A stretch of DNA of 64,000 nucleotides. Source: Natronorubrum tibetense GA33 (lineage in GTDB: Archaea > Halobacteriota > Halobacteria > Halobacteriales > Natrialbaceae). Positions 1-64,000 of this stretch are shown here, piece by piece. The stretch spans positions 62,001 to 126,000 of the forward strand of contig NZ_KB913018.1 of assembly GCF_000383975.1 (NCBI RefSeq), read 5' to 3'. Below the pieces are notes generated by a model. It was not told where the DNA came from. It ran no database searches and saw only the letters and a program-made list of their open reading frames with translations. The position numbers and the translations under genes are program-made. Positions within the stretch are counted from its first letter, which is position 1. Each line of letters opens with the position of its first letter.

Positions 1-1
1 C

Positions 2-154
2 TCTGATGATCCTGTCGAAGATCACGAAGCGCTTCACGACCGGTGGGACGACCTTACAGAATGGCGGACGATTCGTCGAGACATTACGATCTTGAAACGA
101 GCTGTTCAACGCGCCGAGTCATCAAATAATGGTCGTATCCAGTCAAAGACGTGA
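2..154 (+). CDS. C-terminal end of a winged-helix regulator (DUF7342-like), cut by the window edge
   Basis: Only the last 50 codons are present. The tail is charged and helical (for example DDLTEWRTIRRDITILKRA) and resembles the C-terminal helix of haloarchaeal DUF7342-type winged-helix proteins. The stop TGA overlaps the GTG start of the next gene (GTGA), so the two are probably co-transcribed. Small regulator plus partner is a frequent haloarchaeal arrangement. The N-terminal DNA-binding part lies outside the window, so the family call rests on the tail alone. Confidence 0.5.
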   Translation, partial: SDDPVEDHEALHDRWDDLTEWRTIRRDITILKRAVQRAESSNNGRIQSKT

Positions 155-582
155 CGGGGCGAGACGAAACGCCAAGCGGTCCTCTTGATGTTCCGACGCT
201 CGAAGTACTCGCACAGCGTGCAGCAACGCATCCGCTTGTTTCAACTTGGGGGTTCCGACCTGATGCAATTTCTCCGCGTGTTCTTGAGCTACAATTAGAC
301 AAAACACAGTATCCCTCGGTAGTACATGAGGTTCGGATCGACATCCGGTGGTTTGTCGGAGGCGACTACACAGTCCACTATCTCGAGATCTCTGAAGACG
401 AGACCTGGCAATGCCGATGGGATCGACATCCTAAACCAGAGGCACCCCGGGAACACTATCATCCGCCACCAGATGCATCCGCAAATGTAGAGCCGTCCTC
501 ACTCGAGTCTGACCATCACTTGGATGTCCTCTTTGCCGTACTAGAGTGGATCGAAGATCGAGTCCAGACGTTACACGTCTAG
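151..582 (+). CDS. Conserved haloarchaeal protein, possible TumE-like toxin partner
   Basis: A 143-residue soluble protein with no signal peptide or membrane segment. It starts at a GTG that overlaps the stop of the preceding regulator gene, and no better start is visible. The core looks like a small alpha/beta domain (LELQLDKTQYP, RIDIRWFVGGDYTVHYLE), followed by a polar Pro/His-rich stretch and a C-terminal helix. From memory of haloarchaeal genomes, such proteins often follow a DUF7342-type regulator and are sometimes annotated as TumE-like toxins. The tight pairing with a putative DNA-binding protein fits a toxin-antitoxin-like unit, but no catalytic motif can be pointed to. Function is therefore inferred from context. 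Confidence 0.6.
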   Translation: MTGRDETPSGPLDVPTLEVLAQRAATHPLVSTWGFRPDAISPRVLELQLDKTQYPSVVHEVRIDIRWFVGGDYTVHYLEISEDETWQCRWDRHPKPEAPREHYHPPPDASANVEPSSLESDHHLDVLFAVLEWIEDRVQTLHV

Positions 583-769
583 CCTGGATATATTTTCACA
601 GCTAATCCGCCACATCGGATGAACGTATTATACCAATGGTGAATCTCCTCAGGGTCAGGCCCCATAGCGGTTCACAGTGTTCAACTTATAAAGAAATACC
701 ATTTATCACTACTTACAGCAGAATACGGGATAGATAACAAATACCACGACTGATGGAGTCTTCAGTGAG

Positions 770-1042
770 ATGAACGACCTCACAGGATTCCAGCGAGACC
801 TACTGTACGTGATTGCAGGAGCAGACCAACCGTCTGGTCAAGAAGTCAAAGAGGAAGTCGAGATGTACTACAGTAGTGAGATCAATCATGGACGGCTGTA
901 TCCGAATCTCGACACGCTCGTCAATAAAGAACTGGTCGAGAAAGGGGCTATTGATAGACGAACGAACTACTACGCAATTGCCGAGGATGGGGAAGAAGCA
1001 ATCAAGGAACGACGTGAGTGGGTGGAGCAATACGTCGATTAG
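770..1042 (+). CDS. PadR-family transcriptional regulator
   Basis: A 90-residue winged-helix protein. The N-terminal helix (LTGFQRDLLYVIAGADQPSG), a recognition region ending in INHGRLYPNLDTLV and a beta-wing (KGAIDRRTNYYAI) are the PadR hallmarks; RLYPNLDTLV matches the usual G-x-x-Y-P-x-L-x-x-L helix. It is the short haloarchaeal form without the long C-terminal dimerisation domain. It likely acts as a dimeric repressor, possibly autoregulated. The stop codon overlaps by four bases the end of a decayed gene on the opposite strand. No target is evident from the neighbours. Confidence 0.85.
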   Translation: MNDLTGFQRDLLYVIAGADQPSGQEVKEEVEMYYSSEINHGRLYPNLDTLVNKELVEKGAIDRRTNYYAIAEDGEEAIKERREWVEQYVD

Positions 1043-1248
1043 CTGATCGTGATCTCGTAGTAGTCCGTGTACTTCACGAGGTCACACTCTCGAAGCCCAG
1101 CTGCAATTGAACAATCGACAGGAAGGTCATTAGACTCCGTGAGTACGGGGATTTTTTCTTTTGTACCCTCGCTGAGTTCGTCGTAGTGGCATACTCAAGA
1201 GTCAGTAGGAATGTCTTCTACTGGCTCGAGTGTGATTTCTGGTGACAT
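1039..1248 (-). pseudogene. Small haloarchaeal protein gene with an in-frame TGA
   Basis: Read on the minus strand from ATG at 1248, the frame runs MSPEITLEPVEDIPTDS, then a TGA at 1195-1197, and continues in the same frame for 51 codons (for example VCHYDELSEG, CDLVKYTDYYEITIS) to a TAA at 1039-1041. The second half resembles small haloarchaeal proteins that carry a VKYTDYY-type motif. There is no in-frame start after the TGA before the motif, so the gene is probably dead. The gene ends tail-to-tail against the PadR gene with a four-base overlap. Family assignment is from memory and uncertain; the reading frame and internal stop are seen directly. Confidence 0.55.
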
Positions 1249-1502
1249 GGTTGCCCATACCAACCATGACATCTTCAGTATTTCTGTGGGTGCAATCTAT
1301 GTGTGTCCATTAGAGAGAGATACACGGAGGTTTGATTAGACCTATGTCCAGAAATAGAGTGGTGGGCCTTCGAACAGCAATGGAAAATTAGATAGAACAT
1401 ATGGTGTGGCACCCGAACTCTAAGTGAATTACACTCACATCCAATTACTGTCGGTTACAAAATTTCGAAAAGTATTACTAAGATGCCGTGGCCTACGATA
1501 CC

Positions 1503-1751
1503 ATGACTCGGTGTCTCCTGGGTGAGAACACTACACTAAGCGAACAAATCATAGACCGCATAGCAACTCTCGAAAATACCGACCCACTTGAGCTTCCACC
1601 ATTGTTTGACGCCATCGATCCGGATGCACTCGAGGCGCTCTTCGCTGATCACCGAATCGGAACAGTTGAATTTCCATACGCTGGATACACTGTGACTGTC
1701 GAAATTGGAGATGAGTCCACAATCACGATTACGACTGCTCGCGGAGCATAA
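1503..1751 (+). CDS. HalOD1 output-domain protein
   Basis: An 82-residue protein consisting of one HalOD1 domain, a small haloarchaeal output module seen alone or attached to signalling proteins. The diagnostic core is visible: ENTDPLELPPLFDAIDPDAL (the x-LPPL-x-x-x-IDPDAL signature), then a beta-rich end (GTVEFPYAGYTVTVE). The ATG at 1503 is preferred over an in-frame GTG 15 bases upstream because an AT-rich element (AAGTATTACTAAG) lies about 25-30 bases before it, as expected for leaderless transcripts. Its 3' end overlaps a decayed gene on the other strand. What it regulates is unknown. Confidence 0.8.
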   Translation: MTRCLLGENTTLSEQIIDRIATLENTDPLELPPLFDAIDPDALEALFADHRIGTVEFPYAGYTVTVEIGDESTITITTARGA

Positions 1752-1926
1752 CGAGATGCGGGTGGAGATCCTCGAATTGAGGGCCTCTTATGATTCTCTT
1801 GCTTTCTTGGTCCCACTCGATGAACCCAGCATTAGCTAAGTGTGGGAGATGGACATGATGGAGTTCGACGATGGCATCCTGTTCTTGGCGCTCCAACTCC
1901 GACTGTATTGTGTAAGTCGCGTCGTT
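1729..1926 (-). pseudogene. DUF7344 regulator fragment truncated by an element end
   Basis: The minus-strand frame encodes about 64 residues ending in a TAA at 1729. It contains VELHHVHLPHLANAGFIEWD, the C-terminal signature of haloarchaeal DUF7344 winged-helix proteins (HHVHLPxLxxAGxxxxD). The N-terminal half of the domain is absent. The homology stops at about 1926, exactly where TnpB-element 3'-end sequence begins. The open frame continues upstream through that element, but those residues are composition artefacts, not protein. The likely history is insertion followed by deletion. Confidence 0.65.
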
Positions 1927-1930
1927 GAAG

Positions 1931-2156
1931 CAGGAAGCCCCTGCCTCAAGGAGCCGCCAAAGACGGCGAGTAGACAGGGGTAGTTCACAGGGGGCGTCTG
2001 CTCTCCCTATAGACAACGCCCCCCAATGTGCTGAATGTGTTTCTATAGGCGGAACAAGCCGAGTGCGTCGGGGCTTGATCCCCAAGGCAGTTCACTATTT
2101 TCACCCTATCTTTTTCAAGGGGAGATCCCGCCGTTCACAGCGGGGAGGATGTCACA
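1931..2156 (+). mobile_element. Remnant 3' part of an IS1341/TnpB element (orphan omega-RNA-like region)
   Basis: The region begins with a foldable core: AGCCCCTGCCTCAAGGAG, an inner stem GCCG/CGGC and a closing CAGGGG that pairs with CCCCTG, followed by TAGTTCAC. A near-equal copy of this core lies at 16069-16128. At the right end a hairpin (CCCGC 2127-2131 with GCGGG 2140-2144) is followed by GGATGTCA, the right-end signature repeated many times in this window. No tnpB reading frame is present. In intact elements this region specifies the guide RNA scaffold that overlaps the tnpB 3' end. The sequence next to the right end is the glmU promoter region. Confidence 0.6.
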
Positions 2157-2212
2157 TCAAGCAGGTATAGTTTCTCCGAAAGAATAACCTATATCTATTA
2201 CTGTTACCCACT

Positions 2213-3388
2213 ATGGATATCAGTTCTGCAATAGTTCTTGCAGCTGGCGAAGGTCAGCGGCTTCGACCACTGACAACAAACCGGCCAAAGCCAATGCTTT
2301 CTGCCGGCCCAAAACCGATTCTCGAGCACGTTTTCGACGAGTTAATTGATGCAGGCGTAACCGACATCACTGTCGTTGTTGGTTACCAACGAAATCGGGT
2401 TCAATCTCATTTCGGGCCTACCTATCGTAATGTTCCACTCACATATGTGATTCAGGACAAACAGCTCGGTAGCGGGCACGCGCTGCTCATGGCTGAATCC
2501 GAAATTGACGAGCCAACGCTCGTGGTCTACGGCGACCAGCTTATTGACAAGCAAATCATTCGTGATGTCGCTACGCACCACGATTCAGCAAGCGCAACGC
2601 TTGGACTCGTTCAACAGTCGGACGTCACAAAGTACGGCGGCGTTTTGCGGACCGACGATGGCTACGTCACTGAAATTATTGAGAAGCCACATGACGACCG
2701 AAATTACCACCTCAATGCAGGTGTCTACGTGTTTGAGCCGAAGATTGTCGATGCTATCCGAACGACTGATTCACAGGCAGGAGAGCACTCACTTGTTGAT
2801 GGCCTCGCAACTCTCATTGAGGAGGGGGCGACTGTCCAAAGCGTTGTCTCTGATGGTGTCTGGGTCGATGCAACGTACCCGTGGGACCTCCTCGAGATAG
2901 CGGACGATCTTTTCGAGAGCCGCAATGAAGTTGAGAGCCAGATCGCACCCAGCGCATCAGTACATGATGATGCGACGATTATCGAACCGGTCGTCGTTGA
3001 GCCAGACTGCGTCATCGGACCAGGCGCCGTTGTGGGACCGAATGTTTGCCTTGGTGAGAACGTTACAGTCGAGGCGAACGCAGCGGTCAGACATTCCGTC
3101 ATCGATGCCGATACTCGTATCGGGACAAACGCAACGTTGATAGATTGTGTAACTGGCCGGGGCGTACACGTCGGCCCAGCATCAACCGTTGTTGGCGGTC
3201 CCGGAGATGTTGAAGTCGGCAATCGAGTCCACCGAAACGAACAGCTTGGAGCTGTACTCGCCGATCGAGTTCATGACGAAGGTGGCGTCACTTACGCTCC
3301 AGGAACGATCGTCGGTGCTGATGCGATTATTCACGCTGGCTCGACTGTCGATGGGACAATTGAAAACGATATAGAGGTGCGTGCCTAA
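2213..3388 (+). CDS. glmU: GlmU-type bifunctional sugar-1-phosphate nucleotidylyltransferase/acetyltransferase
   Basis: A 391-residue cytosolic enzyme. Residues 1-230 form a nucleotidyltransferase domain with the loop LAAGEGQRLRPLTTNRPKPM (G-x-G-x-R-L-x-P-x-T-x-x-x-PKPM). Residues 245-391 form a left-handed beta-helix built from hexapeptide repeats (for example VVEPDCVIGPGAVVG). This architecture makes GlcN-1-P into UDP-GlcNAc by acetylation and uridylylation. Its stop TAA shares one base with the ATG of glmS, so the two are translationally coupled, and GlmS supplies the upstream GlcN-6-P. UDP-GlcNAc feeds surface glycan and protein glycosylation. A TATA-like CTATATCTA about 25-30 bases before the ATG suggests a leaderless transcript. 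Exact substrate preference (Glc versus GlcN) cannot be read from the sequence. Confidence 0.9.
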   Translation: MDISSAIVLAAGEGQRLRPLTTNRPKPMLSAGPKPILEHVFDELIDAGVTDITVVVGYQRNRVQSHFGPTYRNVPLTYVIQDKQLGSGHALLMAESEIDEPTLVVYGDQLIDKQIIRDVATHHDSASATLGLVQQSDVTKYGGVLRTDDGYVTEIIEKPHDDRNYHLNAGVYVFEPKIVDAIRTTDSQAGEHSLVDGLATLIEEGATVQSVVSDGVWVDATYPWDLLEIADDLFESRNEVESQIAPSASVHDDATIIEPVVVEPDCVIGPGAVVGPNVCLGENVTVEANAAVRHSVIDADTRIGTNATLIDCVTGRGVHVGPASTVVGGPGDVEVGNRVHRNEQLGAVLADRVHDEGGVTYAPGTIVGADAIIHAGSTVDGTIENDIEVRA

Positions 3389-5190
3389 TGTGTGGCATCA
3401 TCGGTTACGTCGGGACCGAACGCGGTGACGATGCCCTCGAGGTCTTGCTTGGTGGGCTGTCACAGCTCGAATACCGTGGGTATGATTCGGCAGGTGTTGC
3501 ATTGGCAGATGGAGGAATCGATGTCCACAAACGTGAGGGTGAACTTTCGGCACTGAAATCTGCCCTTCCGATGGATCGATTCGGCGGTGAAACACTCGGG
3601 ATCGGCCATACTCGCTGGAGTACCCATGGACCACCTTCTGACGTTAATTCACATCCACATACAGATACGGACGGACAGGTTGCTGTCGTCCATAACGGCA
3701 TCATCGAGAACTATCAACAGCTGCGTGACGATCTAACGGATGCTGGAATCGAGTTCCAGAGTGACACCGACACAGAGGTTGTTCCGCATCTGATCGCCCA
3801 GTATCGCGACGAAGGGCTCGACCATGAGGCTGCGTTCCGTGCGGCGATCGATCGACTCGAGGGAAGTTACGCGATCGCTGCCGTCTTCGATGGAAGAGAG
3901 GCAGTGTATGCAGTGCGCAATGAGTCGCCGCTCGTCCTCGGCGTTGCCGATAATGGATACTATCTTGGGAGTGATGTCCCGGCGTTCATCGAGTACACTG
4001 ATCAGGTAATCTATCTCGAGGACGGTCAGTTTGCCAGACTCACGCCAACCGAACTCGTTGTCACTGATGAGAACGGTGACAAAATCGACACGTCGATCAA
4101 GACGATCAACTGGGATCCAGAAGATGCGGGGAAAAGCGGGTACGACCACTACATGCTCAAAGAGATCAACGAACAACCCACAGCACTTCGAGAGTGCTTC
4201 CGTGGCCGACTTGATGAACTCACTGGGCGCGTCAAACTCTCCGAACTCGGAAATCTCGAGCCAAATGGAATCGTTACGTTTGTCGCGTGTGGAACGTCGT
4301 ATCACGCTGCGATGGTGGGTACGCGGCTACTCCAGGAGCGTGGCATCCCTGCACAGGCGTTTCTGGCGAGCGAGTTCAATTTGGATACAGTTCCAATTAA
4401 TCCGGAGTCGGTCGTCGTCGGCGTTACCCAGAGCGGCGAGACAGCCGATACAATGCGTGCCCTTCGAGAGGCAAACAGCGTCGGTGCAACAACGGTTGCC
4501 GTAACAAACGTCGTTGGGAGCTCTGCAGCTCGTGAGACGGATGAAGTCCTGTATATCCGTGCTGGCCCCGAGATCAGCGTCGCTGCAACGAAAACCTTCG
4601 CAAGCCAGCAGGCTGCGTTGACGATGCTTGCGACAGTGTTGAGCGGCCAGCGCTCCCGCGAACTGGTCCAGGAGCTCCGTGCAGTTCCCGATCAGATCCA
4701 GTCGGTGTTGGATACCTCCTCAGCACGAGAGATAGCTGAGACGTACCACGGCTCGGATGCCTACTTTTTCATCGGTCGTGGCTATCACTACCCTGTTGCA
4801 CTCGAGGGCGCTTTGAAAATGAAAGAGATCACCTATACACACGCGGAAGGCTTTGCCGCCGGTGAACTCAAACACGGGCCGCTCGCGTTGGTGTCTGCAG
4901 ACACTCCTGTCTTTGCGATCGTTACCGGCGACGGACGACTCGCTGAGAAGACGATCGGCAATATCAAAGAGGTCGAAGCTCGTGGGACGCCCGTCGTCGC
5001 CGTAACCGATGGTCAGTCAAACGTTGAACGGTACGCTGATCACGTCCTCGAGGTGCCGGCATCGTCGTCTGTCACCAGTTCAATCGTCGCGAACGTACAA
5101 TTGCAACTGGTGGCCTACTGGACTGCAAATCAACTTGGACGGTCGATAGACAAGCCACGCAATCTGGCGAAAAGCGTTACCGTGGAGTGA
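3388..5190 (+). CDS. glmS: Glutamine--fructose-6-phosphate transaminase (isomerizing)
   Basis: A 600-residue enzyme of full family length that converts fructose-6-phosphate and glutamine to glucosamine-6-phosphate, the entry step of amino-sugar synthesis. The N-terminal MCGIIGYVG carries the Cys nucleophile exposed after Met removal, and the GATase type II domain spans about residues 1-220. Two SIS sugar-isomerase domains follow: the first has VACGTSYHAAMVG and VTQSGETADTMRALREA, the second GRGYHYPVALEGALKMKE. The C-terminal DKPRNLAKSVTVE is the conserved active-site tail. It is the second gene of the glmU-glmS operon. A geneless stretch of 780 bases follows, holding an inverted repeat, a hairpin and an RNA-like element. 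Confidence 0.96.
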   Translation: MCGIIGYVGTERGDDALEVLLGGLSQLEYRGYDSAGVALADGGIDVHKREGELSALKSALPMDRFGGETLGIGHTRWSTHGPPSDVNSHPHTDTDGQVAVVHNGIIENYQQLRDDLTDAGIEFQSDTDTEVVPHLIAQYRDEGLDHEAAFRAAIDRLEGSYAIAAVFDGREAVYAVRNESPLVLGVADNGYYLGSDVPAFIEYTDQVIYLEDGQFARLTPTELVVTDENGDKIDTSIKTINWDPEDAGKSGYDHYMLKEINEQPTALRECFRGRLDELTGRVKLSELGNLEPNGIVTFVACGTSYHAAMVGTRLLQERGIPAQAFLASEFNLDTVPINPESVVVGVTQSGETADTMRALREANSVGATTVAVTNVVGSSAARETDEVLYIRAGPEISVAATKTFASQQAALTMLATVLSGQRSRELVQELRAVPDQIQSVLDTSSAREIAETYHGSDAYFFIGRGYHYPVALEGALKMKEITYTHAEGFAAGELKHGPLALVSADTPVFAIVTGDGRLAEKTIGNIKEVEARGTPVVAVTDGQSNVERYADHVLEVPASSSVTSSIVANVQLQLVAYWTANQLGRSIDKPRNLAKSVTVE

Positions 5191-5256
5191 ATTATCTTGT
5201 CGAAGTGATTGTTTGAATGGGTTTAAACTCAGAGCTCGTACCTGCCGGTACGCCCT

Positions 5257-5349
5257 ATAAAATGGGACGGAAGAATTGACGCTGGTGATCGTCAGTAACG
5301 ATTCGAGCGTGCGTGCACTCTGATCGTCCCCTGTTCCGTCCCATTTTAT
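5257..5349. repeat. 16-bp perfect inverted repeat enclosing 61 bases
   Basis: ATAAAATGGGACGGAA at 5257-5272 is exactly matched by its reverse complement at 5334-5349. The 61-base interior contains no reading frame and carries a direct repeat TGATCGTC. The size and perfect ends suit a small MITE-like element or a terminator-like foldback after glmS. No target-site duplication is obvious. No second copy was noticed in the window. Confidence 0.6.
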
Positions 5350-5469
5350 GATTCAGCGCCAACTTATTTACCACTGTTGGTTATACCTTTTGGAGAATAC
5401 TGATAACAATACAGACCTCACTACGTCCCCTATGATACTAACATTTACTCAGATATTTTCTATTTAGAA

Positions 5470-5492
5470 GACGTCGGAGGTGTGCCGACGTC
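5470..5492. other. Perfect 8-bp hairpin in the glmS downstream region
   Basis: GACGTCGG (5470-5477) and CCGACGTC (5485-5492) can pair across a seven-base loop. The site lies between the 16-bp inverted repeat and the RNA-like element in a stretch without genes. It has no T-run after it, so a terminator role is not supported. It could be a protein-binding palindrome. Confidence 0.4.
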
Positions 5493-5576
5493 GGAGCTCC
5501 CTATCCGCTAGTGATGTCTCATCGGATGGGCAGTCAAAGATCGAGTGTCGGCTGGTGTGGTCGACATGTGACTGAT

Positions 5577-5661
5577 CTTCAACTGGGCGGGTAGTTTACG
5601 AATGTCTATCGTCGGAGGGAAGCTGTCGGCAACGACAGTACTCCGTACCCGCCAACTGAAG
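5577..5661 (-). ncRNA. Candidate structured RNA, copy 1
   Basis: On the minus strand the segment folds as an outer stem (GGCGGGTA 5653-5646 with TACCCGCC 5593-5586, extended by CTTCA/TGAAG), a middle stem CGGAG/CTCCG and an apical stem CTGTCG-TTGC-CGACAG. The 3' strand holds a possible small hairpin ACGA/TCGT whose loop contains GACAT. A second element at 15891-15957 aligns over about 65 bases and keeps the same stems. The minus strand is favoured because copy 2 has a U-G wobble that would be a mismatch on the other strand. An AT-rich CTTAAAAG lies roughly 45-50 bases before the outer stem on this strand. The locus sits between the ends of glmS and the ABC operon. Identity with a known RNA class was not recognised. 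Confidence 0.5.
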
Positions 5662-5970
5662 CTTCTTATTTCCAATGGTTAAACTTATTGGCCGGGTGAC
5701 TTTTAAGCGATACTCGAAAGTTAGCGATCAGTTGAGGTTTCCGCAAAGCTAACTATTATATCGTGTCGAATGCTACCTGCTCACACAGAGGTGGTTCATA
5801 CGAAACAACATTTTCCGGTTGCAGTACTCACTGACAACCGATCATATCCAACCTAATCTTGTTAGAACCCACCACGAGATTAGTGATTTCTCAACCTTTC
5901 CACCCGTTTTGTATATCGGTTTTTGTACGAATTGTACTTAGGCCAGCACTTGTCCCTAAAACGATAGCTA

Positions 5971-7236
5971 TCAGCGGTTCGAACCCAAGTCCGACGTCGA
6001 CGGGAGACGCCAGCCAACGACCAGTGCTGCAATCGACCCAATCCCGATAGCAAGAATGCCACTACCAGCGATCACCATCGGAGAGATGATAACTAACCCG
6101 TCAAACCCAACAATGGATTCAACAATAGTATTCAAGAGATAGGCGAACGGCACCGTCAGTGTAACACCGAAGAGCCAGCCAGCTAGCCCTAAGAAGAACC
6201 CTTGAGCGATGACAACGCCAGCAATCGTTGGACGAGCAATTCCCAGCGCAGTAAGTGTCGCTAACTCGGCCCGATGGTGGTAGACAAAAAGGGCTAACAT
6301 ACTGACCGTCAACACTGTTCCCGTGATGAGCGCAACGCCGACGAGCAGTCCGGCACCCACGAGGACTGTTGCTTGCTCACCAACGACAGACTCGAGTTGC
6401 TCCTGATTCGTCCGTACCTCGTACTCGGGGTATTCCTCTTGAAGATTGGCTTGGACGGCTTCGGGATTCGCTTCATCCTCGAGCGTGATCGTGATCATCG
6501 ACGCTGGATCGGTGCCGGTTGAGCCGGTAATAGTCTGGAGTTCGCTCAATCTGACAGTGACTGTCGGCGTTCCGAGGAACTCAGAGAACGTAGAGGAGAT
6601 CCCGACGACGGTGAACTCGTTGTCGTCGGCAGCCGACGTCGTTCCCCCGAGGTGAACCGTATCGTTGATTGAGAGATCGTACGCGTCAGCGGTTCGTTCG
6701 TCGATGACGACTTCGTGCCCCATCTCCCCACCGAACGATCCGTTTGCATAGTGGTCATCGTTCCCGCTAAAGCCCCTCCCGTCTGAAATTGAAACGGCTC
6801 CTCCCGCGCCCCCACCTCCGGTGACGCCTGTCCCAATTATCGTGTCGTATGAAGTGCCGTTCTCGCTGATATAGACAGTCTGAAACGACATTGACACGGC
6901 ATTACTGACCTCCTCGTGGTCGTCTATCTGCGCGGCTACTTCGTGGGAGTCGTGAAGCGTATTTTCGAAGCCACCACCACCTGCCGGCGTCAGTCCAACG
7001 GGACCGCCTGTCACCCAGAGATCACGGTCAGCCGAATCGAATTGCTGTTCGCCAACCTCCATGACGCCGAGACCGCCACCAGCGAGCAACGTCATCGCGA
7101 GAACTGCAACAGCGATACCGACAATGGCCACAGCTGTACGGGTTCGATCGTGACGGAGTTGGGTTACCGCGAGCCCACCAGTCGCCCACAGCTTCCGTAG
7201 CAGCCGGATAAACGCATTACTCACGGATTCGCTCAC
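5971..7236 (-). CDS. ABC transporter permease, MacB/FtsX type (second permease)
   Basis: About 421 residues with the MacB/FtsX layout: a cytoplasmic N-terminus, one membrane segment (TAVAIVGIAVAVLAMTLLAGG), a large external domain of about 230 residues rich in Gly/Asp/Thr, then three membrane segments near the C-terminus (VGVALITGTVLTVSMLALFV, GVVIAQGFFLGLAGWLFG, GSGILAIGIGSIAALVVGW). It overlaps the preceding permease gene by 20 bases. GTG at 7236 directly abuts a GGAGG, so the in-frame GTG at 7224, about 11 bases after it, may be the true start. This family couples ATP hydrolysis to work outside the membrane (export or lipoprotein release) rather than to uptake. It is the last gene of the apparent four-gene operon. 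Confidence 0.88.
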   Translation of the reverse strand: MSESVSNAFIRLLRKLWATGGLAVTQLRHDRTRTAVAIVGIAVAVLAMTLLAGGGLGVMEVGEQQFDSADRDLWVTGGPVGLTPAGGGGFENTLHDSHEVAAQIDDHEEVSNAVSMSFQTVYISENGTSYDTIIGTGVTGGGGAGGAVSISDGRGFSGNDDHYANGSFGGEMGHEVVIDERTADAYDLSINDTVHLGGTTSAADDNEFTVVGISSTFSEFLGTPTVTVRLSELQTITGSTGTDPASMITITLEDEANPEAVQANLQEEYPEYEVRTNQEQLESVVGEQATVLVGAGLLVGVALITGTVLTVSMLALFVYHHRAELATLTALGIARPTIAGVVIAQGFFLGLAGWLFGVTLTVPFAYLLNTIVESIVGFDGLVIISPMVIAGSGILAIGIGSIAALVVGWRLPSTSDLGSNR

Positions 7237-8506
7237 CTCCGATATCGAGCCGCCAGAGTGCAAATCCAAGGAAGGGTATCGTGATGAGGCCGATCACCAA
7301 CGCGACGGCGAACCCATACACGAGGAATACCGGATGCCCAACTGCTACTGCACCAACTGACGAGATCTGTTCAGCCGCGAAATTGAGCAGCCGAATACCG
7401 AGAAGTCCGATGACTCCGCCAAGGAGCCCCCCGATGATCGTTACGATGATGGTCTGAAGCGCATACATCGTTAGTTGAGACCGAAGTCCGATCCCCATCG
7501 CATGCAGTGATGCCAACTGCGAACGGTTCCCGATCAGTTCGAAAACCATCGTCGTTCCGATAAACAGCGTCCCCACGAAAATCGAGACGAGTATTGCCGT
7601 CAGGCTCAACGCCAGTGCGAGGTCGGAGTCGAGCACCTGCTGCGTAGTCATTTCAGAACTCGAGTACACTTCTGCCTCGTCATAGAGTCCCTCAAAATCG
7701 TCTGCGGCCGATGGAGAACTCGTTTGGACGAGGAACTGATCCGCTTGATCGTGTTCAGCTGCCCCGGTAAGTGTCTGCAGTTCGCTCAGTTGCATTACCG
7801 CGATCGGTGTCGTACCAAGGACACTCCCCGCGTCTCCCTCGTCGACATCGATAGTGGTGAACGACTGCGCCCCCCCACCACCGGATACCGACACGTCGGA
7901 TCCCTCTTCGGCCTCGAGCAATGTCGCAGCGCCATTCGATAGAACGACTTCGTCGGTTGCTGTCCCATTGTAGCTCCCGTTTTCGTAGTAGGGGTCGCCA
8001 GGCGTCATCGCTGCAGTCGACAGTCCCATTACTGACTCGCTAGCTGAATCCGGAATAACACCGAGGGCTACGACATACTCAGAAGCACCCGAGTCGGATT
8101 CTATCTGCACCACTTGCATCAACAGTGGCGTTGAGGACTCAACGTGTTCGTACTCGAGCAGTCGGTCGTTCGCGGTATGGACGCTCCCGAACTGTGGGTC
8201 CCCTGCTGCTACAAGCGCCGAACTGTCGCTCTCCGATTCTGGAACGATCCAGTACTCGCTGTCGCTGCCAGCGCCAGTCATAGGCGACGCAATGCCGACG
8301 GCAAGACCGGTCACACTCACCAACAACGCGATTGCCATTGCGACACCGATGACGCTCATCCATGTTCGCTTTGGCGCCGTCTCAAGGCCTTGTGAACGGA
8401 CCCATTTCCATGCAAGGCCGATTCGTCCACGCCACCGACGAAGCCGTCTGACTGTCCCCGTTACATTTGTTGGCGACGTTGTGTCGCTGGGATCGTTCGG
8501 CGCCAT
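7217..8506 (-). CDS. ABC transporter permease, MacB/FtsX type (first permease)
   Basis: A 429-residue paralogue of the next permease with the same one-plus-three membrane layout: MSVIGVAMAIALLVSVTGLA near residue 50, an external domain to about residue 290, then LALALSLTAILVSIFVGTLF, a central segment around residues 335-365 and a C-terminal one ending FLGFALWRLDIGG. The conserved coupling-region pattern LASLHAMGIGLRSQL precedes the third segment, as in FtsX-domain permeases. Its ATG overlaps the ATPase stop by one base (TAATG), indicating coupled translation. The two non-identical permeases suggest a heterodimeric membrane part served by a single ATPase. Confidence 0.9.
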   Translation of the reverse strand: MAPNDPSDTTSPTNVTGTVRRLRRWRGRIGLAWKWVRSQGLETAPKRTWMSVIGVAMAIALLVSVTGLAVGIASPMTGAGSDSEYWIVPESESDSSALVAAGDPQFGSVHTANDRLLEYEHVESSTPLLMQVVQIESDSGASEYVVALGVIPDSASESVMGLSTAAMTPGDPYYENGSYNGTATDEVVLSNGAATLLEAEEGSDVSVSGGGGAQSFTTIDVDEGDAGSVLGTTPIAVMQLSELQTLTGAAEHDQADQFLVQTSSPSAADDFEGLYDEAEVYSSSEMTTQQVLDSDLALALSLTAILVSIFVGTLFIGTTMVFELIGNRSQLASLHAMGIGLRSQLTMYALQTIIVTIIGGLLGGVIGLLGIRLLNFAAEQISSVGAVAVGHPVFLVYGFAVALVIGLITIPFLGFALWRLDIGGERIRE

Positions 8507-9330
8507 TACTCCGGTTTGGCACCCACTTCTGCTCGTTCGACATCATATCGCTGGCCGTCTCGAAGACGAATCACTCTGTCCGCCGCCTCCAGCGTTTGTC
8601 GGTCGTGCGACGCTACCACGACTGCTCGATCTGTGGCTACTGTCTTGAGTTCGTCAAGCACTCGACTGCCAGCTTCCCTATCGAGCTCTCCGGTCGGTTC
8701 ATCAGCGATCACGAGCGGTGGTTCGGTAATGAGTGCCCGTGCGATAGCAACTCGTTGTTGTTCGCCACCGCTGAGCTGTCCCGGTTTATGTTCGAGACGG
8801 TCACCGAGACCAACGCGGTCGAGGACTGTCGCCGCCCGGTTCCGCCGTTCTCGCTTCGAGACGCCGATCTCGAGCAACGGAAGCGCAACGTTTGTCCGCG
8901 CTGAGAACGCCTCGAGGAGATGGAATCGCTGAAAGACGATCCCCACGTTGTGCAATCGATGCGATCGAAGAGCGCGGGGCGACAACGATGCGAGATCGGT
9001 CCCGTCGAAAATCACTGTACCCTGATTGGGCTCTTCAAGTCCCGCTAACAGATGCAACAGCGTCGACTTTCCACTACCACTGGGACCGGCGAGTCCAACA
9101 ATCTCACCTGGGCGGATGGAGATAGAGACCTCCTCGAGAGCCGTTACCGTCGGTCGATCATCGTCTGTTGACCGCCACGGAAGAATCTTTGAACTACTCG
9201 TGGGTGTGCCGCGCGTGTAGACTTTCGAAAGGGAATTGCCGGTGATGACCGGTTCAGGTAACGTGTCTGATCGAGATCGTCGGTCTGCCGAGGGGTTCGA
9301 TCGTTGGGTCGTGGGTTCGTCTGCGTTCAT
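8506..9330 (-). CDS. ABC transporter ATPase, MacB/LolD type
   Basis: A 274-residue nucleotide-binding subunit. Walker A is GPSGSGKST (about residue 100), the Q-loop lies in VGIVFQRFHLLEAFSARTNV, the signature is LSGGEQQRVAIARAL, Walker B is PPLVIADEPTGELD and the H-loop is VVVASHDRQTLEAADRV. The TGELD ending of Walker B is typical of the LolD/MacB branch. An unusual N-terminal extension of about 60 polar residues precedes the domain, and an insertion (TPTSSSKILPWRSTDDDRP) sits between the first strand and the A-loop region. It lies 98 bases after the surface-protein gene and overlaps the first permease by one base. Confidence 0.95.
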   Translation of the reverse strand: MNADEPTTQRSNPSADRRSRSDTLPEPVITGNSLSKVYTRGTPTSSSKILPWRSTDDDRPTVTALEEVSISIRPGEIVGLAGPSGSGKSTLLHLLAGLEEPNQGTVIFDGTDLASLSPRALRSHRLHNVGIVFQRFHLLEAFSARTNVALPLLEIGVSKRERRNRAATVLDRVGLGDRLEHKPGQLSGGEQQRVAIARALITEPPLVIADEPTGELDREAGSRVLDELKTVATDRAVVVASHDRQTLEAADRVIRLRDGQRYDVERAEVGAKPE

Positions 9331-9428
9331 GGGAGGGCTAGATTGAAGATGTTCTGTTACCCGCCATCGGATCCGACTGAATGTAGATTGCCGAAGACGT
9401 GGTTGGCGTGTTCACGTCGGTTGGGAGT

Positions 9429-11402
9429 TCAGTTTTGCGCGGGGAGGAACCGGATCGCGAACAGGGAAATCGCGATAGCGAGGAGTGCAGCTAGAGGCCC
9501 GAAGCCAGGGATCGGGAAGGCACTATCGTCGTCTTCGCCCGGTTCGATCACAGTGAGTGTGCCCGCATCGGCGTCGTTGATTGCGATTTCGTATTCGCCC
9601 GCTTCGTCGAACTGTTTGGTGAACTCAACGGTCGTCTCGTCGCCAGCGAAGATTTGGACGGTCTCCTCGTCAACGACCTCGCCGTCGACGAGTAACTCAG
9701 CTGTGAACGTGCCCGTTTCGTCGCCGGTGTTCGTGACAGTCGCCGAGGCGTCGACTGAATCACCGATTTCGATCTCAGTGTCGCTTAGCGTTGCATCCGT
9801 TACGTCGAACGTTGCTTCAGTCTCGTCTTCTTTGTCTCCAACAGTGACCGTGCCGGCAACGGCGTCGTTGATTGCGATTTCATACTCGCCAGCTTCGTTG
9901 AACGAGTGCGTGAACGTGATCGTGTCTTTTTCGCCAGGTCCAACACGTACGATCTGGTCGTCGACGACCTCGCCATCGACGAGTAACTCAGCGATGAACG
10001 GTCCAGTACCTTCACCGACGTTCTGGAGTTTCGCAGAGACTTCAAATGAGTCGCCGGGTGCGATCTTCGCGTCACTCAGCGTTGCATCGCTCACTCGGTA
10101 ATCTGGTTCCTCTGGTGGACCAGGGCTAGGTATTCCGGGCCCGCCTGTATCATCGTCCTCGTCTGCAAGTTCCATCACATCGGTCGATGTCTCGAACTCG
10201 CCGTCGGAATCGGCTGCGACGTGGATCCAGCGATAATCGTCATGTTCGCTCCAGTTGCCGTACGTTTCAACTGTCAGGTTTGCCTTTGGCTCATCAGTCT
10301 GGATCGCCGTCATAGAACCAGTGAGGTATGTATCGCCTGCCTTCGTCTCGACGTCGTCAGTCAACGTCACATCTCCACCTATGTCCAGCATCGCGTGCAA
10401 CTCATCACGGAGTTGCTCGAGTTCTGTCTCACCCGTAGTTCGTTGGTGGTCCGTTTCGTTTTGGAATGAAAAGACTCCGTTCAATCCAACGACATCACGT
10501 TCGATGACGATATCATCCATGGAGAACTCCGAACTCGGCTCAGTGGTCGCGTTAATAACCGTATCCGTATTCGTGAACTCGTCTTCGTCGTAGAGGACGA
10601 CTCCGTGTGCGATATCGTCGCCTTCGAGTCCAGTTTCCGCCTCGAACGTTGCATTCTCGCCGGGTTCGATCTCAGACGGTGCATCAACGGTAGAGGAATC
10701 ACTGTGAACGAGGAATCCTTCAACACCGACGATCGTCGAATCACCCTGTGGATCCAACTCGTTGTTATTGAGTAACGAACTGTCTGTATCCCCAGTCGAA
10801 ACGATTGCGACGTACTGGCCAGCCTCATCCGTTTCATACTCAATCGAGGACAGTTCACCATTCTTGTCAAAGCTTGTATCAGCGACCTCCTCGAAGCTCA
10901 TATTCTCGTTGAGCGCCTCGAGTTCTTCCTCACTAAGTGAAGATGGAATCTCGAAGTTGGCGAGGTCTGCGGATGGTTCCGCCTGTCCAACTATTACTGT
11001 CGCTGGCTCTTTACTCAAGTTCTCTGTTGATACACCATCCTTGTCCTCAAAGTCCAGCCGGATGTTTTCCGACGTATTGAACATGCCAAGAATCTGACGA
11101 TCAGCGGGGTGAGGCCCGCTGTTATCTGGTGGACTAATTTGGAACCCTTGGTTGCGAACGGTGTATTCTGCTGCATCCAGGTCTGTCCGGAGCGGAAGAA
11201 CGGAGCGATCCCAGATAGAGACGTTTTCATGACCTGATCCATGTACTTGGTCTTCTGGAAGTTCCGGGTCAGTTGGTGATGAAACTGAGAGTGCGGGAGA
11301 CCCCGTTTCCGCCGAAGATGATAACGCTGCACCTGCCACGCCGGCGAATGGCGCGAGGAGCAGCAGTATCGTCATCCCGACCACAACGATTTGTTTATAC
11401 AT
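9429..11402 (-). CDS. PGF-anchored surface protein with two CARDB domains, first gene of the ABC operon
   Basis: A 657-residue exported protein. It has a Sec-type signal peptide (KQIVVVGMTILLLLAPFAGVAGA), an unrecognised N-terminal region of about 400 residues, a Gly/Pro hinge (GGPGIPSPGPPEEPD), then two CARDB-like beta domains of about 85 residues each (both with ATVxNTGDE- or AKLQNVGEG-type strands and a shared AGEYEIAINDA ending). The C-terminus is PIPGFGPLAALLAIAISLF plus a short basic-free tail, matching the PGF-CTERM signal processed by archaeosortase for lipid anchoring. Several N-x-S/T sites suggest glycosylation. It is followed on the same strand by the ABC genes, so it may be the external partner of that transporter; this is inference from order and spacing. 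Confidence 0.85.
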   Translation of the reverse strand: MYKQIVVVGMTILLLLAPFAGVAGAALSSSAETGSPALSVSSPTDPELPEDQVHGSGHENVSIWDRSVLPLRTDLDAAEYTVRNQGFQISPPDNSGPHPADRQILGMFNTSENIRLDFEDKDGVSTENLSKEPATVIVGQAEPSADLANFEIPSSLSEEELEALNENMSFEEVADTSFDKNGELSSIEYETDEAGQYVAIVSTGDTDSSLLNNNELDPQGDSTIVGVEGFLVHSDSSTVDAPSEIEPGENATFEAETGLEGDDIAHGVVLYDEDEFTNTDTVINATTEPSSEFSMDDIVIERDVVGLNGVFSFQNETDHQRTTGETELEQLRDELHAMLDIGGDVTLTDDVETKAGDTYLTGSMTAIQTDEPKANLTVETYGNWSEHDDYRWIHVAADSDGEFETSTDVMELADEDDDTGGPGIPSPGPPEEPDYRVSDATLSDAKIAPGDSFEVSAKLQNVGEGTGPFIAELLVDGEVVDDQIVRVGPGEKDTITFTHSFNEAGEYEIAINDAVAGTVTVGDKEDETEATFDVTDATLSDTEIEIGDSVDASATVTNTGDETGTFTAELLVDGEVVDEETVQIFAGDETTVEFTKQFDEAGEYEIAINDADAGTLTVIEPGEDDDSAFPIPGFGPLAALLAIAISLFAIRFLPAQN

Positions 11403-11648
11403 AGCTGATGATATTCACAGAACCAGTTATCTCTTGCTCTTCACTATAGCTCTCAAAAGATAGAAATAAATTGAACGAAAACGAGTTTCAGGTCCATACT
11501 TTATGGACATGATCGACATAATACTGACAGTAATTCGGACGAGTGCTATAGATGTCAACAACCCCGACCACAAGGGGCCAGGGTATCCGATTTGGCCACT
11601 GATGAATCATAATACAAGAATATATGGCTCAGTAACAGAGATACAATC

Positions 11649-12710
11649 ATGATGAAAAACCCTATATCTTCTCGATCAGGTATTTCCGCTCTCGTCATTG
11701 TTGTGGGGATATTGCTCCTCCTTTCGAGTGCGATCGTCGTCGCTGCCGACACAGCGGATGGTGAGCTGTCGGTGGCTGGATCAGTCGAGACACCGACGGA
11801 AACGGTCACCACCGACGAACTCGACTCCGAGTTTGAGGTTGATGCGTTCGCGACTCTCAGTGCCGGTGATTCTCTCGACGCAGATATCGCGCTGTCTGAT
11901 GACAGCGCCTTTGATGTCTATCTCTACGATAATGATGGGCAAAACGTCGATCGTGTCGGCGGGACGGGCTCTGACTCTGTGACGTTCGACACGGATTCGC
12001 TCAAGTCGGGAACCTACGTACTCGCGTTGTACGTCGACGGGAATTACATCGACATTCACCCTGTCATCATTACTGGCTACGATGTCACGGTCGATGCCCC
12101 TAGCGAGGTGTCATCGGATGACGAATCGATGCTTGTGTCGGCCGATGTCACTCCGACAGCGCTCGATATCGATCCCGCTAGCGTCGAAATTGCTGTCTGG
12201 GACGACGACACCGTTCTCCGTAAGACAGCTGAAGATCGCGGTGACGGTCAGTACGAGGCTACGTTCCCGATGAGTGACCTTGAGGAAGGTTCGTATTCTG
12301 TCTCAGCCGTTGCCCAAGGAACGGACACAGTCAATGGTGAACGAGAAGCGCTCGGGATCAGTGACAGTGATGCCCTTACTGTCTCAGACTCACAAGACGA
12401 TAGCAGTGATTTCGATGACGGAACAGACGACGAATTGAACGAGTCAGATGATGAACCCGACGAGTCGACCGACGAAACCGATGAATCAGATGATGAAGTG
12501 GCTGACGAGTCAGAACCAGGCGAATCCAATGATACCGACGATGCTAACGACTCGAGCGACGACACTAACGGGGTCCAGCAACCGAACCTCGAGGATGATG
12601 ACGATACTGAGACGGACACCGATGACTCAGATGCCGTACCACTCGCCGTCGTGCCGGTAGTTGCGGTGGCCGCCGTGCTCGTTGGAGTGGTCGTTCGGGT
12701 GCGATACTAG
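11649..12710 (+). CDS. Surface protein with acidic stalk and C-terminal membrane anchor
   Basis: A 353-residue exported protein divergently transcribed from the surface-protein/ABC operon, with about 250 bases of shared upstream DNA. Residues 10-36 form the signal peptide (ALVIVVGILLLLSSAIVVAA). Two beta-rich domains follow (about 40-150 and 150-250). A stalk of almost only Asp, Glu, Ser, Thr and Asn (about 255-325) leads to a C-terminal membrane segment (PLAVVPVVAVAAVLVGVVV) and a short basic tail RVRY. The PGF motif is absent, so it is probably held by the membrane helix itself. No enzymatic motif was seen. Confidence 0.8.
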   Translation: MMKNPISSRSGISALVIVVGILLLLSSAIVVAADTADGELSVAGSVETPTETVTTDELDSEFEVDAFATLSAGDSLDADIALSDDSAFDVYLYDNDGQNVDRVGGTGSDSVTFDTDSLKSGTYVLALYVDGNYIDIHPVIITGYDVTVDAPSEVSSDDESMLVSADVTPTALDIDPASVEIAVWDDDTVLRKTAEDRGDGQYEATFPMSDLEEGSYSVSAVAQGTDTVNGEREALGISDSDALTVSDSQDDSSDFDDGTDDELNESDDEPDESTDETDESDDEVADESEPGESNDTDDANDSSDDTNGVQQPNLEDDDDTETDTDDSDAVPLAVVPVVAVAAVLVGVVVRVRY

Positions 12711-12870
12711 AGACCGCTGATTTTCCCCTCATGACGACTTGTCACGACTTCTCCTGTTCGAAGGACAGTATTTCTGACTCTGTTGAAATCCTTGTCTGGT
12801 GACTGGTTTTAGGAGTCGTGCTGAATACAGGGTGAGAATGTGGCAGATATTACACGTTGAACAGGCGCAA

Positions 12871-12903
12871 TACCACGGCCTTCAGGCGGAGGGGGATGTC
12901 AAT
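12871..12903 (+). repeat. Degenerate TnpB-element right-end hairpin
   Basis: CCACGGCCTTCAGGCGGAGG followed by GGGATGTCAAT resembles the right-end signature (hairpin then GGATGTCAA) seen many times in this window. The stem is imperfect, and nothing else of the element is recognisable in the 260 bases between the flanking genes. It lies about 70 bases upstream of the lipoprotein gene. Confidence 0.45.
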
Positions 12904-12973
12904 CCGAACACGTAGGGTGCTGTGAAGTCATTGCACCAGAAAGTACTTGCACAAAACCAAACAAATAATTGAT

Positions 12974-13741
12974 ATGAAACGCCGAAATCTCCTCACAGCA
13001 GTCCCTATGGCGACAGCAGCACTTGCTGGCTGTCTAAGTACTAATAACGAGGACAATACCGGTGAAGTTACATACGAACAGTGTACAAACCGCGTCGTAT
13101 CTCCCGACGACTTACCCGAACTCGCCAAGGATGAAGCAAATACCGCCATTGAGACAGGGAAGTATGAATCTGAAAGCGGCTTACTCCTCCCCGACGTCAT
13201 CGACGTTGGCAACGCCTTTCTCAGTGTGAACGATGATGATGACACTGTTTACTATGAGATGGTCGTCACCGAACAAGAGAATATAAAACGCTTAGAACTC
13301 GAAAAAAGCGCCCCGTCAGCGAACCCCGTCAGCATGGTAATGGGTATGGAAAATCCAGATTATAACGAGAGGATAGAGGCTTACGTATACATAGAGAACG
13401 AAGGCGAGGCGCTCGTTGACGAACCGGTCACACTTGACCCTGATGAACGTGTGCGATTGAACGGCAACAGGGAGTACCGGTACGGGAAGTACCGAGCAAA
13501 AATCACCGCTGAGATCGACGGAAGTGAAGTTTCTGACGAGATTGAGTGGACCGTGAGCAACCACATAATGCAACCTGAACTGTACATCAGTGATGCTCCA
13601 GAATTAATTACTATCTATTCGACCGAAGAGTACAGACATTCGGAAGGATTTGGATCGGCATGTCGCCGGAGTGACACAGGTGAACTCGTAGCGGGACAAA
13701 ACAGATCCGGAGAAATTGTAGACGGTCCGTCGGAGTCATAA
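12974..13741 (+). CDS. Tat-type lipoprotein of unknown function
   Basis: A 255-residue secreted lipoprotein. The N-terminus MKRRNLLTAVPMATAALAGC has an RR pair and a lipobox (ALAGC) for lipid attachment, typical of haloarchaeal Tat lipoproteins. The ATG at 12974 is chosen because it starts directly before the RR motif; the frame is open nine codons further upstream. The mature part is acidic, with a beta-sandwich-like second half (YVYIENEGEALVDEPVTLDPD, YRYGKYRAKITAEIDGSEVS) that may be an Ig-like domain. A short Cys pair (ECYS is absent; EQCTN and SACRR are present) is the only notable residue feature. The family was not recognised. Confidence 0.78.
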   Translation: MKRRNLLTAVPMATAALAGCLSTNNEDNTGEVTYEQCTNRVVSPDDLPELAKDEANTAIETGKYESESGLLLPDVIDVGNAFLSVNDDDDTVYYEMVVTEQENIKRLELEKSAPSANPVSMVMGMENPDYNERIEAYVYIENEGEALVDEPVTLDPDERVRLNGNREYRYGKYRAKITAEIDGSEVSDEIEWTVSNHIMQPELYISDAPELITIYSTEEYRHSEGFGSACRRSDTGELVAGQNRSGEIVDGPSES

Positions 13742-13872
13742 TTCGCTCGAGCTGTACAAGAGCAGGCAAAATTCGCACCTTTAAATTGTTGTGTGGATTA
13801 TTAATATAGTATAAAAGACACACTCTGGCGTCTGATTTCTATAACTATTAACCGATTATACAAAGCAAGGAG

Positions 13873-14371
13873 AATACCTGCGGCTTTAGCCGCAGGATGA
13901 ATCCGACAACACGGATACAATCCACGCTTCGATGGCCAGTTCGAGATTTCTAATCCGTATTTTCAAGTGGCAGGCCATCCTCCGTAGAAGTAGGAATCAG
14001 GCTAGAACAGAGTGATTCTGCTTAGTCCTACGATGGCGGCCTGCCCGCCCCAAGCAATCAAACAGTAATCGGAACCAGTCGATGACCGGCGAACCCTCAC
14101 AGGGTTCGACCGGAGTTGACTGCTGTAAGCACGAAGAAAGTAACTCCGAGTCCGTCGAAATCTACCGGACCCCCCGAGGCAAAAACAACTCTGGGAGTCC
14201 GAATATGATGGAGGATAGGAGTACCGGGGACTTGGCACTCCCAGCAGTCCCACCCGCTACAGTCCGTGAGCATCCCCACGGATTCTCACCGTTCGGATGC
14301 TCGGTAGGACTGCAAACCTGAAATCTCCAACGCTCAGGATTCCTCCGCGTTTACGCGGAGGAGGATGTCAA
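13873..14371 (+). mobile_element. TnpB-element debris bounded by two right-end hairpins
   Basis: A geneless stretch of about 750 bases between the lipoprotein and a membrane-protein gene is mostly element debris. At its left is a perfect hairpin CCTGCGGC-TTTA-GCCGCAGG (13877-13896) followed by ATGAATCCGACA. At its right is a 9-bp hairpin TCCTCCGCG-TTTA-CGCGGAGGA (14341-14362) followed by GGATGTCAA. Both face the plus direction, so this looks like two nested or tandem elements that lost their tnpB frames. The interior contains further short complementary tracts but no credible gene. It may still specify orphan guide-RNA scaffolds. Confidence 0.55.
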
Positions 14372-14489
14372 TCAATGTGGCTCGATTGAAACAGACGAGA
14401 TCGGTTTGTTGCAGCTATTCTCTCTGTTCAGCAAATCGTTTGTTCCAGATTCTGTGGATTTAAACAGAGCCCTTGTTTGACTCGCCCAG

Positions 14490-15002
14490 TTAGTCGATTG
14501 CCGACGTCTCGGTAGGACTATCACGACGACGACTGACTATCCAGACGAGGAGTGCACCACAGCTAGCGACGAGCGCTGGCCAACGGTCGCTACTTAGGTA
14601 CAAATCCCCTGCTGGCGGCCGATACTGGAGAAACGGCCAGAAAACAGTGTAGGCCTCACCGGTGGGTGTCAATAACAGGATATCGAGAATGTGGTGTGAA
14701 AGGACGCCGACTGCGAACAAAGCAAATGCTTGCTTGCGGTGGGCTGGTCCCAACAAGAGCGCACCGAGACCGATCAGGAGTACGGAGCCGACGAAGGTGT
14801 GCAGCGAACTCCACGAAAACGCCACACCAAGTGTTTCTGCGACACGCTCGTCCGGAGCGATAAGCTGAATTTTTACGAGATCGGGGGTGAGCGCACCGAT
14901 CATGACAAGCGTGACGTGTGCCGAACGGAGCGACTCATATCTGATTGAAAGCAGTGTTCCGAGGATGTAGCCGACGAGGACATGCGTTAGGACGTCAGCC
15001 AT
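14490..15002 (-). CDS. Membrane-bound metal-dependent hydrolase family protein (YdjM/DUF457-like)
   Basis: About 170 residues with four to five membrane segments (for example MADVLTHVLVGYILGTLLS, SLHTFVGSVLLIGLGALLLG, QAFALFAVGVLSHHILDILL). Conserved His and Asp residues at the membrane edge (ADVLTH, GALTPDLVK, SSLHTF, LSHHILDILL) fit the YdjM/DUF457 group, named as metal-dependent hydrolases although the activity is poorly defined. ATG at 15002 is preferred because it overlaps the preceding gene's stop by eight bases and starts the conserved ADVLTH block. The alternative start 18 bases upstream would add only MTEVNV. Confidence 0.8.
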   Translation of the reverse strand: MADVLTHVLVGYILGTLLSIRYESLRSAHVTLVMIGALTPDLVKIQLIAPDERVAETLGVAFSWSSLHTFVGSVLLIGLGALLLGPAHRKQAFALFAVGVLSHHILDILLLTPTGEAYTVFWPFLQYRPPAGDLYLSSDRWPALVASCGALLVWIVSRRRDSPTETSAID

Positions 15003-15702
15003 GACGTTCACCTCCGTCAACAGTCGATTTTTCAGGATGCTTGTGGCGGTCTACGGCGGGTCGATCGTCGGTTATGGTGGACTGGCCGTCGTTGTCTTGC
15101 GATTCAGCCACAGCGTCCTGAGTCTGGTTAGGTCGACGCTCAGATTGTGATCGATTGGAGTTCTTCGTCTCTGAATCGTCCCTCCCGCCAAGCCGGCTGC
15201 CGAGTGGCTGCGCTCGCGGCCTGAATGCGAGTGCACTCCGATCGAACCGCCAGTGGTTGATGAATCGCCAGACGACCCAGAGCCCACCCAGTGCTGAGAC
15301 CAGATACATATACTGCGCCTCGGATCCCTCCCGAGTAATCGCCCGCTCGACGACGAGAGCCGAGTCGTCCTCAAGGGTACCAAACGTGTTCACTCGATCG
15401 CCTATCTCGAGTGGAGCGTCGATGTTCCCGGTCGCTGTGTTTACATCGACGAGAACAAACTGCCCGTAGCCGCTGGCGCGTGTCGCAATTACAACTGGGT
15501 CGGTATCAACGACGAATCCGCCGAGGATGACTTGCTCACCCACATATTCCTCGGGTGTCGGCGTCACATCGCTTTCGTCTGGATATGCACCCTCCAGTGG
15601 ATCACCAGTTGTTGTGCCCGCTAGGACTAGACTGCCGGTCAAGAGTGCAACAAGGATGATCCCGGCGAGAATGCGGCCAAATTGGCTATACGGCTCCGTC
15701 AT
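14995..15702 (-). CDS. Membrane protein with external OB-like domain
   Basis: A 235-residue protein with a membrane segment at residues 10-28 (ILAGIILVALLTGSLVLAG), an external domain of about 110 residues, a second segment near 135-152 (MYLVSALGGLWVVWRFI) and a long polar, charged cytoplasmic tail. The external part (GEQVILGGFVVDTDPVVIAT, GQFVLVDVN, GDRVNTFGTLEDDSALVVER) has the strand pattern of an OB-fold. It overlaps the hydrolase-like gene that follows, so the two form an operon and may act together. Haloarchaea commonly carry this pair, but no function is established to my knowledge. Confidence 0.75.
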   Translation of the reverse strand: MTEPYSQFGRILAGIILVALLTGSLVLAGTTTGDPLEGAYPDESDVTPTPEEYVGEQVILGGFVVDTDPVVIATRASGYGQFVLVDVNTATGNIDAPLEIGDRVNTFGTLEDDSALVVERAITREGSEAQYMYLVSALGGLWVVWRFINHWRFDRSALAFRPRAQPLGSRLGGRDDSETKNSNRSQSERRPNQTQDAVAESQDNDGQSTITDDRPAVDRHKHPEKSTVDGGERHG

Positions 15703-15890
15703 CGGTGTTCCTCAATTTGAGGGTGTAGCGACGGCAAATGTCTTCTGATCCGATCGCTACTGGTATCAGGAACATCTTCGTCACAGCTGATTTTGATATG
15801 CATTAGACAACTTGAAAACCGAACGAGGATATTCAGGCGACCGCTGCGGATATCCAACACGCTTATCCAATGGTAATCGAATGCTCTCGA

Positions 15891-15957
15891 TGGCGGGTGA
15901 GTGGACGACTGTCGTCTCGGCAGTTTCCACCGACTGAGACATCGCACCCACCCGCCA
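15891..15957 (+). ncRNA. Candidate structured RNA, copy 2
   Basis: The outer stem is TGGCGGGTG (15891-15899) with CACCCGCCA (15949-15957). The middle stem is GTGGA (15901-15905) with TCCAC (15926-15930). The apical stem is CTGTCG (15909-15914) with CGGCAG (15918-15923), loop TCT, including one T-G wobble, and extendable by A-T and G-T pairs. The 3' strand contains CGACTGAGACATCG, which matches the GACAT block of copy 1. Relative to copy 1, several pairs differ on both sides while pairing is kept. The element lies in a 500-base geneless stretch between a membrane-protein gene and the UPF0175 gene, about 110 bases before a TnpB-element core remnant. Whether it is transcribed is unknown. Confidence 0.5.
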
Positions 15958-16068
15958 CTCTCGGTGATTGAGTTGTCGTCGCGCCAATCGACACTTGATC
16001 GCCTGCTCATTGCCCCCCAGATGAGCTCCACCGCTGGCCCATTGCCAGCGGTTTCAACTGAAGCCGTA

Positions 16069-16128
16069 GCGTGGAGTCCCCTTCCTCAAGGAACGATCGA
16101 AACGTGTGAGTAGTATGGGGTAGTTGAC
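16069..16128 (+). mobile_element. Remnant core of a TnpB-element 3' region (second copy)
   Basis: The sequence aligns without gaps over about 55 bases with the core at 1934-1988: both contain CCTCAAGGA, GAGTAG and GGGGTAGTT-N-AC in the same spacing. The outer CCCC/GGGG pairing is kept, while the inner stem is weaker here. No right-end hairpin or tnpB frame follows. It is a decayed piece of the same element type. Confidence 0.5.
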
Positions 16129-16200
16129 ACGGCGTCAGGAGTTCGATTTCACAGGTCGTTCCGAGGGCAATGAGTGTGGTGGCATCGACGTGAATTGATA

Positions 16201-16503
16201 TTATAACTCGCGTGCGCTGTCAACGTCAGCTGCGAGATCGGCGGGTGGCAGTTGGCTCGTTAGATTCCGTTCGCGGGCGATTTCAAGCCACTCTGCGATG
16301 CTTATCCCGGCGATTCGGGCGGCCTGATTTGTCGATATCTCTCCAGTCTGATACTGCTCGACTGCGAACCGAATCCGGAGATCCGCAAGGCGTTCACGCA
16401 GCGCTTTCCGGATTACCTTGCTCTTGTCCTCGTCAAGTAGCATTGCGACTTCGTTGAGGTTATCTTCGTCCTCGTCGGGAATGCAGGCGCTGATCGATGG
16501 CAT
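16201..16503 (-). CDS. UPF0175-family antitoxin, without a partner toxin
   Basis: A 100-residue protein. Residues 1-45 look like a ribbon-helix-helix segment (EVAMLLDEDKSKVIRKALRE), and residues 50-85 hold the UPF0175 helix-turn-helix (YQTGEISTNQAARIAGISIA, EWLEIARERNL). UPF0175 proteins are usually VapB-type antitoxins placed just before a PIN-domain toxin gene. Here the stop is followed by about 500 bases containing only element debris and an RNA-like element, so the toxin has been lost or the protein acts alone as a regulator. Confidence 0.8.
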   Translation of the reverse strand: MPSISACIPDEDEDNLNEVAMLLDEDKSKVIRKALRERLADLRIRFAVEQYQTGEISTNQAARIAGISIAEWLEIARERNLTSQLPPADLAADVDSAREL

Positions 16504-16712
16504 TGTATATCAAGTCGGACACTGAACTGCAAAAATTCACCGCCGAGATTCGTCGGCAGTGGACGCCGTAGCACCGCTGTGTAGGTGGATCTGCTGGCGA
16601 CGCCCTATTTGGCTACACCGAAGACACAGACGATTCCCGCAAGTTGGACGAAAGAGAATGCTCCCCCGTCATAGTCCCGACCAATTATACTTGTCACTGG
16701 TATCTATGGTAT

Positions 16713-17675
16713 ATGGACGAACTCGAGCAAATCAGTATTCCAACGCCGTTCAGCGTCGGTCGAGTCAACTGCTACCTGCTTCCAGGCGACGAGCTCACCC
16801 TGTTAGATCCCGGCCCCTCAACGCCCGATGCATACGAGGCCCTCGAAAGCGGTCTGACGCAGGCAGGGTATCGAATTGACGATGTTGATCAAATCCTCAT
16901 CTCGCATCCCCACATGGATCACTTCGGGCAGGTGCGTCGCATTCAGTCAGAGTCGAACGCGCGCGTCCTCGCCCACGAGGATGCCGTAGCGCGACTTGCG
17001 GATCCGCTCGAGCACTTCTCCCACGAGCAAGCGTTCTTCAGACCGTTCCTCATGTCTATGGGCGTTCCCGAACAGATCGTGGATACAGTAGTTGGCCTTC
17101 CGGAAGCGTACACTGAGTTTCAAGAACCCGTCGACGTTGACCGCGAGCTGAAAGATGGCGACGATGTTGCCGCCGGGATCGACCTAACCGCTGTGCACAC
17201 CCCTGGCCATTCGCCGGGCTCGGTCTGTTATGTAGCACCAGCTGCGGACGTTGCGTTCACTGGCGATCACGTCTTAGCAGATGTCACTCCGAATCCCCTC
17301 CTGACGCTTGATCCCACCGCAGACACCAACCGAACACGAAGTCTCCCGCTGTACCTCGACTCGCTCCGGAAACTCCTCGAGGTCGACGTAACCGTTGGGT
17401 ACGGCGGTCACAGCGAACCGATGCCTGATCTTTCCGGCCGCATCCGCGAGACGATTGAACACCATCAGGCCCGCAAAGAACGTATCGCAGCCATGCTCGC
17501 AGAGCAGGAACCGGCGACTGCATATGACCTCATGCAAGAGATGTTTCCAGATCTTCCGGCTACGGAAATGTTCCCGGGCATGTCCGAGGTGATTGGTCAT
17601 CTTGATCTCTTGGAAGATGAAGATCGTGTCAAGATTAGTGATGTGGATGGCGTGCAGCGCTACGCGTCCGCTTAA
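16713..17675 (+). CDS. MBL-fold metallo-hydrolase
   Basis: A 320-residue cytosolic protein. The metallo-beta-lactamase metal motif is SHPHMDHFGQ (H-x-H-x-D-H), with later ligands in VHTPGHSPGSVCYV, FTGDHVLAD and VGYGGHSEPM. The C-terminal helical part (HHQARKERIAAMLAEQEPAT, AYDLMQEMFP) is a winged-helix-like region common in the LACTB2-like branch. ATG at 16713 (MDELEQISIP) is chosen because the domain begins at once. A hydrolase acting on thioester, lactone or nucleic-acid substrates is possible, and the sequence does not decide which. It stands alone on its strand. Confidence 0.85.
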   Translation: MDELEQISIPTPFSVGRVNCYLLPGDELTLLDPGPSTPDAYEALESGLTQAGYRIDDVDQILISHPHMDHFGQVRRIQSESNARVLAHEDAVARLADPLEHFSHEQAFFRPFLMSMGVPEQIVDTVVGLPEAYTEFQEPVDVDRELKDGDDVAAGIDLTAVHTPGHSPGSVCYVAPAADVAFTGDHVLADVTPNPLLTLDPTADTNRTRSLPLYLDSLRKLLEVDVTVGYGGHSEPMPDLSGRIRETIEHHQARKERIAAMLAEQEPATAYDLMQEMFPDLPATEMFPGMSEVIGHLDLLEDEDRVKISDVDGVQRYASA

Positions 17676-17851
17676 ACCCTTGTAGTACGGTGTTCGCTAC
17701 GCCGCACCAAGCGCAGACATCTTTAGAACGTCGCTATCGACTTCGTCTGATTTTATCGCTCATTCAATATGATCCTCTGTAGCGATTCGCGTACGGCGGA
17801 ACATTACGGCCAAAAAGTATAATCACCGTTGGTGTTCAGGATTGGTTATAG

Positions 17852-20800
17852 ATGAGGATAATGAGGAGTGCTGTAGTTGCGTGTTTCGCCACGCTCATAC
17901 TATTATGTTTGCTAACAGGTATGGCGGTCGCGGAGACAGCTACTATCGAGACGGATAGTACGAACACAACTGACGGGGATACGATCGTGGTCTCCGGCCA
18001 ACTCACCCTGCCGGACGGTGAGCCGGCGCCTGGCGGGATGGTGTTGGTTATTACCGATAACGGAACGGAGACGATGGATGTCGATGATGACGGGTCATAC
18101 GAGCTGACCCTTCCGGAACAGGACGAGCCGCACGACGTTCAGTACTACCACGATAGCGATTTAGACTTCCCGCATGATGGGGTCGCCGACGTGTATGCAA
18201 TTTCCAGTGTCCCCGGCAACGAGGATACAGAACTCGGGACGACTCAGCTCCCAATGGGCCATCTGGTCGAAGCCACGGTCGTGACCCCGGATGGCGAGCC
18301 GGTGGCTGACGCAGACGTGTCCCTTCAGCACATTAACAAGGCCGCCAACGCGTCGGCCGGCTTCGGCGGGGCGACGAACGACGACGGCGTTTTCTATCCC
18401 CGGGAGCCACCTGGCCTCGAACTGAACGGAACGGTCGAGGTCGAAGTACAACCACCTGAAGACGACAACCGCTTCGTCGAGCAAACCTCCGAACGGACGC
18501 TCGATGTCACCGAGAACAAAACGCCAGAGATCGAACTCGAGCAAAAAGACCTCGTCGCCCAGATCGACACTGAGCCGTCGGCACCAGACGTCAACGAAGA
18601 GATCACGTTCGACGGCACCGAGTCGATCGGTGAGATCAAAGACTACGAGTGGGAGTTCGGTGACGGGGAAAATGACACCGGCGATAACGTCACGCACTCG
18701 TTCGACGAGATCAACACCCACGAGGTCACGTTAACGGTGACCGACGACGAGGGTGAGACGGCAACGACCACCGAGTCGATGTCCGTCGGTGGCCATACCC
18801 TGATCGAACACAGTGATGGCTCCACGACGAGCGGTGATGGAATGTATGCCGACATACCGACGATCCACACGAGCGAGTACGGGGAGGCGATAGATATCGG
18901 TGGCGACGCCGACACGGCGTTCCAGATTCATAACACCGACACCGGTGAGTCGATTACTGTCACGCCCAAGGAGAGCGACGACACCGTCTCGGCCGAGTTC
19001 GTCGACTTCTTCCTGTACGACTCGTCCGGGGCGATCGACCCCGACGAAGATCTGGCTATCTGGGCCCAAGGGGAGGATGGCGATGAAGAAATCCCAGTCG
19101 ACGTGGCCGGTGACCTCGAGATGTTCGAGAATGAGGACACGTTCTCGCCGTACGAGGTGGCACTCGTCGATACCGAACACGATGGGGCGATCGATACGAC
19201 TGATGAACGGTTGATGGGAATCGGCTACGAAGCCGAGTTCGAACAGGACGGTACGGAGGGCGAAGTCAACGTCACGATTCCGCGCGACGACGAGGTCAAC
19301 GAGGAGTGGGACGTGACGTTTGGCGTGTACGGTGAGCATGCTGGCGAGATGCTCGTCGAACAGTCCGTTGCGAACGACGCCGACGCAGACGTGTTCGAGT
19401 TTACCGTCGACGTGAGCGATATCGATGATGGAGAGTACACGTGGGGACTTGACCTCGAGAAAAGCGAACAAGAACCACACGTGCAGTGGCTGTACGGGCA
19501 CGAAGATTTCACCGTTGGTGAGGGTGCGCTCGAGGCGGCGTTTGATGTCGACCCGACCGAACCCGAACTGGGCGAAACGGTGACGTTCGATGCGTCTGCC
19601 TCGAGTGGCGACATCGAAGCCTACGAGTGGACGTTCGGCGATGGAACGGAGAAAACCGGCGAGACGGTCAATCACACGTTCGACGACGTCGATACCCATG
19701 AGGTCGAGTTGACCATCACGGATGCCGACGGAGCCACTGCGACGACCACCGAGTCGGTCTCCGTCGGTGGCCATACCCTGATCGAACACAGTGATGGCTC
19801 CACGACGAGTGGCGATGGAATGTTTGCAGATCAACCAACTATTCGAGTGGGTGAGTATGGGGAGACATTCGAGGTCGGTGGCGAAGCTGACACTGCGTTC
19901 CAAATTCGAAACACGGACACCAATGAATCGGTCACCGTGACACCGGACGATAGTGCAGACACCGTGTCGGCGAACTATCTCGATTTCTCCCTGTACAAGT
20001 CGTCAGGGGAACTCCGAGATGCGGAAGACCGCACTGTCCGGGCAATCGGATCCGAGGACACTGTAGAGCTTCCTGTCACTGTCGAGGGCGACCTCGAGAT
20101 GTTCGAAACTGAGGAGACGTTCTCGACGTACGAGGTAACACTCGTCGATACCGAACATGATGAGCCGATCGATACGACTGATGAACGGCTGATGGGCATC
20201 GGCTACGAAGCCGAGCTCGAACAGGACGGGACTGCTGGCGAAATTAACGTCACGATTCCGCGCGACGACGAGGTCAACGAGGAGTGGAACGTGACGTTTG
20301 GCGTGTACGGTGAGCATGCCGGCGAGACGCTCGTCGAACGGTCCGTCGAGAACGACGCTGACGCTGACGCGTTCGAGTTCACCGTCGATGTGAGGGATAT
20401 CGATGGCGGAGAGTACACGTGGGGGCTTGAGATAGAAAAGCCCGAGCAGGAGCCACATGTGCAGTGGCTGTACGCGTATGAAGGCTTTACCGTTGGTGAG
20501 GGTGAGGTCAACGCAGAGTTCGATGTCGAGCCGACTGAGCCCGAGCTGGGGGAGACGGTGTCATTCGATGCGTCTGCCTCGAGTAGCGACATCGATTCCT
20601 ACGAGTGGACGTTCAGCGATGGAACGGAGAAAACCGGCGAGACGGTCAATCACACGTTCGACGACGTCGATATCTACGAGGTCGAATTGACGGTCATCGA
20701 CTCGAGCGGCGAGACGGCAACAACGACGGAAACGGTATCCGTCGGCGGCCACACGGCGATCGAACACGGGGACGGTGCCGGGACGAGCGGCGATGGAATG

Positions 20801-23800
20801 TTCGCAGACGCCCCGACGATCCGCACGAGCGAATTTGGGGAGACGGTGGACATCGGTGGCGACGCCGACACCGCGTTCCAAATTCGCAACACGGACACCG
20901 ATGAATCGGTTACCGTGACACCGAACGAGAGCGCCGACACGGTGTCGGCCGATTGGGTCTCGTTCTTCCTGTACGACTCCTCGGGGGAGATGATTCCCGA
21001 CGAGGCGCACGTACGAGCGTCCGGGACTGAGTCAGGTGAAACCCTTTCAGTCGACCTTGAGGGGGACCTCGAGCTGTTCGAGAACGAAAACACGTTCGCG
21101 ACGTACGAAGTCGCCCTCATTGATGGCGACGGCGAGCCAATCGATTCAGCTGGTGAACGACTAATGGGGGTCGGCTACGAAGCCGAACTCGAGCAGGACG
21201 GTACAGAGGACGAAGTCAACGTCACGATCCCACGCGACGACGAGATCGACGAGTCATGGAACGTGACGTTCGAGCTGCTGAACACCGAGACCGGCGAGAT
21301 CATCACCAAGGTCCCTGTCGAGAACGACGCCGATGCTACCACGTTCGAGTTCACCGTCGATGTGAGCGACATCGAAGACGGCGAGTACACCTGGGAGCTA
21401 GCGCTCGACAAATCCGACCAGGACCCGCTCGTTCAGCGTATCCACGATGTTGACGACTTCATCATCGGCGACATCGAACGCGAAATCCTCATCGAACCGT
21501 ATTTCGAGGTCTCGGATGAGACGCCGAGCGTCGACGACGACGTTACGTTCGACGCGTCCGATGCGATTGCACTCGAGGACGACGAAGAGATTGAGTTCGA
21601 TAGCTACAGTTGGGATTTCGACGACGGAACGGAGACGACAATGGAGGACTCGGTCACCAATCACACCTTCGACGAGCCTGGCGAGTATAACGTCACCGCG
21701 ACGTTCAGTGCGGGTGGCGAGACCAAAACCGACACACGCACAGTGACCGTCAGCGAACCGGTTGATCCGGCGTCCCTTGACGTCGACGATCTCGAGCCCG
21801 TAGAGAAAACCGTCGAACAGGGTGACGACATCGATGTCTCTGCAACTGTTACGAACACTGGTGACGAAGAGGCAACCCAGAAGGTCAAATTCGACCTGGA
21901 TGACGAGGTCCTCGGAACCAAATCCGTTACGCTCGGAGCCGGAGAAACCGAGACAGTCACCTTCGAAGACATTGACACAGCCGGGTTGGACCCAGATGAG
22001 TACACGTACGGGGTCTTCAGCGAGGACGACAGTCAGACGTCGGTCCTCACCGTCATGGAACCAGCGTTCTTCGCCGTTACGATCGACGAGTCCGATGTCC
22101 CTGACGAAATCGGACAGGGCGATGAGCTGGCGGTCCCCGTCACTGTCGAAAACACCGGTGATGAATCGGATATCCAGCGCATTGAACTCGATATCGACGA
22201 CGATGTCGATGTCGATGCCGAAGAAGTCGAACTTACCGGCGGCGAGAGTGAACAAGTCACGCTCACGCACAACGTTTCGGCCGACGCGGTAGCGGAAGAG
22301 ACTGCAGTTGAGGTGCGGAGCGCCGACGATGAAGCCACGACGACCGTCGACATCTACTCGACAGAGAACTACACAATACAGAGTGTCGATACCTCGGCAC
22401 CGGTGACCGTAGGCGACGTCCTAGAGTTCGATGTCAAGATCGAGAACGTTGGCGATGGCGTTGATAGCCAGACGCTGGAGTTCGAGATCGGCGACGAGAC
22501 GCACAATGAGACGGTCGCTATCGATCCCGGCGCGACGGAGACCCATACGTTCGAATACGAGACTAACGGGAGCGACACACCCGGCGTCTCGGCAGACGTC
22601 ACCACCGAAGACGACGAGACAACGGTGAGCGCTCGCGTTCAGTCGGCCGAGCCCGCGACGGTTGAAATCCTTGATGCCGATGTACCAACGGATGCAACCC
22701 AGGGCGAGACAATCAACGTTGACGCGACCGTCGAGAACACCGGTGATCTCGAGGGTGAGGATACAGTCGAACTCTACGTTGGTGACGATGTGGTAGTCAC
22801 CGAATCGATCGAACTCGATGGCGGCGAAACGGAGACTGTCAGCCTTGAGTACGAACTGCCACACGAGCCTCGTGCAGGCGTTCAGTCCGTCGACGTGACG
22901 ACCGTCACCACCGACGACGTCGCGTTCGAGACTCTTGAAGTCGACTACGAAACCATCGAGAGTGGTCTTACCGAGGCAGAGGCGGGCGACACCGTCTCCG
23001 TTGGGGCTGGCACGTACGAGGAATCTGTGACAGTCGAGACCGCAGACGTTCACATCCAGGCCATCGACGGCGCCGACGCAACCGTACTCGACCCGGTTGA
23101 CGACGTTGGAATCGCGATCGAGGCTGAGAACGTGACCGTTGATCGGTTCACGATCGACGGCGATGGCTCCGGCACCGGTATCGCCGCCACCGCTGAAAAT
23201 GCCGAGTTGATCCGAAACGCGTTTGTCGGTCTCGAGACCGGCGTCCACTTGAACGCGAGCGACGACCACTCCGTCGCCCATAACACGTTCACGGCGAGCG
23301 TCGAGACCGCGATTCTCGTCACTGCATCCGACGACAACGTGCTCGAGCGGAACACGATCTATGGTGAGAGCGAGATAGGAATCGCAACCACTGACGCCGG
23401 TACAGACAACGACGGCATTGTCATCGCGGATGGCGCTGACGGGACGGTCATCGAACGAAACACCCTCGACGTCGGCGGTGATGCCATCGTGCTCGAATCA
23501 GATGCAGGTGGTGCCAACACCGGGACGTCGAACAACCTCGAAGGGGACAACCTGAGCGTCGCCAACCATCTTAACCCGACTACCTTCGAGGGCAACGCGA
23601 ACTACTATGACGGCGATCTCGACGATAGAACGATCGGCGAAGTCGAGGACGACCCGGTCGAGGACCGATACGAGGAGGCCACATACGACGTTGAGATCGG
23701 CGAAGTCACCGAGACGGTTGCCGTCGGTGACAAGCTGGAGGTCGAGGCGACCATCGAAAACGAGGGCGACTACGAAGGCCTACAAGACGTCGTGCTCGAA

Positions 23801-24853
23801 CTCGATGGAACCGTCGTCGCGACGGCGGATGACCTGACGGTCGCCGAGGACGACGCGGCATCGGTCGAACTAACGTATGCGCCCACCGACGAGGACATCG
23901 ATGAAGACGTCTCACTCACAGTTCGCAGCGACGATGACGCCGACGACACTTCGGTGACAGTCCAGAGCGCACCGGTGTTCGACGTGTTCGACCTTGACGC
24001 ACCCCCAGAGGCCGAGCAAGGAGAGGACGTCCAAGTGACTGCGACCGTCGAAAACCTCGGTGGTGAAGCAACCCAGGACCTCGAACTCCGCCTTGGTGAC
24101 GACCTTACGGACGACGACTCCTATACGGTGCTCGACACCGCATCGACCACGCTTGAGGAGAACGAGACGGTCGTTAGCTCCAACGCAACAATTCCCGACG
24201 ACGACGCTGCCGGAATGGCGCTTCTCGGCGTCGCGAGCGAGGACGAACTGGATGAGACGACGTTCGACATCCTTGAAGCTGACGAAGAAGAAAAAGAAGA
24301 AGAGGGCTCGGGAGCACCGGCGCTGCCTCCGGCCCCATCCGAATCGGCGACCTTCGAGATAGGCTCGATCGACCTGCCAACGACGGTTGAGCCGGGTCAG
24401 GAGCTTACGATAACCGCCCCAGTCGAAAACGTCGGCGAAGAGGCCGGAATCACGGGCGTGATAGTTACGGTCTCCGACGACGTGATTGCAGAGGAGACGG
24501 TTGATCTCGACGCCGGAGCCGACGAGACCGTGACGTTCGACGTGACGGCACCCGAGGCACCCGGCGACGTTGACGTGGTGATCCAGATGCCGGACAGTGA
24601 GACGACCGGCACGTTCACTGTCGAAGCCGACGACGAAGTGGACGATGATGATGCAGCCACCGACCCGGCCGAAGAAGACGATTCCGACCCGGAAACTGAC
24701 GACGAACCAGCTGACGATGGTACAGCCACCGACTCGGTTGAGGAGGACGACTCCGAACCCGAAACCGACGACTCCGTGCCCGGATTCGGGGTCGTGATGA
24801 CCGTGGTTGCGTTACTTGTGGCTACGGTCACCCTTGGTCGTTATCGACACTGA
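17852..24853 (+). CDS. Giant PGF-anchored surface protein with PKD, CARDB and beta-helix modules
   Basis: A 2333-residue exported protein. Signal peptide residues 1-27 (VVACFATLILLCLLTGMAVA). Two carboxypeptidase-regulatory-like beta domains occupy about 30-230. Four PKD domains start near 237, 564, 888 and 1216 (YEWEFGDG, YEWTFGDGTE, YEWTFSDGTE, YSWDFDDGTE). The first three are each followed by a module of about 230 residues beginning VGGH-T/A-IEH-DG. CARDB-like domains fill about 1306-1690, a right-handed beta-helix about 1691-1926 (VSVGAGTYEESVTVE, NVTVDRFTIDG), further CARDB about 1935-2250, then an acidic stalk and SVPGFGVVMTVVALLVATV, the PGF-CTERM anchor. Such architecture suits adhesion, glycan binding or a wall-like filament. 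A specific role is not inferable. Confidence 0.88.
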   Translation: MRIMRSAVVACFATLILLCLLTGMAVAETATIETDSTNTTDGDTIVVSGQLTLPDGEPAPGGMVLVITDNGTETMDVDDDGSYELTLPEQDEPHDVQYYHDSDLDFPHDGVADVYAISSVPGNEDTELGTTQLPMGHLVEATVVTPDGEPVADADVSLQHINKAANASAGFGGATNDDGVFYPREPPGLELNGTVEVEVQPPEDDNRFVEQTSERTLDVTENKTPEIELEQKDLVAQIDTEPSAPDVNEEITFDGTESIGEIKDYEWEFGDGENDTGDNVTHSFDEINTHEVTLTVTDDEGETATTTESMSVGGHTLIEHSDGSTTSGDGMYADIPTIHTSEYGEAIDIGGDADTAFQIHNTDTGESITVTPKESDDTVSAEFVDFFLYDSSGAIDPDEDLAIWAQGEDGDEEIPVDVAGDLEMFENEDTFSPYEVALVDTEHDGAIDTTDERLMGIGYEAEFEQDGTEGEVNVTIPRDDEVNEEWDVTFGVYGEHAGEMLVEQSVANDADADVFEFTVDVSDIDDGEYTWGLDLEKSEQEPHVQWLYGHEDFTVGEGALEAAFDVDPTEPELGETVTFDASASSGDIEAYEWTFGDGTEKTGETVNHTFDDVDTHEVELTITDADGATATTTESVSVGGHTLIEHSDGSTTSGDGMFADQPTIRVGEYGETFEVGGEADTAFQIRNTDTNESVTVTPDDSADTVSANYLDFSLYKSSGELRDAEDRTVRAIGSEDTVELPVTVEGDLEMFETEETFSTYEVTLVDTEHDEPIDTTDERLMGIGYEAELEQDGTAGEINVTIPRDDEVNEEWNVTFGVYGEHAGETLVERSVENDADADAFEFTVDVRDIDGGEYTWGLEIEKPEQEPHVQWLYAYEGFTVGEGEVNAEFDVEPTEPELGETVSFDASASSSDIDSYEWTFSDGTEKTGETVNHTFDDVDIYEVELTVIDSSGETATTTETVSVGGHTAIEHGDGAGTSGDGMFADAPTIRTSEFGETVDIGGDADTAFQIRNTDTDESVTVTPNESADTVSADWVSFFLYDSSGEMIPDEAHVRASGTESGETLSVDLEGDLELFENENTFATYEVALIDGDGEPIDSAGERLMGVGYEAELEQDGTEDEVNVTIPRDDEIDESWNVTFELLNTETGEIITKVPVENDADATTFEFTVDVSDIEDGEYTWELALDKSDQDPLVQRIHDVDDFIIGDIEREILIEPYFEVSDETPSVDDDVTFDASDAIALEDDEEIEFDSYSWDFDDGTETTMEDSVTNHTFDEPGEYNVTATFSAGGETKTDTRTVTVSEPVDPASLDVDDLEPVEKTVEQGDDIDVSATVTNTGDEEATQKVKFDLDDEVLGTKSVTLGAGETETVTFEDIDTAGLDPDEYTYGVFSEDDSQTSVLTVMEPAFFAVTIDESDVPDEIGQGDELAVPVTVENTGDESDIQRIELDIDDDVDVDAEEVELTGGESEQVTLTHNVSADAVAEETAVEVRSADDEATTTVDIYSTENYTIQSVDTSAPVTVGDVLEFDVKIENVGDGVDSQTLEFEIGDETHNETVAIDPGATETHTFEYETNGSDTPGVSADVTTEDDETTVSARVQSAEPATVEILDADVPTDATQGETINVDATVENTGDLEGEDTVELYVGDDVVVTESIELDGGETETVSLEYELPHEPRAGVQSVDVTTVTTDDVAFETLEVDYETIESGLTEAEAGDTVSVGAGTYEESVTVETADVHIQAIDGADATVLDPVDDVGIAIEAENVTVDRFTIDGDGSGTGIAATAENAELIRNAFVGLETGVHLNASDDHSVAHNTFTASVETAILVTASDDNVLERNTIYGESEIGIATTDAGTDNDGIVIADGADGTVIERNTLDVGGDAIVLESDAGGANTGTSNNLEGDNLSVANHLNPTTFEGNANYYDGDLDDRTIGEVEDDPVEDRYEEATYDVEIGEVTETVAVGDKLEVEATIENEGDYEGLQDVVLELDGTVVATADDLTVAEDDAASVELTYAPTDEDIDEDVSLTVRSDDDADDTSVTVQSAPVFDVFDLDAPPEAEQGEDVQVTATVENLGGEATQDLELRLGDDLTDDDSYTVLDTASTTLEENETVVSSNATIPDDDAAGMALLGVASEDELDETTFDILEADEEEKEEEGSGAPALPPAPSESATFEIGSIDLPTTVEPGQELTITAPVENVGEEAGITGVIVTVSDDVIAEETVDLDAGADETVTFDVTAPEAPGDVDVVIQMPDSETTGTFTVEADDEVDDDDAATDPAEEDDSDPETDDEPADDGTATDSVEEDDSEPETDDSVPGFGVVMTVVALLVATVTLGRYRH
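18562..21480 (+). repeat. Three tandem PKD-plus-unknown modules of about 975 bp
   Basis: Each unit encodes a PKD domain followed by a segment containing VGGHTLIEHSDG, SGDGMFAD, DTAFQIRNTD, an acidic middle and VNVTIPRDDE. VGGH marks lie near 18786, 19760 and 20740, giving a period of about 975 bp. Units 1 and 2 are very similar, including silent sites; unit 3 is more diverged. This indicates duplication inside the gene. Confidence 0.8.
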
Positions 24854-24970
24854 TACGTTCGTCTCCGGTTTGATTCCGGACTGATCCGACAATTTTAGCT
24901 TTTGATCTTCAGCAGATACTCTTACCACGGAACCGACTCCATCAGCGTGACAGTCCGTACACTCTTTACC

Positions 24971-24997
24971 TGAGATGTGGTGGGTATACTCATATCA
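24971..24997. promoter_or_regulatory. Imperfect palindrome at the pcs start, repeated at 60941-60967
   Basis: GATGTGG and TCATATC flank a nine-base spacer (TGGGTATAC) and end one base before the pcs ATG. The 27-base segment matches 60941-60967 at 23 positions; there the arms GATGTGA/TCACATC are perfect. It may be an operator covering the start of a leaderless transcript, or a sequence captured beside a mobile-element end. Confidence 0.35.
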
Positions 24998-27900
24998 TGG
25001 CGGGCTCGAATTTCGATGGAGTGGAGTTGACTATCGATGGACAAATACGATCGAATCCGATTCAAACTCGCGAAGAGTGGGAGCAAGCGCGGGAGCGGGC
25101 AACCGCAGAGCCCGGCCAATTTCACGGAGCGATTGCAAAGCGGGAGATTCACTGGTATCATGAGTCTTCCACTGAGTGGCTATCATGGAACGATACTACA
25201 GAGACTTGGTCCGGATTCGACGCTCTGACCGGTGAACAGGTCGATCGACAGCACGCAGAATCTCACGAACCGTGGGACGTAGCGTTCGACGACTCGACAG
25301 CACCCCTGTACAAATGGTTCTCCGGTGGACTGACCAACGCCTGTTTTAACGAGGTCGACCGACATGTCCTCGCCGGCCACGGCGATGAAACGGCGTTTCA
25401 TTTTGAGGGGGACCGGTGGGATCAATCAAAAAACGGTGGCCGTGGCGGACCCGTCGTCAGTGAGGGTGTATCACGGCGCGAGCTCCTTGTTCGCGTCGTT
25501 TCGGCCGCACAAGTGCTGACGAATCTTGGCCTCGAAAAAGGGGACCGGATCGCGCTGAACATGCCGAACATCATGGAGCAAATCTATTACACCGAGGCGG
25601 CGAGGCGTCTCGGGATCGTCTATACGCCGGTGTTCGGCGGGTTCAGCGACAAAACGCTGTCCGATCGCATCGCTCGGCTTGGTGCCGACGTGCTCCTCAC
25701 AAGCGACGGTGGCTACCGGAACGCAGAGATCGTCCCGTACAAAGAACAGTATGCCGACCCTGCACTCGACAACTACCTTCCGACCGACACGGTACTGGAG
25801 ATCGTCGATCGAACGCTTCACGAGCTCCCGGTTGATAGCCACCACGCCGAAACCATTCACAGTCACGTCAAGCGGGCGATCGCCGGCGAGGCGACCGTCA
25901 AACGGGGACAGGCAATGCGCGGGGTTGGAACGGCACTCTCCGAGTTCAATGATCTCTCGACCGAAGCGAAATCCGAGATCAGGACCGCCATTGCGCGGGC
26001 GTTGGTCGACTCAAACGAGCGGATTGAACGGGTCGTCGTCGTCGAGCATACGGGCCAGGAGATCCAGATGCACGAGCGCGATGAGTGGGCGTCGGATCTG
26101 ATCGCCGACGCACAAGATGACATCTTGACGAACGCACAGGATGCAGGATTCAATGTCGAGACCTTCGATGACCTGTTCGGACTTTCAGATCGAGATCTAG
26201 TTCGAGCGCTTTGGGAAACGTCGCAACCCGAACCGGTGGACGCGGAATATCCGCTTTTCGTCATTTTCACGAGCGGATCGACGGGAAAACCCAAGGGCGT
26301 CGTTCACGTCCACGGAGGCTACACTGCGGGTATCGCACACACAATGAAGGTGTCGTTCGACGTCGTCCCGGGTGAAGATACGATATTCGTTATCGCCGAT
26401 CCCGGCTGGATTACGGGCCAATCATACCTCATCAGCGCTTCGCTGACGACTCGGACGACAAGCATCCTGCTTGAGGGGGCACCCGTCTATCCGGATGCTG
26501 GTCGATTTAGTTCGGTAATTGAACGGTATGAGGCTACTGTGTTCAAAGCGGGCGTCACCTTCCTCAAAGGGATCATGGAAGACAACGAGAGCACCGGCGA
26601 CGTCCGTAAGTGGAGTACCGACTCCCTTCGCGTTGCGACGTTCTGTGCCGAGCCAGTGAGTCCGTCGGTCCAGCAGTTCGGCATGGAAGAGATCTGTGAG
26701 TGGTACATCAACTCCTACTGGGCAACCGAACACGGCGGGATCGTCTGGACGCATTTCTTCGGCAACGAGGACTTCGAGTTACGGCCGGACGCACACACCT
26801 ACCCACTACCGTGGATCTCCGGCGACGTCTGGGTCAAAGAGGAGGAGCATCCCGACGGTTCAGTTACGTGGCGCGAGGCAGAGCCCGAAGAGAAAGGCGA
26901 GATCGTCATCGAAGAGCCATACCCCTACCTGCTTCGGTACGTCTGGGGAGACCTCGAGAACTGGGATGGCACGGAGTGGAAGGCAAATTGGAACGGCAAC
27001 GCGGAGCGGTTCGAAGACGAGTACTGGATCCAGAAGGACGGCGAGTACACGTATCTCCAAGGCGACTTCGCCAAACAGTATGAGGATCGATCGTTCAGCC
27101 TCCACGGCCGCTCTGACGAAGTGATCAACGTCTCCGGCCATCGGATGGGGACCGAAGAGATCGAGGGGGCGATTTTGCAGGACAAACAGATCAATCCCGA
27201 TTCACCCGTTGCGAACGTGGTCGTAGTCGGTGCCGACCACCACGAGAAAGGACTGGCTCCCGTCGCCTTCGTACAGACGAAACCCGACGAACGACTTACG
27301 AATGATATCGAGGCTCGGTTGTCCCGACTAGTGAGAGAGGAGAAGGGTGTCACCGCGATACCTGACGCGTTCATCGAGGTTGAAGAGTTCCCCGAAACCC
27401 GATCCGGGAAGTACATGCGGCGGATGCTGACCGCGATGCTGAACCGTGAGGATATCGGAGATACGACGACGCTCAAGAACCCCGAATCGATCGAGCACAT
27501 TCGCCCCAAATGTACACGATGGCGACGGCGCCAAGAGCTCGCCGTCGACCAAGAAATCCTCGAGCAGTACCGAAATATCGCCGTACAGTACAACGCCGTT
27601 CGAGGCACGGACAGTGAGACACGGATCGCAACGGTCACCATCGATAGCCCACCCGTAAACGCACTCAACGAGCGGGCACTCGATGAACTCAACACCGTCC
27701 TTGAACATCTCGACCGGCGCGAGGACGTCGGCGCAGTCGTCATTACGGGCGCTGGGCCGTCCAACTTCGTGGCCGGCGCGGACGTCGAGCAGTTCCTCGA
27801 GGAAGTTCATGAGTTCGACGAGGCGATTACGTTCCCGAACAAGGCCCACGAGGCCTTCCAGCGGATCGAGGAACTGTCGGTTCCGGTCGTCGCTGCAGTC

Positions 27901-30444
27901 AACGGCTCGGCTCTCGGAGGCGGGAACGAACTCCAACTCGCAGCCCACTATTCGGTTGCCGATCAGCACGCCGAGTTCGGCCAACCGGAACTCAATCTCA
28001 ATCTGATCCCGGGCTACGGCGGCACCCAGCGACTGCCGCGCCTGCTGGGCGAGAAACGCGACACCGAGGGCGTCAGGGATGCCGTGGTGCTCATTACGAA
28101 CGGGCGGACCGTCGACGCCGACACTGCCCTCGAGATGGGGCTCGTCGACGAACTCGAGACCGACCGGACGGCCCGTGCACGGGCGTCCGAACTCGCCCGG
28201 AAACACGTGATGGCTGCTGCGACAGGGGACGCAAGCGTACTGGCTGACGCTCGCGAACGGCGTCTTAAGAACCGATCGTCTTGGAACGACCCCGGTGAGT
28301 TCCCCGAGGAGGTCCTCGAGGACCCAATCGTCGAACGAAACCGAACCCAGTGCGAGCACAGAAGCGAGGGACGGTCGAAAGCGTTCGATCGGGCGATTGA
28401 GGCGATTCGAACCGGCTTCGAAGAAGGGATCGATGCCGGTTTGGAAAGCGAGGTGGTCCACTTCGCCGAAGCCGTCGTAGATCCCGACGGCGGAAAGCAA
28501 GGGATCGAGAAGTTCCTCGAGCGGGCGAGTGAGCCGCTGCCGACCCGGGGGCGATTCAAGCCCTCGCCGGCAGAGGAAACTGAACTGCTCGAGTCAGGCG
28601 ACCTCCTGTCGCCGGGTGAGCCGTTTTTCCCCGGAGTCGATGAGATTCCTGACTACCAGTACGCACAGGCCGTCATCAAAGACGACGAAACTGGCGAGGC
28701 TGCACACGGTGATCCGAAGGAAGCGGAGGTCGAGGAGATCATTCCCGTCGAAGAGCCGGGGCCGAACGAAGTCTTGCTGTACGTCCTCGCGAGCGAAGTC
28801 AACTTCAACGATATCTGGGCGATCACTGGGATCCCCGTGAGCCAGTTCGACGCGCACGACCAGGACTACCACATCACTGGCAGCGGTGGTGTCGCACTCG
28901 TCGTGGACGCTGGCGAGGGAGTGATCCGCGAAGGGCGTGTGACGGTTGGCGATCTGGTGACGATCTACTCGGGCCAAAGCGAGCTGCTCTCGCCTACGAT
29001 GGGACTCGATCCGATGTATGCTGGATTCTCGATTCAAGGGTACGAAGGGCCCAACGGCAGCCATCAGCAGTTCATGCTCGCACAGGGGCCACAGGTCCTC
29101 CCGATTCCACAGGAGGCGACGATCGAACAGGCAGGTGCGTATGTTCTTGCGATGGGGACTGTCTGGCGAGCGCTGTTTACGACACTCGACATCGACTCCG
29201 GGACGACAATGTTCGTCGAGGGTGCCTCAACCGGCACTGGATGGGAGACGACGAAGCTGGCGACGCGCAACGACGTCGATGTCACAGGGCTGTGCTCGAG
29301 CGCCGAGCGTGCCGAGCGCATCGAGACGCTGGATGCTGAGGCGATCGACCGAACTAACGAGCCATACGACGATATCTGGGGACAGATTCCGAAAGATCCC
29401 GACGAGTGGACGGAATGGAAAGCAAACGGGAAACCGTTCGTCGAAGCCTTCGAGGATCATCATAACGGTCGACGCGCCGAGTACGCTGTGAGTCACGCCG
29501 GCGAGCTATCGTTTCCACGAACGTTCCAGCTGCTCGGCGAGGGCGGTAAACTCGCGTTCTATGGTGCTTCCACGGGATACCACCTTACGTTCCTCGGAAA
29601 GCCTGGTGCGTCCACGCCGGCCGAGATGTTCGAGCGATCGGACATCCGCGCGGGCGATGGGGTTCTCGTCTACTATGGCACGGATACCGGCCCCGATGAC
29701 ATCGTCGACGAGACGGGACTGCGCGCCATCGAAGACGCTCGAGAGGCGGGTACGCGGATCGTGGTTGTCACCTACACCGACGAACAACAGGAGTTCGTCG
29801 AGTCGCTCGGCTACGGCGACGCAGTCGAAGGAACCGTCAGCATCGAGGGTCTGAAGCGCCGCAATGACGACTTCCGGTGGCCGGACACGCTCCCGGAATT
29901 GCCGGACGCACAGGACGATCCGGAGGCGTTCAGACGGACGGTTCAGGCGTTTACCGACGACGTGTTCAAGCCGCTTGGACAGGCAGTAGGTGAACACCTC
30001 CGAACCCCGAAGAATCCACGCGGCTATCCCGATATCGTCTTTGAGCGCGCTGACCACGATGCCCTCTTCGTGAGTACAATGCTCACGAAGCCCCACACTG
30101 GGTGCGTGGTGTACAGCGAGAACCTCGAAGATACACGTTATTCGATGTACGCACCGCAGGTCTGGATGCGCCAGCGTGATATCCTGATGCCGACAGCAGA
30201 GATCCTCGGAACCCACCTGAGTAACGCCTATGAAGTCGAACAACTGAACGAAGCGATCGATGCTGGAGAGATTGATCTGACCGATCCGGAAGTCGTCGAT
30301 TGGGCGTCTCTGCCCGCAGCACATCAGGCAATGTGGGACAACGAACACGAGGCGAGTAGCTACGTCGTCGAGCACGCGCTCCCGGACGAACACCTCACAA
30401 CGAAAGAAGAGCTGTTCCTCGCGTGGGCTGCTCAATCTGAGTAG
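24997..30444 (+). CDS. pcs: Trifunctional propionyl-CoA synthase (CoA ligase, enoyl-CoA hydratase, enoyl-CoA reductase fusion)
   Basis: A 1815-residue fusion whose size and domain order match the propionyl-CoA synthase of Chloroflexus, which turns 3-hydroxypropionate into propionyl-CoA via 3-hydroxypropionyl-CoA and acryloyl-CoA. Residues 1-860: acetate-CoA-ligase-like domain with the AMP-binding loop IFTSGSTGKPKG near 424 and the catalytic-Lys motif RSGKYMRRM near 805; an extra segment of about 130 residues precedes the loop. Residues 870-1190: crotonase domain (VVAAVNGSALGGGNELQLA, FGQPELNLNLIPGYGGTQRL). Residues 1220-1815: zinc-free MDR-type reductase (LASEVNFNDIWAITG, YHITGSGGVA), as in crotonyl-CoA reductases. 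In haloarchaea such a route could supply propionyl-CoA for 3-hydroxyvalerate-containing storage polyester or assimilate 3-hydroxypropionate. It is monocistronic here. Confidence 0.88.
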   Translation: MAGSNFDGVELTIDGQIRSNPIQTREEWEQARERATAEPGQFHGAIAKREIHWYHESSTEWLSWNDTTETWSGFDALTGEQVDRQHAESHEPWDVAFDDSTAPLYKWFSGGLTNACFNEVDRHVLAGHGDETAFHFEGDRWDQSKNGGRGGPVVSEGVSRRELLVRVVSAAQVLTNLGLEKGDRIALNMPNIMEQIYYTEAARRLGIVYTPVFGGFSDKTLSDRIARLGADVLLTSDGGYRNAEIVPYKEQYADPALDNYLPTDTVLEIVDRTLHELPVDSHHAETIHSHVKRAIAGEATVKRGQAMRGVGTALSEFNDLSTEAKSEIRTAIARALVDSNERIERVVVVEHTGQEIQMHERDEWASDLIADAQDDILTNAQDAGFNVETFDDLFGLSDRDLVRALWETSQPEPVDAEYPLFVIFTSGSTGKPKGVVHVHGGYTAGIAHTMKVSFDVVPGEDTIFVIADPGWITGQSYLISASLTTRTTSILLEGAPVYPDAGRFSSVIERYEATVFKAGVTFLKGIMEDNESTGDVRKWSTDSLRVATFCAEPVSPSVQQFGMEEICEWYINSYWATEHGGIVWTHFFGNEDFELRPDAHTYPLPWISGDVWVKEEEHPDGSVTWREAEPEEKGEIVIEEPYPYLLRYVWGDLENWDGTEWKANWNGNAERFEDEYWIQKDGEYTYLQGDFAKQYEDRSFSLHGRSDEVINVSGHRMGTEEIEGAILQDKQINPDSPVANVVVVGADHHEKGLAPVAFVQTKPDERLTNDIEARLSRLVREEKGVTAIPDAFIEVEEFPETRSGKYMRRMLTAMLNREDIGDTTTLKNPESIEHIRPKCTRWRRRQELAVDQEILEQYRNIAVQYNAVRGTDSETRIATVTIDSPPVNALNERALDELNTVLEHLDRREDVGAVVITGAGPSNFVAGADVEQFLEEVHEFDEAITFPNKAHEAFQRIEELSVPVVAAVNGSALGGGNELQLAAHYSVADQHAEFGQPELNLNLIPGYGGTQRLPRLLGEKRDTEGVRDAVVLITNGRTVDADTALEMGLVDELETDRTARARASELARKHVMAAATGDASVLADARERRLKNRSSWNDPGEFPEEVLEDPIVERNRTQCEHRSEGRSKAFDRAIEAIRTGFEEGIDAGLESEVVHFAEAVVDPDGGKQGIEKFLERASEPLPTRGRFKPSPAEETELLESGDLLSPGEPFFPGVDEIPDYQYAQAVIKDDETGEAAHGDPKEAEVEEIIPVEEPGPNEVLLYVLASEVNFNDIWAITGIPVSQFDAHDQDYHITGSGGVALVVDAGEGVIREGRVTVGDLVTIYSGQSELLSPTMGLDPMYAGFSIQGYEGPNGSHQQFMLAQGPQVLPIPQEATIEQAGAYVLAMGTVWRALFTTLDIDSGTTMFVEGASTGTGWETTKLATRNDVDVTGLCSSAERAERIETLDAEAIDRTNEPYDDIWGQIPKDPDEWTEWKANGKPFVEAFEDHHNGRRAEYAVSHAGELSFPRTFQLLGEGGKLAFYGASTGYHLTFLGKPGASTPAEMFERSDIRAGDGVLVYYGTDTGPDDIVDETGLRAIEDAREAGTRIVVVTYTDEQQEFVESLGYGDAVEGTVSIEGLKRRNDDFRWPDTLPELPDAQDDPEAFRRTVQAFTDDVFKPLGQAVGEHLRTPKNPRGYPDIVFERADHDALFVSTMLTKPHTGCVVYSENLEDTRYSMYAPQVWMRQRDILMPTAEILGTHLSNAYEVEQLNEAIDAGEIDLTDPEVVDWASLPAAHQAMWDNEHEASSYVVEHALPDEHLTTKEELFLAWAAQSE

Positions 30445-30654
30445 CGACTCAGCTGCTCTCTGGGGAACTTGCAGGCTCTGACGTCTCGGCTGATCACGCT
30501 GGGAATTTCTTTGGGGCTCCAGACACCCAGTCGCTCAACGCCTCATCCGAAGCGCCAATACGCGGCGGCCGCAAACGACAGGCCATATGATGACGCCCCT
30601 TCGACCCGCTCGGTTTCCGTAGGCTCACCCCACAGTGGAGGTATTTCACCCAAC

Positions 30655-30883
30655 TCAAAACGTCGTCCACCCAACGACGCTAACGCCGTCCATCCGCTCG
30701 AAGTGGTCGACGTTCGCTGTCAGCACCGACAGTTGCTCGACCGTTGCCGTCGCCCCGATATAAACGTCGTGGAGGTCATGGAGCGGGGTCCTCTATCGTC
30801 GTAACTCGCTGATCATGTCGGCCGCAGCGGTCGCGACTGCACGGTCGATGTCGACGAGTTTGAACTGGTCAAGGAACCGTTGA
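30655..30883 (-). pseudogene. Truncated, nonsense-mutated copy of the vapC toxin gene at 59040
   Basis: On the minus strand the sequence corresponds closely to residues about 62-136 of the intact PIN-domain gene, ending SVVGWTTF-stop against SVVDWTTF there. The codon CAG in the intact copy (RRQGTPLHD) is TAG here at 30793-30795. Homology stops abruptly at about 30883, so the N-terminal half including the first catalytic Asp is missing. Both copies are preceded on their 3' side by CTCACCCCACAGTGGAGG. The remaining 30445-30654 stretch after pcs holds nothing recognisable. Confidence 0.85.
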
Positions 30884-30900
30884 GGTCCAGGTCAACTCCG

Positions 30901-32514
30901 TCAGTCGATAACGGCAACCGTCTCCGTGGCCGTGTCGGCCCCTGTGTCGACGACGACGGGGAACTCTTCACGACCGCCAGCGGGCTCCCCTGCCTGAAAC
31001 GTCAGCGTGAACGTGGACGATTCGCCGGGGGCAAGCGTGCGCATTACGCTATCTTCGACCTGTGGAGTATGACCGACGATGAGTTCGATATCGGTCGTTC
31101 CGGCCTCGTCGCCGACGTTCTCGATTGTGGTGTCGACCTCGAGTGTTTCTCCGCCGCCGACCGGCGAGTTCGTCGACGTTTCCATCACGTTAAACGTCGC
31201 GGGGATCGGTTCCTCGTCTTCGACTACGACGGTTTCCGTGGCCGTGTCAGCCCCCGTATCGACGACGACGGGAAACTCTTCACGACCGCCGGTGGGGTCT
31301 CCTGCCTGAAACGTCAGCGTGAACGTGGACGATTCGCCTGGATCGAGGGTGCGCATCACACTGTCTTCGACCTGCGGATCGTGCCCGACGATAAGTTCGA
31401 TGTCCGTCCGTCCCGTTTCATCCCCGATATTCTCAATTATCGTATCAACCTCGAGCGTTTCTCCGCCCCCGATGGGCGAGTTCGTCGACATCTCCATCAC
31501 GTTGAATGTAGCGGGGGTCGGTTCTTCGTCCTCAACGACGATCGTGAACTCGACGGAGTCGTCCTCAGTGGAGACTTCGCCAGGAAAGACCTCTCGCCCC
31601 CTAGCGGGATCCCCGGCCTCGAACGTCAGTGGAACAGCGGCCGATTCGCCGGGTTGAAGGCCCACGGTCCGTGAGTCGACAAGTTCGGGATCGTGGCCGA
31701 CGACGAGTTCGACCTCCGTCGAGGCAGGCTCAGCGCTCGTGTTCTCGACTGTGGCTTCCACCTCGAGCGTCTCACCACCGGCGATTGGCGAATTGGTCTG
31801 CACGCTCGAGATTTCGAACGTCGGCCCCTCATCGGGGTAGTCGAACTCCCAGCGGTCGGAGTCGACGACGGCTCCGTATTCATTTACCACCCATGCCATG
31901 ATCCCTTCAGGAACGATTTCGGACGCGTCGGGCGCGATACTCGCCGTGTCTTCGTCCCCGTCGACATCGGAGATCTCGATGATGTGGTCCGACGCAAGTG
32001 CCCACCAGATCACGCGGTCCAATTCTCCGTTTGGATCAGCTACGTCGAGTTCACAATCCAGTGTTGCTCCCTCTTCCAATGGGCGGCTTTCGTCTGGGGA
32101 TGGACGGGCGTCGTGGATGTGTGGAGACCCGATGCCATCGGAACTGGTCTCGATTGTCCACGTGGTGGTAGTTTCTTCATCGGGATCGATAGTAGCGGTG
32201 ACTTCACAGTCTTCGTCAACCGTGTACTGCCAAAATTCAGTTCCTTGGTGCTCGCGGTAGGCACTGTACCACGGTCCCATAGACAATCCGGTGGAGCCAT
32301 CGTCAACTGCCCATTCCGGCCCGGACGAGCCTGCCGCGTCACCGGTGTCAACCTCGAACATGAGACGTGTGTCTGGTTGCACTGTCAGGTCACTCTCGGG
32401 TGGTCGTACACGCGCATTGTTCTGCGCAGTTCCGATCGCCGAGGCACTCCCCAAGGCACCACTTGCGGCGATTCCGACGAGGAGATGCCGCCGGTGTAGT
32501 TGCTCCCCATACAT
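30901..32514 (-). CDS. Tat-exported protein with three CARDB-like repeats
   Basis: A 537-residue protein. The N-terminus LHRRHLLVGIAASGALGSAS is a twin-arginine signal peptide without a lipobox. An Ig-like or unassigned region of about 230 residues follows (WTIETSSDGIGSPH, LDCELDVADPNGELDRVIWW). Three CARDB-like domains of about 100 residues each come next, each opening with a TNSPIGGGETLEV-type strand. The second and third are nearly identical (VGDE-AGTTDIELIVGH, GREEFPVVVDTGADTATETV), implying recent duplication. There is no C-terminal anchor, so the protein may be released or bound to other surface proteins. It is flanked by a broken vapC copy and a geneless stretch. Confidence 0.82.
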   Translation of the reverse strand: MYGEQLHRRHLLVGIAASGALGSASAIGTAQNNARVRPPESDLTVQPDTRLMFEVDTGDAAGSSGPEWAVDDGSTGLSMGPWYSAYREHQGTEFWQYTVDEDCEVTATIDPDEETTTTWTIETSSDGIGSPHIHDARPSPDESRPLEEGATLDCELDVADPNGELDRVIWWALASDHIIEISDVDGDEDTASIAPDASEIVPEGIMAWVVNEYGAVVDSDRWEFDYPDEGPTFEISSVQTNSPIAGGETLEVEATVENTSAEPASTEVELVVGHDPELVDSRTVGLQPGESAAVPLTFEAGDPARGREVFPGEVSTEDDSVEFTIVVEDEEPTPATFNVMEMSTNSPIGGGETLEVDTIIENIGDETGRTDIELIVGHDPQVEDSVMRTLDPGESSTFTLTFQAGDPTGGREEFPVVVDTGADTATETVVVEDEEPIPATFNVMETSTNSPVGGGETLEVDTTIENVGDEAGTTDIELIVGHTPQVEDSVMRTLAPGESSTFTLTFQAGEPAGGREEFPVVVDTGADTATETVAVID

Positions 32515-33111
32515 GGTCTACTACTAGCGGCGATGTCTTTTCTGGTAAACTATTCGTTCGTCTTATCAAATCAACAAATCATTTCGAAAACACGATGACG
32601 CTCAGTTTGTGCGAGCGGTGATGGCCGGTGGTCACTCCCGTTCGATTGATGCGCGCCTTGTAAGTGCGCGTTTCCACGGTTGCTACAGCCAGAGAACGAT
32701 TCTCGAACTGGACGGACGCCACATATTGCTCGTGCAGCGGCGAGCAGCGTGGGGCTGTCTCGTCCGCTTTTTGTCCGGAGACGCATCCTCATCCCGTATT
32801 TTCCCATGTATCGGGGCGTGCTCGAGATGACCGTCGAGATGTGCGTATAAACGGCGAGCAAGACAACTACACCATGGTGGATTCACTGAGTACCAGCGCA
32901 GAAGCTTCGTGAAAAAACCCGACAGAGTGCTCAAGCATATCGGGTTCGATCGTGACGAGCAGATTGACCGGCAGATGCCGTGCGAGCGCTTCCGTGACCC
33001 TGACTGTTGGCAGGGAAACCTGCAGCGCCGTTCTCGATTTCGAAAAATTGCGTTGGACGTGATACAGAGTGCGAGTGCATACCCGCGTCTTCAGGCGCTG
33101 GAGGATGTCAA
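32515..33111 (+). other. Geneless stretch ending in a TnpB-element right-end hairpin
   Basis: No credible gene was found in about 570 bases; open frames here lack homology-like features. At the right end ACCCGCGTCTTCAGGCGCTGGAGGATGTCAA-type sequence (33081-33111) is an imperfect hairpin followed by the GGATGTCAA right-end signature in plus orientation. It lies only 60 bases before the threonine synthase start, so thrC promoter sequence abuts the element end. Confidence 0.45.
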
Positions 33112-33170
33112 CGTTCGAACCCTGACAAGATTGGTAGTAATATAATGTGAGAGCGGACGTGAGAGGTCGT

Positions 33171-34427
33171 ATGGCGCTCGATCACGTCGAAACTCTCGAA
33201 TGTACGGTCTGTGGGGCGACGTACGACCCCGACCAGATTATTTACACCTGTCCGGAACATGATGGCGTCGCCGGCATTCTCGAGGTCGTGTACGACTACG
33301 ATGTCATTCACGACCGGTTCGATGCCCCGCTTGACGGTGACATCCGAAGCCAATGGAAATACCAGGCGTTCCTCCCAGTAGATACGGAGGCGACGCCGGT
33401 CGCGCTCAACGAGGGCGGGACAGACCTGCTCGACACACCCCGATTGGGGGCGGAACTCGGTGTCGACATTAACGTGAAAAACGACGGCCGAAACCCGACG
33501 GGCTGTTTCAAGGACCGTGCGACCAGCGTCGCCGTCACCAAGGCACGCCATGCCGGCCAGGACGTCGTCACCTGCGCGTCGACAGGGAATGCTGCCGCGT
33601 CGCTCGCAGGTTACGCGGCACGGGCCGGCCTTGATTGTCGTATTTTCGTGCCTGAGAGCGCCCCCGAAGGAAAACTCGTCCAGCCCCGCGTCTACGGGGC
33701 GGACGTTCTCGCGGTCGCTGGGAGTTACGACGAGGCATACGATCTGAGTATGGATGTAACCGACTCCTATGGATGGTACAACCGGAACGCCGCAATCAAC
33801 CCCTTCCAAATCGAAGGCAAGCGGACTGTGGGCCACGAACTTGCCGAGCAAACTCAGGATTCGATCCCAGACTGGGTCGTCTTCTCCATGGGCGACGGCT
33901 GTACCATCGCCGGCTGCTGGAAGGGACTCCGGGAGTTCGCCGAGCTGGGGTACGTCGACGACACACCAAAAATGCTCGGTGTACAGCCCGAAGGGGCAAG
34001 CGCGATCCACGATGCATTTCACGGCCACGACGAGGTCGACGACGTTGCGGACACACTCGCTGACGCAGTCGCCGTTGGCCGCCCCCGGAATACGCTCAAA
34101 GCCTGCCGCGCACTCGCAGAGAGCGGTGGGACCGCGCTGACCGTGACCGATGACGATATCCTCGCGGCAGAGACCCTGCTCGGACGCGCGGAAGGAATAT
34201 ACGCCGAACCAGCGGGTGCGGCCCCCATCGCTGGCATTCGTCGGGCCCGCGAGCAGGGGATCATCAGCCGTGATGAGTCGGTCGTCGCAGTTGTCACCGG
34301 CATCGGGCTGAAGGACACCGCCGGGGCAGAGCGGGCGGTCGGCGATGTGATCCGCATTGAACCGACGCTCGACGACGTTACGAACCAGTACGGAACGGCA
34401 AAGAAGGAGCGGCGAGGACGATCCTGA
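33171..34427 (+). CDS. thrC: Threonine synthase
   Basis: A 418-residue PLP enzyme that converts O-phosphohomoserine to threonine. The N-terminus has a small zinc-ribbon-like segment (LECTVCGATYDPDQIIYTCP), common in archaeal threonine synthases. The PLP lysine is in PTGCFKDRATSVAVTKA, the phosphate-binding loop is near CASTGNAAASLAGYAARA and the C-terminal Gly-rich region is EPAGAAPIAGI and VTGIGLKD. ATG at 33171 is chosen because the family-conserved start follows; the frame is open eight codons further upstream from a GTG. It stands alone on its strand between decayed sequence, so it is probably a single-gene transcript. Confidence 0.93.
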   Translation: MALDHVETLECTVCGATYDPDQIIYTCPEHDGVAGILEVVYDYDVIHDRFDAPLDGDIRSQWKYQAFLPVDTEATPVALNEGGTDLLDTPRLGAELGVDINVKNDGRNPTGCFKDRATSVAVTKARHAGQDVVTCASTGNAAASLAGYAARAGLDCRIFVPESAPEGKLVQPRVYGADVLAVAGSYDEAYDLSMDVTDSYGWYNRNAAINPFQIEGKRTVGHELAEQTQDSIPDWVVFSMGDGCTIAGCWKGLREFAELGYVDDTPKMLGVQPEGASAIHDAFHGHDEVDDVADTLADAVAVGRPRNTLKACRALAESGGTALTVTDDDILAAETLLGRAEGIYAEPAGAAPIAGIRRAREQGIISRDESVVAVVTGIGLKDTAGAERAVGDVIRIEPTLDDVTNQYGTAKKERRGRS

Positions 34428-34506
34428 CAACAGAGGTCTCCAAGTTCGACTGACTCAAGAGAAGCCGTAGTATTGTCGTTCAATTTCCCAGCAGCTTGGC
34501 CTCCCC

Positions 34507-34650
34507 TAGTGGAGGTGCTCATGCAGGTCGTGGCTGACGTCTCCGGTGAACTCCTCGAGCCGACCGTTCTGTCGCTGCAATTTTTGTTTGCGTTCCTTGT
34601 GGATGGTGATATCGTGCGTACTGAGTGCCAAGAGTTGGCACAATTTGACT
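34507..34650 (-). pseudogene. Scrap of a PAS/HisKA histidine kinase
   Basis: The minus-strand frame gives HDITIHKERKQKLQ, then RQNGRLEEFTGDVSHDLHEH and a TAG at 34507-34509. This matches the junction between a PAS domain and the HisKA H-box in haloarchaeal sensor kinases (DITERK...L-x-RQNERLEEFASVVSHDLRNPL), including the phospho-acceptor His in VSHDL. The sensing domains and the ATPase domain are absent. It is clearly a relic. Confidence 0.6.
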
Positions 34651-34744
34651 AGGTTTAGCTTCCCACGTTATTAGTACTTAGTACTAACAAAAGGAGCTGA
34701 GCGTCTACCACCCCAACTCTCAGCAAATGGAATGATTGTGTAGT

Positions 34745-34790
34745 GACATCCTCCCCCGGCGTGAACGCCGGGGCTTCCCGTACCACAGGT
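34745..34790 (-). repeat. TnpB-element right-end hairpin, minus orientation
   Basis: GACATCCTCC followed by a perfect 8-bp stem CCCCGGCG-TGAA-CGCCGGGG (34754-34773) and GCTTCCCGTACC is the reverse complement of the right-end signature. The broken vapB copy starts within 40 bases on the element's inner side, so this element end probably helped break the toxin-antitoxin locus. Confidence 0.6.
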
Positions 34791-34825
34791 GGGTATTTAC
34801 CGGTCTACGACGCGACCTGTTCTCT

Positions 34826-35026
34826 CGAGCGTCCCACGGCTCAACTGTCCGATATCGTCTTTGACGTCGTCGTACGTCTCCCAGTCGAGGACGCCTGCAC
34901 TCGTGACGTTGGCGAGCCGCCGGCGCTCTTCGAGGTGATCCCTGACAACGCCGCTGAAACTGCGATCGCCCTTTTCGCTTTGAGTTCGTGTTAGATGCTG
35001 CCGGAAAGTACGATGTTCTTGCTCAG
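34826..35026 (-). pseudogene. Decayed copy of the vapB antitoxin gene at 59437
   Basis: Aligned to the intact gene, the ATG is CTG (35024-35026), codon 12 is TAA (34991-34993), and one base is missing a few codons later (after GAACTCAAA), so three separate lesions are seen. The middle still reads, in another frame, like the intact copy (DHLEERRRLANVTSAGVLD). The palindromic operator upstream persists as GTATGG-ATA-CCATAC (35034-35048) with the same seven-base spacing to the start codon as in the intact locus. Confidence 0.85.
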
Positions 35027-35048
35027 TGATTGCGTATGGATACCATAC

Positions 35049-35354
35049 AAAATAGGATTTTGCGGCGGTCGATTCGAGTCGGCGCTTCGCCCGCGAATAT
35101 CCGATCGATACTGGTCACTGTTCGGCCGACAGGCAGCTGTCTCATCGCACAGATTCCAGTGACCGCCGCACCTCGAGCGACGGCGAAACCACCATTGCAC
35201 GCTGCGATTCGTTCGTCCGAAACGTCCCTCGAGGTGCTGAAGATGAGCATGCCGAAAGCAATGTCCTCTAAACGAGCGGTTTGATCGCTCTGTACCGGGC
35301 ATCCCAGAAGAATTTCGTTTCTACTGTTTAGAGATGGTCACCCTCTCGGTATAT
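35049..35354. other. Stretch with one unrecognised minus-strand open frame
   Basis: About 300 bases between the vapB relic and the protease promoter. On the minus strand a frame from about 35277 to 35023 reads like coding sequence (DIAFGMLIFSTSRDVSDER, AACNGGFAVARGAAVTG) with GC-rich third positions, but has no recognised family and runs into the vapB operator. It is best seen as a gene fragment. Nothing else was found. Confidence 0.3.
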
Positions 35355-35361
35355 CAGACTC

Positions 35362-35474
35362 CTAATCAGTGTTTTATTCTGACTCTACTGTTTGGTGGTC
35401 GACTATAATTTCATGCTATATTCTGACAGGCACGTTATACCTAAGATATAATATCTAAATGTTACTTTCGCACT
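35362..35474 (+). promoter_or_regulatory. Promoter region shared by the two protease genes (copy 1)
   Basis: The block from GTGTTTTATTCTGACTCTACT to the ATG is repeated before the second protease gene. The last 50 bases are most alike: GACAGGCAC, TTATACC, AAGATATAATA and ACTTTCGCAC are all kept. TTATAC lies about 35-40 bases and TATAAT about 25 bases before the ATG, consistent with a TATA box of a leaderless transcript. Confidence 0.5.
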
Positions 35475-36755
35475 ATGCGACTTGATAGACGGTCAGTACT
35501 CAAAGGAATCGGCGCCGCCGGGGCAACGCTCCTCGTATCCGGGGTCGCGTCGGCAAGCGACGGACAAGCACGCTATATTGCCCAGACGAACAACCGTGGC
35601 GCGGACGTGGAGTCCGCCGGATTCGAGGTTCTGAACGAACTTGCCGATGGTGAACTCTTGTTGGTAAAAGGACCCGAAGACGCTGTCGACAACCTCAAAG
35701 ACACCAACGGGGTCACCGCTGCTGTACGAGATCTCGAACTCGAACTCGAACCGGTACTCGAGGACGACCACGACGAAATTCCAGACGACCCCGACGACGT
35801 CTATGACGAACTACTGTGGGACAAACAGATACAGGACGTACGCGAAGCGCAGGCACACGCAACGGGCGAGGGGACGACGGTCGCGATCATCGATACCGGT
35901 GTCGACGAGAACCATCCTGACCTCAAAAATCTCGATGACGAGGCCAGCGCCGCGATCATCGATGGCGACATTGCATCTCACAAGGGGGACCCCGACGGGC
36001 ACGGCACCCATGTCGCGGGGACGGTCGCCGCAACGGGTGATGAAGTAATGACGGGGACGGCGCCCGACGCAACGATTGTCTCCGTCGACGTGCTGGGCTA
36101 CGGTACCGGCTCGTTCGGCGACATCATGGTCGGGATGGAGCACGCCGCCGACGTCGACGCGGACGCTGCGAACATCAGTCTCGGCTTCATGATAGCACCT
36201 CAGGAGTTCGCCGAATCCGAGGACAACGTCGGAATGTACCGGCGGATATTCGAGCCGGTCGCGAACTACGGGCAGCGCAAGGGTACACTGTACGTCGGGT
36301 CGGCTGGTAACGACGAGACGGACCTCCAGGGCGGCTGGCTCCGCCTCTGGAATGGGCTATCGGGCGTCATCGGCGTCAGTGCCACCGGACCGAACGACAA
36401 ACTCTCATTCTACTCGAACTGGGGGCGGAACGACGTCGATGTAGGCGCCCCGGGCGGTGGCTACGAAACCGAGCAAAAGTCACTTGACCCGGAGGCGGAT
36501 GTTGAGTGGCCGCACCCGCTTAACCTCGTGTTCTCGACCTATCCCGGCGGGTACAACTGGTTAGCGGGGACGTCGATGGCGGCACCACAAGTCACCGGCC
36601 TCGCCGCCCTCGTTCGCGAACTCGACTCCGGAGCGAACCCACAACAGGTTCTACAGGCTGTTCGGCAGGGCGCGGAGGTCGCAGACAACCACGGTGACTC
36701 CGATCTCGGGGCAGGACGGGTGAACGCCCTGAAGACGATCGACCGCTTCGACTGA
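35475..36755 (+). CDS. Tat-exported subtilisin-like serine protease (S8), copy 1
   Basis: A 426-residue exported protease. The N-terminus MRLDRRSVLKGIGAAGATLL is a twin-arginine signal, and residues about 30-95 form an inhibitor-type propeptide (YIAQTNNRGADVESAGFEVL). The catalytic triad is visible: Asp in AIIDTGVDENHPDL (about 140), His in GHGTHVAGTVAATG (about 177) and Ser in AGTSMAAPQVTGLAALV (about 366); the oxyanion Asn is in YVGSAGNDE. It lacks the C-terminal extension found in classical halolysins. A near-identical copy lies at 61297-62580 with the same upstream sequence. It could process surface proteins encoded nearby or scavenge peptides; this is inference. Confidence 0.93.
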   Translation: MRLDRRSVLKGIGAAGATLLVSGVASASDGQARYIAQTNNRGADVESAGFEVLNELADGELLLVKGPEDAVDNLKDTNGVTAAVRDLELELEPVLEDDHDEIPDDPDDVYDELLWDKQIQDVREAQAHATGEGTTVAIIDTGVDENHPDLKNLDDEASAAIIDGDIASHKGDPDGHGTHVAGTVAATGDEVMTGTAPDATIVSVDVLGYGTGSFGDIMVGMEHAADVDADAANISLGFMIAPQEFAESEDNVGMYRRIFEPVANYGQRKGTLYVGSAGNDETDLQGGWLRLWNGLSGVIGVSATGPNDKLSFYSNWGRNDVDVGAPGGGYETEQKSLDPEADVEWPHPLNLVFSTYPGGYNWLAGTSMAAPQVTGLAALVRELDSGANPQQVLQAVRQGAEVADNHGDSDLGAGRVNALKTIDRFD

Positions 36756-37044
36756 CCGCTGGTGACGCGGCCAGTCGCCAGCGGGAGCGCCCGTTCCCCC
36801 TTTTGATCAGCAACCACCCAGCACGCGCGTCGACCCTATCTAACAAAAAATTATCAGTCAACGTAGCAGATAGAAATGATCGAGTCGTATCCTTGCTCGC
36901 CCAACCAGACAATGGGCCATCAGATCTAAGTGTAATTGAAAGGATTTCAGAACGTTCAATGTGCGTACACGGGGAGTACGAGACGAGATGGGCGGGTGGC
37001 GAACCGCGATTGAATACAATCCACGGCCGGTTTGGAAGGGATCG

Positions 37045-40000
37045 ATGACAGGTTTTAGAATGAACCGTCGCGAGATGCTCAAAGCGACCGGCGCGGGAAC
37101 GGTATTGGCTTCAAGCGGTCTCACGGCGGGAACGGCAGTCGGAGCAACCGGAGACGTCTCGTCTGAGGTAGATATCACGTTCGTGGAGGCCGATCCAGAT
37201 GCGGGATTCAATTATCCGTATTATTTTTACGCGCCCCCGATCGACGACGACTACGAGCGACCGATTCTGGTCGAACCAAACAACACCGGAGGAACCTCGG
37301 ACGACCTTGAAGATCACCGAGACGCGGCCGAAGCACTGATCGAGTGGCGGTCGGCCGAACTCAGCGATCCGCTCGGCGTTCCGATGCTCGTACCGGTGTT
37401 TCCTCGACCGTATTCGGAGCCAGTCGACTGGAGGCACTACGTCCATGCGCTCGACGTCGAGACTATGCAGATCGAATCCGGCGATCTCCACCGAGTCGAT
37501 CTCCAATTAATCAGTATGATCGAGGATGCAAAGGCGAAACTCGCGGACCACTCGGTCCCGGTCGCCGACGATATCCTTATGGACGGGTTCTCAGCGTCCG
37601 GGAATTTCGTCAACCGATTCACGGTGCTCCACCCCGAATTGGTCCGATCCGTCACCGCTGGCGGGATCAACGGAACGGCGATCCTCCCGCTGTCCGACGC
37701 AAACGACCACACGCTGAACTACCAGATCGGCGTTGCCGATCTCGCGTCACTCGTCGGCGAGAACTTCGACGAGGAGGCTTGGACCGAGACAGCCCAGCTG
37801 GTCTACATGGGCGGAGACGACGAGAACGATACGATTCCGTATGATGACGCTTGGAACCAGACCCAACGGGAGGTCGCTCTCAACGTTTACGGCGAGCACA
37901 TGCAAGAAGACCGGATGTCCTACTGTAAATCCGTGTACGACGAGGCCGGTGCGACCGGTCGAGTAACGACGTATCCGAACGTCGGTCACAGACCGATCGA
38001 CGCCGAAATCGTCGACTTTCACCGCAAGCGCGTTGTTCCGCACTACATCGAGTTCGCGGCGCCGCCGTCCATCGGCGCAACGGCCGTCCAGGTGCGCGCG
38101 CTGACGACCGAATCGTCGACCTATGACGTTCGTGCCTTCGATGCGAACGGGAGTGACATTACGGCCGATCCCGCAGAACTCGATCCCGACGGGGAACTGG
38201 CGACGACGCTCGAGCTGACCGAGTCCCTGGCCGCAGGCGACACGATTGAACTCGCGCTTCTCGAAGACGGACAGACCGACTTAGAGCAGGCGCTGGCCAG
38301 CGAGACGGCCGCCGCGGCGGGCCGCGTCGAACTCGTCGAGACGCCGGCCGCCGGCGAATCGGAGGTGATCGTCGAATACGAACTTTCGTCGTCGTACGAC
38401 CCAGCGGAAACGCCGCGACTCCGACTCGACACCGAGCAGGGCGGCGCAGCCGTGGGTCCCGAGTTGGCTCCGGGTGACGCCGGTACCGAAACGGTCGAGC
38501 TGTCGACGGATGCAAACGGCATTCCGTTCGAACAGACCAGGGAAGTCGTAGCAAAAATCGTCGATGACGATCCCTACGGCATCGATCCAGTTGCCATCGA
38601 TACGGAGACGGTCGGGATGCCGGACGAGCCTGTAGTAACGGTCGAGACGACCGCCGACCCTGCTATACGTGAGGGTGAAGACGTTGCTGTCGACGCTCGA
38701 GTCCGAACGCTGGGCGGCGATTCGGACGACTTAGAGGAGGCTACCGTCTCCTTTGCGATCGATGGTGAGGGCGTGAGCGAGGAGTCGGTCTCGCTCGAGG
38801 TCGGCGAATCCCGGACGGCATCGACGGACCTCGAGACCGATTCAGACACGGACGTTGACGAACTCGCTGTCACGGCCAGCGTCGAAGGCGAATCCGATGC
38901 GACGACCGTGATCATCGCGGAGGAGCCGGCGCAGGGCGACGGAACGGGTGAGCAGCCGTATCGGATCGAGACCAGTCGAGAGCTAGCATACGTCCACTTC
39001 GAGCTGGATGACGACTACGAACTCGGCGCCGACATCGACCTCTCGGGCTACACCAATTTCTTCTCGCTCGGTCGTTCCGAGAAACCCTTCTCGGGCGTGC
39101 TCGATGGAACCGGCCACGAGATCAGTGGGTTGGCAATCGACTCGGCAGCCGACAACGTCGGACTGTTCAGTGACTTAGACGATGGTGAGGTCCGAAATCT
39201 CCGCCTACTCGACGTAACTATCACCGGCGGCGATTCCGTCGGTGGCGTCGTTGGGTCCGCCCACGGGTTGGGTACGTTCTCGAAGATCCACGTGTCCGGG
39301 AAAATTAATGGTGAGTTGAACGTCGGCGGACTCATCGGACGGACGACGACCGGTGACAACGATTCCAGCGAGGTCGAGATCGACCGTACCGCCGTCGATG
39401 CAACGGTCGTTGGTTCGAACACGGTTGGAGGGCTTCTCGGTCAGAGTTCTGGCGATTCAATCACAAGCTCCTACTCGCTCGGTCATCTCGAGAGTTCGTC
39501 CGATGTCGGTGGATTGATCGGTGCCGTCTATTTCGACCCGGCGCTCACTGCGTCGTATTCGGCGGCCGTCTTCGACAGTTCAGGTGGCGGCGGACTCATT
39601 GCAGGTGGGGATGAGGCTACGGTCGTCGACTCGTACTGGGATACGGAGACGACCGGACAGAGTACGTCGTTCGGCGACGGTGATGGCCTGTCAACCGCCG
39701 AACTGACCGGCGAGACCGCGGCAAGCGAACTGGACGGATTCGATTTCGACGCGGTCTGGACCGTGACCGACGAGTATCCGATGCTCAGTTGGGAGAGTCG
39801 CCTCGAGATCACCGCGGTCGAGGCCCCCGAGTCGCTCGAACCCGACGATCCGTTCGGCGTCTCCGTTACTGTCTCGAACGACTCTGACAGCGAACTTGAC
39901 GACGACGTTGCACTCACGTTCGACGGGGGGCCGATCGACTCGATTCCGGTTACCCTCGACCCTGGCTCGTCGGAGACGGTCGAATTCGACGTCGAAACGG

Positions 40001-41925
40001 ATGATCTCGAGTTCGGCGAGTACGACTACCTCCTCGAGTTGGACCAACACAGCGTGTCGAGAACGGTCAACCTCCTCTCCGACGAAGCGATTTTCGACAT
40101 CACCGACGTCGACTTCCCGGATACGACCGTCGAGGGCACGGACGCTACGCTCGCCATCGAAGTGACCAATTTCGGGCCAGAAGACGAGCAATCGATCACG
40201 GCAACGATCGAAACCACCGATGGCGAGGAACTGTTAGCCGAACAGATCACCGATGTCTCACTGGCTCAGGAGGAAGTCTACGAGGACACGATCGAACTCG
40301 ACACAGCGTCACTTTCGACCAGTGACTTCGAGTTGCTCGTTGAGACGGACGATACGGACACCAAGCTCTCCTTCAGTATCGTCGAGGGCTCCTATGCCGA
40401 ATTTAGCGAGGTCCCGACCGAAGGGGATCAGGCAGTCACTGTGAACTACTCCGCATCGCCTGATATCCAAGACGAAGACTTGCGGCTTCGAGTCGGCGAC
40501 GAACAGGATACGGAGATCACCGAGAGTCCTGCGACTGTGTCCCCCGGTGACGAAGAAGAGGAGGTCCCGTTACAACTCACGCGATATCTGGAGGCTGGGG
40601 AGTCTATTACTGTAGTCTTGCAACCTAGTGGAGGATACGATCCAGCCGCGTCGTTGGCCGCCGAAACGGTCGCCGTCGAACAGCCTGATGGCATCGTGCT
40701 TTCGGACATTTCGGCCCCATCGGAACTGATAATCGGCGATCCGTTCGAACCGATCGTCGAGGTCACGAACTACGGCGAGTCCGCAGTCGACGAGACTCTC
40801 GCGTTCGCGTTCGGCGATACCGAGGACGAGGAGTCGATCTCACTCGAGTCAGACGCGTCTACGACGGTCGAATTCACCGCTGAGACCGATGGCCTTGATC
40901 CGGGCACCCATGAGTACCTCCTCTACGTGGCCGATCAGACTGGCTCCGAGACGGTCGATCTGCTCCAGACCGATGAACCGGCGTTCGAAGTCACGGACTC
41001 CTTCGTGCCGACCCAAATCCCCGAAGGTGTGGAGGCGCATTTCTACGCCGAAGTGACTAATTTCGGGGCGGCAGACGAGCAAGACATTACCGCGACCATC
41101 ACGGCCGACGGTGAGGAGGTCCTCTCCGAGATGCTCGGCGAAGTCTCGCTTGAGACGAACGAAGCGTGGGATGACCACCACGAGCTCGATACCGCGTCAC
41201 TAGAGCACAGCGAGTACCTCATGACCGTCGAAACAGCGGATGCCACTGTCGAGTCTGCGTTCACGGTCGCCGAGGTGTCGATCGAACTCGCCGCCCAGCC
41301 CGAAGCCGGTGACACCGAGGTCGTCGTCGACTGTATCGTCTCACCGGAAATCGAAACTGAGTTCCACGTCCGCGTGAACGACGACTCCGGAACGGATCTG
41401 GCCGACAAATCAGTCGTTCTCGAACCGGGCGACGACAAAACGGGACTTACGATCCCGCTCGTTCGCGAACTCGAAGCGGACGAAGCAGTGACGAGTATCC
41501 TGTTGCCGCCGGACAGCTACGATCCCGACCGGGAGTTCCCCAGTGATACCCAAACGGTCGAATCGTCCGGTGGCGGTGGTGGTATCTCACTCCCAGCATC
41601 GTCGGAGGACGACGATCCTGAATCCGGTGACGAGCCAGATGACGAGGAAGACTCGGACGACCAGGACAGATCTGACGACCAAGACGAACCCGACGACGAG
41701 GAAAAGAGCGACGATCAGGACAGACCTGACGATCAAGACGAATCAGACGATGATGGAGAGGGCGACGAGACCACCGACGATGATTCGCCCGACCCCGATG
41801 CCGCTGACGATCAAGGGACCGGCGACGGCATGCCCGGCTTTGGGATCACCAGCACGCTCGGAACCATCGGCGGACTCGGTTATCTCATCAAACGTCGCCT
41901 CGAGGACGCCGACGAATCTGAGTAA
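37045..41925 (+). CDS. PGF-anchored surface protein with N-terminal alpha/beta-hydrolase domain
   Basis: About 1626 residues. A twin-arginine signal (MNRREMLKATGAGTVLASSG) starts at ATG 37045 or 37060. Residues about 38-365 look like an alpha/beta hydrolase with nucleophile elbow DGFSASGNFVNRF (Ser about 182), acid in MGGDDENDTIPYDD and His in TYPNVGHRPIDAE. Ig-like and CARDB-like beta domains follow. Residues about 725-865 contain Gly-rich strands (VGGVVGSAHGLG, VGGLIGRTTTGDND, VGGLLGQSSGD), a GLUG-type repeat typical of cell-surface adhesins. A Ser/Gly hinge, an acidic stalk of DDQDE-type repeats and GMPGFGITSTLGTIGGLGYL form the PGF anchor. It is therefore a surface-tethered esterase- or depolymerase-like enzyme; the substrate is unknown. 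Confidence 0.82.
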   Translation: MTGFRMNRREMLKATGAGTVLASSGLTAGTAVGATGDVSSEVDITFVEADPDAGFNYPYYFYAPPIDDDYERPILVEPNNTGGTSDDLEDHRDAAEALIEWRSAELSDPLGVPMLVPVFPRPYSEPVDWRHYVHALDVETMQIESGDLHRVDLQLISMIEDAKAKLADHSVPVADDILMDGFSASGNFVNRFTVLHPELVRSVTAGGINGTAILPLSDANDHTLNYQIGVADLASLVGENFDEEAWTETAQLVYMGGDDENDTIPYDDAWNQTQREVALNVYGEHMQEDRMSYCKSVYDEAGATGRVTTYPNVGHRPIDAEIVDFHRKRVVPHYIEFAAPPSIGATAVQVRALTTESSTYDVRAFDANGSDITADPAELDPDGELATTLELTESLAAGDTIELALLEDGQTDLEQALASETAAAAGRVELVETPAAGESEVIVEYELSSSYDPAETPRLRLDTEQGGAAVGPELAPGDAGTETVELSTDANGIPFEQTREVVAKIVDDDPYGIDPVAIDTETVGMPDEPVVTVETTADPAIREGEDVAVDARVRTLGGDSDDLEEATVSFAIDGEGVSEESVSLEVGESRTASTDLETDSDTDVDELAVTASVEGESDATTVIIAEEPAQGDGTGEQPYRIETSRELAYVHFELDDDYELGADIDLSGYTNFFSLGRSEKPFSGVLDGTGHEISGLAIDSAADNVGLFSDLDDGEVRNLRLLDVTITGGDSVGGVVGSAHGLGTFSKIHVSGKINGELNVGGLIGRTTTGDNDSSEVEIDRTAVDATVVGSNTVGGLLGQSSGDSITSSYSLGHLESSSDVGGLIGAVYFDPALTASYSAAVFDSSGGGGLIAGGDEATVVDSYWDTETTGQSTSFGDGDGLSTAELTGETAASELDGFDFDAVWTVTDEYPMLSWESRLEITAVEAPESLEPDDPFGVSVTVSNDSDSELDDDVALTFDGGPIDSIPVTLDPGSSETVEFDVETDDLEFGEYDYLLELDQHSVSRTVNLLSDEAIFDITDVDFPDTTVEGTDATLAIEVTNFGPEDEQSITATIETTDGEELLAEQITDVSLAQEEVYEDTIELDTASLSTSDFELLVETDDTDTKLSFSIVEGSYAEFSEVPTEGDQAVTVNYSASPDIQDEDLRLRVGDEQDTEITESPATVSPGDEEEEVPLQLTRYLEAGESITVVLQPSGGYDPAASLAAETVAVEQPDGIVLSDISAPSELIIGDPFEPIVEVTNYGESAVDETLAFAFGDTEDEESISLESDASTTVEFTAETDGLDPGTHEYLLYVADQTGSETVDLLQTDEPAFEVTDSFVPTQIPEGVEAHFYAEVTNFGAADEQDITATITADGEEVLSEMLGEVSLETNEAWDDHHELDTASLEHSEYLMTVETADATVESAFTVAEVSIELAAQPEAGDTEVVVDCIVSPEIETEFHVRVNDDSGTDLADKSVVLEPGDDKTGLTIPLVRELEADEAVTSILLPPDSYDPDREFPSDTQTVESSGGGGGISLPASSEDDDPESGDEPDDEEDSDDQDRSDDQDEPDDEEKSDDQDRPDDQDESDDDGEGDETTDDDSPDPDAADDQGTGDGMPGFGITSTLGTIGGLGYLIKRRLEDADESE

Positions 41926-42203
41926 CGATTGAGGTCGTCGATCTGGATTCTTGCCTCGGGAATGGAACCGTCGTCGAGAACCGCACGCGTGTCGCCGAAC
42001 GTGGATGTCTCGTTCTTGACGACACACCGGGAGTGACGAACAAAGAACTCGGGACCGATTATGTCGACCGATACCACCCCCGTGGAACGTCCGCGATACC
42101 AGCCCATTGGGATCGGCATCCTTGAGAGCGCACCGTTGAAACCGGCAGCCAATGACTCGCCACGTGACAGAAGCGCCTGTGACAGCACCGCGACCCCGAT
42201 CAC
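41880..42203 (-). CDS. Unrecognised open frame, possible gene fragment
   Basis: About 107 codons from a GTG, with haloarchaeal-like codon use (GC-rich third positions) and a protein-like centre (NGALSRMPIPMGWYRGRSTG, VVSVDIIGPEFFVRH). The C-terminal tail is polar. It overlaps the end of the surface-protein gene by 46 bases, and no family is recognised. The frame looks truncated at its N-terminus, so it may be the 3' part of a lost gene. The rest of the 430-base gap between the flanking genes shows nothing further. Confidence 0.35.
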   Translation of the reverse strand: MIGVAVLSQALLSRGESLAAGFNGALSRMPIPMGWYRGRSTGVVSVDIIGPEFFVRHSRCVVKNETSTFGDTRAVLDDGSIPEARIQIDDLNRYSDSSASSRRRLMR

Positions 42204-42353
42204 GGGGAGCTACCCGAAGCAGGTGCTGCTCGGAGAGGTGGGGTCGGAATCCACTGCCGATCGATAGCCCGTATTTCGGTGCAGGGAGGCCGCGCCATTT
42301 GCGGCGCAGCGGCCGTCACTCGACTGCTAGACACCGACAACTCGTCCCACGAG

Positions 42354-43148
42354 TCAGGGTTTGTCCGACTTGTGCATCCAGTCGAGGGCGGCTTGCAGTC
42401 CCTCCTCATCTCGAATCTCCCGGAATCGCTCCGCGGCTGTGGACTCCATGGTAAGGGCACCGACATACTCGTCGATGCGGCCGTACCGCCGGAATCCCTG
42501 GGTTTCCTGCACGCCGTTGAGTAGGTCCTTCGCGATGGCCACGGCCGTACTCGGGGTCTTCTTGATCATGTCGACTTCCGCGTCGACAGTCTCGTCCAGT
42601 TCGCCTTCGGGGACGACCCGATTGACCAGGCCCATCTCATCTGCGGTAGCTGCGTCAACAGTCTTCCCCGAGTAGAGCAGCTCCCGGGCGTCCTTCAGCG
42701 AGTCCGTCACGAACGGTAGGACGAACTTCGGCGGTGGTTCGCCGAAGTGCATATCGGGATAGCCGAACTCGGACCGCTCCGTCGCGAAAGTGAGATCACA
42801 GCAGATCGCGAGGTTGCATCCGCCGGCGACCGCGGGGCCGTCGACCGCTGCGATGACCGGAAGCCGCGCCGAAAAGATCGTCTCGAGGTGGGTCCGTTGA
42901 TCAAGGATGTGTTCGTCGGTCGATCGCTCGACTTCAGCTTCACTGATGTCGTAGCCCGAAGAGAAGGCGCGGCCGTTCCCGCGCAGGACGACGACCCGGA
43001 CGTCCTCGGTGGCCGCGGCGCGGTCGATCGCGGCCTCGAGTTCGCGCAGTAACTGCGGGTTCAACGCGTTGAGCGTGTCCGGACGATCCAGTGCGATTCG
43101 AGCCACGCCGTCGTCCACGGCGTACTCGAGATTGTTATACGTCCCCAT
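42354..43148 (-). CDS. Enoyl-CoA hydratase/isomerase family protein
   Basis: A 264-residue crotonase-fold enzyme. The oxyanion-hole segments are VVVLRGNGRAFSSGYDIS and AAVDGPAVAGGCNLAICCDL, and an acidic catalytic position is in FGYPDMHFGEPPPKF. The C-terminal helix (TMESTAAERFREIRDEEGLQ) matches haloarchaeal homologues. The ATG at 43148 opens directly onto the domain (MGTYNNLEYAVDDGVARIAL); the frame is open 21 codons further upstream. The likely reaction is hydration of 2-enoyl-CoA in fatty-acid or branched acyl-CoA breakdown. It is 12 kb from pcs, so cooperation is possible but not shown by context. Confidence 0.88.
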   Translation of the reverse strand: MGTYNNLEYAVDDGVARIALDRPDTLNALNPQLLRELEAAIDRAAATEDVRVVVLRGNGRAFSSGYDISEAEVERSTDEHILDQRTHLETIFSARLPVIAAVDGPAVAGGCNLAICCDLTFATERSEFGYPDMHFGEPPPKFVLPFVTDSLKDARELLYSGKTVDAATADEMGLVNRVVPEGELDETVDAEVDMIKKTPSTAVAIAKDLLNGVQETQGFRRYGRIDEYVGALTMESTAAERFREIRDEEGLQAALDWMHKSDKP

Positions 43149-43311
43149 AGAACACACATTTCGAGCCACCCGTATATATCGTCGGGCGCGCCGCAGCGGC
43201 GGAACGACCATCCAGTCACCGCCGAGCCGATTTCGATGCGATAGGTGAACATTCCGCGTGTAGAGCGAATAAGGAGCGGTGCCCAGTTCGAGATCGAACC
43301 TGAATTCCGGG

Positions 43312-46300
43312 TTACGACCGAAGCGATCGGGTCCGGAATAGCGCGATAGAGAGGAGTGCGACGAGAGCGATCACGAGCCCGAATCCGGGGATGCTGTCGT
43401 CGGATTCGCCGGTAGACTCGTCGTCGCCGGCGTCGCCATCGTCCATCTCACCGTCCGTGCTGTCAGTATCGTCAGCGTCGTCCGCGTCGTCCGTTTCGCC
43501 GGTGTCGTCGTCATCTGCGTCGTCAGCGTCTTTCTTGCTGTCGGTGTCGCCATTATCCGAGTCATCCTCGTCGGCGTCACCGTTGTCATCTGCATCTCCC
43601 TCATCCTCGTCCGTGCCATCATCAGGATCCGGCGACGGTGATGGGAACGGGCCTGGAGACGGTGACGAGTCGGCGTCGTCCTCGAGGGTGAAACTCGTCG
43701 TGGCAGTCGCATCGTTTCCAGCCTCGTCGGCGACCGAAATCGTCACGGAGAAACTCTCGCCGGGGTCGGCATCGAACGAGTGTTCAGCGCCCGACGAGGT
43801 GATACTCGTTCCATCGTCGTTGGTAACATCCGTACCATCGACCGAGATCGCCACCGAACCCAGGTCGATTCCGGAGAGATCGTCGTCGTACGTGAAGCGG
43901 ACGGTGTCACCGTCGGGCGACTCGGCGACCTGAATCTCCGGTGGCTTCTCGTCGATAACCAGGGCACCGTACGTCGAAAAGCCTGTGACGTCGGCGGTCA
44001 CGAACGGATCGCTGCCGATCGTCGTCACGGTCGAGTCGACGGCGTTCCACTCCCCGGCGGGTTCGTCGTAGTGGTGGAGAACCACGTCGTCGGCACCGAC
44101 GCCGGAGGCGAGTTCGTCCTCGTCGATTGCCATCGAGATCGTCGCTCCCTCGATCGTTCCCTGCTCGAGATGATGGTCAATGAAGCTGTCCAGCTCCGCG
44201 GTGAGGAAGCCGACCCCGACTTGGCCACCGTCGAGGTTCGCGTTGACGGAGTTTTCCGAGAGCGCGAGGAACAGCTCCTGGGTTTTGATCGCCTGCTCAG
44301 CGTCGTCGGCGACGTCGAACGCGACCGACGTTCCCGTCTCGTCGAGCACGATTTCGCCGTCTCCGAGCGTGAAGCCGGTGTTGACGACGACCGACGCCGT
44401 GTCCTCGCCCTCGTTTCCGGCGAGATCGGTTCCGGCGGCGGTGACGGTGTAGTTACCCGTTTCGTCGAACTCGAGCGTTCCGGTGAACCGGGTGTCGTTG
44501 TCCGCGGCGGTTTCCATCGTCACGTCGGCGGGTTCGGTCGAGCCATCGTCCGAATCGACGAAATCCGCCGAGACGTCGGGCACGTCGGCCAGCGGCGCGT
44601 CGCTTTCGACGACCACCGTGGCGTCCTCGTTGTCGACGTCCTCGATCGTCACCGACATCGACGGCTCCTCGCGGTCGATCACGAGCGTTTCCGCCGCGTC
44701 GTCGGCCCCTCCGTTATCGCGTTCGTCCACCGCGACGACCGAGAGTGCGTACCGCCCGTCGTCGACGAGGTCCGCGATGGGAACGTCCGCGCTCCACGTC
44801 GTTCCGCCCGCGTGACTCGCCTCGGTGGAGACGCTGTAGGTCGTCTCGAGCGAGGTGACGAGCACCGTCACTTCGTCGATCTCGAGGTTCGAATCGACGT
44901 CGACCTCGACGGTGGCGTCCTCGCTCGCGTAGACGAAATCGCCGCCGGTTCGGGGGTCGACGACCGTCGAGTGCCCCTGGACGTCGACGATTTCGGGCTC
45001 GACAACGGGCTCTTCGACCGCGATCACGCCGGCGGTGCGGTCGCCTAACTCGAGGTCGTAGGTTCCCGATTCGTCGAACTCGGCGGTGATGTTGATCGCC
45101 CCCAGGTGGTAGAAGCCGGGCGAGAGTTCGACGTCCCCCGCGACGCCGAGTTCGATCGTCTCGCCGCCGTCGGTCGGCGTCGCGTTCAGCGCGATATCCT
45201 CCGGCCCGTCGATGGTTCCGCCCTGGTAGATGCTGCCGATGACGTGGAACTCCTCGCCCTCGACGATCTCGCTCTCGGATGCGGAGGCGGCGACGACCTG
45301 GATGTCTGATTCGGCCGCTTCGACCTCGATGAATCCGGCAGGCCGATCGCCGAGTTCGAGGGTGTAGTTGCCCGGTTCGTCGATCGCCGCGGTGATGTTG
45401 ACCGCGCCCAGGTGGTAAAAGCCCGGCGCGAGCTCGATGTCCTCCGCGACGCCGAGTTCGATGGGGTCGCCGTTTCCGTCCTCGGGCGTCGCGTTCAACG
45501 CAACGTCTTCGGGACCCTCGATGGTCCCGCCCTGGTAGAGGCTGCCGATGACGTGGAACTCTTCGCCCTCGACGATCTCGCTCTCGGAGGCGGAGGCGGC
45601 GATGACCTGGATGTCCGATTCGGCCGCTTCGACCTCGATGGATCCGGCAGGTCGATCACCAAGTTCGAGGGCGTAGGTTCCCGGTGCATCGATCGCCGCG
45701 GTGATGTTGATCGCGCCCAGGTGGTAGAAGCCCGGCGAGAGTTCGATGTTCTCTGCAACGCCGAGCTCGATGGGGTCGCCGTTTCCGTCCTCGGGCGTCG
45801 CGTTCAACGTAACGTCTTCGGGTCCATCGATATTTCCACCCTGGTAGAGGCTGCCGATGACGTGAAACTCCTCGCCCTCGACGACCTCGTGCTCGGAGGC
45901 GGAGGCGGCGATGACCTGGATGTCCGACTCGGCCGCTTCGACTTCGATGGATCCGGCAGGTCGGTCACCAAGTTCGAGGGTGTAGTTGCCCGGTTCGTCG
46001 ATCGCCGCGGTGATGTTGACCGCGCCCAGGTGGTAGAAGCCCGGCGCAAGCTCGATGTCCTCCGCGACGCCGAGTTCGATGGGGTCGCCGTTTCCGTCCT
46101 CGGGCGTCGCGTTCAACGCGACGTCTTCGGGACCCTCGATGGTCCCGCCCTGGTAGAGGCTGCCGACGACGTGGAACTCCTCGCCCTCGACGATCTCGCT
46201 CTCGGAGGCGGAGGCGGCGATGACGTCGATGTCGGAAGTGGCTTCCAGTACTTCGAGCTCTCCAGCGTCCTGGCCGCCGAGCGTGAGGTCGTACCTGCCA

Positions 46301-49300
46301 GGCTCGTCGATAGAGAACGAGATGTTGATCGCACCCAGGTGGTAGACGCCGGAGTCGAGTTCCACCTCCTGACTGCCGAGTTCGATCAGGTCGCCGGTAT
46401 CCTGATCGGTTGCCTCGAGTTCGATCTCCTCGGTGCCGCTCTCACCGGCCTGGTAGATGCTGCCGATGATGTACAACTCTTCGTCCTCGAGGACTTCGAT
46501 CTCCGAGAGCGATGCGGCGATAACGTCGATGTCAGACGGCGATTCTTCGACACCGATCGTCCCGACGTTGTAGTCGCCCAATGTCAGATCGTAGGTGCCC
46601 GGTTCGTCGAGCTCCGCGGTGATGTTGATCGCGCCCAGGTGGTAGAAGCCCGGTGCGATCTCGACGTCCTCCGCGACGCCGAGTTCGATGAGTTCATCGC
46701 TATCCGTCGGTGTCGCGTTCAACGTAATGTCTTCGGGGCCGTCGACGTTCCCTCCCTGGTAGAGGCTGCCGACGACGGAGAAGTTCTCCCCCGTGGTGAC
46801 GTTCATCTCGGTGACGGAGGCGGCGATAACCTGGATGTCCGATTCGGCTGCTTCGACTTCGATGGATCCCGCAGGTCGATCGCCCAGCTCGAGGGTGTAG
46901 TTGCCCGCCTGGTCATCCTCGAACTCGGCGGTGATGTTGATCGCGCCCAGGTGGTAGAAGCCCGGTGCGATCTCGATGTCCTCTGCAACGCCAAGCTCGA
47001 TGGGGTCGCCGTTTCCGTCCTCAGGCGTCGCGTTCAACGTAACGTCTTCGGGTCCCTCGATATTTCCACCCTGGTAGAGGCTGCCGATGACGTGGAACTC
47101 CTCGCCTGCGACGATCTCGTGCTCGGAAGCGGAGGCGGCGATGACCTGGATATCCGATTCGGCCGCTTCGACTTCGATGGATCCGGCAGGTCGATCGCCC
47201 AACTCGAGGGTGTAGTTGCCCGCCTGATCGTCCTCGAACTCGGCGGTAATGTTGATCGCGCCCAGATGGTAGAAGCCCGGCGAGAGTTCGACGTCCTCCG
47301 CGACGCCGAGTTCGATCGCCTCGCCGTTTCCGTCCTCGGGCGTCGCGTTCAACGTGATATCCTCCGGCCCGTCGACGTTCCCGCCCTGGTAGATGCTGCC
47401 GATGACGTGGAACTCTTCGCCCGCGACGATCTCGTGTTCGGAGGCGGAGGCGGCGATGACCTGGATATCCGATTCGGCTGCTTCGACTTCGATGGATCCC
47501 GCAGGTCGATCGCCCAACTCGAGGGTGTAGTTGCCCGCCTGATCGTCCTCGAACTCGGCGGTAATGTTGATCGCGCCCAGATGGTAGAAGCCCGGTGCGA
47601 TCTCGATGTCCTCTGCAACGCCGAGTTCGATCGCCTCGCCGTTTCCGTCCTCGGGCGTCGCGTTCAACGTAACGTCTTCGGGTCCATCGATATTTCCACC
47701 CTGGTAGAGGCTGCCGATGACGTGAAACTCCTCGCCCGCGACGACCTCGTGCTCGGAGGCGGAGGCGGCGATGACCTGAATGTCCGACTCGGCCGCTTCG
47801 ACTTCGATGGATCCGGCAGGTCGATCACCAAGTTCGAGGGTGTAGTTGCCCGCTTGATCGTCTTCGAACTCGGCAGTGATGTTGATCGCGCCCAGGTGGT
47901 AGAAGCCCGGCGAGAGTTCAATGTCCTCTGCAACGCCGAGCTCGATGGGGTCGCCGTTTCCGTCCTCGGGCGTCGCGTTCAACGTAACGTCTTCGGGTCC
48001 ATCGATATTTCCACCCTGGTAGAGGCTGCCGATGACGTGGAACTCCTCGCCTGCGACGATCTCGTGCTCGGAAGCGGAGGCGGCGATGACCTGGATATCC
48101 GATTCGGCCGCTTCGACTTCGATGGATCCGGCAGGTCGGTCACCGAGTTCGAGGGTGTAGTTGCCCGCCTCGTTGAATGTGTGGGTGATGTTTATCGCGC
48201 CCAGGTGGTAGAAGCCGGGCTCGAGCGACACCTCCTGCGTTCCCACCACGTCGGTCTGTCCGGTTTCGGTGTTCGTCGCCGTAAGTTCGATCTCCTCGGG
48301 GTCGTTGACATTGCCCGCCTGATAGATGCTCCCGATCACGGACGCGTTTTCGCCCTCCACGATTTCGTCGTCCGAGACCGACGCCGCGATCACGTCGATG
48401 TCGGAATAGGTGTACTCGAGCGTCACCGTCTCGACGAGCAAGCCGTCGAGCGTGAGCGTCACGTCCGTATGCTCGCCCGCCGGCGGGAACTCCTCACTCG
48501 AGGGTGTCCAGGACAGTTCGACGCCGTCTCGCTCGATTCCGGGGCCGACCGTGACGTCCGTCTCGTCGACGACCTCGCCGTCGGCGAGCAGACGTACGGT
48601 GTGTTCGCCCTCGGCCCCGGCGTTGTACAGGTCGCCGGTGACGGTGACGGTCTCGCCGTCCTCGGACAGCTCGGTTCGGTCCGTACTGGCTCCGAAGACG
48701 GAGATGTCCGGTCCCTCGTGGACGATGACTTCGCCGGCGTCGCTTCCGCCGACCCGGACGTCGAACGTCCCCACCTCGTCGAACGCGTGCGTGAACTCGA
48801 TCTCGGTGATCTCGCCGGGCCCGAGGTCGACCGTCTTGGTGTCCACGACGTCGCCATCGATCTCGAGGGGGATGGAGAGGGTTCCGCCCTCCTCGCCGAC
48901 GTTTTCGACGGTCGCCGAGACCGTAACGTTGTCTCCTTCGGCGACTTCGTCAGTGTTCAGTGAGACGTCAGTGACGTCCGACACGGGCTGGAGGCCGTCG
49001 TTGAACACGCCGAAGGTGGCAAACTCGGTGACGTTCTCGGCGTAGACGTACTGTTCTGTTGCGTTCACACCCGAATCGTACGACCCGTCCGCCGGCGAGT
49101 TCCAGGTCCCGTCGAACTGCCAGATCTCGAGGGTCGATTCGTCGATGTCGAAAACATCGGAATCGTCGTAGTGGAACCGCAGGTACTCCAGCTGTGGATC
49201 GTCGCCCGCTTCGGAAACGTTCGCGTACATGTCGAACGGGCTCACCTCCGCTGGCAAGTCGTCCGGCTCGGTTGCGGAGTCGATTTCGACGTTCTGGGCG

Positions 49301-52300
49301 GCGAACGAGATCGTCGTCTCCTCGAGGGTGATCGTTTCGAAATCGGTGGTTGCCGACTCACCGACGGAGACGCCGGTGTCGGTGTCGGTCACCGTCACGT
49401 TGGACAGCGCGTTATCCGGGCCGGCGACGGAGAGACCCGTGTCGGCTCCGTCGATGACGACATCCGACAGCGAATTGTTCGTCGGCGTTCCGGTCATCGC
49501 TACTCCCGTCGTGGTGTTACTGATCGTGACGCCCGATACGACGCTGTCTGTGGCTGAACTCGAGACGCTGATGCCGGTTCCAGCGACGTCCTCGACGGTC
49601 AGGTCCGTGACGGTCGTTCCGTCGCCGTAAATCGACAGCCCGCCCTGAGCTCCCGTGACCTGGACGTTCGTGAAGGTGTTGTCGTAGTTGTCGCTCGGCG
49701 CCAGATAGACGGCGCTCGCGGCTCCACCGGTGACGGTCACGTCGGTGAACTCGTTGTTCTCCGAGCGACTCGTGACGCTGACTGCGCGTCCATCGCTGTC
49801 TGCGTACGTAACGTCGGTAAACTCGTTGTGGTCGGCGTTACTGAGCCCAATGGCATCTTCGTCGGTGTCGGTGACAGTCAGCGACTCGAACGTGTTGTGA
49901 CTGGCGGCCGGACCGCCGGAGAGGTCGCCGACGAGATAAATTGCGGTTCCGTGCTCGCCGCTCGCAGTCACGTTCGTCAGCGTGTTTCCGTCGCTCCCGA
50001 CTCGAATGTCGTGCCAGCCGTTGCCGGAAACGTTGACCGTCTCGAACGTGTTGCCGGCGGTTCCCGAACTCTCGAGGTTTAGGCCGTACTGGGAGTTGTC
50101 GTCGACGGTGGCGTCGATGAACGTGTTCCCGGTTCCCCAGGTCTCGATGCCGACGTGGTTCGAGGACACATTCGCCCCAACGATGTCGTTGGAATCTCCA
50201 GCCATATTAATTCCCACGTCGCCGTTGTCGTGTGCAGTGACGTTCGTGAACGAGTTATGGAGAGTCACGTCACCGATCGTAGACCCGGCAGAGATCCCTG
50301 TGTTGTCGTTGTGTCGCGCAGTGAGGTTCGTGAAGGCGTTATTGCTCGCATCGCGAATCACGAAGCCGCCACTGTTGTACTCTGCGACGACGTCGGAAAC
50401 GGTTCCATCGTTGGCCCCGCTGTAGCGAACCCCCTGGCGCCACTCCGTAACTGTCACGTCGCGAACGGTGACATTCGTTAGCGTCTCAGCACTTCCGTTG
50501 ACGTACACGCCGTACTCCCACCCATCACTCGCGTCGTCGATACCCGTGATGGTGTGACCCTGTCCGTCGAACACCACGTCACTCGAGGTAATCTCGATGG
50601 CCGTCGTGTCATCGGTGAGATTTGCATCGAGCAGGTACGTTCCGGGCGCCGAGATGACCGTACTCTCGGTGATCGTCACCGGTTCGTCCTGGTCGACCGA
50701 CACCGACGCCGTGACGTCGTCGTCTTCGCTTCGAACTGTCACGTCACCGCTGCTGGCGTCGTCCGTTTCGGTCTCCCAGGTGAGCGTGGCCGTGTGATTC
50801 TCGTCCGGGTCGAGTGAGAGTTCCTCGAGTTCGTCGACGGTCGAGCCGTCGAACGCCTCGAGGGAAATCGTCTGCGTTCCTGCCTCGGTGCCGGTGTTCT
50901 CGACGGTAACGTCGACCTCGAGTGGCTCGCCGGCGGTGACCGGCGAGTTCGTCTCCGCGACCGACACCGCGAAGTGCGGTGCGTCGTCGGCGGGGTCGGT
51001 CTTCGTCCACGGATCGAATCGGACGTCGGCGCTCACCGAATCACCGGACCCACTCGCTGTGGCTCCGGTATCTGGGTCAGAGACGCCCCCACTCGGGCCG
51101 CTCTCGGCGCCCCACCAGTTCAAACGGGCGTCGACCTCGACGCCACTCGATTCGAGCCCCTCTGGGTTGTCCACGATACTGTTGTGACGCAGGGTCGCGT
51201 TCTCCGCATCGACGTGTATCCCGCGGTCACCGCTGTGGGTCACCGTGTTGTTCGACAGCATCGCGTTACCCGAACCTGCACCGACGTCGATGCCGTCGAC
51301 GACCGATTCCTCGATCGTGTTTCTTTCGACCGTGGCGTTGATTGCGTCACTTAGTCCGATGCCGTTGCCGTAGGTGATGTACGAATAGGTCGGATCGACG
51401 TGTCCGTTGTTCGTGATCGCGTTTCCAACAACCGTCGCTGCTGCGGCCTCGTCAAGGAGAATGCCATCCCGAGCGTTGTCAGCTATTTCGTTGTCGAGAA
51501 TCGTCGCGTTGTATGGTGCATCTCCAGAGGTGAACGCTCCTGGTGGTTCGAGCTGAATGCCCTGGAGACTGTTGTCGGTGATGGTGTTGTCCTCGATCCA
51601 GAGATCCACAGTGTCGCGTCCTGCGGCGATCCCCTGCGTGTTTTCGGAAACGTCGTTCCCTTCGACGACCGTCCGGTCGGCGCGTTCGAGGTAGATTCCG
51701 TCGTCGCTGTTGCCGGAGATCTCGTTGTCACGCACCACCGAATCTTCAGCGTTCCACCGGATCTGGAGTCCGTGGCGGTCGTTGTTTTCGAGCGTGTTCC
51801 CTTCGACGAGCGTCCCATCGGTAGACTGGGCGACGTGGATCCCGTCGCTGTACGAGCCGGTGACCGTGTTATCACGGACGACGTGGTTTTCACCGTGGCG
51901 TTCGAGGTGTATACCGAACGTGTACGCCTGGTCCGTGCCCACCGTGTCGCTCACCGTGTTGTCTCGGACGATACTGTCGGACCCACCGACCAGTTGCACC
52001 CCGTACTGTACGGTCGAGACGTCGTTGTGTTCGATGAGGGATCCAGTCGAGCCCATGTCGATGATGCCACCCTTCCCGCCCTCGATACCGTCGGAAACCG
52101 TGTTGTTCGCGACGATCGTTCCCTCAGTGACTCCGAGTTGAATCGCGGCGACGGTGCCACCGAGTTCGAAGTCCGAAATCTCCACATCCGTCGAATTCGC
52201 GACGATGAGCTGCCCGGCGTCCGGATAACTGGATGGGGTAATCGTCACACCGTCTGCGTCGCGTACGTAGACGAGGTCATCGCCCCCAACAGTGTTGTCA

Positions 52301-53733
52301 TCGAACTCGTGGCGGAAGTGGTCCAGCTCCTGTTCGTTCGTCCCGCTCGACATGGTGACACCGTGAGCGAACTCGTTGTCGCGAACCGTCGCGTCGGTCG
52401 TCGAGGACAGGCTGAGGTCGGACCCATCGCTCGAAATCGTGTTGTTCTCGACGAGGAGCGTATCCCCTCCCGAGGAGATTCCTTGTCCGTTACCGTCGAG
52501 GCGGTTATCGACGATTTCGACCTCGTCGGACGCGCGCATCCAGATGGCGGACGCTGACAGTCCCTCGATGTCGTTGTCGCGAATCTCGATCGAAGAGGCG
52601 TCTCCGAGGTGAATGCCTCGCGAGGTGTTCGTAATCGTGTTCCGTTCGATCAGCGCATCGCTCGAGTAGTCCCGAATGTCGATCGCGATCTGGCCGTCGT
52701 GCTGGATGTCATTGTCGACGACGGTCGTATCCGAAGATTGCCTGAAGCTGATCGCCGGGGAAGAATCGGTGCCAGTATTGTTCGAGATGGTGTTGCCGGA
52801 GACGAGGGTTCCGGATGCGCCGTTCCCTACTCGCTCCCCGATCGCACGAATCGCGTGGTACTCGTTGTCCGTGATCGTGTTGTTCGTGATCTCGATTGCC
52901 TCGTGCGATGAATACTCGTGGAATACGATCCCGTTCTCGGCGTTCGCCGTGAACGTATTCCCGTCGATGACGGTTCCGGTGACCCCTGCGAGGTGGACGC
53001 CGTCGTCGTTCGCCGTCACATTGTTGTCGCGAATTTCGACGCTGCTCGTGTCGGACGCCACGTGGATGCCTCGCGAGAACTCTCGGACATCGAAGCCCTC
53101 GACCGTGACGCTACTGGCGTTGACGAACACGCCGGTAAACGTCTCGTCTTCGGGGGCGAGCGTCACATCTCCGTCCGCGACCAGCGTTATTCCACCACTA
53201 TCGAATCGCAGGTCCTCCTCGTAAGTTCCACTCCCGACACAGATCGTGTCGCCCCACTCGGCGTCATAAATTGCAGACTGAATTGATTCTCCCGCATCGA
53301 CCGTCTGTTCACACGACAGGGAGCTTGTTGACGTCGTCTGCACCTGGTCGAAGTCGCTAGAATCTCCCGACTCGTCCGCCTTTTCGTCGTCCTCCTCCGG
53401 CTCATCCTCCGCTCCATCGTCCTCCTCCGACTCGTCTGACTCATCCGTCGCTTCATCGTCCGCATCAGACTCAGCTACCTCGTCATCTTCCTCCGGATCA
53501 GCCACTTCCTCGCCGTTGTCCCCATCAGTCGACAACAAATTTGCACCCTCCCCGCCGAGATCGGGCGATAACCCCTCCATACCGTCGGCCAATCCACCAT
53601 CATCGGCGACACCGGAGGCGCCCACCGCGCCGACCGGCGCAGCGATCGAGGTCACCATCAATATAGAGAACAAGATGGCGAATAGCTGCGTTCTGCAAAA
53701 TCCGTTGTGTGCACCCGCAAACACCTGAATCAT
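43312..53733 (-). CDS. Giant PGF-anchored surface protein with beta-helices and eleven tandem repeats
   Basis: A 3473-residue exported protein. The signal peptide is at residues 1-37 (AILFSILMVTSIAAPVGAVG), followed by an acidic linker. Residues about 150-900 form a right-handed beta-helix (NosD/pectate-lyase-like; GDTICVGSGTYEEDLRFDSG and many x-x-NTI-x-x-x runs). A CARDB domain follows, then a second beta-helix (about 1020-1500), further CARDB domains (about 1580-1770), eleven repeats of about 103 residues (1776-2906), Ig-like domains and a region ending in a Pro/Asp-rich stalk. The end is SIPGFGLVIALVALLSIALF plus RTRSLRS, the PGF anchor. The high Asp/Glu content and many N-x-T sites suit a glycosylated cell-surface filament or adhesin. 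Confidence 0.88.
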   Translation of the reverse strand: MIQVFAGAHNGFCRTQLFAILFSILMVTSIAAPVGAVGASGVADDGGLADGMEGLSPDLGGEGANLLSTDGDNGEEVADPEEDDEVAESDADDEATDESDESEEDDGAEDEPEEDDEKADESGDSSDFDQVQTTSTSSLSCEQTVDAGESIQSAIYDAEWGDTICVGSGTYEEDLRFDSGGITLVADGDVTLAPEDETFTGVFVNASSVTVEGFDVREFSRGIHVASDTSSVEIRDNNVTANDDGVHLAGVTGTVIDGNTFTANAENGIVFHEYSSHEAIEITNNTITDNEYHAIRAIGERVGNGASGTLVSGNTISNNTGTDSSPAISFRQSSDTTVVDNDIQHDGQIAIDIRDYSSDALIERNTITNTSRGIHLGDASSIEIRDNDIEGLSASAIWMRASDEVEIVDNRLDGNGQGISSGGDTLLVENNTISSDGSDLSLSSTTDATVRDNEFAHGVTMSSGTNEQELDHFRHEFDDNTVGGDDLVYVRDADGVTITPSSYPDAGQLIVANSTDVEISDFELGGTVAAIQLGVTEGTIVANNTVSDGIEGGKGGIIDMGSTGSLIEHNDVSTVQYGVQLVGGSDSIVRDNTVSDTVGTDQAYTFGIHLERHGENHVVRDNTVTGSYSDGIHVAQSTDGTLVEGNTLENNDRHGLQIRWNAEDSVVRDNEISGNSDDGIYLERADRTVVEGNDVSENTQGIAAGRDTVDLWIEDNTITDNSLQGIQLEPPGAFTSGDAPYNATILDNEIADNARDGILLDEAAAATVVGNAITNNGHVDPTYSYITYGNGIGLSDAINATVERNTIEESVVDGIDVGAGSGNAMLSNNTVTHSGDRGIHVDAENATLRHNSIVDNPEGLESSGVEVDARLNWWGAESGPSGGVSDPDTGATASGSGDSVSADVRFDPWTKTDPADDAPHFAVSVAETNSPVTAGEPLEVDVTVENTGTEAGTQTISLEAFDGSTVDELEELSLDPDENHTATLTWETETDDASSGDVTVRSEDDDVTASVSVDQDEPVTITESTVISAPGTYLLDANLTDDTTAIEITSSDVVFDGQGHTITGIDDASDGWEYGVYVNGSAETLTNVTVRDVTVTEWRQGVRYSGANDGTVSDVVAEYNSGGFVIRDASNNAFTNLTARHNDNTGISAGSTIGDVTLHNSFTNVTAHDNGDVGINMAGDSNDIVGANVSSNHVGIETWGTGNTFIDATVDDNSQYGLNLESSGTAGNTFETVNVSGNGWHDIRVGSDGNTLTNVTASGEHGTAIYLVGDLSGGPAASHNTFESLTVTDTDEDAIGLSNADHNEFTDVTYADSDGRAVSVTSRSENNEFTDVTVTGGAASAVYLAPSDNYDNTFTNVQVTGAQGGLSIYGDGTTVTDLTVEDVAGTGISVSSSATDSVVSGVTISNTTTGVAMTGTPTNNSLSDVVIDGADTGLSVAGPDNALSNVTVTDTDTGVSVGESATTDFETITLEETTISFAAQNVEIDSATEPDDLPAEVSPFDMYANVSEAGDDPQLEYLRFHYDDSDVFDIDESTLEIWQFDGTWNSPADGSYDSGVNATEQYVYAENVTEFATFGVFNDGLQPVSDVTDVSLNTDEVAEGDNVTVSATVENVGEEGGTLSIPLEIDGDVVDTKTVDLGPGEITEIEFTHAFDEVGTFDVRVGGSDAGEVIVHEGPDISVFGASTDRTELSEDGETVTVTGDLYNAGAEGEHTVRLLADGEVVDETDVTVGPGIERDGVELSWTPSSEEFPPAGEHTDVTLTLDGLLVETVTLEYTYSDIDVIAASVSDDEIVEGENASVIGSIYQAGNVNDPEEIELTATNTETGQTDVVGTQEVSLEPGFYHLGAINITHTFNEAGNYTLELGDRPAGSIEVEAAESDIQVIAASASEHEIVAGEEFHVIGSLYQGGNIDGPEDVTLNATPEDGNGDPIELGVAEDIELSPGFYHLGAINITAEFEDDQAGNYTLELGDRPAGSIEVEAAESDIQVIAASASEHEVVAGEEFHVIGSLYQGGNIDGPEDVTLNATPEDGNGEAIELGVAEDIEIAPGFYHLGAINITAEFEDDQAGNYTLELGDRPAGSIEVEAAESDIQVIAASASEHEIVAGEEFHVIGSIYQGGNVDGPEDITLNATPEDGNGEAIELGVAEDVELSPGFYHLGAINITAEFEDDQAGNYTLELGDRPAGSIEVEAAESDIQVIAASASEHEIVAGEEFHVIGSLYQGGNIEGPEDVTLNATPEDGNGDPIELGVAEDIEIAPGFYHLGAINITAEFEDDQAGNYTLELGDRPAGSIEVEAAESDIQVIAASVTEMNVTTGENFSVVGSLYQGGNVDGPEDITLNATPTDSDELIELGVAEDVEIAPGFYHLGAINITAELDEPGTYDLTLGDYNVGTIGVEESPSDIDVIAASLSEIEVLEDEELYIIGSIYQAGESGTEEIELEATDQDTGDLIELGSQEVELDSGVYHLGAINISFSIDEPGRYDLTLGGQDAGELEVLEATSDIDVIAASASESEIVEGEEFHVVGSLYQGGTIEGPEDVALNATPEDGNGDPIELGVAEDIELAPGFYHLGAVNITAAIDEPGNYTLELGDRPAGSIEVEAAESDIQVIAASASEHEVVEGEEFHVIGSLYQGGNIDGPEDVTLNATPEDGNGDPIELGVAENIELSPGFYHLGAINITAAIDAPGTYALELGDRPAGSIEVEAAESDIQVIAASASESEIVEGEEFHVIGSLYQGGTIEGPEDVALNATPEDGNGDPIELGVAEDIELAPGFYHLGAVNITAAIDEPGNYTLELGDRPAGFIEVEAAESDIQVVAASASESEIVEGEEFHVIGSIYQGGTIDGPEDIALNATPTDGGETIELGVAGDVELSPGFYHLGAINITAEFDESGTYDLELGDRTAGVIAVEEPVVEPEIVDVQGHSTVVDPRTGGDFVYASEDATVEVDVDSNLEIDEVTVLVTSLETTYSVSTEASHAGGTTWSADVPIADLVDDGRYALSVVAVDERDNGGADDAAETLVIDREEPSMSVTIEDVDNEDATVVVESDAPLADVPDVSADFVDSDDGSTEPADVTMETAADNDTRFTGTLEFDETGNYTVTAAGTDLAGNEGEDTASVVVNTGFTLGDGEIVLDETGTSVAFDVADDAEQAIKTQELFLALSENSVNANLDGGQVGVGFLTAELDSFIDHHLEQGTIEGATISMAIDEDELASGVGADDVVLHHYDEPAGEWNAVDSTVTTIGSDPFVTADVTGFSTYGALVIDEKPPEIQVAESPDGDTVRFTYDDDLSGIDLGSVAISVDGTDVTNDDGTSITSSGAEHSFDADPGESFSVTISVADEAGNDATATTSFTLEDDADSSPSPGPFPSPSPDPDDGTDEDEGDADDNGDADEDDSDNGDTDSKKDADDADDDDTGETDDADDADDTDSTDGEMDDGDAGDDESTGESDDSIPGFGLVIALVALLSIALFRTRSLRS
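45015..48405 (-). repeat. Eleven tandem repeats of about 308 bp inside the surface-protein gene
   Basis: Each unit encodes a CARDB-like domain: SDIQVIAASASE, GEEFHVIGSLYQGGNI, GPEDVTLNATPEDG, GFYHLGAINITAEF and GNYTLELGDRPAGSIEVEA. Units 2-5 and 8-11 are nearly identical at DNA level, while units 1, 6 and 7 are more diverged. That pattern points to repeated duplication or gene conversion among the similar units and makes the copy number likely to vary between strains. Confidence 0.9.
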
Positions 53734-54067
53734 GAAGAATGTCTCCGCCGCTAACCTATAACTTGGCGCTTACCTTGGGGTGGGGGGTAAGGTTACATCG
53801 GGGTAAGTTTGAGAAGAACTGACGTCGGAGTTGAACGAGGAAGCCCTCGGCGGTGACCGCTACAAATCCCACGTCCTCGCCGAATCCGTTGAAAGCGCAC
53901 GCCGCTACGGGGATCGATTCCGTCAGTGACCCACGACTGAAGTCGTGGGCTTCCTCCTTGAATTTCTGTGAGTGCAGTCGTCGCAAACCGGTTACACAGC
54001 AGTAATCTACGTGATTACCCCCGAGTTAGAGATCAGTTTTAGTGGCCGAATTGAATTGTTCGATCAC
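53734..54067 (-). other. Intergenic stretch with TnpB-element hairpin and a transposase-like scrap
   Basis: A 9-bp hairpin CCCACGACT/AGTCGTGGG (53930-53949) followed by GCTTCC is the reverse-oriented element end. On the plus strand just before it a frame reads LNEEALGGDRYKSHVLAESV, then VESARRYGDRFRQ and a stop, a coding-like fragment of unknown origin. About 120 bases separate the hairpin from the next gene. No complete gene is present. Confidence 0.4.
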
Positions 54068-55024
54068 ATGGTACTTCATTTCGGAAAAGCTACAGGCATC
54101 TTCCTGAAGACGATGCCGTTCGTGTTCCTTCGGATGGGCGTCGGACTCTTGCTCGGAATCATTTCGATCCTGTATTTCGGGATCGTCATCTGGCTTGGGA
54201 TGACGCTTCTCGACGCGGGAACGATCTCGGGGTGGATTGCAGGTGTCGGGTTACTACTCGCAATTGTTATCTTCGTCGGTGCGTGGCGACTGGTAAGCAG
54301 GTATGTGTTGTACCTAGTCAAAGCGGGGCATATCGCCGTCATCGCACACATCGTCGACACCGGCGAAGTCCCGTCGAACCAGCTTCAGTACGGCACGAGC
54401 CAAGTCAAAGCGCACTTCAAGGAAGCGAGCGCGCTTTTCGCCGTCGACCAACTGGTGAAAGGAGTCATCAGACAGTTCAACGGGAAGGTCGCCTCGGTCT
54501 CCAACCTAGTTGCGTTCTCTGGAGGGGTGCGCAGTCTCGTCCGACTCGTCGGTCGGGCGATTGCCATTGCCGCCTCTTACATTGACGAGGCGATCATCGC
54601 CTATATGTTCACGACCGAAGAGGAGAATCCCTGGCGAGCTGCCAGAGACGGCGTCGTCCTCTACGGAAAGAACTGGAAACCCGTCCTCGCGTCGACGCTG
54701 GTGATCATCCTCGGACTGTACGCGGCTACATTCGGGCTCTTGTTAGCGCTGACGCCGCTAGCGAGCGTCCTAGGAACTCTCTCGACAACGCTCGAGATCA
54801 CCGGCTGGGTCGTCGTCGGTGGGCTCGTTCTCACCGCTTATACCGGCTTTCTCAATCCGTGGGTGAAGACCGTCGTGATCACTACCTTCCTCGTCGAAGC
54901 ACGCGAGGATACGCCTGACAGTGAGACGATGGATCGGATTGCGGACCGATCCAAGAAGTTCAGAGAGCTGATGAAAAACGCCGAGGAAGATGTTGACGAG
55001 GAGATTTCCGCTCCCGCCCGGTAA
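54068..55024 (+). CDS. Haloarchaeal integral membrane protein
   Basis: About 318 residues with six or more membrane segments (FVFLRMGVGLLLGIISILYF, TISGWIAGVGLLLAIVIFVG, VGRAIAIAASYIDEAIIAYM, VLASTLVIILGLYAATFGLL, TGWVVVGGLVLTAYTGFL) and a charged C-terminal tail (about residues 285-318). The conserved-looking loop YIDEAIIAYMFTTEEENPWR, then AARDGVVLYGKNWKPV, recalls choline-transporter-like (CTL) proteins, but this is weak. ATG at 54068 is chosen because upstream codons of the open frame run into element debris. The gene that follows starts 29 bases after its stop, suggesting an operon. Confidence 0.7.
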   Translation: MVLHFGKATGIFLKTMPFVFLRMGVGLLLGIISILYFGIVIWLGMTLLDAGTISGWIAGVGLLLAIVIFVGAWRLVSRYVLYLVKAGHIAVIAHIVDTGEVPSNQLQYGTSQVKAHFKEASALFAVDQLVKGVIRQFNGKVASVSNLVAFSGGVRSLVRLVGRAIAIAASYIDEAIIAYMFTTEEENPWRAARDGVVLYGKNWKPVLASTLVIILGLYAATFGLLLALTPLASVLGTLSTTLEITGWVVVGGLVLTAYTGFLNPWVKTVVITTFLVEAREDTPDSETMDRIADRSKKFRELMKNAEEDVDEEISAPAR

Positions 55025-55053
55025 CGCCCCGCCGGTGGCTGACTACCCGCCGT

Positions 55054-55419
55054 ATGGGACTCATTGACGACCTGCGCAAGATGAAACGGACGGTCGATCG
55101 CACCGTTGAAGCGGTCGAGGACCCCGACGCCGAACTGTTCCAACAGTGGTTGGCGAGACTCATCGGGGAGTATGTGCGTGGCGAGATCAGTGCCACCGAG
55201 TTCGAACAGGAACTTGCCAAGCATATCGACGATCCGAATGCGGGAATCGAGATTATCGTGGAGGCGTTCACCGACGTCGATGCCGCAACGGCCACCGCGG
55301 TTGCCACCGAGTACCAGTCGCTCAGCGACCTCGAGGACACTGATCAGGCGCGACTCGAGTCCGTCGCAGGCATCGATCCGGTTACGGCGGACCTGCTTCT
55401 CGAGCGGTTGCACCAGTGA
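55054..55419 (+). CDS. Small helical protein with C-terminal HhH-like end
   Basis: A 121-residue soluble, acidic, helical protein. The C-terminal LESVAGIDPVTADLLLERLH resembles a helix-hairpin-helix (nucleic-acid-binding) motif, but the rest is not assigned. It follows the membrane-protein gene by 29 bases. A second copy missing the first 20-odd residues, and some sequence after its stop, recur at 62645-62968 and beyond, with about 85 percent similar residues by eye. Function is unknown. Confidence 0.7.
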   Translation: MGLIDDLRKMKRTVDRTVEAVEDPDAELFQQWLARLIGEYVRGEISATEFEQELAKHIDDPNAGIEIIVEAFTDVDAATATAVATEYQSLSDLEDTDQARLESVAGIDPVTADLLLERLHQ

Positions 55420-55527
55420 GTGACTCGTCCCGTCGGTCGAGCCGCGTCTGCGTCAATCAGCAGGTCGCAGCGAACCGCCTCGGGGTCAAATCTCATGGTC
55501 TGTCAGTGGACTCCCGTTCTAACCGAT

Positions 55528-55803
55528 TTACTTCTCGAAGACTAGGGTTGCTTCTTCCGCGATAGCGTCTCGTTCTTTCTCTATTGCGAGACCTGCTGCT
55601 GCACCCATGGCATTTTCCATGTGTTTCTCAAACTCATTACTTCGAATCTTCAGACCGGCTTGATGGAGATTCGAGCGGATTCTTTGTGTCATCTGTTTAT
55701 CTTCATCGACAGTATCTTCAAGCCGTTTAACGACTTTCTGGGCATCACGAAGCTGTTTGATTCGATCGTTACTACCGTTCTTGGTGTCGGTTGTGTCCGA
55801 CAT
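55528..55803 (-). CDS. Small coiled-coil-like haloarchaeal protein
   Basis: A 91-residue hydrophilic protein, mostly helical (DRIKQLRDAQKVVKRLEDTV, EFEKHMENAMGAAAGLAIEK). There is no signal or membrane segment. The ATG at 55803 is preceded by AT-rich sequence with a TATA-like TTTATATATG about 20-25 bases upstream, typical of leaderless transcripts. The family was not recognised, and no neighbour on the same strand suggests a role. Confidence 0.6.
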   Translation of the reverse strand: MSDTTDTKNGSNDRIKQLRDAQKVVKRLEDTVDEDKQMTQRIRSNLHQAGLKIRSNEFEKHMENAMGAAAGLAIEKERDAIAEEATLVFEK

Positions 55804-56188
55804 GATATTTTATGGACCCACCTTCATATATAAATAGTAATGACTCAGAGAGTTTTCTAGATATTTTTCAGTCTGATAAACGTTAGTGTAATGAGGTCCT
55901 CTTGCATATACTACCAGTCGAAATATATTGGGCTATCTTTCTGCGAGGAGAGAATCCCGTCGTTTACGACGGGAGTAAATCCGACAACTTTGACATCAAC
56001 CACCACTGATGGCAAGGTGGATATTCAACGCTAATACACACCGTTAAGTAGGCTTGTTTACAGGGTCAACAAGAGAAAGCCCACGACTTTAGTCATGTGG
56101 ATGAATCCGTCACTGCTGAAAATAACCACGACACCGTAGCCTGCTTACAATCCTAACGTTTACAGTACGTGAGCCTGACATTTAACGT

Positions 56189-57588
56189 ATGAGCGACCAA
56201 CCACAACGCACGAACGAGCACACTGCTGAACCCACCAGTGAACGGTATCGGCAGTGTTTATTCGAGTGGTTGGCCGCTCACGCTCCGTTATGGAACCAGA
56301 TCACCTACCGACGCCGACAGGAATACTTCGCCGATGACGGTGACGTCTGGGGCGCCGAGTACACGGACTTGTACGACGAGTACGCACCAGTCCTCGGCAA
56401 GGCAGCGTGCCAGCAGGTCACCCGCAAGAATAGCGAGGCATGGCGGAGCCACTTCCGCCTCCTCGGCAACTACCACAACGACTCGGACTCTACGGTAACA
56501 GAGAAACCCGGTCCACCGGGATACTGGGGCAACCGTGAGGACGGCTACGAGCTACACGGTCTCGTTCGCAATGACCTGTACGAGTTCGACTGGGATGAGG
56601 ATCGGAGTACGTTGGAGTTCGGTGTCGGCGAAGCTCTCGAAGAGAAGTACGACTTCGAGTACCAGGAACGTATCACGCTCGAAGTCCGCGGGAATCCCCA
56701 CTGGGAGGGTGATGATAGCAGGTTGGAACTTGTCTACGACGAGGCGGCTGCCAAGCTTCGTGTCAAGCATCCGGTTCGCATACGGCCAGATAACATACGC
56801 GAACAGCGACTGGATGCCTTCACTCATACACTCGACCCCGAGAACACGATGCAGTCAGCTGCGATCGACGTCGGCGCGAACAACACGCTTGCCATCGTCA
56901 CCACCACTGGGGAAACCGCAGTCTATCACACTCGACCAGAATTTAAACGGTTCCAAGTGCTGTCCGATCTGATTGCCGAGTTGCAATCAACACTCCCCGA
57001 CGGCCAGTACACGAGCAAGCGGATCCAACGCGCGTACAACGAACGTGGAGGGAAACGCGACCATAGTCGGGATACCGCGGTGAAACACGCGGCGGACTGG
57101 CTACTCGAACGGAACGTAGACACCGTGTACGTTGGTGATTTAACCGACATACTGGACACGCACTGGTCGGCTGAAGTGAACGAGAAAACCCATGCGTTCT
57201 GGTCGCACCGACAGCTCATCGACCGACTCGAGCTCACGCTCGGCGATATTGGAATCAGCGTCGAGCAAGTGAGCGAGGCTCATTCGAGCAGTGAGTGTCC
57301 GAGTGTGGAAGCGAGAATGCGTCAAGAGATGGTGATTCGTTCCGGTGCCACGACTGCGAGTTGGACGCGCACAGTGACACCGTCGGAGCGTGGAATCTGT
57401 TACAAAATGAGGTTGGGCCGATGGCGCGGCCCGCCGCCCTGGCTGCTGGACGCGGCAGGGACGTACCTACCGATGGGACGTACTGGGAGTGGGATGGACA
57501 CGACTGGAAACCCGCGGTTTTTGGGGAACAGTCGTGTCCGGTTGACCAAACCAGCGTCGGCAAACCCGCAAGTTCACAGCCGGGGTAA
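56189..57588 (+). pseudogene. tnpB: TnpB-family RNA-guided nuclease gene, frameshifted
   Basis: With one frame correction the gene encodes about 466 residues. The RuvC first motif is AAIDVGANNTLAIV (Asp 227). The second motif is VYVGDLTDIL, where most TnpB proteins have Glu at the Gly position. The four-Cys zinc finger begins SSSECP and continues CGSENASRDGDSFRCHDCE only after adding a base near 57300 (CCGAG where CCGGAG is expected). The third Asp is in HSDTVGAWNLL in the shifted frame. The C-terminus ends TSVGKPASSQPG. TnpB cuts DNA guided by an RNA made from the element's own 3' end. The frameshift removes the zinc finger and third catalytic residue, so this copy should be inactive. The shifted frame stays open far into the amidase, which is an artefact. 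Confidence 0.85.
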
Positions 57589-57648
57589 TCTGCTGGCCGG
57601 ATTGCCCACGGAGGAATCCCACGACTTCAGTCGTGTGGAGGACGTCAA
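57589..57648 (+). ncRNA. Element right end and omega-RNA 3' scaffold
   Basis: After the tnpB stop, CTGGCCGGATTGCCCACGGA leads to GGAATCCCACGACTTCAGTC, then GTGTGGAGGACGTCAA. By analogy with characterised TnpB elements the transcript of this region is the guide RNA, and its guide would begin at 57649, that is with amidase coding sequence ACGGGATCCCAATCGTC. The RNA itself is inferred, not seen. Confidence 0.5.
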
Positions 57649-58919
57649 ACGGGATCCCAATCGTCGTAAAGGATCACGTCGAGACAACCGACCTTCCGAC
57701 GACGTACGGCTCCACAGCGTTCGAAGGGTACATGCCGGAAGAAGAGTCAACCGTCACGCAACGCCTGCGCGATGCAGGGGCGATCGTTCTGGCGAAGACC
57801 ACGATGCCGGATTGGACAACCGCTTGGTTCGGATTCTCCTCGCTGACCGGGCGGACGAAGAACCCGTACGACCTGGAGCGAGATCCGGGTGGCTCGAGCA
57901 GCGGCACCGGCGCGGCCGTCGCCGCGAACCTGGGAGCGGTCGGCATCGGAACGGACTGTGGTGGGTCGATCCGTGTCCCCGCGTCGTTCGACAACCTCGT
58001 CGGGTTCCGCGTGACCCCTGGCCTGATCAGTCGCGCCGGCGTCAGTCCATTAGTCTCACAGCAGGACACGGCCGGACCAATGACACGGACGGTCCGCGAC
58101 ACCGCGACGTTGCTCGACGTCCTCGTCGGCTACGACGATCGGGACGACCTTACCGGGAAAACGGAACTCAGCCGGCCGCACGGGTCGTATACGAACCATC
58201 TCCTCCCGGACGGGTTGGCCGACTCGCGGATCGGCGTCCTCCGAGATGGGTTCGGTGACGACGACGATCCCGATGCCGCACCGGTCAATCGCGTGATCGA
58301 GCGAGCCCTCACGACGATCGACAACTCCGGCGCGACGCTCGTCGATCCCGTCGAAATCCCTCGCTTGGACGACTACTTGGAGGAGACAATGCTGTACATT
58401 CTGCAGTCGAAGCGCGATCTCAACGAGTTTCTTGCGGCCCGTGAGACGCCGGTTGCCTCCGTCGACGAACTCTACGAAACCGGCCAATACCACGACGTCC
58501 TGGACCTGTTCATCGGCTTCGCCGAGGAGGGCCCCGACGATCTTACGGACGATCTCGAGTACTGGAAGCGCCGATACACACAGCAGACGTTCCAAGAAGC
58601 AATCTTAACCGTTTTCGCGAGTCACGACCTCGACGCGATCGTCTACCCCGACGTGCAGGTCGTCCCACCGACGGAAGCCGAGATCCGAGACGGAAAGTAT
58701 GAGACGATGACGTTCGCCACGAACACGATTATCGCCTCGCAGTCGCTCTGTAGCGCGGTTTCGATCCCCGCGGGGATCACCGGTGATGGGCTCCCGGTCG
58801 GTCTTGAGTTCCTCGGGCGGCCGTTCGACGAACCGACGCTCCTCGAACTCGGGTACGCGTTTGAACAGGCGACCGATCACCGCCAGCCACCGGAGACGGC
58901 CCCGCCGTTAACCGAGTAA
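57649..58919 (+). pseudogene. Amidase (amidase-signature family), 5'-truncated by the TnpB element
   Basis: The remaining 423 residues begin inside the conserved NGIPIVVKDHVETT block. The Ser-Ser-Lys triad of the family is still present: Lys in VVKDH, Ser in PGGSSSGTGAAVAA and cis-Ser in TDCGGSIRVPAS. What is missing is the N-terminal 70-100 residues, usually helical and needed for the fold. A GTG at 57633 inside the element end keeps the frame open, so a fusion product is conceivable, but without the N-terminus activity is unlikely. The lost 5' part was not found elsewhere in the window. Intact members hydrolyse amides or glutaminyl-tRNA intermediates. Confidence 0.85.
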
Positions 58920-58954
58920 TCTTATGTGATAACGATCTTTTGAACCTCTCAGTT

Positions 58955-59030
58955 TTCGTGGGCTCACCCCACAGTGGAGGAATTCCACGGCTAACGCCGT
59001 AGGAAAATCTACGAGTGACGATCCTCGTCC
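58955..59030. repeat. Element-type debris next to vapC, shared with 30625-30655
   Basis: GGCTCACCCCACAGTGGAGG (58960-58979) recurs at 30630-30649 beside the broken vapC copy. It is followed by a small hairpin ACGGC/GCCGT and further short tracts. It marks the 3' boundary of the duplicated toxin locus and looks like mobile-element debris. Confidence 0.5.
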
Positions 59031-59039
59031 GTCTCTCAG

Positions 59040-59450
59040 TTAAAACGTCGTCCAATCAACGACGCTAACGCCGTCCATCCGCTCGAAGTGGTCGACGTTC
59101 GCTGTCAGCACCGACAGTTGCTCGACCGTTGCCGTCGCCCCGATGTAAACGTCGTGGAGGTCATGGAGCGGGGTCCCCTGTCGTCGTAACTCACTGATCA
59201 TGTCGGCCGCAGCGGTCGCGACTGCACGGTCAATGTCGACAAGTTCGAACCGGGCAAGGAGCCGTTCGAGTTCCTCGAGTGCGGCTTGGCGTGTTGATTC
59301 GTCTTGATATCGCTTGTTTACCCCGAGACGCAGTTCGGTGACGGTGACCGTACTAATTGCATGGCGCCCCTCATCGTCGAGTCTGGCGACCCGGTCGGCG
59401 ACGCCGCCGCGGTCGATATCGACGAGGACCGACGTATCACAGAGTTTCAT
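59040..59450 (-). CDS. vapC: VapC-type PIN-domain toxin
   Basis: A 136-residue PIN-domain ribonuclease. Acidic residues that bind Mg are visible in order: Asp in KLCDTSVLVDID, Glu in TVTVTELRLGV, Asp in LHDLHDVYIGATA and Asp in LTANVDHFERM. The gene overlaps the vapB stop by 14 bases, the standard antitoxin-first arrangement. VapC toxins cut tRNA or rRNA and are held inactive by VapB. It has a truncated, nonsense-mutated copy at 30655-30883. Confidence 0.92.
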   Translation of the reverse strand: MKLCDTSVLVDIDRGGVADRVARLDDEGRHAISTVTVTELRLGVNKRYQDESTRQAALEELERLLARFELVDIDRAVATAAADMISELRRQGTPLHDLHDVYIGATATVEQLSVLTANVDHFERMDGVSVVDWTTF

Positions 59451-59664
59451 TATCCAGATTCGAAAGTGTTCCCCGGCTCAGCTCCCCGATATCCTCTTTG
59501 ACGGCGTCATGCGTCTCCCGATCGAGCACGCCCGCACCTGTGACGTCAGCGAGCTGGCGACGCTCCTCGAGGTGATCGCTGATAACGTCACTGAAACTCC
59601 GATCCCCTTTCTCCCGTTTGAGTTCGCGATAGACCTCGTCGGAGATCGCGATATTCTTGCTCAT
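59437..59664 (-). CDS. vapB: VapB-type antitoxin
   Basis: A 75-residue protein. The N-terminal half is an AbrB- or ribbon-helix-type DNA-binding segment of the archaeal VapB (DUF7557-like) kind (SKNIAISDEVYRELKREKGD, RSFSDVISDHLEERRQ), and the C-terminal half, which ends GELSRGTLSNLDNETL, is the toxin-binding tail. It overlaps vapC. A perfect 16-bp palindrome lies seven bases before the start codon and probably serves as its autorepression operator. A decayed copy lies at 34826-35026. Confidence 0.9.
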   Translation of the reverse strand: MSKNIAISDEVYRELKREKGDRSFSDVISDHLEERRQLADVTGAGVLDRETHDAVKEDIGELSRGTLSNLDNETL

Positions 59665-59671
59665 GCCTTAT

Positions 59672-59687
59672 GTATGGGTACCCATAC
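59672..59687. promoter_or_regulatory. Palindromic operator of vapBC
   Basis: GTATGGGTACCCATAC is a perfect 16-bp palindrome placed seven bases before the vapB ATG, overlapping the expected transcription start of a leaderless mRNA. The relic locus keeps GTATGG-ATA-CCATAC at the same distance, which supports function. In the remaining bases up to the halocyanin gene (59688-59966) only a transposase-tail-like minus-strand scrap near 59860-59950 was noticed. Confidence 0.6.
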
Positions 59688-59966
59688 GCAAAAGATTTTC
59701 GCGGTTCTCGAACTCGACTGGCGCCTAGCATCGTCCCATTGGCGGGCGACGGTTTTGCATCGTCAACCGCCTTGGGGTCAACTGGTTCGAGAGCCTTCGT
59801 CTCTCGTCATTCCAAAAGGCACCACCTTTCTGACTACCACGAGACTTGTCGGTGAGTTCCCACTCTGCCCGTCGAAAAGGTAGGCCGAAATTGGCCATTT
59901 GCGTTCAACGCCCCTGACTCCAGGGCCAGTTGCTGCCCGTCCAGCATCAAGCAATTAGACTTGTTT

Positions 59967-60644
59967 TCAGTCTTCAACGACTCGTATCGCTCCTCGGTGG
60001 CCAAACCAGTTTTTGTCTTCGTAAGCAAAGTCGGTCTCATACGGGGTGCCGTGAGGGAAACAATAGTACAGGTACACGCCAGGCTCCTCGAAGACGTGCT
60101 CATGGCTGTTCATCTCCTCTTCATCTCCCTCGATTGCGAACGCATCGGCAGCACCATCCTCTGGTGACTCGTGAGGCGGGTCGAAGTGTGAAGTGAGCGT
60201 GTGCGTGTGCTCACCTCCCCATTCCCACGTAACCGTTGTTCCGGGAGAAATCTCGACTCCCCGGGGATCGGCCGCGAATGGGCCCAGAACTTCACCATCG
60301 ACTTCTAACATCGCGCTGAATTCAATATTGACTGTATCCTCGCCGGTGTAGTCAACCATTTCCCCATCCCAGACGCCATCCCCCCACTCAACTGGTTCGT
60401 CAGCTAGGACGTCCAAGCTCGTTGGTTCTTCGTTCAGCCAGTCCTCGATTTCTTCGAGGTCGGCGTCGTCGCCCGCTTCGGTGTCACCGTTATCACCCGC
60501 TTCGGTATCACCGTCGTCATCTTCTTCGGGCTCATCATCATCATCCGCCCCAAGGCACCCAGCTATCATCGTACTCCCAGTGATGCCTACACCAAATACT
60601 TTGAGGGCTTTACGTCTTCTAATCGACATTTTTTCACTTTTCAT
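59967..60644 (-). CDS. Halocyanin-like blue-copper lipoprotein
   Basis: About 225 residues. The N-terminus MSIRRRKALKVFGVGITGST continues MIAGC, a Tat signal with lipobox. An acidic spacer with two DGDTEAGD-type repeats leads to a cupredoxin domain (EISPGTTVTWEWGGEHTHTL; first His ligand in HTHTLTSHF). The copper loop is YYCFPHGTPYETDFAYEDKN, then WFGHRGAI: Cys and the second His are normal, but the axial position usually occupied by Met (GMRGA or GMKGA) is His. The protein should carry electrons at the outer membrane face in respiration. ATG at 60644 or 60629 is the likely start. Confidence 0.85.
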   Translation of the reverse strand: MKSEKMSIRRRKALKVFGVGITGSTMIAGCLGADDDDEPEEDDDGDTEAGDNGDTEAGDDADLEEIEDWLNEEPTSLDVLADEPVEWGDGVWDGEMVDYTGEDTVNIEFSAMLEVDGEVLGPFAADPRGVEISPGTTVTWEWGGEHTHTLTSHFDPPHESPEDGAADAFAIEGDEEEMNSHEHVFEEPGVYLYYCFPHGTPYETDFAYEDKNWFGHRGAIRVVED

Positions 60645-60940
60645 TGTTGGCTCCCTAATCCCCACTTGGAAGATAAGGTGAATGTTGAGACTGACGGATG
60701 ATATTTAATATTGTTGGTACACGGTAAATACTGTTCCACAATCATGATGTTTAGGACTACACTCAGATTTGCATCACCAGATTCGCCGGTAGCGTTCGCT
60801 AAATAAGCGCCCTGTATCTTGCACGGCAGCAAGAACATCTAGTAGAATGTCCAGCGGTCAGTACGCAGATCCACTGAGAAACTGATTCGCAGTGTTGTTG
60901 TCGAAATAAATATGCTGGTTTCGCGTCTAAACAGGGCCCC

Positions 60941-61190
60941 TGAGATGTGATGGTTATACTCACATCGTAACATCCTCCTCGGCGTGAACACCGTGGCTTC
61001 CCCTACGAGAGGAATCCAATCTGGCAGGTTTCAGTCCGAGTAGGCCGCAAGCGTGATTTACGAGTATTTTTCGCTCGTCTCGCGGTGGACTGTGGCGTTC
61101 GCAAGACGCTTGCGTCTTGCGCGCACACCAGAACTCAAAGAGTTCTGGGGACGCTGTCACTGTCGCTCCCATTGCGAGGCGGGTCATTAG
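60941..61190 (-). mobile_element. TnpB-element 3' remnant, minus orientation
   Basis: CATCCTCCTCGGCGTGAACA and CCGTGGCTTCCC (60970-61001) is the reverse-oriented right-end hairpin. Inward of it lie CAGTCCGAGTAGGCC, a perfect hairpin GCAAGACGC/GCGTCTTGC and another AGAACTC-AAA-GAGTTCT, typical of these 3' regions. No tnpB remains. Outside the end sits a palindrome GATGTGA/TCACATC (60944-60967) that closely matches the pcs start region. The stretch 60645-60940 before it holds nothing recognisable. Confidence 0.55.
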
Positions 61191-61191
61191 T

Positions 61192-61296
61192 GTTTTATTC
61201 TGACTCTACTTTTTAGAGACAGGACTGTAATTCTGCACTAGTATTTGACAGGCACATTATACCAAAGATATAATAGCCAAATGGTACTTTCGCACC
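61192..61296 (+). promoter_or_regulatory. Promoter region shared by the two protease genes (copy 2)
   Basis: It corresponds to 35362-35474 from GTGTTTTATTCTGACTCTACT down to the ATG. Kept blocks are GACAGGCAC, TTATACC, AAGATATAATA and ACTTTCGCAC. The middle part has diverged (TTTAGAGACAGG versus GTTTGGTGGTCG), which suggests that the kept blocks are under selection or that the copies exchange sequence. Confidence 0.5.
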
Positions 61297-62580
61297 ATGC
61301 AACTAGATAGACGGTCAGTACTCAAAGGAATCGGCGCCGCCGGGGCAACGCTCCTCGTATCCGGGGTCGCGTCGGCAAGCGACGGACAAGCACGCTATAT
61401 TGCCCAGACGAACAACCGTGGCGCGGACGTGGAGTCCGCCGGATTCGAAGTACTGAACGAACTTGGCGACGGTACACTCTTGTTGGTGAAAGGACCCGAA
61501 GACGCTGTCGACAACCTCAAAGACGCCCACGGAGTCACCGCTGCTGTACGAGACCTCAAACTCGAACTCGAACCGGTACTCGAGGAGAGCGATAGCCCGG
61601 AAATTCCAGACGACCCCGACGACGTCTATGACGAACTACTGTGGGACAAACAGATACAGGACGTACGCGAAGCGCAGGCACACGCGACGGGCGAGGGGAC
61701 GACGGTCGCGATTATCGATACCGGTGTTGACGAGAACCACCCTGACCTCAAAAATCTCGATGACGAGGCCAGCGCCGCGATCATCGATGGCGACATTACA
61801 TCTCACAAGGGTGACCCCGACGGGCACGGCACCCACGTCGCGGGGACGGTCGCCGCAACGGGTGATGAAGTAATGACGGGGACGGCGCCCGACGCAACGA
61901 TTGTCTCCGTCGACGTGCTGGGCTACGGTACCGGCTCGTTCGGCGACATCATGGTCGGGATGGAGCACGCCGCCGACGTCGGCGCGGACGCTGCGAACAT
62001 CAGTCTCGGCTTCATGACAGCACCTCAGGAGTTCGCCGAATCCGAGGACAACGTCGGAATGTACCGGCGGATATTCGAGCCGGTCGCGAACTACGGGCAG
62101 CGCAAGGGGACACTGTACGTCGGGTCGGCTGGTAACGACGAGACGGACCTCCAGGGTGGCTGGCTCCGCCTCTGGAATGGGCTATCGGGCGTCATCGGCG
62201 TCAGTGCCACCGGACCGAACGACAAACTCTCATTCTACTCGAACTGGGGGCGGAACGATGTCGATGTAGGCGCTCCGGGTGGTGGCTACGAAACCGAGCA
62301 AAAGTCGCTTGACCCGGAGGCGAATGTCGAGTGGCCGTACCCGCTTAACCTCGTGTTTTCGACCTATCCCGGCGGGTACAACTGGTTAGCGGGGACATCG
62401 ATGGCGGCTCCACAAGTCACCGGCCTCGCCGCCCTCGTGCGCGAACTTGACTCCGGTGCGAACCCACAACAGGTGCTCCAAGCCATCCGGCAGGGCGCGG
62501 AGGTTGCGGACAACCGCGGTGATTCCGAGCTCGGAGCAGGACGGGTGAACGCCCTACAGGTGGTCGAGCGCTTCGACTAA
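61297..62580 (+). CDS. Tat-exported subtilisin-like serine protease (S8), copy 2
   Basis: A 427-residue near-copy of the protease at 35475, with the same Tat signal (LDRRSVLKGIGAAGATLLVS), propeptide and catalytic motifs (IDTGVDENHPDL, GHGTHVAGT, AGTSMAAPQV). Differences concentrate in the propeptide (GDGTLLLV versus ADGELLLV, and EESDSPEIPDD versus EDDHDEIPDD) and a few core sites (IRQGAEVADNRGDSELG versus VRQGAEVADNHGDSDLG). No frame damage is seen, so both should be active. The identical core but different propeptide may mean different activation. It is followed by a truncated copy of the small gene at 55054. Confidence 0.93.
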   Translation: MQLDRRSVLKGIGAAGATLLVSGVASASDGQARYIAQTNNRGADVESAGFEVLNELGDGTLLLVKGPEDAVDNLKDAHGVTAAVRDLKLELEPVLEESDSPEIPDDPDDVYDELLWDKQIQDVREAQAHATGEGTTVAIIDTGVDENHPDLKNLDDEASAAIIDGDITSHKGDPDGHGTHVAGTVAATGDEVMTGTAPDATIVSVDVLGYGTGSFGDIMVGMEHAADVGADAANISLGFMTAPQEFAESEDNVGMYRRIFEPVANYGQRKGTLYVGSAGNDETDLQGGWLRLWNGLSGVIGVSATGPNDKLSFYSNWGRNDVDVGAPGGGYETEQKSLDPEANVEWPYPLNLVFSTYPGGYNWLAGTSMAAPQVTGLAALVRELDSGANPQQVLQAIRQGAEVADNRGDSELGAGRVNALQVVERFD

Positions 62581-62644
62581 CCGCTAACGCGGCCAGTAGC
62601 CGGCAGGAGCGCCCCGTCCCCACCTTTTCTCCTCACCGTCGCAA

Positions 62645-62968
62645 TTGATCGGCGATACCGCGGTCGAAGACCTCGACGCCGAACTGTTCCAACAGTGGTT
62701 GGCAAGACTCATCGGGGAGTATGAGCGTGGCGAAACCAGTGCCACCGAGTTCGAACAGGAACTCGCCAGGCATATCGACGATCCGAACGCAGGGATCGAG
62801 ATCATCGTGGAGGCGTTCACCGATGTCGATGCCGCAACGGCCACCGCGGTTGCCACCGAGTACCAGTCGCTCAACGATCTCGAGGCCACTGACCGGGCCC
62901 GACTCGAGTCCGTCGCGGGCGTCGATCCGTCCACGGCGGACCTGCTTCTCGAGCGGCTGCACCAGTGA
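62645..62968 (+). pseudogene. 5'-truncated copy of the small helical gene at 55054
   Basis: From VEDLDAELFQQWLARLIGEY onward the frame is nearly the same as the intact copy (EQELARHIDDPNAGIEIIVE and LESVAGVDPSTADLLLERLH at the end). The first 20-odd residues (MGLIDDLRKMKRTVDRT) are missing, and only a TTG is available as a start. Similarity continues at least 40 bases past the stop (GTGACTCGTCCCGTCGGTCG). A product is possible but unlikely without the normal N-terminus. Confidence 0.65.
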
Positions 62969-63110
62969 GTGACTCGTCCCGTCGGTCGAGTCGCATCTAC
63001 ATCACGGGTCGCTCGAGGCCAGCAAGTACAATCAGCAGGTCACAGTCAACAGCCTCGGGGCCAAGCCCCGTGGCATCCGCCTTGTCGATCTGTGAATCGT
63101 CCCTGCCGAA

Positions 63111-63120
63111 CTATTTTATC
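63111..63120 (+). promoter_or_regulatory. TATA-like element of the last toxin-antitoxin pair
   Basis: CTATTTTATC lies about 23-32 bases before the ATG at 63143, the spacing expected for a TATA box of a leaderless haloarchaeal transcript. Confidence 0.4.
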
Positions 63121-63142
63121 CGTGGCACTCGTTCAGCTAGCT

Positions 63143-63298
63143 ATGGGAGTCTATGCCGATGATGTGGCCGAATTTGCGCGCTCGGATGACGCCGACGATG
63201 CCGATCGGGAACCGTTAGGTGAGCGGCTTCGCGGCATGGCGTCCGAACTCGACGTGGATGCCGTCGATGAAGTCCGGAACCTCCGCGAGCGGACATGA
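63143..63298 (+). CDS. Short VapB-like antitoxin
   Basis: A 51-residue acidic protein (MGVYADDVAEFARSDDADDA, then DREPLGERLRGMASELDVDA). Its stop overlaps the ATG of a PIN-domain gene by four bases (ATGA), the typical antitoxin-toxin order. Such short acidic partners of haloarchaeal VapC proteins neutralise the toxin through their C-terminal part. It appears intact while its toxin gene is broken. Confidence 0.7.
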   Translation: MGVYADDVAEFARSDDADDADREPLGERLRGMASELDVDAVDEVRNLRERT

Positions 63299-63687
63299 GG
63301 CTCTTTCTCGATACGAACCTCTTCGTCGCTGCCGTCACCGACGAACCGGAAACGGGAGCAATCGCTGCGGACTTACTGAGCGCCGACCACGAGTTGCTGA
63401 CGTAGACGCTCAACCTCATGGAACTGCGAACCGTATTGACGAAAAAACAGCGCCTCGAACTGTCTCGGGCGAACGCCATTCAGACCGAGATTACACAAGA
63501 CGTCTCCGTGGTCATCCCCGATGCATCCGATATGATGAATGCGAATCGCCTGCAGCAGGAGACGCTGCTGTATCCGCTCGATTGCTTGATTCTCGCGTGT
63601 GCACAGGGACATGACGCTGACCTCGTCTCGTTCGATTCCGAACTGCAGGACGTCGCTGCCCTATCCTCGGACGAGCTCGTCGATTGA
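63295..63687 (+). pseudogene. VapC-type PIN-domain toxin with a premature TAG
   Basis: The frame gives MRLFLDTNLFVAAVTDEPET, then GAIAADLLSADHELLT, a TAG at 63403-63405, and continues TLNLMELRTVLTKKQRLELS to LSSDELVD-stop. The catalytic acids are all encoded on either side of the stop: Asp in FLDTN, Glu in LMELRTVL, Asp in YPLDCLILA and Asp in VSFDSEL. The stop sits where a Ser (TCG) would fit, so one base change explains it. The toxin is presumably inactive unless the codon is read through. Confidence 0.85.
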
Positions 63688-63736
63688 GCCGGTACAGCCG
63701 CCACTTATATGCAGTACCCTCAATTTCAGTGGTTTA

Positions 63737-64000
63737 CTATGAGTCAGTGACATCACTCAAGTTGAATAATTGGAGATCGTCACGCTCGGACACGGTTTCC
63801 TGTACAGATTGGGTCGCGCCACTCCGTGTGAACAACGCGTATTCCGTGTCAACTCCGCCGGAGTCCGGCGTCCAGCGAATCTCCGACGCGTGGTCTTCAA
63901 GTGAGGACAGCGCACGGTAATCCAGTGGCGAGTTCGTGAACTTGCACTCTCCCACGACCATTGTTCCGTCTGTGGTGAACCCGACAACATCCACTTCATG
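63737..64000 (-). CDS. C-terminal domain of an archaeal ATPase (DUF234 type), cut by the window edge
   Basis: The last 87 codons of a minus-strand gene that continues beyond the window. HEVDVVGFTTDGTMVVGECK, FTNSPLDYRALSSLEDHASE, IRWTP and EYALFTRSGATQSVQETVSE match the DUF234 nuclease-like domain at the end of archaeal AAA ATPases (VDVV and GECKF are its marks, similar to PD-D/E-x-K nuclease motifs). The ATPase part lies outside. These proteins are often strain-specific and related to mobile DNA. Confidence 0.8.
   Translation of the reverse strand, partial: HEVDVVGFTTDGTMVVGECKFTNSPLDYRALSSLEDHASEIRWTPDSGGVDTEYALFTRSGATQSVQETVSERDDLQLFNLSDVTDS

Follow-up and report, generated by a model that had tools for sequence, protein, structure and literature searches.

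What are the two similar segments that lie about 10 kb apart, on opposite strands, in this 64,000-nucleotide stretch of DNA from Natronorubrum tibetense GA33 (the whole stretch is referred to below as the window)? The original prediction described an element of about 65 bases and offered two readings of it, an unrecognised small structured RNA family or the foldback end of a mobile element. The positions, the strands and the shared sequence blocks were confirmed, and both copies were found, as claimed, in intervals free of called genes (5190-5971 around copy 1 and 15702-16201 around copy 2). A 110-aa minus-strand ORF running across copy 2, taken from a mechanical list of overlapping ORFs, is probably spurious. 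The proposed extent held only in part: once copies from related genomes had been aligned together with their flanks, the 65 bases proved to be the P1-P3 domain alone, that is, the front third of an RNA of about 190 nt, which continues for about 120 nt through the hairpins P4 and P5 and a terminator-like P6, with a conserved promoter upstream (Table 1). The first reading is strongly supported by the intergenic position of the copies, by covariation, by the absence of an Rfam match and by a fixed promoter and terminator. We consider it nearly certain that the segments belong to a genuine family of structured RNA genes, with their expression being inferred from sequence alone.

Table 1. Coordinates of the two RNA copies and their predicted parts in the window.
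Feature	Position	Strand	Basis or remark
RNA copy 1 (E1), entire predicted transcript	5464..5653	-	first P1 base to end of T-run
Copy 1 promoter, GGCCAATA (BRE position) and TTTAA (TATA-like)	5679..5693	-	ends 26 nt before P1
Copy 1 P1-P3 domain (element of the original prediction)	5586..5653	-	fold; covariation of P1 and P2
Copy 1 outer stem P1	5653-5646/5593-5586	-	fold, covariation
Copy 1 hairpin P2	5644-5618	-	fold, covariation
Copy 1 GACAT motif, P3 region	5608-5602	-	
Copy 1 long hairpin P4	5532..5585	-	fold; covariation of helices 5-6
Copy 1 hairpin P5, loop TGAGACATCAC	5499..5531	-	fold; covariation of helices 7-8
Copy 1 terminator-like hairpin P6, CCGACGTC / GACGTCGG, then TCTTCT	5464..5492	-	covariation of helix 9
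RNA copy 2 (E2), entire predicted transcript	15892..16056	+	R2 match, MFE
Copy 2 promoter, CAACACGCTTATCC, with TTAT spaced from P1 as in the rest of the family	15855..15868	+	alignment of upstream regions
Copy 2 P1-P3 domain (element of the original prediction)	15892..15956	+	fold
Copy 2 hairpin P5, GCTCAT - TGCCCCCCAG - ATGAGC, all-C loop	16004..16026	+	fold
Copy 2 terminator-like hairpin P6, ACCGCTGGC/GCCAGCGGT, then TTT	16030..16054	+	fold, alignment

Two covariance models were used, R1, built from 11 copies, and R2, built from 37 copies with both window copies left out. The R2 model nevertheless scores copy 1 with 131.1 bits (E 5.5e-35, model positions 1-193) and copy 2 with 80.9 bits (E 4e-21). 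The two copies fold separately into the same layout, and the MFE of each was matched by none of 200 dinucleotide shuffles (z = -5.35 for copy 1 and z = -6.45 for copy 2). Within the window, GGCCAAYANNNTTAW is matched at the promoter of copy 1 alone, and 83 aligned copies have the corresponding boxes at -39 to -25. Copy 2 departs from the family consensus in P5, where the stem is unrelated and the model aligns the region poorly, yet the C-rich loop is kept.

Some other features of the window were recorded as observations in their own right. A glmU-like/glmS pair occupies positions 2213-5190 (+) on a contig of 257 kb, and its GlmS shares no more than 64% identity with relatives from GTDB genomes, very near genomes having been excluded from the comparison. 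Just 3′ of glmS, at 5254-5355 (+), an inverted repeat of about 16 bases (ATAAAATGGGACGGAA ... TTCCGTCCCATTTTAT) surrounds about 70 bases; it resembles a small foldback element, is single-copy in its own genome and is missing from the other nine Natronorubrum genomes. Approximately 520 bases at 13850-14376 are 79-84% identical to plasmid stretches from several genera of haloarchaea, most of which have no gene listed there, and possibly represent a shared mobile or conserved element. The reading frame at 17852-24853 (+) encodes a predicted secreted protein of 2333 aa, in the translation of which repeats of PKD-like and CARDB-like segments, as well as an anchor at the C-terminus, were recognised.

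In regard to the size of the family, a search of the own genome with the 5′ segment of copy 1 returned two further places (E 4e-9 and 4e-8), the own-genome copies being at best 80-84% identical by BLAST, and further copies were found in genomes of the same genus, including G005, G004, G002, G006 and G008. One match from the first genome search (L089) lay inside an ORF and was excluded. Full-length R1 matches were present in all 10 Natronorubrum genomes and in 65 of the 125 genomes that represent the taxonomic family. When 391 genomes sampled across the class were searched, essentially only this family gave matches; three matches outside it, with E-values of 2e-4 to 9e-4, were treated as chance. 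With R2, about 250 matches, a total summed from its result table, were obtained in 59 of the 125 family genomes at E<=1e-4, with up to 14 per genome and six clear copies in the own genome. The carriers comprise all 10 Natronorubrum genomes, Haloterrigena and most Natrinema, and named plasmid records bearing the RNA come from the same three genera. Close pairs of copies, 0.4-1.7 kb apart and on the same strand, were also seen (L214, L211, L152 and L169). Comparison with Rfam release 15 gave no match in the window at gathering thresholds and none, even at E<=1, in five loci with further copies of the RNA, and no published description of the family was found in the open-access literature on non-coding RNAs of Natrinema, Natrialba and Haloterrigena.

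The RNA is built of four domains, P1 enclosing P2 and P3, followed by P4, P5 and P6. Regarding the fold that had been drawn from the two copies, the outer stem (8 pairs), the pairing-preserving character of the differences between the copies and the display of GACAT all held, while the small CGA/TCG hairpin (P3) held in part, being present in a portion of the family alone: a P3 stem of at least 4 pairs occurs in 43% of the family versus about 15% in a shuffled control. In or near P3 lies the conserved unpaired motif YGAGACA(U). The P2 hairpin of the Natronorubrum type is CUGUCG-UUGC-CGACAG, the long P4 hairpin carries (C)AACGUC in its loop, and P5 presents a G-poor, C-rich loop, typically AUUGACACACCACC, with the C-rich motif also given as CACACCACC. 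This loop contains 12% G compared with 26% overall, and its C-rich core is found in 72 of 86 copies. P6 is a terminator-like, GC-rich hairpin followed by T's, with its helix 95% paired and double changes at all eight of its pairs.

The covariance-model search and the covariation analysis suggested with the original prediction have thus been carried out, and they returned many intergenic copies with co-varying stems, so the outcome that would have refuted the RNA family, stems that do not co-vary, was not met. Across 86 aligned copies, changes on both sides were found at 42 of 43 pairs, and double-change cells numbered 376, compared with 112 after column shuffles and 33-81 when the partners were slid by 1-3 positions; as a caveat, this alignment had been fitted to the structure. 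In the first alignment of 11 copies, made with MAFFT, 17 pairs showed double changes versus 8.2, with the structure drawn by eye on that same alignment. On the tree of copies, 98 branches carry a compensatory double change, while random partner columns give 9 on average and 23 at most. The fold is therefore under selection, and the family evolves under purifying selection, with loop sequences staying constant across deep paralogues as the stems co-vary. As a separate observation, a sub-family (L158, L160, L164 and L167) has a P5 loop enlarged by CCA repeats, e.g. AACCACCACCACCACCACTACC, which fits the idea of the C-rich loop as the working part. The complementary motifs GUCAAU in P4 and AUUGAC in P5 occur in many copies, and a kissing contact between them was considered and rejected, as pairing within a molecule was no better than between molecules (250 of 300 permutations were as high).

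Furthermore, the copies share signals expected of a transcription unit. When 83 of them were aligned on the first P1 base, GGCCAAYA was found at -39 to -33 and TTAW at -29 to -26, positions that an archaeal BRE and TATA box occupy for a start at or near P1. The conserved unit extends from the TATA-like box, fixed at -29, to the T-run of the terminator-like hairpin, after which conservation falls to background. In the own genome the promoter motif occurs 10 times, compared with once for a reversed control; three of these occurrences are RNA copies, and some of the others shortly precede protein genes. For instance, GGCCARYA-N3-TTAW stands before a tubulin/CetZ-like reading frame and before another protein gene (L350 and L346, at C1:1300818 and C1:160802), so the box represents a wider promoter class. 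That each copy is a transcription unit with its own promoter and terminator is an inference from these signals, made without transcript data.

With genes called by a home-made caller that misses genes, 83 of 86 copies are intergenic and show no fixed orientation to their neighbours: all four orientation patterns were seen (29/26/14/12), at median distances of 336 and 420 nt. The nearest neighbours span 128 Pfam families, the commonest of which, DUF7692 with seven members, represents one locus common to related Natrinema genomes. No recurrent partner gene emerged from clustering of the ORFs around the 86 copies or from Pfam, PHROGs and PADLOC scans of the 150 nearest neighbours. Secondary replicons of 15 nearly closed genomes hold 2.9 copies per Mb and their chromosomes 0.75, a 3.8-fold difference (P 2e-8) computed with rounded genome sizes. 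No phage record was found to carry the RNA; a scan of IMG/VR with a 17-base hairpin pattern gave only chance matches of P2 size, and in a further, non-exhaustive scan none of the 80 IMG/VR stretches with a loop 14-mer carries the RNA.

The nearest relative of a copy is found in the same genome for 15 of 86 copies and in the same genus for 76 of 86, and copies from a single genome do not cluster on the tree but are dispersed across it. Between related pairs the mean identity is 88% in the RNA, 80% in the promoter and 57-66% in the flanks, and 129 of the 284 pairs lose their homology no more than 5 nt from where the RNA ends. Selection that preserves an intact RNA amid the exchange of its flanks would produce such breaks just as well. 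We interpret the copies as old RNA genes, inherited both vertically and horizontally and kept whole as their surroundings are swapped. It was also noticed that the point where upstream homology ends often coincides with the 3′ end of the RNA (-2 to +7 nt), as in L136/L142, L140/L139, L151/L156 and others. The tRNA-like attachment site that these 3′-end breaks suggested was rejected, as no second copy of the 3′ end was present in the one copy pair tested.

As to function, we regard a small RNA acting in trans by base-pairing as the best explanation, with a probability of roughly 0.5, its transcription, function and targets all being inferred. According to this model, each copy would be a stand-alone gene for a non-coding RNA of about 190 nt, transcribed from its own archaeal promoter with a start at or near the first P1 base and an end at its own terminator-like hairpin. 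The RNA would then act in trans, and its partner would be shared by all paralogues; the constancy of the loops against drifting stems makes a single partner for every copy probable. The P5 loop, being G-poor and C-rich, points to base-pairing with G-rich sites, for example ribosome-binding regions, in the manner of bacterial sRNAs with C-rich loops and of the archaeal sRNA162. The GAGACA loop may assist in this, and redundant, separately placed, plasmid-enriched copies would set dose or timing. Two points weigh against this model. Much haloarchaeal translation is leaderless, which weakens the idea of the ribosome-binding site. Also, the paralogues hardly differ in their loops, a pattern more easily reconciled with a single shared target or a protein partner than with many different mRNA targets.

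The main rival is accordingly a protein partner, with the RNA serving as a scaffold, guide or sponge whose conserved loops bind one RNA-binding protein, in the manner of CsrB-type sponges, 6S RNA or Y RNAs. The conservation of loops across deep paralogues with co-varying stems speaks in its favour, as do the redundancy of the copies and a structure that is elaborate for a simple antisense RNA. On the other hand, no protein gene travels with the RNA and no known protein-binding RNA family matches it, and we place this explanation behind base-pairing. A bolder reading, which we hold to be unlikely, would place the RNA at the core of an undescribed system, either a ribonucleoprotein or one of RNA alone, that belongs to the accessory replicons of Natrialbaceae. 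It might, for instance, serve in defence, in plasmid maintenance or as a toxin-type RNA, with its loops acting on one conserved cellular target; the many divergent copies would then persist since every accessory replicon contributes a copy.

The second reading of the original prediction, the foldback end of a mobile element, and with it a MITE or an integration (att) site, is unsupported and appears very unlikely, although this is judged without data on target-site duplications or from ISfinder. In its favour, the copies are dispersed, 3.8-fold denser on secondary replicons and sometimes near tRNA genes, and the homology of their flanks is often lost exactly where the RNA has its 3′ end. However, the unit runs from promoter to T-run and is not bounded by inverted repeats, the arms of P1 being internal to it. 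Fresh near-identical copies within a genome were not found, in line with the few nearest relatives residing in the same genome; no duplicated 3′ end was seen in G000 or G005 (one copy pair), no transposase or integrase family recurs as nearest neighbour, and the fold evolves by compensatory change.

Likewise, there is very little room for a cis-acting element, be it a leader, riboswitch, attenuator or antisense RNA to a neighbour. Some copies lie 9-100 nt from a gene, e.g. convergent with the DUF7692 gene in several Natrinema, but the four orientations, the unrelated neighbours and the lack of a fixed same-strand place before one gene family contradict it, and every copy has its own terminator-like end. 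A guide RNA of a TnpB/Cas12f-like or CRISPR-derived system is no more plausible. TnpB-like genes lie up to 5 kb from six or seven loci, and single PADLOC matches to Cas12f, Csx1 and Csa3 were obtained among the 150 neighbours, but those six or seven are out of 84 loci, with variable distance and orientation and not in the omega-RNA position at the tnpB 3′ end, and the terminator occupies the place where a guide would be. Finally, an mRNA for a small peptide appears very unlikely, for although 33 of 86 copies have a sense ORF of at least 25 codons, the median ORF has 22 codons, spacer lengths vary by non-multiples of three (9-11 nt between P1 and P2) and the variation follows pairing.

Whichever partner the RNA may have, a family with a defined promoter, fold and conserved loops offers ready targets for deletion, pull-down and structure probing, and with its covariance model about 250 genes that at present lack annotation could be annotated in the searched genomes of the family. 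Its higher density on secondary replicons suggests, tentatively, that it takes part in megaplasmid biology in haloarchaea.

Stand-alone archaeal small RNAs are a known kind, and this family is in no library searched. Trans-acting archaeal RNAs are poorly understood, and the examples compared here are single genes, pairs or a few paralogues. The closest in form are sRNA162 of Methanosarcina mazei and its homologue sRNA171, intergenic RNAs of about 190 nt with several conserved stem-loops, compensatory changes and a narrow taxonomic range, of which sRNA162 acts in trans and masks a ribosome binding site (PMC3510493). The new RNA resembles them in length, intergenic position, conserved stem-loops, compensatory changes between homologues and narrow range. 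However, sRNA162/sRNA171 exist in few copies and their single-stranded linker is both the binding site and the most variable part, whereas the new RNA has conserved loops, up to 14 copies per genome and an unrelated sequence and fold. Sulfolobus solfataricus RNA-257 (1-4) are also paralogous, intergenic and trans-acting, but they derive from the end of the ISC1904 transposase gene and belong to one species (PMC3674436), while the new RNA has no detected transposase sequence, is found in at least three genera and shows strong covariation. In haloarchaea, sRNA132 and s479 of Haloferax volcanii are stand-alone intergenic sRNAs with regulatory roles (PMC6560208, PMC8155600), described as individual RNAs, and their relation to the new family was examined only via Rfam and the class-wide model search. 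Bacterial sRNAs with C-rich loops, such as Staphylococcus IsrR (PMC9410917), direct C-rich unpaired motifs at G-rich ribosome-binding regions; the likeness is hypothetical, as these RNAs are bacterial and have no sequence or structural relation to the new one. Compared with the archaeal RNAs considered here, it is the copy number, the strength of covariation and the replicon bias that set this family apart.

What the first reader, a model, noticed from the sequence alone, without database searches (positions are those of the whole stretch)
56189..57588. TnpB with Gly at the usual RuvC-II Glu position, plus a one-base frameshift in the zinc finger
The second RuvC motif reads VYVGDLTDIL; characterised TnpB proteins have Glu in place of this Gly (E-D-L). 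From memory the same VGDLT form occurs in other haloarchaeal members of this long subgroup, so it may be a family trait. If so, the subgroup could be nuclease-dead, like TnpB-derived repressors, or use another acid such as the next Asp. Separately, this copy has a lost base near 57300.
Basis: partly seen in the sequence, partly recalled or inferred. Interest (0 to 1): 0.6.

Follow-up and report, generated by a model that had tools for sequence, protein, structure and literature searches.

The report
TnpB with relocated catalytic glutamate
This is a broken copy of a common salt-loving-archaea transposon nuclease (TnpB) whose apparently missing active-site glutamate has moved to another, fully conserved place in the protein, a rearrangement already described for Fanzor-like enzymes, so the family is probably not nuclease-dead.

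Summary
An IS200/IS605-type TnpB gene lies at 56189-57588, with Gly in the RuvC-II motif (VYVGDLTDIL) and one missing base near 57300, the only frame-breaking change against seven intact relatives. The Gly is a family trait. The "nuclease-dead" reading is not supported. Every intact relative keeps a Glu 47 residues after the Gly, in the pattern ExxxxxxC just before the zinc finger. It is present in 35 of 35 aligned intact proteins and in 79 of 80 further places; the 80th has lost its zinc-finger end. This is the published rearranged RuvC-II glutamate ("Ealt") of Fanzors and some TnpBs. In a broader archaeal set, 70 of 70 TnpBs carry exactly one Glu: 43 at the Ealt position (Gly or Ser at the canonical one) and 27 at the canonical position (Pro or Ser at the Ealt one). 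In a predicted structure the Glu directly follows the fifth RuvC strand, where a Fanzor paper places the catalytic Glu. The "next Asp" idea fails: 19 of 115 relatives lack it. The element keeps TTAC/TCAA ends, hairpins and a conserved omega-RNA-like right end. Verdict: a decayed member of a known kind. Cleavage by this haloarchaeal family was not tested.

The parts
56058..56061 (+). TTAC at the left boundary (insertion target / presumed TAM)
   Evidence: TTAC lies 18-19 bases before the left-end hairpin in 23 of 24 rows in which that hairpin was found (31 rows examined, window included; hairpin not found in 7)
56062..57648 (+). IS200/IS605-type element with tnpB only (IS1341-type), ending in TCAA (57645-57648)
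   Evidence: right end GTC[AG]A in 31 of 31 rows, flanks unrelated beyond it; no Y1 transposase match in this place
56076..56107 (+). left-end imperfect hairpin
   Evidence: conserved in homologues
56189..57300 (+). tnpB up to the frameshift: N-terminal WED/REC part, RuvC-I, RuvC-II
   Evidence: (PF01385 75.2 bits, cut-off 30.5)
56867..56869 (+). RuvC-I catalytic Asp (D227)
   Evidence: invariant
57134..57136 (+). Gly at the canonical RuvC-II Glu position (G316)
   Evidence: 56 of 56 rows; 35 of 35; 80 of 80
57275..57277 (+). relocated (Ealt) catalytic Glu, E363, in the pattern ExxxxxxC
   Evidence: 35 of 35; 79 of 80, 1 truncated; 54 of 56 before filtering
57296..57588 (+). zinc finger, RuvC-III Asp (57376-57378) and C-terminal tail; all but the first Cys codon (57296-57298) lie in a shifted frame because of the one-base loss at about 57300
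57490..57648 (+). probable omega-RNA scaffold overlapping and following the end of tnpB
   Evidence: region conserved past the stop codon, consensus fold with 40 pairs, 7 with a two-sided change; no Rfam match at E<=1
57649..57668 (+). presumed guide: right flank, inside an amidase gene
   Evidence: inference from TnpB biology; right flank matches amidase genes of relatives from its first base

Best explanation
The family is an RNA-guided TnpB nuclease with a rearranged RuvC active site. The second acidic residue, normally Glu at the end of the fourth RNase-H strand (here Gly), is supplied by Glu363 at the end of the fifth strand, just before the zinc finger. Together with Asp227 and Asp397 it would bind the two metal ions and cut DNA chosen by the omega-RNA encoded at the element's right end. 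The likely role is retention and spread of an IS200/IS605 element that relies on transposase supplied in trans. The copy in the window has lost one base in its zinc finger and is probably an inactive relic, or a one-base sequencing error. Shown: the sequence, the conservation, the mutual exclusion of the two Glu positions, the topology of a predicted model, and the element ends. Inferred: metal binding, cleavage, guide use.
For: Glu363 is one of few invariant columns in 35 proteins that reach down to 25% identity to the first row, and is kept in 79 of 80 further places, with both Glu codons in use (GAA 89, GAG 25). It fits the published Ealt pattern ExxxxxxCxxC (PMC10711439). Glu sits at exactly one of the two positions in 70 of 70 archaeal TnpBs and in 22 of 22 full-length rows of this genome tabulated. 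In the AlphaFold2 model, strand 310-317 ends at about G316, strand 357-362 is followed at once by E363, D227 ends strand 222-227 and D397 opens helix 396-409; the Cell 2024 Fanzor paper puts the catalytic Glu in the loop between the fifth strand and the TNB domain (PMC11423790 section 7). Foldseek and VIA-align match TnpB, Cas12f and mimivirus Fanzor2 structures over residues of almost the whole core, about 1-412 of 468. Profile alignment to AsCas12f puts its M-E-D-L against the V-G-D-L, and Pro against Glu363.
Against: No cleavage assay and no experimental structure for this family. A residue-level alignment to a Fanzor chain was not obtained. One row, L023, a decayed-looking copy, has Asp at the Ealt position, and L017 lacks the segment. 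A conserved active site does not prove double-strand cleavage.
Confidence: 0.9

Rival explanations
1. The subgroup is nuclease-dead and works as an RNA-guided DNA-binding repressor, like TldR.
For: Gly at the canonical Glu position in all members.
Against: All three acids of a RuvC triad are invariant, with Glu relocated. Transposon ends are kept and the sequence after TCAA differs from copy to copy, as expected of mobile copies rather than of a fixed regulator. The Ealt lineage is old and large.
Confidence: 0.04
2. The next Asp (D317 of VGDL) replaces the canonical Glu.
For: It is present in the window copy, and 96 of 115 relatives have Asp there.
Against: 19 of 115 have Gly, Asn, Glu, Ala, His or Arg while Glu363 does not vary in intact rows.
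Confidence: 0.02
3. The site is intact but weakened, for example a nickase or an enzyme without collateral ssDNA cleavage, so that Ealt TnpBs differ in function from canonical ones. (Compatible with the best explanation.)
For: PMC10711439 suggests that the repositioned Glu of Fanzors and pro-Fanzors may reduce trans-cleavage.
Confidence: 0.3

Closest known systems
TnpB-family proteins with rearranged RuvC-II glutamate (Ealt, D-Phi-G clade), PMC10711439
   Same: Glu six residues before the first zinc-finger Cys; no Glu at the canonical place; RuvC-I D-x-G without Pro; full TnpB fold
   Different: Haloarchaeal, in IS200/IS605-type ends; Val in D-V-G is outside the paper's listed hydrophobics (I, L, F, W, Y, M); activity not shown here
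Fanzor / pro-Fanzor
   Same: Same relocated Glu by pattern and by topology
   Different: DPG in RuvC-I, IS607 or eukaryotic transposons; here DVG and IS200/IS605 ends
Canonical TnpB (ISDra2; paralogues in the same genome, e.g. L066, L081)
   Same: Fold, zinc finger, RuvC-I and RuvC-III Asp, right-end omega-RNA position
   Different: Canonical members carry Glu in the E-D-L motif and Pro, Ser or Ala where this family has Glu
TldR (TnpB-like nuclease-dead repressors)
   Same: TnpB descent; a change at the canonical RuvC-II position
   Different: TldR has lost catalytic acids (recalled); here a complete triad is conserved and transposon ends are kept

Membership tests
TnpB of IS200/IS605 | RuvC fold with OrfB_IS605 domain | tested here: met
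   PF01385 75.2 bits, cut-off 30.5; Foldseek/VIA matches to TnpB and Cas12f
TnpB of IS200/IS605 | Passes NCBIfam guided_TnpB cut-off | tested here: not met
   NF040570 61.4 bits against a cut-off of 100 for the 366-aa piece before the frameshift, which lacks the C-terminus; the longer open frame gives 71 bits. A truncated query, so weak evidence
TnpB of IS200/IS605 | C4 zinc finger | tested here: met
   C370, C373, C387, C390 invariant in 35 of 35 intact relatives; split by the frameshift in the window copy
TnpB of IS200/IS605 | Hairpin ends with left TTAC and right TCAA cleavage sites | tested here: met
TnpB of IS200/IS605 | tnpA in the element | tested here: not met
   3 Y1 matches in the genome, none at C2:118058-119648; many TnpB elements lack it (IS1341-type, recalled)
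TnpB of IS200/IS605 | RNA-guided DNA cleavage | not testable with these tools
   needs a plasmid or in vitro assay
Ealt TnpB | Glu six residues before the first zinc-finger Cys (ExxxxxxCxxC) | tested here: met
Ealt TnpB | No Glu at the canonical RuvC-II position | tested here: met
   Gly in 35 of 35 and 80 of 80
Ealt TnpB | Relocated Glu placed in the active site of a structure | tested here: inconclusive
   right topology in the predicted model, but coordinates not available
Fanzor / pro-Fanzor | DPG at RuvC-I | tested here: not met
   DVG in the window
TldR | Loss of RuvC catalytic acids | tested here: not met
   D227, E363, D397 invariant

The most novel reading that the evidence does not exclude
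The relocated glutamate defines a second, old and functionally distinct state of the TnpB active site that makes up a large part of archaeal TnpB diversity. Gly/Glu and Glu/Pro behave as a strict two-state switch, and the Ealt state may cut differently (for example without collateral cleavage), so that one archaeal cell runs two biochemically distinct TnpB fleets in IS200/IS605 elements.
Probability: 0.25. Interest if true: 0.5.

Novelty: new member of a known kind. Interest (0 to 1): 0.22.

Why it matters
It removes a false lead (nuclease-dead haloarchaeal TnpBs) and shows that searches for dead TnpBs must check both Glu positions. It also shows that Ealt TnpBs are common in archaeal TnpB elements: one genome carries both forms side by side, which makes a paired test of what the relocation changes possible.

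Tried and rejected
Nuclease-dead reading: rejected on conservation of a relocated Glu. Next-Asp reading: rejected on variability. Programmed frameshift: considered and not favoured, because seven intact relatives keep one frame; no recoding signal was searched for. Residue-level alignment to Fanzor2 (9b0l) was attempted with four sequence searches that printed alignments; the five printed alignments were always other chains (Cas12f and a deactivated Cas12f). Measuring acid distances in the model was not possible: no coordinates are laid out. Rfam gave no omega-RNA match. Ealt as one clade: the quick tree needs 2 changes of state among 110 rows (shuffled mean 33.7); holding Ealt together is not rejected (p-AU 0.118), so one or two switches cannot be told apart, and long branches are present. 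The missing N-terminal part of the amidase was sought in the genome with a relative's DNA and not found; there was no positive control. A viral-contig scan with A1 gave one relative.

Rows dropped: alignment A1 holds 35 of the 56 rows. Left out were the window copy and five disrupted rows (L053, L017, L021, L023, L029), six duplicate loci (L010, L037, L038, L039, L047, L056) and nine near-copies or incomplete ones (L019, L022, L040, L042, L045, L052, L060, L063, L065). Of the 80 places, three repeat earlier loci by their coordinates (L106=L017, L107=L018, L108=L020). In one search, four of 26 own-genome rows are fragments or frameshifted (L091, L092, L093, L095) and are not counted in '22 of 22'; two of 32 matches had no locus and were not examined. 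The tree left out those four fragments and thinned the window subgroup. An earlier count gave 25 and 24 for the left-end counts; the right numbers, recounted, are 24 and 23.

Full report
What is there. The window carries an IS200/IS605-type element with a tnpB gene and no tnpA. The left boundary is TTAC at 56058-56061, followed by an imperfect hairpin. The gene starts at 56189 and its reading ends at 57588. The right end runs to TCAA at 57648. Among 31 rows examined (the window and 30 relatives), the right end GTC[AG]A was found in 31; the left hairpin was found in 24, and 23 of these have TTAC at the same distance. Beyond the ends the flanks are unrelated between copies, as expected for mobile copies. 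TTAC and TCAA are, from recall, the cleavage sites of IS608. The strip from the last codons to TCAA is strongly conserved even past the stop codon, and has a consensus fold with 40 pairs, 7 of them with a two-sided change. This fits an omega-RNA scaffold, but Rfam has no match at E<=1.

The frameshift. Against seven intact relatives at 80-83% DNA identity the window has one frame-breaking gap, a single base at about 57300 between the first two zinc-finger Cys codons. The rest of the zinc finger and the RuvC-III Asp follow in another frame. Intact copies exist in many genomes. Decay is common in the family: among loci fetched, L017, L021, L023, L029, L033, L034 and L053 are also disrupted, split or cut.

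The Gly. All 56 aligned rows have Gly at the canonical RuvC-II position. In alignment A1 (35 intact proteins, down to 25% identity) the invariant columns include D227, G316, E363, the four zinc Cys and D397; the next Asp (D317) is not among invariant or nearly invariant columns. In 80 further places from haloarchaeal genomes, 79 have D-G-E-D at these four columns and one has lost its C-terminal part (three of the 80 repeat earlier loci). Over the 115 rows, E363 is encoded by GAA 89 times and GAG 25 times with one gap, and position 317 is Asp in 96 only. Before filtering, E was present in 54 of 56 rows: L017 lacks the segment, and L023, which also has a changed RuvC-I motif, has Asp.

Match with a known rearrangement. 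PMC10711439 (passages and sections 23 and 30 read) defines Ealt as a RuvC-II Glu six residues before the zinc finger, searched there with ExxxxxxCxxC, in place of the canonical Glu about 50 residues before it. It reports two Ealt clades: DPG (Fanzors and cyanobacterial pro-Fanzors) and D-Phi-G. The family here has E-x6-C, with 47 residues from the Gly to this Glu, and DVG: the second kind by pattern. 'Archaea' and 'halo' have no hits in the main text held. I did not see its supplementary tables, so I do not claim that archaeal members were unknown to its authors. PMC11423790 (passages and section 7) puts the catalytic Glu of Fanzor in the loop between the fifth strand and the TNB domain and gives D383, E541 and D606 of SpuFz1 as metal ligands. 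The work of Jiang 2023 on the rearranged site was seen only as cited in PMC11931038 (passages).

A reciprocal switch. In the window's own genome, 26 further TnpB rows were tabulated. Of the 22 full-length ones, 15 have Glu at the canonical place (Pro 12, Ser 2, Ala 1 at the Ealt place) and 7 have Glu at the Ealt place (Gly 6, Ser 1 at the canonical place); none has both or neither; four are fragments. In 70 loci drawn from a phylum-wide search plus two fetches, 43 are Ealt (40 Gly, 3 Ser), 27 are canonical (26 Pro, 1 Ser), none both, none neither. That search used an Ealt profile, so the proportion of the two forms is biased; the mutual exclusion is less open to that bias. A quick tree without the trait's own columns needs two changes of state over 110 rows against 33.7 for shuffled labels; one Ealt clade is not rejected (p-AU 0.118). 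The state is therefore old and stable, not recent decay.

Structure. AlphaFold2 on L011 with A1 gave mean pLDDT 75.7 and pTM 0.51. Strand 310-317 carries G316 near its end; strand 357-362 is followed at once by E363; D227 ends strand 222-227; D397 opens helix 396-409. In an RNase-H fold (recalled), the ends of strands 1, 4 and 5 lie at the same edge, so Glu at the end of strand 5 can reach the metals. Foldseek and VIA-align place the model with Cas12f, ISDra2 and ISFba1 TnpB and mimivirus Fanzor2 (9b0l: Z 16.0, rmsd 8.1, 357 aligned; best row 8dzj Z 20.9, rmsd 8.1, 362 aligned). The high rmsd over the full length probably reflects a two-lobed protein.

How it most likely works. Shown: a complete D-E-D set by sequence, topology fitting the Fanzor description, TnpB fold, element ends and a conserved right-end RNA region. 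Inferred: the omega-RNA uses the flank after TCAA as guide, TnpB cuts matching sites next to TTAC, and cutting of emptied donor sites keeps the element in the genome, with transposase from elsewhere. The genome has three Y1 transposase matches, two with internal stops. The window copy itself is probably inactive through its frameshift.

Verdict. The Gly is real and a family trait, but it is explained by a known relocation of the catalytic Glu. The nuclease-dead reading is unlikely. What remains open is whether Ealt TnpBs of archaea cut differently from canonical ones; both kinds sit in this genome, so a paired test is possible.

Noticed in passing
window 57649-58919: The right flank is an amidase gene broken at its Leu-His-Gly-Ile-Pro motif. 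In 6 of 6 relatives examined about 80 residues precede this point in frame; left of the element no amidase coding is seen, so sequence was lost or rearranged.
   Followed up: partly
window about 55945-56000: A second left-end-like hairpin (AATCCCGTCGTTTACGACGGGAGTAAATCC) just upstream looks like the remnant of another IS200/IS605 left end.
   Followed up: no
own genome G000: 32 TnpB-family matches but only 3 Y1 transposase matches, all on contig C2 and two with internal stops: many tnpB elements, few transposases.
   Followed up: no
L221, L232, L237: TnpBs from outside the window's order that keep the Ealt Glu and the RuvC Asp residues but seem to have a degenerate zinc finger (gap before the Cys in the alignment; one search shows L221 against Cas12f).
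   Followed up: no
L078, L208, L209, L210: Ealt TnpBs with Ser instead of Gly at the canonical position (LAVSWP).
   Followed up: no
L186 (IMGVR_UViG_3300010222_000004): A viral-collection contig carries a 44% relative with the same VGAL and RSEAWTSQEC pattern, so the family also rides on such contigs.
   Followed up: no
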